Assembly: GCA_946479055.1 (NCBI GenBank)
Contig: CAMLEX010000002.1
Span: 1-26,840, forward strand
Length of the DNA: 26,840 nt
Source of the DNA: an uncultured Bacteroidota bacterium
GTDB lineage: Bacteria > Bacteroidota > Bacteroidia > Chitinophagales > Chitinophagaceae
Direction: 5' to 3'
Shown here one piece after another: positions 1 to 26,840 of this stretch. The position numbers and the translations under genes are program-made. The notes under the pieces are model-generated. The model saw only the letters and a program-made list of their open reading frames with translations. It searched no databases and was not told the origin of the DNA. Position 1 is the first letter of the stretch. Each line of letters starts with the position of its first letter.

Positions 1-102
1 TTTGTGTTTGATTTATTCAACAATCCGCAACTTCCTAATCTGTCGGATTTATCTAATGCAGAGTTATTGCCATATATTGGACTTTTCTCACTTATGGGTT
101 AA
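1..102 (+). CDS. 3' end of an unidentified gene (partial)
   Basis: Frame 1 is open from the first base to a TAA at 100-102, giving 33 residues that end in LLPYIGLFSLMG. This looks like the C-terminus of a gene that starts before the window. It is too short to assign to a family. The next ORF starts 18 bp downstream on the same strand, which fits a short operon. An open frame of this length can occur by chance, so the call is tentative. Confidence 0.4.
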   Translation, partial: FVFDLFNNPQLPNLSDLSNAELLPYIGLFSLMG

Positions 103-120
103 TTAGGCCTGGGCTCTTCG

Positions 121-327
121 ATGTTAACTCAGATAACCGCTAGAAAACTGCTTTACATTTTGGGCGTTATTTTTCTATGGTTAAGTGTGCTATGTTTGTT
201 GGTAGCCAGCTTTTATGGACACATTATCATCGGGAGTATCGTCTTTTGCATTCCCTTTCTGGTATCATCCCTTTATCCTTTTTTTAATAAAGTTGTTAGG
301 CAGATGTGGAATAAAATGAATGCTTAA
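121..327 (+). CDS. Small two-helix membrane protein, hypothetical
   Basis: This 68-residue ORF has two hydrophobic segments (about residues 10-31 and 34-55). They are separated by a short GH turn and followed by a basic tail (KVVRQMWNKM), so both termini probably face the cytoplasm. It follows the partial gene ending at 102 by 18 bp. I do not recognise a family. It is the first of the small plus-strand genes followed by a copy of the 200-bp repeat. ORF length and helix pattern favour a real gene, but no motif confirms it. Confidence 0.5.
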   Translation: MLTQITARKLLYILGVIFLWLSVLCLLVASFYGHIIIGSIVFCIPFLVSSLYPFFNKVVRQMWNKMNA

Positions 328-353
328 ACTTCGGGAAGTGCAGCCAACAAATA

Positions 354-391
354 AGGCTTCGTCGGGTGCGGCTTCACCAACGATGAAGCCT
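354..391. repeat. Imperfect hairpin after the 68-aa gene
   Basis: AGGCTTCGTCG at 354-364 pairs with CGATGAAGCCT at 381-391, with one G-U pair. Inner GGTG/CACC pairing and a two-base bulge lengthen the stem. It lies 27 bp after a stop codon, so it could terminate transcription, but no T-tract follows on either strand. It may instead be a small mobile palindrome. Confidence 0.45.
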
Positions 392-410
392 CAATTATAC
401 GGAACCTTTC

Positions 411-613
411 TTCCTCTTTCCTTCCCGAGTGTCTCACTTTCCTAGGCGATGTATCAGATAGTCATGTGCGTTGATTTTGCGGCACTTGCCGTACTATGGA
501 AATGAAGTTGAGTAGCTATCTAAACCGATCCGCAGAGTCTGATTTTTTTGTTTCATTTAATATTGACAAATAGTTAGATTGGAACAAATACTGACGTAAA
601 TACAAGCGTTGGC
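411..613 (+). repeat. 200-bp dispersed repeat, copy A
   Basis: This full-length copy runs from a CT-rich left end (CTTCCCGAGTGTC) to a GCGTTGGC right end. It aligns along its whole length with copy B at 1090-1292, sharing blocks such as CCGTACTATGGAAATGAAG and GACAAATAGTTAGATT. It lies between the 68-aa gene and the lipoprotein gene. No ORF is convincing within it. A TAGATTGG box at 575-582 is a one-mismatch Bacteroidota -7 element 88 bp before the next start codon. Confidence 0.85.
575..582 (+). promoter_or_regulatory. Candidate -7 box in repeat copy A
   Basis: TAGATTGG matches the Bacteroidota -7 consensus TAnnTTTG except at one base. The other full copies and copy D carry the perfect TAGATTTG at the equivalent place. 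It lies upstream of the lipoprotein gene at 671. The -33 element is poorly defined (TTTC about 20 bp upstream). Confidence 0.4.
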
Positions 614-670
614 TGCCATTTGCGCAACGTTTTCGATTGAAGAGATGTCAGAGTAATAAAGGGACTAATT

Positions 671-1084
671 ATGAAACAGATACTTTTTGCAATATTGACC
701 TTGACGATATTAATTTCTTCTTGCAAAAAGAATAATGCAGACAATGACAATGCTTTGATAATTAAAAATGGTACTTACATCGGCACATTTCAAAGACAAG
801 TTTCAGGAAGCGGACTAATCTCTAATGTGACAATTACTTTTAATCGCAGCGACTGGACAGGACAAAGTCAATATGCAAAATACCCTGCGTTATGTCGTGG
901 GACATATAAAATAGATGGTGCAGACCAGATAACTTTTGAAAATTCTTGCCCCTGGACAGCAGAATTCGATTGGACGCTAATTCTATCAGGAGAATATAAA
1001 CTTATAGTTAGTGGCAATAGCATTGAGATTTCAAAAGATTATAGTGGTGCATTTAAGGACATCTACAAGTTAACAAAGCAATAA
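671..1084 (+). CDS. Putative lipoprotein, small beta-rich, unknown function
   Basis: The 137-residue protein begins with a type II signal peptide and a lipobox ISSC with Cys18, followed by KKNNADND. It is therefore predicted to be a lipid-anchored periplasmic or outer-membrane protein. The mature part (NGTYIGTF, CRGTYKI, ITFENSC, LSGEYKLIV, IYKL) has alternating strands resembling a small lipocalin-like or META-type barrel. Two cysteines near residues 77 and 95 could form a disulfide. I recognise no named family. It sits between repeat copies A and B, whose promoter-like box probably drives it. Its start is supported by the signal peptide. Confidence 0.7.
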   Translation: MKQILFAILTLTILISSCKKNNADNDNALIIKNGTYIGTFQRQVSGSGLISNVTITFNRSDWTGQSQYAKYPALCRGTYKIDGADQITFENSCPWTAEFDWTLILSGEYKLIVSGNSIEISKDYSGAFKDIYKLTKQ

Positions 1085-1089
1085 ATTTT

Positions 1090-1292
1090 TTCTTCCTTCC
1101 CGGGCGTCCGCCCACTTTCAAAGACGAAGTGTCAGATAACCTTGTGCGTTGCTTTGTAACTCTCGCCGTACTATGGAAATGAAGTTGCATAACTACCTGA
1201 AACGATCCTCAGTGTGTGATATTTTTGGTTTCACTTAATATTGATAAATAGTTAGATTTGGAACAAAGAACGACGTCAATACAGGCGTTGGC
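1090..1292 (+). repeat. 200-bp dispersed repeat, copy B
   Basis: This full-length copy begins six bases after the lipoprotein stop and ends in CAGGCGTTGGC. It is the best reference copy. Conserved blocks are CTTCCCGGGCGTCCGCC, GTGTCAGATAAC, GTGCGTTG, CCGTACTATGG, AACGATCCTCAGTGTG and GATAAATAGTTAGATTTGG. It contains no convincing ORF and has no long internal palindrome, which argues against an attC site or a classic REP element. Confidence 0.88.
1253..1260 (+). promoter_or_regulatory. Candidate -7 box TAGATTTG in repeat copy B
   Basis: This is a perfect TAnnTTTG element near the right end of the repeat, 93 bp before the GTG start of the next gene. The same octamer is present in copies D and E. 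A clear -33 TTTG at normal spacing is missing (TTTC at about 20 bp). Confidence 0.45.
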
Positions 1293-1353
1293 GTCTATTT
1301 TGTTGGACATGGCGTCTCTTTGTGAATCAGAAAAAACAAAATAAACACCTGTA

Positions 1354-1998
1354 GTGAATAAGACAATTTATAAAGTTGGATTTTGGACAGGGATTATTGC
1401 ATTTGCTGCAACCGTTGCATTTTTCATCGTTCAGATTTTACAACTTTTAAAAATTCTAAGTTATCCATGGGACGAAATATCCATATACGGATTTTCTCTT
1501 TGCATTACTATTCCCTTTTTGCTTGAAATGCTTGCACTTCACCATATAGCGCCACCGGAGAAAAAGTATTGGAGCCATGCAGCTCTGATCTTTACTGCTA
1601 TATACGTAGTATTTGTTACAGCTAACTATGTTGTTCAATTAGCGACAGTAATTCCCATGACACGTAAAGGAGCTGCTGATGAAATTCGTATCCTCATTCA
1701 AACACCACACTCTCTCTTTTGGAACTTTGATGCCATTGGATATATATTTATGGGTTTAGCAACATTAGTTGCCGTGCCTATATTTGAAAAAGTGGGATTT
1801 CAAAAGTGGGTAAGACTTGTATTTTTAATTCATGGACTTGTCACCCCTTTAATTGCATTTGTTTATTTCTATCCTGACTTTTCAGATAAATTACTGCTGC
1901 TTGGTTTACCCTGGGGAATTACAGCACCAGCATCGATGTTAGTGCTTGCAATAATGTTTAAAAAGAATTATGAAATAAATAAATATAGCAATGAGTAA
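1354..1998 (+). CDS. Multi-pass inner-membrane protein, hypothetical
   Basis: The 214-residue protein has about six hydrophobic helices (roughly residues 10-32, 42-62, 72-97, 120-143, 150-172 and 180-201), with short polar loops and a lysine/asparagine-rich C-terminal tail. This suggests an integral inner-membrane protein. The layout resembles DUF4386-type proteins, but I cannot confirm this. The start used here is GTG at 1354, directly before NKTIYKVGFW. It is the second cargo gene of the repeat array, bracketed by copies B and C. Confidence 0.75.
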   Translation: MNKTIYKVGFWTGIIAFAATVAFFIVQILQLLKILSYPWDEISIYGFSLCITIPFLLEMLALHHIAPPEKKYWSHAALIFTAIYVVFVTANYVVQLATVIPMTRKGAADEIRILIQTPHSLFWNFDAIGYIFMGLATLVAVPIFEKVGFQKWVRLVFLIHGLVTPLIAFVYFYPDFSDKLLLLGLPWGITAPASMLVLAIMFKKNYEINKYSNE

Positions 1999-2040
1999 CC
2001 ACTACTCAACGGAAAAGGTTATTCGCTATACATTTGGCAT

Positions 2041-2142
2041 CTTTCTTCCTTACCGAGTATCTGTCCGCTTTCAAAAGTTATGTGTCAGATAACGTTGTGC
2101 GTTGATTGGTGGCACACTCACCGTGCCATAGAAATTTAATAG
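2041..2142 (+). repeat. 200-bp dispersed repeat, copy C (left half only)
   Basis: The sequence matches the left half of the repeat (CTTCCTTACCGAG, TGTGTCAGATAACGTTG, TGCGTTGATT, CACCGTGCCATAGAAATT). The similarity then stops at about 2142, where other copies continue with the AACGATCC block. The missing right half is found at 8566-8680, on the far side of the efflux operon. The two pieces together make one complete copy. Confidence 0.8.
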
Positions 2143-2182
2143 CCGGTTTATTTAGCACGGCGTAAGTAACACAACAGCTAAA

Positions 2183-2213
2183 GGCCATGCAATCTGCGAC
2201 AGATTGCATGGCC
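2183..2213 (-). terminator. Perfect 14-bp hairpin downstream of the efflux operon
   Basis: GGCCATGCAATCTG at 2183-2196 is perfectly complementary to 2200-2213, with a three-base loop. It lies 18 bp beyond the stop of the outer-membrane factor gene, which is read leftward, so it is placed as the operon terminator. Only TTT follows the stem in that direction, so termination may be weak or the hairpin may protect the mRNA 3' end. Confidence 0.6.
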
Positions 2214-2230
2214 ACAAAAACAAGAGCAGG

Positions 2231-3664
2231 TTATTTCCAACCGCCTCCCAAAGCCCTGTATATATTCACGACAGCGTTCAGTTGTTGTTTTTTGGTTTCT
2301 ACCAGTTCAAGTTTAGCTTCCAACGCATCCCGTTGCGTCATCAACACTTCCAGGTAATCAGCCCGTGCAAACTTGAAGAGATCGTTGGATATGTCAATCG
2401 ATTTTGTGAGGGCTGCTACTTGTTTTGCCTTAAAGTCATAACTCTTTTCAAGGTTGCTGATACCCACCAATTGTGTCGATACCTCGAGATAGGCATTTAA
2501 AATGCTTCTCTCATAATTATACATGGCCTGTAACTGTCTTGCATTGGCTGTATAAAATTCAGCTTTGATGGCATTCCGGTTGATCAGCGGCCCCGCCAGG
2601 TCGCCTGCCAGGGAGTACAACAACGACTCGGGAAGCTTCACCAGGTAGGAGGGGTTAAATGCCTGAAATCCTATTGCTGATGAAATCCCGAAAGAAGGAT
2701 AAAATTCCGCACGGGCAACTTTCACGTCCAGTTTCGCAGCCGCTAATGCCAGTTCCGCCTGCTTGATATCAGGCCGATTGCCGAGCAGTTGCGAAGGCAC
2801 CCCTGAACCAACGACGGCAGACACCATCTGTAGGAAATTGGCTGTATCCCTTGCTATGGGTTGCGGATATCGGCCCAACAATAAGTTGATCCGGTTTTCG
2901 GTTTCTTTTATTTGTTGAAGAATGTCGAATTGCAGGCTTTCGGATTTGAATACCTCGGCTTGAAATTTTTGCACGGCTAGTTCCGTAGCCCGGCTGGCCT
3001 CTTTTTGAATTTTCACGACGGAGAGAGCGTTTTTTTGCAGATCGATGTTTTGTTGTACAATCGTAAGTTGGTTATCAAGAGCCACCAATTCGTAGTATGA
3101 ATTGGCCACTTCGGCAACCAGGCCGGTCTGCACAAAATTTTTGCCCTCTACCGTTGACAAATACCGGCTGACCGCGGCTTTTTTGCTATTACGCAGCTTT
3201 TTCCAGATATCTACCTCCCAGTTTGCATAGGCAGCTACGGTAAAATCCATTAGCGGATCCGGCATTTCTTTTCCCGGTTTGATTTCGGTAGATGCATCAC
3301 CTGCACCCTGGCTGGTATACCTTCCCACTTTTTCAACACCAATACCTCCTCCTAACCCAACGGTTGGCAACAATGCACCCTTTCTAAGCCTTATTTCATT
3401 CCTTGCAATCTCGATTTCCTGCAACGTGATATTTAGCTCCTGGTTGTTTTGTATTGCAGTATCAATCAAACTTACAAGGGCTTTGTCTTTAAAGAAGGTC
3501 CGCCAATCAACTGTTGCTGCATTAGCTGTATCCCCTTTGTTATTGTAAGATTGGGGGACTGACCTGTTTTCGGCCCGCTGCACCATGGTGGGCGCCTTGC
3601 AACTGGCAACGGCAAGGCAGAGGCCGAGTATGCTGATATATGTATGTATCCTTAATTTAAACAT
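2231..3664 (-). CDS. Outer-membrane efflux lipoprotein (OprM/NodT family)
   Basis: The 477-residue protein is a TolC-like outer-membrane channel of a tripartite efflux pump. It has a type II signal peptide with lipobox VASC (Cys22), then two internally similar outer-membrane-efflux repeats. Typical family signatures are DWRTFFKD near residue 55, NWEVDIWKKLRN near 150, and LLGNRPDIKQAELALAAAKLDVKVARAEFYP in the second repeat near 295. Its ATG overlaps the stop of the RND gene (shared ATGTTTAA), so the two are translationally coupled. The length is normal for the family. The transported substrate cannot be read from the sequence. Confidence 0.95.
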   Translation of the reverse strand: MFKLRIHTYISILGLCLAVASCKAPTMVQRAENRSVPQSYNNKGDTANAATVDWRTFFKDKALVSLIDTAIQNNQELNITLQEIEIARNEIRLRKGALLPTVGLGGGIGVEKVGRYTSQGAGDASTEIKPGKEMPDPLMDFTVAAYANWEVDIWKKLRNSKKAAVSRYLSTVEGKNFVQTGLVAEVANSYYELVALDNQLTIVQQNIDLQKNALSVVKIQKEASRATELAVQKFQAEVFKSESLQFDILQQIKETENRINLLLGRYPQPIARDTANFLQMVSAVVGSGVPSQLLGNRPDIKQAELALAAAKLDVKVARAEFYPSFGISSAIGFQAFNPSYLVKLPESLLYSLAGDLAGPLINRNAIKAEFYTANARQLQAMYNYERSILNAYLEVSTQLVGISNLEKSYDFKAKQVAALTKSIDISNDLFKFARADYLEVLMTQRDALEAKLELVETKKQQLNAVVNIYRALGGGWK

Positions 3665-6600
3665 TGTGATCGATTTCTTCTGTTAATGGATTTTCTTCTT
3701 CGTCTTCAGTCAACATTCGCTTCTCTGCGATGCGGCCGAATATGTAATACAAACCGGGGATGATGAGTACCCCGAAAACAGTACCGAAAAGCATTCCCCC
3801 GGCAGCGGCAGTACCTATCGTTCTATTACCAATTTTACCCGGACCGGAGGCAAAAACTAACGGAATAAGCCCGGCAATAAATGCAAAGGAGGTCATTAGG
3901 ATTGGGCGGAATCTTACCACCGAACCTTCAATGGCGGCTTGTAATACCGTATATCCCGACCGGTGTTTCTGCACCCCAAACTCAACGATGAGTACAGCGT
4001 TTTTACCCAACAAACCGATTAGCATGATCATGGCCACCTGGGCATAAATATTGTTTTCCAATCCCAACAATTTCAGCAGGAGGAATGCACCAAATACACC
4101 GGCAACAAGCGATAGGATAACAGCAAAGGGCAACACAAAACTTTCATACTGCGCAGCCAGGATCAAATACACAAAGGCAAGGCAAATGATGAAAATAAAA
4201 ATGGCCTCATTACCGCGCCCCACCTCATCTTTGGATATACCGGCCCAATCGATAGCAAAACCTCTTGGCAAAGCTTTTTGCGCCACTTCGTTGATGACCT
4301 TAATGGCTTCGCCACTACTATAGCCGGGTGCAGACGAGCCGCTTATTTCCGAAGCATTATACATGTTGTGCCTGGTAATCTCCGACAGGCCATACACTTT
4401 TTCCATTTTCATAAAATCTGAGTAGGGGACCATTTCATCATGATTGTTCTTAACATATAGCTTCAGGATATCTTGTGGCAAGGCCCTGTATTGCGGCGAT
4501 GCCTGTACGATTACCTTGTACTGGCGGTCGTATTTGATAAAACTGATTTCGTAATTACTTCCTATCAGCGTGGAAAGTGTATTCAGTGCATTTTCAATGG
4601 TGATGCCTTTTTGTTGGGCCAGATCGTTGTCCACCCGTAGCATATATTGGGGATAGCTGGCGCTGTAAAAGCTGAATACTGAAGACAGCTCTTTACGTTT
4701 GTTGAGCTCTTTCACAAAGTCATTGTTCACCGTTTCCATTTTTTTATAATCGCCGGATCCTGCTTTATCCAGTAAGCGCAACTCAAAACCACCAGCGGCG
4801 CCATAGCCGGGAACTGCCGGCGGTTGAAAAAATTCTATGGTGGCGCCGGTGATGTTTTTTGTTTTCTCCTCCAGCTCTTCCATCACCTGCTGCACATTAT
4901 GCTTCCGGTCGTTCCAGCTTTTCAGGTTGATGAGACAGGTCCCTGCATTAGCACCCGTTCCTTCGGTAAGGATCTCATAGCCGGCCAGGGCGGAAACCGA
5001 CTGTACATCTTCAATCCCTTCGGCAATCTTTTGCAGTCTTTCCGCTATCTGGTTAGTTCTTTCCAATGATGAACCAGGAGGCGTTTGGATTACTGCATAA
5101 AACATTCCCTGGTCTTCGTTGGGAATAAAACCTGAGGGTACGCTGTTATTCAAAAAAAAGATTCCGATACAAAAAGCGATCAGCATTAGAAAGGTGACCA
5201 CTCTCTTATTAACTATCTTACCCAACACATTTTGATAACTGCCGGTGAGCCTGCTGAACCAATTATTGAAACCAGTCAGTATGCTATTCAACCATGTCTT
5301 CTTTTTTGGTTTGCCGTGGGTATTTTTCAACATCATTGCACAAAGTGCCGGTGTGAGGGTAAGCGCTACCACACCCGAAAGAATAATGGAAGTGGCCATC
5401 GTAATAGAAAACTGCCGGTAGAATATACCTACCGGACCAGACATAAATGCAACCGGGATAAACACGGCTGCCATTACGAAGGTGATAGCAACAATTGCCC
5501 CGCTAATCTCATGCATCGCTTCCATGGTGGCCTTGCGGGCTGAAAGGTGTTTTGTTTCCATCTTAGCATGTACCGCTTCAATAACTACAATGGCATTATC
5601 CACCACAATACCAATTGCAAGCACCAGGGCAAACAACGTGATAAGGTTTAATGTGATGCCGAAAAATTGCATGAATACGAAGGTGCCGATAAGGGAAACA
5701 GGCACCGCAATGGCGGGAATGATGGTTGAACGCCAGTCGCCGAGGAACAGGAAAACTACCAATCCCACCAGTATAAAGGCTTCCACAAGGGTATGAATTA
5801 CCTTTTCAATAGAGGCATCCAGGAATTTTGATACATCATAGCTGATCTCATAATCCATTCCTTTTGGAAAAGAGTTCGCCTTTATTTCCGCCATTTTCGC
5901 CTTTACTTTCTTAATTACATCGCTTGCGTTACTTCCATACGATTGCTTCAGCACAATGGCCGCCGAAGGTTTTCCATTCAGGTTGGAATAGATATCATAC
6001 ATCGAACTTCCAAACTCAATATCAGCCACATCTTTCAGGCGTAGTATTTCGCCGTCTGCACTGGATCGCAAGACGACATTTTCATATTGCTCCTTAGTGG
6101 TGAACCTTCCTGAATATTTTAAAACGTATTCAAATGCCTGGGACCTTTTACCAGAGCTTTCGCCTGTTTTACCCGGCGATGCTTCGAGGCTTTGCTGATT
6201 AAGTGCTTCCATCACTTCATCGGCAGATATTTTGTAAGCCAACATCCGGTCTGGTTTCAACCAAACCCGCATGGCATATTCACGGTTACCGACAATATCG
6301 GCAACACCTACGCCATCTACTCTTTTTAATTCTGACAACACATTAATATCCGCGAAATTGAAAAGGAATTTTTGGTCAGTGCTGGTGTCCTTGCTGTAAA
6401 GGTTGATGTACAGGAGCATATTCGATTCCTCGCGGGTGATCTTTACGCCTTCACGTACTACCAGTGGCGGCAGTTTATTAACTACTGATGCTACCCGGTT
6501 TTGAACGTTTAGCGATGCCTGGTTAGGATCGGTTCCCAGGTTAAAAACAACCTGTATGGTAGCCTCACCGTCGTTACCTGCATCTGATGCCATGTATTTC

Positions 6601-6824
6601 ATTCCCGGCACACCATTGATGGCTCTTTCCAGGGGAATGATTACAGACTTGATCATTAATTCGCCATTGGCTCCGGGATACGCCGCGGTAACATTCACCT
6701 TAGGCGGCGATATGGAGGGAAATTGAGTGACGGGTAATTGAGTAACAGCCAGGATGCCCAGGAAGACAATGATGAGGGATATGACAATGGACAGTACCGG
6801 CCTTTGTATAAATTTATTAAACAT
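3657..6824 (-). CDS. RND multidrug efflux permease (HAE1/AcrB family)
   Basis: The 1055-residue inner-membrane proton/drug antiporter forms the pump of the tripartite system. The N-terminus MFNKFIQRPVLSIVISLIIVFLG is the first helix, followed by LPVTQFPSISPPKVNVTA and the porter domain. The charged relay pair is visible in the fourth helix as GIVVDNAIVVIE near residue 400, with GPVGIFYRQF after it. The second half repeats the fold (GFIPNEDQG near 560, LIGLLGKNAVLIVEF near 940). Length and order match AcrB/MexB. It starts 22 bp after the fusion protein gene stops and overlaps the outer-membrane gene. Bacteroidota pumps of this type export antibiotics, dyes or detergents; the substrate here is unknown. 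Confidence 0.97.
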   Translation of the reverse strand: MFNKFIQRPVLSIVISLIIVFLGILAVTQLPVTQFPSISPPKVNVTAAYPGANGELMIKSVIIPLERAINGVPGMKYMASDAGNDGEATIQVVFNLGTDPNQASLNVQNRVASVVNKLPPLVVREGVKITREESNMLLYINLYSKDTSTDQKFLFNFADINVLSELKRVDGVGVADIVGNREYAMRVWLKPDRMLAYKISADEVMEALNQQSLEASPGKTGESSGKRSQAFEYVLKYSGRFTTKEQYENVVLRSSADGEILRLKDVADIEFGSSMYDIYSNLNGKPSAAIVLKQSYGSNASDVIKKVKAKMAEIKANSFPKGMDYEISYDVSKFLDASIEKVIHTLVEAFILVGLVVFLFLGDWRSTIIPAIAVPVSLIGTFVFMQFFGITLNLITLFALVLAIGIVVDNAIVVIEAVHAKMETKHLSARKATMEAMHEISGAIVAITFVMAAVFIPVAFMSGPVGIFYRQFSITMATSIILSGVVALTLTPALCAMMLKNTHGKPKKKTWLNSILTGFNNWFSRLTGSYQNVLGKIVNKRVVTFLMLIAFCIGIFFLNNSVPSGFIPNEDQGMFYAVIQTPPGSSLERTNQIAERLQKIAEGIEDVQSVSALAGYEILTEGTGANAGTCLINLKSWNDRKHNVQQVMEELEEKTKNITGATIEFFQPPAVPGYGAAGGFELRLLDKAGSGDYKKMETVNNDFVKELNKRKELSSVFSFYSASYPQYMLRVDNDLAQQKGITIENALNTLSTLIGSNYEISFIKYDRQYKVIVQASPQYRALPQDILKLYVKNNHDEMVPYSDFMKMEKVYGLSEITRHNMYNASEISGSSAPGYSSGEAIKVINEVAQKALPRGFAIDWAGISKDEVGRGNEAIFIFIICLAFVYLILAAQYESFVLPFAVILSLVAGVFGAFLLLKLLGLENNIYAQVAMIMLIGLLGKNAVLIVEFGVQKHRSGYTVLQAAIEGSVVRFRPILMTSFAFIAGLIPLVFASGPGKIGNRTIGTAAAGGMLFGTVFGVLIIPGLYYIFGRIAEKRMLTEDEEENPLTEEIDHNV

Positions 6825-6846
6825 TGACTGTATTAATTTGATTGAA

Positions 6847-7929
6847 CTATTCGGCTTTTAACCGCAATTGGGAAATCACATCTTCAGGTTTTTGAAATAC
6901 GTACCCGATCTTTTCGTCATCTTTTACTTTCTGAATGCCTTCAAGCAATACTTTGTCGGTTTCAGAAATGCCGCTGTTCACGAGGTAGAGATCAGGCATT
7001 TGACCACCAATAGTGATCTCTCTCGAACTAACAACATTGTCCCTACCTACAACAAAAACATATTTCTTATCCTGAATTTCGTAAGTGGCTTTTTGCGGAA
7101 TGATCAATGCATTTTTTTGCGGCATGGTCATTAGCACCTTACCCGTTTCACCATTTTTTAAAAGCAGCTCGGGGTTTGGAAAGTTGGCCCTGAAAGCAAT
7201 ATTTCCAGTTTCGTTATTGAACTCGCTTTCGATGGTTTCCACATTGCCCGCATATTTCAATGATTGGCTATTGGCGAGCAGCAGGTGCACCTGGGTGTTT
7301 CCCCTGCTTTTTTTATTAGTTTGATAATCAAGATACTCGGGTTCTGATACATTGAAATAGGCGTACATCTGGCTATTATCTGAAAGGGTAGTCAGCAACT
7401 CACCTTCATCAATAAGGCTGCCCAATTTCTTCGGCAGGCGGTCAATTGTGCCGTCAAACGGAGCCCTGATTTCTGTGAAAGAGAGGTGTATTTTTGCAAG
7501 CGCTGTTTCGGACTTAGCCTGGTCGAGTTTGGCCTGGGCCATTGCCTGCTCGTTTTTAGAAACCACATTTTTTTCCACCAGGGCTTTAGTGTTTTGTAGC
7601 TCTATCTCTGCCGCATTAGCTTCCGCCTGCGCTTTCATCAGCTCAGCCTCGTATATTTTCGGCATTATTTTAAATAAGACCTGGCCAGCCTTCACAAATT
7701 GACCCTCATCAACATATATATTTTGCAGGAAACCTTTTTCCTGCGCTCTTATCTCAATGTTCTTAATAGAACGTATTTGAGCAACATACTCTTTGGTAAA
7801 GGAAGTATCAACTCTTAGAGGGCATGTAACAGCGTACTTGCCAGCTTCTTCTTTTTTTTCTTTTTTAGGGGCACAGCTTGTTAGGCACACAAAGGCACAC
7901 AAGCCTGCGAACATGACTACTCTTTTCAT
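6847..7929 (-). CDS. RND efflux membrane fusion lipoprotein (AcrA/HlyD family)
   Basis: This periplasmic adaptor links the RND pump to the outer-membrane channel. I place the start at 7929, giving 360 residues, because MKRVVMFAGLCAFVCLTSC is a lipoprotein signal peptide with Cys19. The longer reading from 8097 adds 56 residues without signal character. The domain order is typical: a barrel-sandwich half (KNIEIRAQEKGFLQNIYVDEGQFVKAGQVL, split here by normal hairpins), a coiled-coil hairpin (AEANAAEIELQNTKALVEKNVVSKNEQ), the second lipoyl half (IRAPFDGTIDRL) and a beta-barrel (YAYFNVSEPEYL). It is the first core gene of the operon. Confidence 0.93.
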   Translation of the reverse strand: MKRVVMFAGLCAFVCLTSCAPKKEKKEEAGKYAVTCPLRVDTSFTKEYVAQIRSIKNIEIRAQEKGFLQNIYVDEGQFVKAGQVLFKIMPKIYEAELMKAQAEANAAEIELQNTKALVEKNVVSKNEQAMAQAKLDQAKSETALAKIHLSFTEIRAPFDGTIDRLPKKLGSLIDEGELLTTLSDNSQMYAYFNVSEPEYLDYQTNKKSRGNTQVHLLLANSQSLKYAGNVETIESEFNNETGNIAFRANFPNPELLLKNGETGKVLMTMPQKNALIIPQKATYEIQDKKYVFVVGRDNVVSSREITIGGQMPDLYLVNSGISETDKVLLEGIQKVKDDEKIGYVFQKPEDVISQLRLKAE

Positions 7930-8107
7930 GGTTGTAAACGGAAATAATTTGTTTGGGTGATTGGATGTAGAAATCCATTTGGCTACAAAACGGCTCAGGT
8001 AGTTAGGCTGCCAATTGAATAGAGGGGCAGGTTCAATGATGAAAATCAATGATAATCCGCCAACACTTAAGAGGCATCCAGAATAACTATTAAGCACTGA
8101 TGACGAA

Positions 8108-8467
8108 TCAGATTCTTAAATTTCTTTGTAAAATGTACCTGTGCGATGCATGCGGCCAAAAGAACGGGAATTTAGCAGAGTTGCGACGAAGATTTAAAAA
8201 AGATTGGTAAGAGGAGATGGAATGAAAACCAATAACCGATCTGTATTTTCCTGATAAATCATTTCCATCATCATCTTCCACATCTTCGCAAATGAGGATT
8301 TTATATTTTTCAGGTAGGCTACTGTTTTTACCAGAAACCTTATCCAGTCCTATCTTGTTGAGTGTTGCCGCTTCCGAGTTACTGCTGCTGAGCCCGACTC
8401 CTGCCAAAGAATTGACATTGCCGAACAGCATGAAAAATACGGAAGCTAAAAAAACAACTACTCTCAT
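8108..8467 (-). CDS. Small secreted protein upstream of the efflux operon, unknown
   Basis: The 119-residue ORF begins with a Sec signal peptide (MRVVVFLASVFFMLFGNVNSLAG, cleavage near residues 22-24). An acidic patch CEDVEDDDGND near residues 60-70 and a basic, aromatic C-terminus ending in YILQRNLRI follow. I recognise no family. It lies 178 bp upstream of the fusion protein gene on the same strand, and a TTTG-N16-TAATTTCG promoter-like pair sits directly before its ATG, so it may lead the operon transcript. The acidic cluster could bind cations, but that is speculation. The signal peptide and promoter support a real gene. Confidence 0.6.
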   Translation of the reverse strand: MRVVVFLASVFFMLFGNVNSLAGVGLSSSNSEAATLNKIGLDKVSGKNSSLPEKYKILICEDVEDDDGNDLSGKYRSVIGFHSISSYQSFLNLRRNSAKFPFFWPHASHRYILQRNLRI

Positions 8468-8475
8468 TTGTTGGG

Positions 8476-8503
8476 CGAAATTAGAAAAAAATGTGAAAGC
8501 AAA
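8476..8503 (-). promoter_or_regulatory. Candidate promoter of the small secreted gene/efflux operon
   Basis: Read on the minus strand, TTTG (8503-8500) is followed after 16 bp by TAATTTCG (8483-8476), one mismatch from the Bacteroidota TAnnTTTG box. Only eight bases separate the box from the ATG at 8467, so a start site about seven bases downstream would make a leaderless or nearly leaderless mRNA. Confidence 0.45.
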
Positions 8504-8565
8504 TGCAAATGGAATAGAATTAACAATGGCTTTACGATATTCTACGTCAGTGATAAACTTTACGC

Positions 8566-8680
8566 TGAATGTGTAGTGGACTGCCTAAAACGATCCTCAG
8601 TGAGTGATATTTTTTGTTCCATTTAGTATTGATAAATAGTTAGATTTGGAACAACTAATGACTTCATCAGGCGGTATGGC
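8566..8680 (+). repeat. 200-bp dispersed repeat, copy D (right half only)
   Basis: Similarity begins near 8566 and covers only the right half: AACGATCCTCAGTGAGTGAT, then GATAAATAGTTAGATTTGG and GAACAA, ending at CAGGCGGTATGGC. The missing left half is present as copy C at 2041-2142. It is followed by the DUF1801 gene, as other copies are followed by their cargo. Confidence 0.8.
8641..8648 (+). promoter_or_regulatory. Candidate -7 box TAGATTTG in repeat copy D
   Basis: This is a perfect TAnnTTTG element in the repeat, 83 bp before the DUF1801 start codon. The octamer is identical in copies B and E. Confidence 0.45.
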
Positions 8681-8731
8681 CAATGCACCTAGGCTATACA
8701 AGCAATTAGCTCCCCAATAAATGCATATAGC

Positions 8732-9151
8732 ATGGCAAAAACGAAGACATTTAAAACGGATCAGGATGTAACAGAATTTATTAATTCAGTTGCTGATGAA
8801 AAAAAACGAACAGATAGTTTCAAACTAGTAGCAACAATGTCAGGCGTTACTGGATTTAAACCTTACATGTGGGGACCAAGTATAATTGGATTTGGTAATT
8901 ATCATTACAAATATCAAAGCGGTCATGAAGGAGATGCCCCATTAGCAGGTTTCTCGCCCCGTAAAAACGCAATAACATTATACCTGGCTTCTAAGTTTCC
9001 GGAAAGAGATGAATTATTAAAGCAATTGGGAAAATATAAATTGGCTGTTGCTTGTATTTATATAAAAACACTTGACGACATCAACATTTCTATTTTAAAG
9101 AAAATGATCAGCGCATCAGCGAGATATGTAAAAAAGCTTTATCCCAATTAA
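8732..9151 (+). CDS. DUF1801 domain protein (YdhG-like)
   Basis: The 139-residue soluble protein shows the DUF1801 pattern: an N-terminal helix (DVTEFINSVADEKKRTDSFKLVATM), the core MWGPSIIGFGNYHYKYQSGHEG, FSPRKNAITLYL, then a helical half ending ISASARYVKKLYPN. This family shares the YdhG fold. Its function is not established, although some members are small regulators or frataxin-like. There is no signal peptide or membrane segment, so it is cytoplasmic. Length and ATG fit the family. It is a cargo gene of the repeat array, preceded by copy D and followed 22 bp later by a left-end fragment. Confidence 0.88.
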   Translation: MAKTKTFKTDQDVTEFINSVADEKKRTDSFKLVATMSGVTGFKPYMWGPSIIGFGNYHYKYQSGHEGDAPLAGFSPRKNAITLYLASKFPERDELLKQLGKYKLAVACIYIKTLDDINISILKKMISASARYVKKLYPN

Positions 9152-9173
9152 AAAATCGAAGTACTACCCATAA

Positions 9174-9200
9174 CTTCTTTCTTGACGGGGTGTCCGCCAA
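9174..9200 (+). repeat. Left-end fragment of the 200-bp repeat (F)
   Basis: CTTCTTTCTTGACGGGGTGT followed by CCGCCA matches the left ends of copies B and E and lies just after the DUF1801 stop. The rest of the repeat is absent. The next 240 bp hold a palindromic element, then copy E begins. Confidence 0.5.
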
Positions 9201-9284
9201 ACGATACTATATACAATCGAAGTTCGCTATACAAGGCTTGGAGAATAAGAATCATCTTAGAATCAGATTGCGTCGGTCTGCCTG

Positions 9285-9402
9285 CAGCATTCGTAATACG
9301 TCAACCTCGTATAGGCATCCCTCGCAATGACGGAGACTCCGGAGTATAAATGTTTTTTGTATTCCCGGAGTCTCCGTCATTGCGAGGCCGCTGAAAATGC
9401 TG
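9285..9402. repeat. Large palindromic element of the TCATTGCGAGG type
   Basis: The arms 9320-9342 and 9365-9387 are perfect 23-bp inverted repeats with a 22-base AT-rich loop. Outer CAGCATT (9285-9291) and AATGCTG (9396-9402) extend the symmetry. The core word TCATTGCGAGG belongs to a palindromic intergenic repeat seen in many bacterial genomes, with flanking sequence near 9266 (AGATTGCGTCGGTCTGCC) resembling its usual neighbour. It contains no gene and is probably a non-autonomous mobile element. Confidence 0.75.
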
Positions 9403-9440
9403 TTGCATAGTCGTTAAATGGCGCGGCTGAAACAATCTTC

Positions 9441-9634
9441 TTTTTTCTTGCCGGGTGTCTCCCCACTTTCACAAATTCTGTGTCAGGTGGCTTATGCATT
9501 GATTTGTGGCACCCGCCATATTATGGAAATTAAGGTGAGTAACTGTCTGAAACGATCCTCAGTGTGTACTATTTTTGTTCGATTCAGGTATTGATAAAGA
9601 GTTAGATTTGGAAGTAATAAGGATATAAATACAG
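9441..9634 (+). repeat. 200-bp dispersed repeat, copy E
   Basis: This near-full copy shares the left end (CTTGCCGGGTGTCTCCCCAC), then GTGTCAGG, GCCATATTATGGAAATTAAG, AACGATCCTCAGTGTGT and TTGATAAAGAGTTAGATTTGG. Its right end stops at AATACAG and lacks GCGTTGGC. It directly precedes the MDR oxidoreductase gene. Confidence 0.82.
9603..9610 (+). promoter_or_regulatory. Candidate -7 box TAGATTTG in repeat copy E
   Basis: This is a perfect Bacteroidota -7 element, 51 bp before the oxidoreductase start. No good -33 is seen (TTCG about 21 bp upstream). Confidence 0.45.
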
Positions 9635-9661
9635 TTTTAAAAAAAATGAATCTTACTAAAA

Positions 9662-10624
9662 TTGAAAGCAATTGTTTATACAAAATACGGCGGCCCTGAA
9701 GTTCTGCAGACCAAAGAAATAGAAAAACCTTATCCGAAGGACGATGAAGTCCTGGTAAAAGTTTATGCTGCATCAATAAATGATTGGGATGATGGCCTTC
9801 TCCATGGTGACTTCGTAAATCGGCTTCTAAACGGTCTTCTAAAACCGAAGAGACAAATACTTGGTTCCGATATTGCAGGACGAATTGAAGCAGTTGGCAA
9901 AAATGTAAAACAGTTTAAAGCAGGTGATGAAGTGTATGGTGATTTGAGTGGTCGCTGGGGAGGTTTCGCTGAATATACTTGTGCCACTGAAAAAGCATTA
10001 GCGCTGAAACCGGCCAGCATGAGCTTCGATGAAGCAGCGGCGATACCACAGGCGGCAATGTTGGCTGTACAAGGTCTTCTTGACAGAGGCAAAATTAAAC
10101 CAGGACAAAAGCTGTTAATTAATGGCGCAGGTGGCGGTGTTGGTACTTTTGGAGTGCAGATAGCAAAATTATACGGGGTTGAAGTAACTGGCGTTGATAG
10201 CACCAGTAAATTGGATATGTTGCGCTCAATGGGCTTTGATCATGTCATTGATTATACAAAAGAAGATTTCACTAAAAATGGGCAGTGCTATGATTTGATT
10301 CTTGACGTTAAGACCAATCGTTCGACATTCGATTATGCCCGTGCATTGTGCCGCAATGGAATTTATGTCACGGTTGGAGGTTCTATGGCCCGGCTTCTCC
10401 AGGCTTTGTTCCTGGGGCCGTGGATTTCGCTGATCAGTAAAAAGCACATCCGTATCGTCGCTCTGAAGCCAAACAAGGATTTAGCTTATATCAACGAGCT
10501 ATTCGAAACTGGTAAACTAAGACCTGTGATAGATGGACCTTATAATCTGGATGACGTTCCTGAAGCATTCAGGATTTTTGGAAAAGGAGAGCACAAAGGA
10601 AAAATGGTAATAACTATGTCTTGA
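9662..10624 (+). CDS. Zinc-independent MDR oxidoreductase (quinone reductase-like)
   Basis: The 320-residue protein belongs to the medium-chain dehydrogenase/reductase superfamily. It has an N-terminal GroES-like domain (MKAIVYTKYGGPEVLQTKEI, GSDIAGRIEAVGKNVKQFKAGDEVYG) and a Rossmann domain with the nucleotide motif NGAGGGVG at residues 154-161. The Cys/His/Glu ligands for catalytic and structural zinc are absent, pointing to NAD(P)H:quinone or enone reductase activity in the cytoplasm. The start is TTG at 9662, because the family N-terminus MKAIVY begins there. The nearby ATG at 9646 is in another frame and soon hits a stop. It is the last cargo gene of the repeat array. Confidence 0.93.
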   Translation: MKAIVYTKYGGPEVLQTKEIEKPYPKDDEVLVKVYAASINDWDDGLLHGDFVNRLLNGLLKPKRQILGSDIAGRIEAVGKNVKQFKAGDEVYGDLSGRWGGFAEYTCATEKALALKPASMSFDEAAAIPQAAMLAVQGLLDRGKIKPGQKLLINGAGGGVGTFGVQIAKLYGVEVTGVDSTSKLDMLRSMGFDHVIDYTKEDFTKNGQCYDLILDVKTNRSTFDYARALCRNGIYVTVGGSMARLLQALFLGPWISLISKKHIRIVALKPNKDLAYINELFETGKLRPVIDGPYNLDDVPEAFRIFGKGEHKGKMVITMS

Positions 10625-11044
10625 TGTGGCTAACTAATTGATCATTGATTTCAACCATTCATTGTATTCCCGGAAGTCCGGCTTCTTATTTTAAAGCCTT
10701 TCATTTTTTTAGATACAAAGGTGGAACTAAATACCATTAGTTCTGATACCATCATTCGCGGATTGGCGTTTATAATGGCATGGTAGAGCAATATTAACAT
10801 AAGACAGGTTTTGGTCAATTAAAATTCAGCAGGGTACGGATTAACAGGGTTTTTCAAAAGACGGATATACTTTTCATCAGGATATTAAAATAACCCGCTT
10901 ACAACAACACAAAGAAACGATTAAGGATAGCCTGAAAAAATAGAGCAAATTGCCAATCGGGGGTAATTATTTTAGTGAAGGAAATGTAGAATTTGATCTA
11001 CGGAAACCTACCCATATTTTCCACCGGAATGCTACGAAGAAAAA
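10625..11044. other. Gene-poor gap; left-end repeat fragment and possible decayed ORF
   Basis: About 45 bp after the oxidoreductase stop, TATTCCCGGAAGTCCGG (10665-10681) resembles the left end of the 200-bp repeat. From 10845 a plus-strand frame reads protein-like (GFSKDGYTFHQDIKITRLQQ, later GGNYFSEGNVEFDLRKP) but is broken by a TAG at about 10941. It has no start codon, so it may be a gene relic or chance. Nothing else is recognised. Confidence 0.3.
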
Positions 11045-11069
11045 ATGCCTCTGCATTTTGCAGAGGCAT
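11045..11069 (-). terminator. Rho-independent terminator, minus strand
   Basis: The 11-bp perfect stem ATGCCTCTGCA/TGCAGAGGCAT with a three-base loop is followed on the minus strand by TTTTTCTTCG, a good T-tract. It lies about 245 bp beyond the SRPBCC gene stop, so it may serve as a second terminator of the arsR operon or mark a lost gene. Confidence 0.6.
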
Positions 11070-11238
11070 AGATCTATGACACAGATAATAACAATTAGCC
11101 CAAACAAACTGATGCTTTGATTTGCTATCAAGGCTGCAGAATGTTGCCCATTCTATTGCCAGGTTCACTCAGGGTCACGATGCCCCAAAGCCCAGCTCTA
11201 AGGCATGGCTATGAAACCATTGAGAAAACCATTCGAAG

Positions 11239-11310
11239 AAAAAAGCATCAGTAAGGCAAAGAAAATCTTGTCAACTTTATTGTTTGATCATACCTGGCCG
11301 ATGCTTTTTT
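11239..11310 (-). terminator. Possible bidirectional terminator after the SRPBCC gene
   Basis: AAAAAAGCATC (11239-11249) and GATGCTTTTTT (11300-11310) are perfect 11-bp inverted repeats separated by 50 bp. They begin right after the SRPBCC stop. The long loop makes it weaker than a normal terminator unless the loop folds further. The A/T flanks would allow use in both directions. Confidence 0.4.
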
Positions 11311-11312
11311 TA

Positions 11313-11813
11313 TTATATACCTTTTGCCAGCAATTCATCAAGATTTGTGTGAGCGGCGCTAAATCCTTCTTTGAAGCCCATTTCAATTATCTTTTCCATA
11401 TCGGCTTCACTGTCGAATGCAATTTCCACTTCTACTTTTGTCCCGTTGGCCGATTTGTTAAATACGACTTTCCAATGCATACGGGCAAATTCTGTATTGA
11501 TCTTGCCATTTTCATCGCAGAAAGCATCAAGCCCGGTATACGATTTATTGGGAGCAATAGTTTCATAATCAGCCCTGCAATATTGACGGGTACCATCAGG
11601 CCCTTCCATGTAATAAAGCCAGGTGCCGCCTTCACGGAAATCCATTGACTGGGTGTTTGCTTTCCATGGTTTGGGCGCCCACCATTGATCAAGCAGTTCG
11701 CTTTCCGTCCAGGCTTTCCAGACCTGCTCTACAGGAGCATCAAATTCTCTTACTACACTGATTTTTTTGTTGATTACGTCTTTCGTGTAGATTGTTTCTT
11801 TTGTGGCAATCAT
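11313..11813 (-). CDS. SRPBCC/AHSA1-domain protein
   Basis: The 166-residue cytoplasmic protein has the Bet v 1-like START fold of the AHSA1 family. Signatures are ISVVREFDAPVEQVWKAWTE, LLDQWWAPKPW, FREGGTWLYYMEGPDG, MHWKVVFNKSANGTKVEVEI and the final helix GFKEGFSAAHTNLDELL. Such proteins have a hydrophobic cavity and bind small lipophilic molecules. The physiological ligand here is unknown. Its start overlaps the arsR stop by four bases (ATGA), so the two are translationally coupled. ArsR-AHSA1 pairs are common in bacteria, with the regulator controlling its own operon. Confidence 0.92.
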   Translation of the reverse strand: MIATKETIYTKDVINKKISVVREFDAPVEQVWKAWTESELLDQWWAPKPWKANTQSMDFREGGTWLYYMEGPDGTRQYCRADYETIAPNKSYTGLDAFCDENGKINTEFARMHWKVVFNKSANGTKVEVEIAFDSEADMEKIIEMGFKEGFSAAHTNLDELLAKGI

Positions 11814-12130
11814 GATTTTTTTGTTTTAATGTTTTTTAATACGGTATCTAATTGTTCAAACCGGGCTTCCCATTGTGCTCTGAATGGCTCAAGCCATTTA
11901 TCTACTTCTTTCATTTTTTTTGTATTTAAATAACAATAAATTTCCCTGCCAGAATGCTCTTGTCTCACCAATTGGCACTCCGTAAGGATTTTAATATGCT
12001 TTGATACGGCCTGCCTGCTGCAGTCAAAATGTTCAGCAAGGGCGTTGGGTGTCATTGCCTGAAGGGCTATAAGGGTAAGAATGGCCCTACGGGTGGGGTC
12101 GGCAATTCCCTGGAATACGTCTCGTCTCAT
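11810..12130 (-). CDS. ArsR-family winged-helix transcriptional repressor
   Basis: The 106-residue DNA-binding protein shows the ArsR winged helix: DVFQGIADPTRRAILTLIA at residues 4-22, a recognition helix LAEHFDCSRQAVSKHIKIL near 32-50, and a wing with GREIYCYL near 61-68. The metal-binding CxC motif of true arsenic sensors is missing, and the sole Cys lies in the recognition helix, so it is the SdpR/HTH_20-like type rather than a metal sensor. It is the first gene of a two-gene operon with the AHSA1 protein. Two palindromes over its promoter (12150-12191) suggest autorepression. ATG at 12130 fits the family's MRRDVFQ start. Confidence 0.93.
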   Translation of the reverse strand: MRRDVFQGIADPTRRAILTLIALQAMTPNALAEHFDCSRQAVSKHIKILTECQLVRQEHSGREIYCYLNTKKMKEVDKWLEPFRAQWEARFEQLDTVLKNIKTKKS

Positions 12131-12149
12131 TTTTGATATTATTTAATCA

Positions 12150-12191
12150 GCAACTATTCGGTTGCAAATATAAGCGCAATCGTTTGGTTGC
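12150..12191. promoter_or_regulatory. Tandem operators probably bound by the ArsR regulator
   Basis: Two 16-bp palindrome-like sites, GCAACTATTCGGTTGC (12150-12165) and GCAATCGTTTGGTTGC (12176-12191), are the same pattern GCAAY-N6-RTTGC. Their centres are 26 bp apart, about two and a half helical turns. They flank the -7 box and overlap the spacer of the arsR promoter, where a repressor would block RNA polymerase. Confidence 0.65.
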
Positions 12192-12196
12192 ACAAA
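12165..12196 (-). promoter_or_regulatory. arsR promoter
   Basis: On the minus strand TTTG (12196-12193) is followed after 20 bp by TATATTTG (12172-12165), a perfect Bacteroidota -33/-7 pair. The ATG at 12130 lies about 34 bp after the -7 box. Confidence 0.65.
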
Positions 12197-12281
12197 TCTT
12201 TTTTTTCACAACTGGCAGGTTGAAATTGCGGGGCTTAGTAAGGCAGCAAACTCACCCGGCAAAAGAAGTCGTCAAATACTG

Positions 12282-12289
12282 TAAATTCG
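12282..12289 (+). promoter_or_regulatory. Possible -7 box directly before the VOC gene
   Basis: TAAATTCG differs at one base from TAnnTTTG and ends four bases before the ATG at 12294. No -33 TTTG is visible at normal spacing, so this is weak. If used, the mRNA would be leaderless. Confidence 0.3.
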
Positions 12290-12293
12290 AAAG

Positions 12294-12653
12294 ATGAAAT
12301 TTGATAAAGCGATACCCATTCTTTATTCCGCTAATGTAGCGGTCAGCCTTGCCTACTATACGGAAGTACTGGAGTTTGAAAACAAATGGGGTTGGCAGGA
12401 TCCGCCAACATTCGGCGGGGTAAGCAAAGATTGCGTCGAAGTATTCTTTTGCGAAAAAGGGCAGGGGAGCCCCGGTACCTGGCTTTCTATATTTGTTGAC
12501 AACGTAGATGAATACTACGAAAGGATAAAAGCCAAAGGCGCTAAGATCCTTTCCGCTCCCGAAAGTATGGAGTGGAATGTACGTGAAATGCTGGTGGAAG
12601 ACCCCGATGGGCATAGGATAAGATTCGGGCATAGTATTGAGTCCACAGAGTAA
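12294..12653 (+). CDS. VOC-superfamily protein (glyoxalase/bleomycin-resistance-like)
   Basis: The 119-residue protein has the vicinal-oxygen-chelate fold in one paired beta-alpha-beta-beta-beta module set. Features are AIPILYSANVAVSLAYYTEVLEF at the N-terminus, a central WLSIFVDNVDEYYERIKAKGAKI, and the C-terminal MLVEDPDGHRIRFG. The length and the DPDGHRI ending match glyoxalase/bleomycin-binding relatives, which act in the cytoplasm as lyases, dioxygenases or drug-binding proteins. Neither substrate nor metal can be assigned. It is divergent from arsR across a 163-bp gap and could share its regulation. Confidence 0.9.
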   Translation: MKFDKAIPILYSANVAVSLAYYTEVLEFENKWGWQDPPTFGGVSKDCVEVFFCEKGQGSPGTWLSIFVDNVDEYYERIKAKGAKILSAPESMEWNVREMLVEDPDGHRIRFGHSIESTE

Positions 12654-12697
12654 TAATTACGGATTACTTTTCTTTGCTTCTTGTTCAGAGCTCCCGC

Positions 12698-12724
12698 CTC
12701 TGCGAGGCTTGCAGCCTCGCAGAG
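12698..12724 (+). terminator. 12-bp hairpin downstream of the VOC gene
   Basis: CTCTGCGAGGCT (12698-12709) pairs perfectly with AGCCTCGCAGAG (12713-12724) around a three-base loop. It starts 45 bp after the VOC stop and is followed only by TTATTATG, so it is either a weak terminator or a small palindromic repeat of the GCGAGGC type. Confidence 0.5.
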
Positions 12725-12871
12725 TTATTATGTTGCCTTTGGCAATTAAAATAAAAGTCGATTGCCGTTAATCCCTTTTTTCCTTCATAATCTGCATGAA
12801 ATCGGGGAATTACAAATTAGGTTTGCTATTAAATTTTAATGTCGTAAAACTGAAAGAAGGATTTAAAAGAG

Positions 12872-12952
12872 TTGTAAACGACCTGTAATTCCTTCTTAGC
12901 GGACTTTGCGAAAAACTTTGTCTTCTCTTTGCGGTTAATTTTTTTTTACCGC
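12872..12952 (+). repeat. 80-bp inverted repeat, copy downstream of argS
   Basis: This stretch (AATTCCTTCTTAGCGGAC, then TTTGCGAAAAACTTTG and CTCTTTGCGGTTAA) matches the reverse complement of 15121-15197 almost base for base. Words such as TTTGCGGTTAA and GCAAAGTTTTTCGC belong to a short intergenic repeat common in Bacteroidota. It contains no ORF. Together with its partner it brackets argS. Confidence 0.8.
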
Positions 12953-12968
12953 AAAAGCTTCGACCGGA

Positions 12969-14762
12969 TTACATTCTCTCCGGCACTTTAATTCCCATCA
13001 ATCCCATTGCTGATGCGATGATATTGGCTGTTAGTTCACTCATCTGCAAACGCAGTTGTTTCTTTTCTTCCGATTCAGCATTCATCACAGAATGCTCCGT
13101 ATAAAACGTATTGAATGTTTTGGCCACGTTGAAAGCATAAATAGCCAACAGCGAAGGATTATGTTCCTGCAATGCCTGCTCAATGATAGTTGGATATTGT
13201 TCCAGTAAAACGATCAATTCTTTTTCTTTCGGTAATAATTTGCCTGTTGCTTGTGCCTTGTCTCTTGTTCCTTGTTCCTTCCGCAGGATTGATTTAATCC
13301 TTGCATGTGTATATTGAACAAATGGCCCGGTAAATCCATGAAAGTCGATAGACTCTTCCGGATTAAAGATCATCCGTTTTTTAGGGTCCACTCTTAATAG
13401 GAAAAACTTCAGAGCGCCTAATGCAATGGTATCATAGAGTTCATTCAATTCACCGGGATTAAAATCTTTTACTTTTCCCAGTTCCTCTGTTTTTTCTCTT
13501 GCTACTTTCTTCAATTCTTCAATCATGTCATCAGCATCTACCACCGTTCCTTCACGGGTTTTCATTCTACCGGAAGGCAGTTCTACCATGCCATAGCTGA
13601 GATGGTAAATACCATCTGCATAAGGCTTACCTAATTTTTGCAGGATTAGTTTCAGCACTTTCATGTGATAATTTTGTTCATCAGCTATCACATAAATACT
13701 CTGATCATATTTAAATTCTTCAAATTTTTTATCGGCAAGACCTAAATCCTGTGTGATATATACAGAAGTCCCATCTTTCCTTTGCACTATTTTTTCATCC
13801 AGGCCATCAGCAGTAAGATCTATCCATACACTGCCATCTTCTTTTTTATAAAATACGCCTTTCTTCAAACCATCTTCTACAAATTCTTTTCCCAGCAAAT
13901 AGGTTTCACTTTCAAAATAATTCTTGTCGAAATCGCTGCCTATCTTTTTATAGGTTTCATTAAATCCTTCATATACCCAGCCATTCATTTTTTGCCAGAG
14001 TGCCCTTACTTCAGGATCGCCGTTTTCCCAATCCAGCAACATTTTTTGTGTTGCCAGCATAATGGGCGTATTTTTTTCCGCCTCCTCCTTACTCATTCCT
14101 TCAGCAATCAATACCTCTGCCTGCGTTTTATGTTCCTGACCGAACAATACATAATAATCACCTACAAAATGATCGCCTTTGATACCTTCTGATTCAGGTG
14201 TTTTCCCTTCTCCAAATAATTTCCATGCCTCCATTGACTTGCAGATATGGATACCACGGTCATTCATGATAGCTGTTTTGTAAACAGTATGCCCCGTAGT
14301 TTTTAATATTTCCGCTACACTCCAGCCGAGGAAATTATTTCTTAGATGACCAAGGTGCAGGGGCTTGTTGGTGTTAGGGGAGGAGTATTCTACTATTACT
14401 TTATGTTTATTTGCTGGTTGATGGCCTAATTGTTTATTGTTATAGGATGTTTGAAGAAAATTGATCCAAAAATTATCAGTAACAACAAGATTTAAAAATC
14501 CTTTTATCACGTTGAAGGATGAAAAGAGATCCGTATTATTTTTTATAAGATACTCGCCGATCTCATTGCCCAATTGTTCCGGGGATTTCTTCAATTGTTT
14601 CACAAAAGAAAAAAGTACCAGTGTATAATCGCCTTCAAACTCTGGTTTGGTCAAATTAATGGTAAGATCAGCTTCCTGGAATCCGGTAACTATCGGATCC
14701 TGCCCGTATAAATCCTGCAATGCCTTTACTATAAGTGGTTTTATCGTGTTTACAATGCCCAT
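12969..14762 (-). CDS. argS: Arginyl-tRNA synthetase
   Basis: This 597-residue class I aminoacyl-tRNA synthetase charges tRNA-Arg with arginine in the cytoplasm. The N-terminal additional domain (residues 1-110) is followed by the HIGH-type motif SSPNTNKPLHLGHLRNN, with HLGH at 136-139. The KMSKS region appears as GRMKTREGTVVDADD near residue 400. The C-terminal anticodon-binding helical domain contains FVQYTHARIKSILR. Residues 496-507 (EQGTRDKAQATG) are an extra linker encoded by seven-base tandem repeats at 13242-13277, in frame. Length is otherwise usual. The start at 14762 follows a TTTG-N16-TAAATTCG promoter. Confidence 0.97.
   Translation of the reverse strand: MGIVNTIKPLIVKALQDLYGQDPIVTGFQEADLTINLTKPEFEGDYTLVLFSFVKQLKKSPEQLGNEIGEYLIKNNTDLFSSFNVIKGFLNLVVTDNFWINFLQTSYNNKQLGHQPANKHKVIVEYSSPNTNKPLHLGHLRNNFLGWSVAEILKTTGHTVYKTAIMNDRGIHICKSMEAWKLFGEGKTPESEGIKGDHFVGDYYVLFGQEHKTQAEVLIAEGMSKEEAEKNTPIMLATQKMLLDWENGDPEVRALWQKMNGWVYEGFNETYKKIGSDFDKNYFESETYLLGKEFVEDGLKKGVFYKKEDGSVWIDLTADGLDEKIVQRKDGTSVYITQDLGLADKKFEEFKYDQSIYVIADEQNYHMKVLKLILQKLGKPYADGIYHLSYGMVELPSGRMKTREGTVVDADDMIEELKKVAREKTEELGKVKDFNPGELNELYDTIALGALKFFLLRVDPKKRMIFNPEESIDFHGFTGPFVQYTHARIKSILRKEQGTRDKAQATGKLLPKEKELIVLLEQYPTIIEQALQEHNPSLLAIYAFNVAKTFNTFYTEHSVMNAESEEKKQLRLQMSELTANIIASAMGLMGIKVPERM
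13242..13277 (-). repeat. Heptameric tandem repeat inside argS
   Basis: On the coding strand five seven-base units close to GGAACAA (GGAACAA twice, then GAGACAA, GGCACAA, GCAACAG) lie in frame. They encode a charged linker between the KSILRK helix and the following helix of the anticodon-binding domain. Confidence 0.75.
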
Positions 14763-14781
14763 CCTGTCTATAATTTTGCTG

Positions 14782-14809
14782 CGAATTTACGGAAACCCTG
14801 CCCGACAAA
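14782..14809 (-). promoter_or_regulatory. Candidate argS promoter
   Basis: On the minus strand TTTG (14809-14806) is followed after 16 bp by TAAATTCG (14789-14782), one base off TAnnTTTG. The predicted start leaves a short leader of about 12 bases before the ATG at 14762. Confidence 0.5.
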
Positions 14810-14859
14810 CCTGATAGCGATAGAATAAACCAGGGCAGACGCATTAAAATCCGAAACGG

Positions 14860-15038
14860 GCACACGGATAACACGGATTAGATGGATTTATTTTTATGGT
14901 AGTGGCCTTACTCTTGAATATATAATGTCTTTACCGGGATAATCACGGATTTATCCGCCTGCGTCGGATAAAAAACCCATTTACATCCCTGCCCGTTCGG
15001 TCAGGCGGGCGGACGTCTCAACAGTGTCATCCGTGTGC
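14860..15038. repeat. Intergenic element with 15-bp terminal inverted repeats
   Basis: GCACACGGATAACAC (14860-14874) and GTGTCATCCGTGTGC (15024-15038) are inverted repeats with one mismatch. Inside lie a second hairpin TTATCCG/CGGATAA (14951-14971) and a GC-rich GCCCG/CGGGC palindrome near 14993-15010. CACGGATnACACGGAT words are typical of non-coding Bacteroidota repeats. No gene is present in the 14763-15435 gap. Confidence 0.55.
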
Positions 15039-15120
15039 TTTTCTTAACCGATTTAATCATTTTACAAAACGGAGTTATTAATATTAAATCCCCTTGGGCG
15101 GATTAGCAGCCGACTTCCGT

Positions 15121-15197
15121 GCGGTAAAAAAAGTTAACCGCAAAGAGAACACAAAGTTTTTCGCAAAGTCCGCTAAGGAATTATAGTTCGTTTACAA
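15121..15197 (-). repeat. 80-bp inverted repeat, copy upstream of argS
   Basis: Partner of 12872-12952 in opposite orientation (GTTAACCGCAAAGAGAAC, ACAAAGTTTTTCGCAAAG, TCCGCTAAGGAATTATAG). A partial direct copy of its end, TCCGCTAAGGAATTATAG, recurs at about 15278-15295 next to CTCTTTGCGTATTTTC, giving at least three members of this family around argS. Confidence 0.8.
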
Positions 15198-15399
15198 TTG
15201 CTGAGTCAAATTTCCATCAGACTTACCCAATATCGAAGCCCTTGTGCTCTTTGCGTATTTTCTTAGCGTTCTTTGCGGTCCGCTAAGGAATTATAGACTG
15301 CTTACTTATGCGTTCAATAGCCGGATAATTTTACCCTGTAATTGTGAATGAAACAGCTCCTGGCAAATTGTTTTAATTTTTAACAACTCAAAAAAAGAA

Positions 15400-15427
15400 A
15401 TTGGTACATAAACTTGCAATATTTTTG
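15400..15427 (+). promoter_or_regulatory. Candidate promoter of the GtrA gene
   Basis: ATTG (15400-15403) is followed after 16 bp by TATTTTTG (15420-15427), a perfect -7 box. Only eight bases separate it from the ATG at 15436, so the transcript would start at or next to the start codon. Confidence 0.5.
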
Positions 15428-15435
15428 CCCGGCCA

Positions 15436-15954
15436 ATGAGACGTCATATATATAGCGCTAGAGATTTTATTCTGCCCATTATTGATTTTTTTTATCCTCC
15501 TTTCCGTAGGCTGATGAACCTGCAGACATTCCGGTATGCGGCAGCGGGTAGTGGCAATACCCTGCTGGGCTTTCTTATTTACTTTATCAGCTATAAATAC
15601 ATATTGAAGGAGGAACAGCTTCATTTTGGTTTTTATGCTTTCAAGGCCCACGTAGCCGCTTTATTCTTTTCTGTCTTTATTACATTTCCGATCGGTTTTT
15701 TTATGTCGAAATACGTTGTCTTCAATGATTCACCAATAAAAGGAAGAATACAGCTATTCAGGTATTTCATGATCTGTATGTTCAACCTGGCACTGAATTA
15801 TATCTTACTGAAAATATTGGTAGAGAGAGCCCATATTTATCCTGTATTTGCACAAGTATTAACAACGTCCATCGTTATTCTGTTCAGCTATCTCGCACAG
15901 CGTCATTTTTCTTTTAAGGCCAAGGTTATTATTGAAGAAGAAGCTACAGACTGA
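15436..15954 (+). CDS. GtrA-like membrane protein
   Basis: The 172-residue protein has four transmembrane helices (about 41-58, 70-90, 103-124 and 133-152) and the GtrA core FRYAAAGSGNTLLGFLIYF near residues 32-50, with an AQRHFSFK ending. GtrA-family proteins are thought to move or help flip undecaprenyl-linked sugars for O-antigen glucosylation or cell-surface polysaccharides. No glycosyltransferase neighbour is visible here. The 26-residue N-terminal extension with FFYPPFRR fits relatives in the phylum, so I keep the first ATG. The 3' end overlaps the convergent DUF4403 gene by 11 bp. Confidence 0.88.
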   Translation: MRRHIYSARDFILPIIDFFYPPFRRLMNLQTFRYAAAGSGNTLLGFLIYFISYKYILKEEQLHFGFYAFKAHVAALFFSVFITFPIGFFMSKYVVFNDSPIKGRIQLFRYFMICMFNLALNYILLKILVERAHIYPVFAQVLTTSIVILFSYLAQRHFSFKAKVIIEEEATD

Positions 15955-17374
15955 AATCAATAGATTCCATTTTCACCGAAAGATCACCGGTACAGTTGCT
16001 GCGGATGATCAATGACTGGCTAAGCGGGTAGATGCCGATCAGGTCAATTTCTTCTATCTGCCCGTAACTGCGGATGCCTTTTATCCATTCATGATTTAAT
16101 TGCTGATTGATGGTCAGCTTCGCACTGTCAATATAGGAGCTAAGATCAAAACGTGTATTCTTACTTATTTCATTGATGATCTTCCGGCTGAACAACCATT
16201 CAGATGTTTTGAGCAACGCATCTTTTGATTTGATATCAAAGTCAATATTCTTTACCTCCAGGATGTGATTTTCTTTTGTATAAACAGGTTTGCCGGTCAG
16301 GTAAAAAGTTCCATTATTGGTTCCGGCAAAGTTTACTTTGATGATCAGTTTTTCATTTCCCGTTCCATACAGTTTGCAATCCTGGATAATGAATTTCTTT
16401 TTTACCGGGCCTTTATTAAAATCAAATTCTTTGTTGGCGATATGCCTGTTCACGATATTACTCAATGAATCATAATTCAGCATAGCATCTAAAAAAATAG
16501 AAAAACCTTGCTGCCTGTTGATTTTACCAATGGCGGGGATTATTGTTTTTTGTTCCACCGGTTTTTCAAAACTGATAACAGGGCGGGCCGCTAATCCTAA
16601 ATAAACATACAGTGAATCATCTTTAGCATACAGGTTATTGATCTTAATGGTTTGTGGGTTTACCTGTAGCCAGCCCATATTGTAAATATTATAGGCTCTT
16701 GTCAGTTGGTCCCATACCAGCTGAAATTGTGGCTTCAGATCAATAATGCCATAGTTTCGTTCCAATGCGGCTTTAGCAGTATCTAATTCTTCTTTTAACC
16801 CATTTAAAACATCTTTGGTAATATCCTGTCCCCAGAAACAGATCTCGCATTTATCCAATGCCTGGGGCTCGTTTCTTTTGATCGCCAGCTTTACTTTATA
16901 ATCCGGTTGTATAGCCAGCGAATTGGTAAAAGAAACATTCACTCTTCTTTCCGGTTCATCAAAACCACATTTGCAGGGAGCTGTCCACGGTGAAATAGCA
17001 GCACCCGCAACACAAACTCTTGTAGAACCAATGATCTTATAATAACCTGTAAAACCCAGGTTGAGCGAAAGGCCGGATGCTTTCATCTGTAAAGGACTTC
17101 GGCGGAAACTATATTTATAACGTGTAGCACAGTCTTCCTGCACCCAGCCATCAGGATAATTAGGCGAAGTAAACAATGTATCCACCTGGCTTTCGGCCAT
17201 GGTGTAAAAAGGTTTAAGATTTATTTGTATGGGAATATTGATCTCTGAATTAGGAAGAGAGTCTAATTTAAAATTAGTAGTAGCAAGTGTTGGTCTTTCA
17301 GGATTGATTTTATGTGAACAGGATACGATGAGTAATGATACAATTGCTGAAAAAATAATTTCCTTTCCTTTCAT
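15944..17374 (-). CDS. DUF4403 family lipoprotein
   Basis: The 476-residue protein starts with a lipoprotein signal peptide (LLIVSC, Cys19) and continues with the DUF4403 pattern SEINIPIQINLKPFYTMAES near residues 43-62, a CATRYKYSFRRSPLQM block, and a C-terminal repeat of lipid-transfer-like strands ending DLSVKMESIDFSL. The length is typical. DUF4403 proteins are predicted outer-membrane-facing periplasmic lipoproteins with a tubular lipid-binding (TULIP-like) appearance, but the role is unproven. It converges on GtrA with an 11-bp overlap, and the spacing suggests it is transcribed alone. Confidence 0.85.
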   Translation of the reverse strand: MKGKEIIFSAIVSLLIVSCSHKINPERPTLATTNFKLDSLPNSEINIPIQINLKPFYTMAESQVDTLFTSPNYPDGWVQEDCATRYKYSFRRSPLQMKASGLSLNLGFTGYYKIIGSTRVCVAGAAISPWTAPCKCGFDEPERRVNVSFTNSLAIQPDYKVKLAIKRNEPQALDKCEICFWGQDITKDVLNGLKEELDTAKAALERNYGIIDLKPQFQLVWDQLTRAYNIYNMGWLQVNPQTIKINNLYAKDDSLYVYLGLAARPVISFEKPVEQKTIIPAIGKINRQQGFSIFLDAMLNYDSLSNIVNRHIANKEFDFNKGPVKKKFIIQDCKLYGTGNEKLIIKVNFAGTNNGTFYLTGKPVYTKENHILEVKNIDFDIKSKDALLKTSEWLFSRKIINEISKNTRFDLSSYIDSAKLTINQQLNHEWIKGIRSYGQIEEIDLIGIYPLSQSLIIRSNCTGDLSVKMESIDFSL

Positions 17375-17633
17375 GTTTTTTATTAATTCGATAAAAATAA
17401 GTAAAGAAAGGAAAAGGAATGGTTAAGAAATTACTTGGTAAAACTACATTTCTTAGGTTGTGGCAGCCTAAACCAATTACGATAACCATCGGTAACGATG
17501 CATTTAATATTATTGAATTGTTCTTTGGGCTCTGATCTGGATTCGACGCCATTTATTTTTCATTTCTCGTAGGTTTCACAGCAATCGTTTGTATAAAATA
17601 CTTCGGACTGACCCTAACCTCGCCATCTATGCA

Positions 17634-18383
17634 TCAGTCACACCGGTAGTGAAATTCGATGAACATTGTAGTATACGGATTTACCACTGTTTTTGTTATT
17701 ATATTGCCTTTAGCATCGTAGGTGTAAGACATATCTCCAACTGTATTTCCATCCTTGACTTTTTCCTTTACTACCAAATTCACTGGTGCTTTACCTAAAA
17801 AACTGCCATGTGAGGATGGAAATTCATTTAAAAAAGGGTTATTGGTATTCATTTTAGCGGCCGAGTATTCATATTGATTTTCAAATGTTACACTGGGTGT
17901 TATTGTTTTTAAACTAACGACATTGCCATTAACAATTGTAAAATTTTCAATTGTTGTATCCTTTAAAACACTTCCAAGGTACAATCGCGATAATATTTGC
18001 ATATTCCGGATAAGATATCCTTCAGCATTATAGGCGAATGTATGATCAATTTGACTTTGGTCTGTACTGAGCGGGAAGGTAGTTTTTCCGGTGATAGCCA
18101 ATCCTTGACTATTCAAGAAATAAGTTGTTCGGCTATTCGCATTAGTGGTAATCACTACGCTATCTTTAAAATAGGCATAGGAGGATGTTGAGGGGTCATC
18201 AATAAACGTTTTCAACCTAGCCTTTTCATCGTACTCAAAGCTCGCAATCCAACCAGATGAATTATTAAAATTAACATTCACAGTTTCTAGCAGGCACTTA
18301 CCTTTTTTTTCTTCATTGGTATCATTCTTTTTACATCCAGAAAATAAAAACATAAGAAAAATAGGAACGTAGAATCTTTTCAT
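17634..18383 (-). CDS. Putative lipoprotein with YD-like strands (DUF4595-like)
   Basis: The 249-residue protein has a lipobox FSGC (Cys17) followed by KKND, so it is lipid-anchored. The mature region contains repeated motifs FEYDEKARLKTF, FAYNAEGYLIRNM, YEYSAAK and MSYTYDAKGNIITKTV, spaced like the YD/RHS-type beta strands of small Bacteroidota surface proteins (DUF4595-like). The function is unknown. A carbohydrate- or protein-binding surface role is only a guess. It ends 259 bp from the DUF4403 start and follows the YdeI gene on the same strand by 69 bp. Confidence 0.75.
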   Translation of the reverse strand: MKRFYVPIFLMFLFSGCKKNDTNEEKKGKCLLETVNVNFNNSSGWIASFEYDEKARLKTFIDDPSTSSYAYFKDSVVITTNANSRTTYFLNSQGLAITGKTTFPLSTDQSQIDHTFAYNAEGYLIRNMQILSRLYLGSVLKDTTIENFTIVNGNVVSLKTITPSVTFENQYEYSAAKMNTNNPFLNEFPSSHGSFLGKAPVNLVVKEKVKDGNTVGDMSYTYDAKGNIITKTVVNPYTTMFIEFHYRCD

Positions 18384-18452
18384 AAATAAGAGGTTTAATA
18401 TTAGAAGGTATACGTTGTTTGATTCTAAAAATATAAAAATTTTTCAGTTCCC

Positions 18453-19112
18453 CTACATATTCCTCGGATTCTTCCACCCTTTCCACAATCTTTCAATGGT
18501 TCCGTTTATTCTTTCCATTCTTGTTTCTTCCCTTTTTGCAGTTACTATCCATTCGATGTATTCTTTTTTATTGGTAAAAGAAAGTGAATCGAATGCTGCT
18601 GCTTCTTTTTTATTCTTTTTTAATGCTGCTGCAAGATCACCGGGAAGTTTTACTTCTTTGGTTTTGGGATCAACCCAGTTAAATATTTCCCGAACCTGTG
18701 GTTTAGCGTCTTTCTTTTTATCGGCTTCTGTTTTAGCACGAAAACCAAATACCGACCAGGTATCATCAAAAGAGATCAGGCTGATCCAAGTCAATTTATC
18801 ACCTTCACTTAAGAGGCAATCCCAGCCTTTATCCCGGGTAAGATCGGTTTGTATTTTAGAAGTTCCTTTCGGATAATAAACCCACACGATAACATCATTC
18901 TTTACCAACTTCATCACTTTGCTCATTTCTTTTTCCAGTTGAGCTTTATTGAATACAAACCAATGCACCTGGTCATAGTCTTTACCTGATGTAAAGATCT
19001 TTACGCCTTCAGGTAATTCTGTCAATCCTTTTTTGAAATCTGCAGGAGCATTTAATGTTAACAGTGCATATTTTTCTTTGATCCGCAGTTTTTGGGAAAT
19101 GCTATTTGCCAT
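18453..19112 (-). CDS. YdeI/OmdA-domain protein with N-terminal DUF3052-like half
   Basis: The 219-residue soluble protein has two parts. The N-terminal half (LRIKEKYALLTLNAPADFKKGLTELPEGV, VIVWVYYPKGTSK) resembles DUF3052-type proteins. The C-terminal half contains LPGDLAAALKKNKKEAAAFDSLSFTNKKEYIEWIVTAKREETRMERI, the bacteriocin-protection OmdA/YdeI signature. E. coli YdeI members are tied to peptide-stress resistance, but the mechanism is not known. The protein is probably cytoplasmic, as no signal peptide is seen. It lies 33 bp upstream (in gene order) of nothing regulatory that I recognise. Confidence 0.85.
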   Translation of the reverse strand: MANSISQKLRIKEKYALLTLNAPADFKKGLTELPEGVKIFTSGKDYDQVHWFVFNKAQLEKEMSKVMKLVKNDVIVWVYYPKGTSKIQTDLTRDKGWDCLLSEGDKLTWISLISFDDTWSVFGFRAKTEADKKKDAKPQVREIFNWVDPKTKEVKLPGDLAAALKKNKKEAAAFDSLSFTNKKEYIEWIVTAKREETRMERINGTIERLWKGWKNPRNM

Positions 19113-19145
19113 GGGTAAAATGTTATTTATTTATCGAAACTTGCT

Positions 19146-19616
19146 TTATATACTCTTGATAACAAAATATAACATCATAAAACAAATGACCAGTTTCAGA
19201 AATGAACCAAACAGAAAGCCCGCAAAAGAACCCAATGCAGCTTTAAATGATTTTTTGGAATCCTGCCCGGCGATCATTTCACCAACAAATGCTCCGAGGA
19301 AAGGGCCGATTATAACACCCCATGGCCCCATCCAGAATGCAAGTAAAAAGCCGATGGTACATCCCCAAACTCCGTATTTGGTACCCCCAAATTTCTTAGT
19401 GCCCCAGATCGGTATCATATAATCGAGTATAAGAGAGATGGCGACAATGCCTGCCCATATCCAGAGAAATTTGGCGGTAAAGGGGTCGGGATCCCTGAAT
19501 AGCTGGACCATTAATCCTGCATACGCAATTGGCGGACCAGGAAGCAAGGGGAGAAGACTACCCACTATACCTGTTACTATTAATATTATTCCCAGTATGA
19601 TCCAGAACCATTCCAT
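19146..19616 (-). CDS. DUF456 membrane protein
   Basis: The 156-residue protein is mostly hydrophobic, with four to five helices, and has the DUF456 pattern ILIVTGIVGSLLPLLPGPPIAYAGL near residues 14-38 and a glycine-rich GVIIGPFLGAFVGEMIAG near 104-121. DUF456 proteins are small inner-membrane proteins of unknown function. It precedes the YdeI gene on the same strand by 33 bp, so the two may be co-transcribed. A seven-base tandem repeat array lies directly upstream of its start. Confidence 0.9.
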   Translation of the reverse strand: MEWFWIILGIILIVTGIVGSLLPLLPGPPIAYAGLMVQLFRDPDPFTAKFLWIWAGIVAISLILDYMIPIWGTKKFGGTKYGVWGCTIGFLLAFWMGPWGVIIGPFLGAFVGEMIAGQDSKKSFKAALGSFAGFLFGSFLKLVICFMMLYFVIKSI

Positions 19617-19625
19617 GTTATACAG

Positions 19626-19667
19626 GTTTGAAGTTTGATGTTCGAAGTTTGAAGTTTGAAGTTAGGA
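19626..19667. repeat. Heptameric tandem repeat (GTTTGAA)
   Basis: Six consecutive seven-base units (GTTTGAA, GTTTGAT, GTTCGAA, GTTTGAA, GTTTGAA, GTTAGGA) begin ten bases before the DUF456 start codon, on its upstream side. The same unit family appears inside the ABC-F gene, in the opposite direction (CAAACCT). Confidence 0.75.
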
Positions 19668-20095
19668 AATCCGAATCTTAATTGTTGAAGAGTGAATTGC
19701 AACGTTATTTCATGCTATAAATTTTTTCATTGTTGTACGGAGAAATTATTATGAACGACCTAGAAAAAAGGCGTTAAGAAAATTGGATCGGGAGGCGTTA
19801 AAAGAAAAACTCTGTATTCTGAAGCAGAGCTTTGTACATAGTTCAAAAGTCGCACTACAGCTGAGTTATATTCAATCGTTTGGACTTGTTTTTCTTAGCC
19901 GGACGAGACAATTTTTAGTCATTTTTTCTGAAGCCTTGATTTTTTGCTCCACTTTTTTATCAAGAAAAAGTGGAAAGGAAAAATAGAAAGGGTAAGAATT
20001 TTAATTATCCTGAAACCAACTAAACTACCATAGTAGAAATTGATCATTGAACATTGAAAATTTTAAAGCTCCAACAGGATGCTATTTTATTACCC
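19668..20095. other. Gap without a convincing gene; contains an inverted repeat
   Basis: A 67-codon TTG-start frame at 19783-19986 has poor composition and is probably not a gene. CCACTTTTT (19949-19957) pairs with AAAAAGTGG (19965-19973) around seven bases, resembling a small intergenic palindrome. No T-tract follows it. Nothing else is recognised. Confidence 0.35.
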
Positions 20096-20103
20096 ATTAA
20101 AAA

Positions 20104-20130
20104 AAGGCTGCCCATCTCAAGAGCAACCTT
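20104..20130 (-). terminator. Rho-independent terminator of the BON/SH3 operon
   Basis: On the minus strand AAGGTTGC pairs with GCAGCCTT (one G-U pair) around an 11-base loop, followed at once by seven T. It lies 25 bp after the stop of the SH3 gene, the expected place for the operon terminator. Confidence 0.75.
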
Positions 20131-20154
20131 CTGTTATACTTTAATCCTGTCAAC

Positions 20155-20580
20155 TTAATTTGCTTCCGGCGTCAGGTATTGTGCATACGCATAACCTTCT
20201 TCACCTTTATCTGTTCTTACCAGCCACCATTGATCATTAGTTCTGCTGACCAATGTTACAATTTCATGGTGAGCGGCTTTACCGATAATAGGTTGATCAG
20301 TTCCGGGTCCTTTACGAATGTTGAGATTTGATTTTTCCGTAGTCACTTTTGCTTTTGATCCCGGAGCAGCAGGAGACACATTTACATTCATTACTACATC
20401 ACCGGCAAGAAAATCCGGATCAATTTTGTTGTAGATGTTCCATAGCTGATCCTTTACTGAACCGGTTGGTGCTACTCCATCGATGTATAAAACACCATCC
20501 TGCTCACGAACCTGGAGATTGCTTACACCTGATGCGGTAGCGGCATCAGTCAGTTCTTTATATTTATCCTGTAATGCCAT
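20155..20580 (-). CDS. BON-SH3 domain protein
   Basis: The 141-residue protein has an N-terminal BON domain (residues 1-70: LQVREQDGVLYIDGVAPTGSVKDQLWNIYNK) and a bacterial SH3b domain (residues about 78-137: NLNIRKGPGTDQPIIGKAAHHEIVTLV, WWLVRTDKGEEGYAYAQYL). BON domains bind membranes or lipids, and SH3b domains bind cell-wall peptides. No signal peptide is visible, which is odd for such domains: either it is cytoplasmic or it is exported by another route. It lies 20 bp after the two-BON lipoprotein gene, so the pair forms an operon, possibly a LysM-lacking relative of the YgaU/OsmY cell-envelope stress group. Confidence 0.88.
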   Translation of the reverse strand: MALQDKYKELTDAATASGVSNLQVREQDGVLYIDGVAPTGSVKDQLWNIYNKIDPDFLAGDVVMNVNVSPAAPGSKAKVTTEKSNLNIRKGPGTDQPIIGKAAHHEIVTLVSRTNDQWWLVRTDKGEEGYAYAQYLTPEAN

Positions 20581-20600
20581 AGTAGTAAATTTTAGTTTTA

Positions 20601-21107
20601 TTATTTAGAAACTTTTAAACCGGATGCATCCACTTTTTTAGGTTTCAAACCATCCAATGTCATTTTCAATTTCTTCCAGGAATCAGATTTCAATTCACCT
20701 GATACCGAAATAACACCATCTTTTACGGTAGCCGTTACAGTGGGATAATCCTTGGTTGCATCTTTTACCGCTGAAGTAAGAGGATCATCAGCAGTAATTT
20801 CAACAGGTGGAGGTGGGGGTGCGGCTATAGATACATTGTTTTCTACTGATTTTACACCTTTTACAGCAGTAGCCAACTCTGTAGCTTTTGCCTTAGCCGC
20901 TTCATCTTTTGCTTCACCGCTAACGGTGGCGACTCCGTCTTTAACATCAACCATCAAACCTGCCGTTTCAGGATTGGCCTGCAATGCAGTTTCAACAGCC
21001 GTTTTTACATCCGCGTCGTTTACTTTGGATTTGCAGCCGGGAATTGTGCTGCTGATTAGTGCTACTGTTCCAAATAACAGTAACAGCCTGCTGAGTTTTT
21101 GTTTCAT
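20601..21107 (-). CDS. Two-BON-domain lipoprotein (OsmY-like)
   Basis: The 168-residue protein has a lipoprotein signal with Cys25 (STIPGC), then BON domain one (residues 31-93: VKTAVETALQANPETAG, VKDGVATVSGEAKDEAAKAKA), a proline-rich hinge APPPPPV, and BON domain two (about 104-160: AVKDATKDYPTVTATVKDGVISVSGEL). BON pairs occur in OsmY, a periplasmic osmotic-stress protein and chaperone. The lipid anchor places this one at the envelope. It is first in a two-gene operon with the BON-SH3 gene. Upstream TAAACTTTG resembles a -7 box but has one extra base. Confidence 0.9.
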   Translation of the reverse strand: MKQKLSRLLLLFGTVALISSTIPGCKSKVNDADVKTAVETALQANPETAGLMVDVKDGVATVSGEAKDEAAKAKATELATAVKGVKSVENNVSIAAPPPPPVEITADDPLTSAVKDATKDYPTVTATVKDGVISVSGELKSDSWKKLKMTLDGLKPKKVDASGLKVSK

Positions 21108-21208
21108 TGATTTTAGTTTTTAATAACCTGATTTAGTTATTCTTTTGGCAATAGTTACCTGAAAGAATAAAATATTACAAAGTTTATACCAACTAAAAAT
21201 CAACAGGC

Positions 21209-23233
21209 TCAATTCCCTTCCAGCGATACGATCAGTTCAAATGTTTTTTCGTATTGTAAATTAAGCCTGGACAACTCGTCCACTGCTTTTTTATAATTTG
21301 TCTCGGCCTGCAAAAACTTATTTTTATCTGAATAGATTTCAGGAGCTACCAATGATGCTTCCAACTCTGTTTTTTGAACATTCAATTTAGCAATCTGTTC
21401 TTCCAGTTGTTGAAATATTCTTTGTTGCTTTTGCAATTCTTTCTTCGCTTCCTTATTGATAGGAGAAGAAGTTTGAGGTACAGGGTTTGAGGTTTGAGGT
21501 TTGAGGTTCGAAGTTTGAGTCTCCGCATTTGACTTCTCTGACTTCTGACCTCCTACTTCAGACTTCTGACTTCTGACTTCCGACTTCTGACTTTTTCCAC
21601 CTTGCGCCTTCTTAGCATCAGCTTCCTGTTTCGCCATTCTTTCTTTCCACGCTACATATTCTTCATAACCACCTTTAAATTCTTTTACTTTATGATCAAC
21701 GATTTCCCAGATCTTATTCGCTGTTTTAGAAACAAAATACCTGTCGTGGCTTACAAGAATGATACTGCCTGCATATTTATTCAATGCATCAATCAGCAGA
21801 TCGCAGCTATGCATATCCAGGTGATTCGTCGGTTCATCCAGCATCAGGAAATTGGCTTTGCTTACAATAGTTTTGGCCAATGCTACTCTTGCTTTTTCAC
21901 CACCACTTAATATTTTTATTTTTTTATCCGCATCATCACCACTGAATAAAAAACAACCTAATAGCCCACGAAGTTCCAACTCTGACATCTGACTGCCGCA
22001 TTCTTTCATTTCATCCAGTATCGTATTGTTGATGTTCAATGCTTCCAACTGGTGCTGCGCATAAAAACTTTCATCTACATTATGTCCCCATTTTCTTTCA
22101 CCACTATCTACTTTTTCTACACCGGCTATAATACGGAGCAAGGTTGACTTACCTTTTCCATTGGCACCTATCAGTGCGATCTTATCTCCACGGTCTATTT
22201 CTATGGAGGTATCTTCTACGATCACATTTTCACCAAATGATTTGCTGACATGTTTCAATTCAGCTAATACCCGTCCCGGTGTTTTATCTACCCTGAAGTT
22301 GATCCGGATATCAGGACGTTCCAGCGACACATCTTCTATGCGATCCAGCTTATCCAGTTTCTTCATGATGCTTTGCGCCATAGCGGCCTTACTTGCTTTG
22401 GCCCTGAAGCGTTCTACCAGGCGTTCATTCTGGCGTATATAGTCCTGCTGGTTCTCATACGCTTTTTGCTGCATCTCTATACGGATGGCTTTTTCTTTTT
22501 CATAATAATCATAATTGCCATTGTAAATATGCAATTGCTGCTGATATACTTCCACTATCTTGGTCACCATCCTGTTCAGGAAATATTTATCGTGGCTCAC
22601 TATAACTACTGATCCCTGGTAATGCTGTAAGTATTTTTCCAACCATTCAATAGAAGGAAGATCCAGGTGGTTGGTAGGCTCATCCAATAATAAAAGATCA
22701 GGTTGCTGCAGGATCATTTTTGCCAGCAATACCCGCATCCGCCAGCCACCACTATACTCTTTGTAGGGACGTTGCAGATCAGCATTGGAAAATCCAAGGC
22801 CCTGCAATACTTCTTCCGTTTTATGATGAATATTATAACCGCCTAATGTTTCCAGTTCGTGCAGTTTATCGGTGTATTCATACAATGTTTTTTCATCACC
22901 GGTTTTTTCCAATTCTTTGCCCAGCTCTTCTATTTCTTTTTCCAGTTGCAATACTTTTTCAAACGCACCCAGTGCCACCTGAAGAATGCTATCGTTGGTA
23001 TCAAAGCTTAAAAGATCCTGGTGCAGGTAGCCAATAGAAGTGGTACGGCTGCGCTCCACTGTTCCCGCAGAAGCACTGTATTGTCCTACCAATAATTTTA
23101 AAATAGTTGATTTACCGGTACCGTTATAACCGATAAGCCCGATCCGTTCATTAGGTTGTATATGCCAGGTAGCATCTTCAATGATCACCCGGGCACCAAA
23201 TTCGAAAGTAACATCTTGTAATCCTGCCAGCAT
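21209..23233 (-). CDS. ABC-F family ATPase (Uup/EttA-like translation factor)
   Basis: The 674-residue cytoplasmic protein has two ABC nucleotide-binding domains and no transmembrane segment. Domain one has Walker A GYNGTGKS (residues 35-42), signature YSGGWRMRVLLA and Walker B LLLLDEPTNHLD. Domain two has GANGKGKS, LSGGEKARVALA and LMLDEPTNHLD. The interdomain P-site linker is the charged segment after the first Walker B. ABC-F proteins bind the ribosomal E site and act as translation factors or antibiotic protectors. The region at residues 547-588 is a low-complexity heptapeptide array. A coiled-coil domain closes the C-terminus (KELQKQQRIFQQLEEQIAKL). Confidence 0.95.
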   Translation of the reverse strand: MLAGLQDVTFEFGARVIIEDATWHIQPNERIGLIGYNGTGKSTILKLLVGQYSASAGTVERSRTTSIGYLHQDLLSFDTNDSILQVALGAFEKVLQLEKEIEELGKELEKTGDEKTLYEYTDKLHELETLGGYNIHHKTEEVLQGLGFSNADLQRPYKEYSGGWRMRVLLAKMILQQPDLLLLDEPTNHLDLPSIEWLEKYLQHYQGSVVIVSHDKYFLNRMVTKIVEVYQQQLHIYNGNYDYYEKEKAIRIEMQQKAYENQQDYIRQNERLVERFRAKASKAAMAQSIMKKLDKLDRIEDVSLERPDIRINFRVDKTPGRVLAELKHVSKSFGENVIVEDTSIEIDRGDKIALIGANGKGKSTLLRIIAGVEKVDSGERKWGHNVDESFYAQHQLEALNINNTILDEMKECGSQMSELELRGLLGCFLFSGDDADKKIKILSGGEKARVALAKTIVSKANFLMLDEPTNHLDMHSCDLLIDALNKYAGSIILVSHDRYFVSKTANKIWEIVDHKVKEFKGGYEEYVAWKERMAKQEADAKKAQGGKSQKSEVRSQKSEVGGQKSEKSNAETQTSNLKPQTSNPVPQTSSPINKEAKKELQKQQRIFQQLEEQIAKLNVQKTELEASLVAPEIYSDKNKFLQAETNYKKAVDELSRLNLQYEKTFELIVSLEGN
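21471..21593 (-). repeat. Two heptameric arrays inside the ABC-F gene
   Basis: On the coding strand about eight AGTCAGA-type units (21531-21593) are followed by about seven CAAACCT-type units (21471-21519). Seven bases times three gives 21, so each set encodes seven-residue repeats: SQKSEVR, SQKSEVG, GQKSEK and then QTSNLKP, QTSNPVP, QTSSPIN. The frame is kept, and the array lies in the flexible stretch before the C-terminal coiled coil. Confidence 0.85.
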
Positions 23234-23268
23234 GAGAGATTCTGAATTTTTAAAGTTTTATAGTTTGT

Positions 23269-23319
23269 TAGTTCAATAGTTTAAGTGTTCACAAGTTCAA
23301 TGGTTCACATGTTCAATAG
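23269..23319. repeat. Octameric tandem repeat upstream of the ABC-F gene
   Basis: Six eight-base units of the form nnGTTCAA or nnGTTCAC (TAGTTCAA, TAGTTTAA, GTGTTCAC, AAGTTCAA, TGGTTCAC, ATGTTCAA) follow each other. CCACATTT-type units continue to about 23353. The array lies 36 bp before the ABC-F start, in its likely promoter or leader. Confidence 0.75.
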
Positions 23320-23414
23320 CCCGCCACATTTTCCCATTTACCACATTTCCACATTCTTCTTGTTTCTCACAATTCCGCAAAAATAAAGGATTACCTGCTC
23401 TAAAGGCTTTGAAT

Positions 23415-23422
23415 TACATTTG
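23415..23422 (+). promoter_or_regulatory. Candidate -7 box of the DUF3347 gene
   Basis: TACATTTG is a perfect TAnnTTTG element ending 20 bp before the ATG at 23443. A TTAC at about 20 bp upstream is a poor -33. It may drive the three-gene metal-linked group. Confidence 0.5.
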
Positions 23423-23442
23423 TAGAAATTTTTTATTGATCC

Positions 23443-24081
23443 ATGAAAAAGGTTTTTGCTATTCTCGGCATTTTGATAGTGTTACTGGCTGCCTATCTCT
23501 GGTACTCATTTAAAGGAGTTAAAAAACGTGAAAAAGGACCAAAACCTGTGGCATTGGCAGTTAGTAAACATAGCCCTTCTTTCAACCAGTCCGTACAATC
23601 TGTATTAGATGCGTATTACAATATCTCCGAAGCATTTGTAAACTGGGATACTACAGCCATCGCCCGGTATGGAAACGAATTGAAAACTGCACTGGATAGT
23701 CTGAAAGTAGAAGAATTGAAAGTGGACACAACCGGTATTTATGAAACTGTACTCGACCCGGTGGCCAATGCAAAAAATGAAACCGCCAATATTTTAAAAG
23801 AGTCTTCAATTGACACGAAGCGAACTGCTTTTAATAATTTATCGGAAAATCTGCGCCTTCTTTTTATCGTTGTGAAATATGATCAAAGTAAATTGTATTG
23901 GCAGGAATGTCCCATGGCATTTGGTGATGACCAGCCCGGCTATTGGTTAAGTAAAACAGATGCTGTCCGCAATCCATACCTGGGCACCAGCCATCCAAAA
24001 TATAAAGATGGAATGTTGAAGTGTGGTAGCCCTAAGGAAACGATCAATTTTATGGTGACAGATACGACAGGAAAGAAATAA
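23443..24081 (+). CDS. DUF3347 domain protein, membrane-anchored
   Basis: The 212-residue protein has an N-terminal membrane anchor (residues 5-22, FAILGILIVLLAAYLWYS) and a periplasmic DUF3347 domain. The hallmark is the C-terminal ECPMAFGDDQPGYWL near residues 155-169, followed by NPYLG and LKCG, a cysteine pair that suggests metal (copper) binding. In Bacteroidota this domain often accompanies CusB/CusA-type copper efflux or stands alone near metal genes. No such pump is in the window. The next gene also has a metal-binding-like cysteine motif, 55 bp downstream. Confidence 0.88.
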   Translation: MKKVFAILGILIVLLAAYLWYSFKGVKKREKGPKPVALAVSKHSPSFNQSVQSVLDAYYNISEAFVNWDTTAIARYGNELKTALDSLKVEELKVDTTGIYETVLDPVANAKNETANILKESSIDTKRTAFNNLSENLRLLFIVVKYDQSKLYWQECPMAFGDDQPGYWLSKTDAVRNPYLGTSHPKYKDGMLKCGSPKETINFMVTDTTGKK

Positions 24082-24136
24082 GTTAGCGACATTGTCTGAC
24101 GCTATATTTTTTAAAATAAAGTAAAATGAGACGATA

Positions 24137-24682
24137 ATGAAAACAGCATTTTTTAAATTTTTACTAATAACCTGTGTTATTATATTATTTACGGAAAATG
24201 CTTCAGCGCAAACTGCAAAACAAACATCAAGCAGGGATCTTGATCAATATGTCTGTATGCCTTGCGGAAATGATTGTGATAAGATAGAATACAGTGAACA
24301 AGGCGAATGTACCCATTGCAAAATGGCATTAGTAAAAAAATCAACTGTAGTTTTTAAAACCATTTCGCCTTCCGCCCTGTGTAGCTACATCGCTCAACAT
24401 CCTGATGTTGTTTTATTGGATGTGCGTACAAAATCAGAGTTTGAAGGAAAAGCAACACCAGATTATGGCACTTTAAAAAATGCTATTAATATACCCATTC
24501 AGGAATTGAAAAGTCGTTTGCAAGAATTAGAATCATTTAAAAACAAAGAAATTATCGTCTATTGTTCACGTAGCCATCGGAGCCCGCAAGCCAGCTATTT
24601 ATTAACTCAGCAAGGATTTTCAAATGTGACGAATATGTCAGGAGGGATGAGTGTAATGGAAAAGAATCGCTGTATAAAATAA
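24137..24682 (+). CDS. Secreted rhodanese with N-terminal metal-binding motif
   Basis: The 181-residue protein has a Sec signal peptide (cleavage near ASA-QT, residue 24). A cysteine-rich segment then reads YVCMPCGNDC and GECTHCKMALV (residues 38-67), like the heavy-metal binding domain of copper proteins. A rhodanese domain follows (residues about 76-178: VVLLDVRTKSEFEG, INIPIQEL, active-site loop YCSRSHRS with the catalytic Cys, GMSVMEKN). Rhodaneses transfer sulfane sulfur or reduce metal-thiol targets. The fused metal motif suggests work on metal or thiol chemistry in the periplasm. It lies 55 bp after DUF3347 and 40 bp before the SMP-30-like gene, possibly one operon. Confidence 0.88.
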   Translation: MKTAFFKFLLITCVIILFTENASAQTAKQTSSRDLDQYVCMPCGNDCDKIEYSEQGECTHCKMALVKKSTVVFKTISPSALCSYIAQHPDVVLLDVRTKSEFEGKATPDYGTLKNAINIPIQELKSRLQELESFKNKEIIVYCSRSHRSPQASYLLTQQGFSNVTNMSGGMSVMEKNRCIK

Positions 24683-24722
24683 CAAAAAACAGTTTGCTGT
24701 ACCCTGCATTAAGAAATTAAAT

Positions 24723-25613
24723 ATGAAAAAACTGATCTTTATTCTTGCAACTGCCATAGTTTCCTGTACCAACACAATCAATCCAACAAAGACATTTGAT
24801 CGTTCTTTATTCATCGCCCGGGATCATACGGCTGAAAATTTATTTTCTATAAACATAGAAGGCCCGGCAGTAGATAAGGATGGAGAACTGTTTGTTGTCA
24901 ACTATCAGCAGGATGGCACAATTGGCCTTGTCAACCCCGATGGAACTGTTGACCTGTTTGTTACCCTGCCTGAAGGATGTATTGGCAACAGCATACAGTT
25001 TAATGCAGCAGGGAATATGCTGGTAGCCGATTTTCCAAAACATAATGTACTGGAAGTAGATACAAAAACAAAAGCGGTATCAATCTATTGCCATGATGAC
25101 CGCTTCAATCAGCCCAATGATATTTGCATCAACAAAAAAGGAATTGTATTTGCAAGCGATCCTGACTGGAAAAATCAAAAAGGACAACTATGGAAAATTG
25201 GTTTCGATAAAAAAGCGGTTTTGCTTAAAGACAATATGGGAACTACCAATGGCATTTGTCTCAGCCCCGACGAAAAAACATTGTACCTGAATGAAAGTAT
25301 TGAAAAAAATATCTGGGCATTTGATATAGATGCTGATGGCAATATTTCCAACCAACGGTTGTTTACTTCTTTTACCGATTATGGAATCGATGGTATGAAA
25401 TGCGACACAAAAGGCAATCTTTATGTAACCCGTCATGGCAAAGGAACCATCGCAATTTTTTCACCGGCAGGTAAGCTGTTGAAAGAAGTAGAGCTGAAAG
25501 GTAAGAAGGTCAGTAATATTACTTTTGGAGGAAAAGATTTTAAAACCTGTTTTGTTACGCTGCAGGATAGAAAATGTATGGAAAAATTCAGGACAAATAC
25601 GGCGGGGAGATAA
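24723..25613 (+). CDS. SMP-30/gluconolactonase-like lipoprotein
   Basis: The 296-residue protein begins with a lipoprotein signal (IVSC, Cys15) and has the six-bladed beta-propeller pattern of the SMP-30/LRE family: INIEGPAVDKDGELFVVN, GNMLVADFPKHNVLEVD, RFNQPNDICINKKGIVFASD, MGTTNGICLSPDEKTLYLNES and FTDYGIDGMKCDTKGNLYVTRHG. Conserved Asn and Asp in QPNDI and TNGI are likely metal ligands. Relatives hydrolyse lactones or sugar lactones. The substrate is unknown here, and the lipid anchor places it at the envelope. It ends 20 bp from the convergent DUF2071 gene. Confidence 0.9.
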   Translation: MKKLIFILATAIVSCTNTINPTKTFDRSLFIARDHTAENLFSINIEGPAVDKDGELFVVNYQQDGTIGLVNPDGTVDLFVTLPEGCIGNSIQFNAAGNMLVADFPKHNVLEVDTKTKAVSIYCHDDRFNQPNDICINKKGIVFASDPDWKNQKGQLWKIGFDKKAVLLKDNMGTTNGICLSPDEKTLYLNESIEKNIWAFDIDADGNISNQRLFTSFTDYGIDGMKCDTKGNLYVTRHGKGTIAIFSPAGKLLKEVELKGKKVSNITFGGKDFKTCFVTLQDRKCMEKFRTNTAGR

Positions 25614-25632
25614 CCCGACATCCTGTTAAATA

Positions 25633-26361
25633 TTAAATAATACTAGTTGCATGCGGTTTGTCTAACGTACCATGCCATTCATGTTCGGCTTTTGTCATTA
25701 AAAGAGCATTATCAAAGCAAATAGATCCTTTTGGGAAAACCGTTTCATCTTCAAAAAAACTTGACCTTATATTAAAAACTTCAAGCGGTTTTACTTGCCA
25801 TTTATAAATATGAAGTCTTAACCCTTCATATTTATCGCCGTTTGGTGAGTATCCTAAAGATCCGTTCTCAAAAAAGTTGGATGCATTTTCAAGCGTTTCA
25901 AATAAAGAATTTGGATTAAAGTTATTTGCCTCTTTAGCATCAATGCAAATGCTTGTATTATCAGAGCTGATAAAATCAATATGATAATTGTCATCTTTTT
26001 CCTTCACATTGAATTTTGCAAAATAATGTTTACCAGGAAATATCCGTCCGCCTGCGAGAGCATTCAATCTTAATGATGTATCACGCCGGGGAATATAAAC
26101 CCCTTCTTTTGTTTGTCCTTGTTCATTCCATTCAACAGCAATCCGATGTGCTCCGTTTTCAGACGAAATACCTATAAAGTCGGGCAGACCTTTTGGTTTA
26201 ATATTTTTTAATCTGATTAAACAAATTCCCAGGATGGCCTTTCCCTTATAAATTTTAGGCCGGAAAGGAGCAGGAATGATTTTCCTGACAGTGTCAGGAT
26301 CAGCGATGAAGTTGACTAAAATTCGTCGATCGATATAACCGTGTATTGTCGGAAGTTTCAT
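25633..26361 (-). CDS. DUF2071 family protein
   Basis: The 242-residue protein shows the DUF2071 (YqjF-like, acetoacetate-decarboxylase fold) pattern: RRILVNFIADPDTVRKIIPAPFRP near residues 12-35, GICLIRLKNIKPKGLP, RIAVEWNEQGQTKEGVYIPRRDTSLRLNALAGGRIFPGKHYF in the middle, and DNALLMTKAEHEWHGTLDKP near the end. Members are predicted cytoplasmic and of unknown function. Length is normal. It is monocistronic and convergent with the SMP-30-like gene. The ATG at 26361 fits the family's short N-terminus. Confidence 0.85.
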   Translation of the reverse strand: MKLPTIHGYIDRRILVNFIADPDTVRKIIPAPFRPKIYKGKAILGICLIRLKNIKPKGLPDFIGISSENGAHRIAVEWNEQGQTKEGVYIPRRDTSLRLNALAGGRIFPGKHYFAKFNVKEKDDNYHIDFISSDNTSICIDAKEANNFNPNSLFETLENASNFFENGSLGYSPNGDKYEGLRLHIYKWQVKPLEVFNIRSSFFEDETVFPKGSICFDNALLMTKAEHEWHGTLDKPHATSII

Positions 26362-26736
26362 ACGTAGTTGCTTAGCTGCATTTCAATCAACATATAAATT
26401 TAGAACACTCACTTCATAATTTTTTTAAAAAGAATACTTGAGTTTCAAGCATCTAATCTTCTCAACAGCACAATAATGGTATCTCCTTATGATTACGATC
26501 AATTTTTTTTATTGATAATAGCAAAACAATACTCAACCCGCACCAGGGGTACAGTTTTTGCAAGATAAACGGGATGGGGCTAGTTTAGTAATTTAGTAGA
26601 GTAATAATACTAACGTAAATAGAGTGTTTTCCCTCGATATTCAAGCATTTCAGATTCGTAACTTTAGATAGGAGCCAGTTGCCCCACGTACCCATATTTA
26701 AAACCTATTGTTCTAACCAATAAACCTTTTAAGTGT
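26362..26736. other. Intergenic gap between divergent genes, nothing clear
   Basis: This gap separates the divergent DUF2071 and CBS genes and contains no convincing ORF. TAACTTTA at 26659-26666 is a one-mismatch -7 box about 70 bp before the CBS start. No terminator or repeat is seen. Confidence 0.35.
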
Positions 26737-26840
26737 ATGGAAAACGTAACAGTACTCCTCGCCAAAAAACAATCTCATTTCAACAAAATTTCGCCTAACT
26801 GCACTATCAGTGATGCATTGTGCCGGATGAGCTGCCAGAA
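26737..26840 (+). CDS. CBS-domain protein, N-terminal part (partial)
   Basis: The frame opens with ATG at 26737 and runs off the window after 34 codons. The residues NKISPNCTISDALCRMS match the start of a CBS motif (substrate-binding strand followed by the helix of the first CBS domain). CBS pairs bind adenine nucleotides and regulate enzymes or transporters. The C-terminal part is missing, so domain count and partner are unknown. Confidence 0.65.
   Translation, partial: MENVTVLLAKKQSHFNKISPNCTISDALCRMSCQ

What the first reader, a model, noticed from the sequence alone, without database searches (positions are those of the whole stretch)
411..9634. A 200-bp non-coding repeat alternates with five unrelated plus-strand genes
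Copies A (411-613), B (1090-1292), C+D (2041-2142 with 8566-8680) and E (9441-9634) share extended blocks, yet the genes between them (68-aa membrane protein, lipoprotein, membrane protein, DUF1801, MDR oxidoreductase) are unrelated and all point the same way. This is the layout of a gene-cassette array, but the repeat has no attC-like palindrome and no integrase is nearby. It could be an undescribed cassette system, or a repeat that homologous recombination uses to shuffle genes.
Basis: partly seen in the sequence, partly recalled or inferred. Interest (0 to 1): 0.8.

Follow-up and report, generated by a model that had tools for sequence, protein, structure and literature searches.

The report
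Repeated promoter-bearing spacers between acquired genes
A stretch of about 215 non-coding bases is repeated four times between unrelated genes in a Bacteroidota-like genome; the repeat is real, does not look like an integron site, and most likely is a spacer with a promoter next to which foreign genes were collected.

Summary
The repeat is real: four copies of a ~215-bp direct repeat (A; B; C+D; E), 72-79% identical, far above shuffled controls. C and D are complementary halves of one copy (profile positions 3-107 and 111-233 of 244), split by a 6.4-kb minus-strand efflux operon. All copies face the same way; the 17 kb after copy E hold none.

The integron reading is not supported: neither strand of any copy folds better than shuffles, ends are not complementary, RYYYAAC is absent, and no integrase or transposase was recognised among 25 profile-scanned genes. 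One attC-like heptamer, GTTAGAT, is in the conserved core of all four.

The most conserved block holds TAGATTTG, a match to the Bacteroidota -7 promoter box (3 of 4 copies), with CGATCC 49-50 nt upstream in all four. So the repeat looks like a promoter-bearing spacer. One gene is clearly mobile: relatives named as a cyanobacterium and a WOR-3 bacterium are 75-76% identical.

Best reading: gene accretion by ordinary recombination at homologous spacers.

The parts
1..102 (+). C-terminal end of an upstream reading frame; no repeat between it and the 68-aa gene
   Evidence: frame translation; Pfam none for the 33-aa fragment
121..327 (+). 68-aa predicted membrane protein (membrane by reading its sequence)
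   Evidence: no Pfam; no NCBIfam
408..622 (+). repeat copy A (3' end set by eye; profile match extends to 639); box TAGATTGG
671..1084 (+). 137-aa putative lipoprotein; best-scoring other protein in the database is 75% identical
1085..1301 (+). repeat copy B (3' end set by eye; profile match extends to 1324); starts directly after the stop codon of the lipoprotein gene
1203..1208 (+). CGATCC block of copy B, invariant in all four copies, 49-50 nt upstream of the -7-like box (putative operator)
1253..1260 (+). TAGATTTG, match to the Bacteroidota -7 promoter box TAnnTTTG (copy B); overlaps the heptamer GTTAGAT
   Evidence: consensus from PMC9723704 (passages) and PMC7366714 (passage)
1272..1295 (+). 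terminator-like stem of 9 pairs (4 G-C) near the end of copy B, between the putative promoter and the gene; listed for copy B only
   Evidence: consensus scan; also in the centroid fold
1354..1998 (+). 214-aa membrane protein, GTG start; family moved between phyla
2035..2142 (+). copy C = left half of a repeat (profile positions 3-107)
2143..8568 (-). 6.4-kb block that splits the copy: outer-membrane factor (2231-3664), RND permease (3657-6824), adaptor (6847-7929), 119-aa ORF (8108-8467), all minus strand
8569..8691 (+). copy D = right half of the same repeat (profile positions 111-233; 3' end set by eye); TAGATTTG at 8641
8732..9151 (+). DUF1801 protein
   Evidence: Pfam PF08818, E 3.5e-10
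9435..9636 (+). repeat copy E (3' end set by eye); TAGATTTG at 9603
9662..10624 (+). zinc-binding-dehydrogenase/MDR-type oxidoreductase (start codon uncertain)
   Evidence: Pfam PF13602, PF08240, PF00107

Best explanation
The repeat is a lineage-specific intergenic spacer module. Its right half carries a Bacteroidota-type promoter (TAGATTTG box, preceded by an invariant CGATCC block at constant distance) that drives the gene to its right; its left half follows the previous gene. Unrelated acquired genes sit between copies. I infer that the array grew by ordinary homologous recombination between spacers: a DNA circle or fragment with one gene and one spacer crosses over with a resident spacer, which leaves spacer-gene-spacer and puts the newcomer under a working promoter. 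Shown: the repeat, its order, orientation and clustering in this window, the split copy, the conserved box geometry, and the wide transfer of one of the genes. Inferred: promoter activity, the operator role of CGATCC, that the repeat is lineage-specific, and homologous recombination as the route.
For: All six pairwise scores lie far above shuffles. Copies lie only in the first 9.7 kb of 26.8 kb and all face the same way. Conservation peaks at ATTGATAAATAGTTAGATTT (17 of 20 columns invariant) with a second peak at ACCTGAAACGATCCTCAGTG (14 of 20), and fades about 30 nt past the first. CGATCC lies 49-50 nt before the -7-like box in 4 of 4 copies; TAGATTTG is exact in 3 of 4; repeat ends (set by eye) are 25-52 nt before start codons. 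TAnnTTTG occurs 5 times in the 932 repeat bases against 0.72 on average when each repeat piece is shuffled (0 of 300 shuffles reach 5); the copies are homologous, so these are two alignment positions, not five events. The box at -12 to -5 is the sigma-A consensus in Flavobacterium psychrophilum (PMC9723704, passages) and was deduced in B. fragilis (PMC7366714, passage). Exact shared runs of 28 bp (B/D), 23 bp (A/B) and 21 bp (B/E) remain as possible crossover tracts. The membrane protein's named relatives are Hanamia 85-86%, Pedobacter 84%, a cyanobacterium 76% and candidate division WOR-3 75% identical, while argS of this window is 49-51% identical to its four best plasmid-record matches, all within Bacteroidota. 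Four plus-strand genes have GC 0.340-0.353 against a 21-gene rest (Mann-Whitney p=0.0014, grouping chosen after looking; p=0.025 with MDR counted in).
Against: The copies have diverged to 72-79%, so recombination between them should now be inefficient (inference). No strain comparison exists. No clear -33 partner: the nearest suitable TTTG ends 24-25 nt before the box, longer than the spacing I recall, though the -33 motif was not found in F. johnsoniae either (PMC7366714, passage). A lacks the exact box (TAGATTGG). TAnnTTTG also occurs outside the repeats (6 of 11 plus-strand matches in the first 11 kb). In copy B a terminator-like stem (1272-1295) lies between box and gene, which would work against simple expression. 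The sigma-70-type scan is uninformative (28 sites against 24.5, sd 4.7, in shuffles). Three other genes of the window also have low GC (0.345, 0.350, 0.357) and MDR (0.43) does not fit. E lies 283 nt after the previous stop. The efflux block inside one copy is not explained by this model.
Confidence: 0.4

Rival explanations
1. The repeat is a dispersed intergenic element (REP-, MITE- or solo-type, moved by an enzyme encoded elsewhere) that happens to land between genes here and brings a promoter.
For: Apparently non-coding, ~215 bp, several copies, all between genes. Bacteroidota genomes carry many such repeats (recalled).
Against: No terminal inverted repeats (end complementarity reached or exceeded by 374-451 of 500 shuffles in 4 of 4 copies) and only 5-6-nt candidate target duplications in the three tested copies. 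All copies face the same way and none lies in the 17 kb after copy E.
Confidence: 0.25
2. A dedicated site-specific gene-cassette system that is not an integron: each cassette is gene plus repeat, and a recombinase encoded elsewhere acts on the conserved core (TTGATAAATAGTTAGATTTGG).
For: Cassette-like order and orientation; one mobile gene; the core is the most conserved part.
Against: No inverted arms around the core: in each copy the best inverted arm pair is reached or exceeded by 98-100 of 100 shuffles. No recombinase among the 25 window genes scanned by profile. Conservation runs about 30 nt past the core into the next leader. The one split copy is broken about 60 nt upstream of the core, not in it.
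Confidence: 0.18
3. A decayed integron array (CALIN: attC sites without integrase).
For: GTTAGAT, a match to GTTRRRY, is in the conserved core of 4 of 4 copies (these are homologous copies, so one event). In copy A ATCTAAAC lies upstream, one inserted base away from its complement (read by eye). Chromosomal integrons also have attC sites conserved in sequence, and some cassettes have own promoters (PMC8618304, passages), so those two traits of the repeat do not speak against it.
Against: RYYYAAC absent in 4 of 4; fold z-scores -0.72 to +2.15 over both strands of 4 copies (also 0.80 and 1.04 for B); about 215 bp long, which is more than the attC lengths I recall. No attC covariance model was on hand and Rfam gave nothing inside the repeats.
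Confidence: 0.07
4. Shared regulation alone: copies of one operator-promoter module kept upstream of neighbouring genes so that they are switched together, with no role in gene gain.
For: Constant 49-50-nt geometry of CGATCC and the box; both conservation peaks lie in the right half.
Against: Does not explain why the left half, next to the previous gene, is also 71-78% identical between copies.
Confidence: 0.1

Closest known systems
Chromosomal integron cassette array / CALIN
   Same: Tandem small unrelated genes in one orientation with a related non-coding repeat between them; a GTTRRRY heptamer in the core
   Different: No attC-like fold, no RYYYAAC box, longer repeat (length range recalled), a likely promoter in every repeat, no intI seen in the window
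Bacterial MITE/REP-type intergenic repeats
   Same: Short non-coding repeat family between genes that may carry a promoter
   Different: No terminal inverted repeats or clear target duplications, all one orientation, clustered at one locus of the window
Bacteroidota sigma-A promoters (-7 box TAnnTTTG)
   Same: TAGATTTG in 3 of 4 copies, shortly before a start codon
   Different: No well-placed -33 TTTG; activity untested

Membership tests
Integron / CALIN | attC site that folds as a single-strand hairpin | tested here: not met
   MFE z -0.72 to +2.15, both strands, 4 of 4 copies, with C+D joined in the script, 100 shuffles each; B also. No positive control was run.
Integron / CALIN | Paired core boxes RYYYAAC ... 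GTTRRRY | tested here: not met
   GTTRRRY in 4 of 4 copies, RYYYAAC in 0 of 4
Integron / CALIN | Match to an attC covariance model | not tested
   No attC model was available; Rfam at E up to 10 over 1-12300 gave 7 hits, none inside a repeat
Integron / CALIN | IntI integrase (not required for CALIN) | tested here: not met
   No integrase among 25 window genes scanned by Pfam or NCBIfam; shorter and overlapping frames were not scanned, and the rest of the genome is not held
MITE / insertion sequence | Terminal inverted repeats | tested here: not met
   End complementarity reached or exceeded by 374-451 of 500 shuffles, 4 of 4 copies
MITE / insertion sequence | Target-site duplications | tested here: inconclusive
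   Only 5-6-nt shared words around A, B, E, without a chance control; copy ends are ragged
MITE / REP dispersed repeat | Many copies across the genome | not testable with these tools
   No whole genome held; 4 copies in 26.8 kb, all in the first 9.7 kb
Bacteroidota sigma-A promoter | TAnnTTTG -7 box | tested here: met
   TAGATTTG in B, D, E; TAGATTGG in A; 5 matches in the repeats against 0.72 in shuffles
Bacteroidota sigma-A promoter | -33 TTTG element | tested here: inconclusive
   A TTTG/TTG ends 24-25 nt before the box in 4 of 4

The most novel reading that the evidence does not exclude
Probability: 0.15. Interest if true: 0.8.

Novelty: new variant of a known kind. Interest (0 to 1): 0.4.

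Why it matters
Integron arrays are the model for stepwise gene capture. A promoter-bearing, non-attC spacer that separates acquired genes would be a second, simpler way to build expressed gene arrays. Against that, the evidence so far is one locus in one genome fragment; without strain comparison it may be an ordinary local repeat family.

Tried and rejected
Integron/CALIN: not supported by fold, box and end tests. Inverted-arm tyrosine-recombinase core at AAAT-AGTTAG-ATTT: noticed by eye, but scored against shuffles no copy has a better inverted pair than chance, and the top three pairs per copy mostly fall at different places. MITE with terminal repeats: rejected. Decayed coding sequence: not supported, frames of A, B and E are not jointly open. 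Known RNA family: none at the repeats. Target duplication or inverted ends around the 6.4-kb block: only weak alignment scores (22 and 23), not compared with shuffles.

Searches for other copies: the core pattern TTGAYAAAKAGTTAGATTTGG (fits 3 of the 4 window copies; A differs) gave 0 in viral contigs and 1 in genome contigs. That one, L019, is similar over 18-25 bases only, and its genome has no better match (best E 0.37), so I take it as chance. ACGATCCTCAGTGNGT gave 18 viral stretches; those reported at E up to 1 are similar over at most 37 bases. CGATCCTCAGTGN{20,45}AGTTAGATT and GTCAGATAACNTTGTGCGTTG gave 0 in viral contigs. Copy B gave no match in plasmids or phages. The membrane protein gave one weak plasmid match (31%), none in phages, and none in viral contigs (39 stretches fit a pattern, none was a relative); 5 of 80 genomes in the phylum of the chance-match genome have a 30-36% relative, and 2 of 5 there have DUF1801; neither says anything about the array.

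Choosing the DNA core for the only genome-contig scan was my mistake in hindsight: a protein query would probably have led to host relatives.

Papers, judged by titles and starts of abstracts only: integron+Bacteroidetes+attC+Chitinophagaceae (0 papers), Chitinophaga+attC+gene cassettes, gene cassette+integron+Bacteroidota (35 papers, 15 listed), cassette/direct repeats/Bacteroidetes/without integrase/mobile gene (18 papers, 10 listed), intergenic repeat/gene cassette and others (9 of 9 listed): none of those listed is titled as describing such an array. TANNTTTG+promoter+Bacteroidetes (12 papers, 8 listed) gave the promoter papers.
Full report
The observation. A profile built from the four copies finds them at 408-639, 1085-1324, 9435-9656, and in two halves at 2035-2141 and 8570-8700; nothing else in the 26.8 kb reaches E<1. 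The building sequences match by construction, so the independent check is the pairwise one: local scores of 122 to 197 against 300 dinucleotide shuffles per pair with maxima of 25 to 32, and global identities of 72-79%. C covers profile positions 3-107 and D 111-233 of 244, so they are one copy cut near its middle.

What splits that copy. Between 2142 and 8569 lie, all on the minus strand, an outer-membrane factor, an RND permease, a periplasmic adaptor and a 119-aa frame without a Pfam family. No transposase was seen among these four, and the joints show no clear duplication or inverted ends (alignment scores without a shuffle control). The block therefore entered a pre-existing repeat, or the two halves were separated by rearrangement; I cannot say by what enzyme.

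Anatomy of the repeat. It begins 0, 36, 80 and 283 nt after the previous stop (B, C, A, E) and ends, with 3' ends set by eye, 25 to 52 nt before the next start. Of 262 alignment columns 106 are invariant in all four copies. The strongest window is ATTGATAAATAGTTAGATTT (17 of 20), a second one is ACCTGAAACGATCCTCAGTG (14 of 20); conservation falls to nothing within about 30 nt after the first. The first block contains TAGATTTG in B, D and E and TAGATTGG in A. TAnnTTTG is the sigma-A -7 box of Flavobacterium psychrophilum, at -12 to -5 (PMC9723704, passages seen), and was deduced from 23 promoters in B. fragilis (PMC7366714, passage seen). CGATCC lies 49, 50, 50 and 50 nt upstream, about -60 if the box is used, where an activator might bind (inference). 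TAnnTTTG occurs 11 times on the plus strand of the first 11 kb (shuffles: mean 6.7; 14 of 200 reach 11), 5 of them in the 932 repeat bases (mean 0.72 in shuffled repeats; 0 of 300 reach 5), 6 outside. The copies are homologous, so this is conservation of one arrangement and not independent finds. Against a simple promoter: no well-placed -33 TTTG, and in copy B a terminator-like 9-pair stem at 1272-1295 between box and gene (terminator-like sites overall 14 against 10.2, sd 3.6, in shuffles).

Not a recognisable integron. Both strands of four copies fold no better than shuffles (z from -0.72 to +2.15), ends do not pair, RYYYAAC is absent from all four, and best inverted arms with a 5-9-nt spacer are at chance level; no positive control was run. 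What stands for it should be told: the heptamer GTTAGAT fits GTTRRRY and lies in the invariant core of 4 of 4 copies. It overlaps the promoter box, and I take the promoter as the better account. Integrons have been reported in Bacteroidota, and chromosomal ones tend to have attC sites conserved in sequence and structure (PMC8618304, passages); the folded structure is called essential for attC (PMC9668308, passages).

The genes. The 214-aa membrane protein has 4547 relatives with E up to 0.001 in the protein collection, of which 120 were listed; all 120 are at least 73% identical, and six of them carry an organism name: Hanamia (two) and Chitinophagaceae at 85-86%, Pedobacter at 84%, the cyanobacterium Tumidithrix helvetica at 76% and candidate division WOR-3 at 75%. 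An alignment of the window protein with 11 picked from that list shows 73-89% identity. Relatives in the phylum sampled are only 30-36% identical (5 of 80 genomes), and the window's argS is 49-51% identical to its four best plasmid-record matches, all Bacteroidota. The DUF1801 protein has two relatives at 98-99% and 14 more, next in rank, at 83-91%, none with an organism name; the organism names farther down the 120 listed of 7991 are Bacteroidota. The lipoprotein's best-scoring other relative is 75% identical (a partial one 78%), and the organism names among the 120 listed of 225 are Bacteroidota (kinship of the genera recalled). Wide transfer is thus shown for one gene, not for all. Low GC (0.340-0.353 in four genes, p=0.0014 against 21 others, grouping chosen after looking; third-position GC p=0.048; p=0.025 if MDR is counted in) is weak support, since three other genes of the window are similar.

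The argS matches and the named relatives point to Bacteroidota, perhaps Chitinophagaceae (inference).

What could not be done. No genome is held for the window. So in that exact form the core is not found elsewhere in that collection (contigs of 3 kb or more); diverged forms would have been missed. The way to tell accretion, site-specific cassettes and a dispersed element apart, comparison of neighbours between strains, remains open.

Judgement. I favour a promoter-bearing spacer that served as the seam for gene gain by homologous recombination (0.40), over a dispersed element (0.25), a new site-specific system (0.18), shared regulation alone (0.10) and a decayed integron (0.07).

Noticed in passing
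window 9260-9400: Long inverted repeat (CCGGAGTCTCCGTCATTGCGAGG type, read by eye) between the DUF1801 gene and copy E; at 9320-9387 it gives weak, probably spurious Rfam hits on both strands. Looks like an inserted palindromic element.
   Followed up: no
window 12895-12946 and 15126-15177: 52-nt inverted repeat, 96% complementary, on either side of argS; resembles a second dispersed intergenic repeat family.
   Followed up: no
window 19625-19673 and 21463-21592: Short tandem-type repeats (GGTTTGAAGTTTGA, TCTGACTTC), the latter inside the C-terminal part of an ABC-F-like gene.
   Followed up: no
window 1354-1998: Membrane protein family without a Pfam or NCBIfam match yet with thousands of relatives, the best 120 at least 73% identical and named from several phyla: a highly conserved, mobile unknown gene that merits its own study.
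   Followed up: partly
window 11313-12653: AHSA1, ArsR-type regulator and glyoxalase genes next to the array; gene types that also turn up in cassette arrays (recalled), but with no repeat between them.
   Followed up: partly
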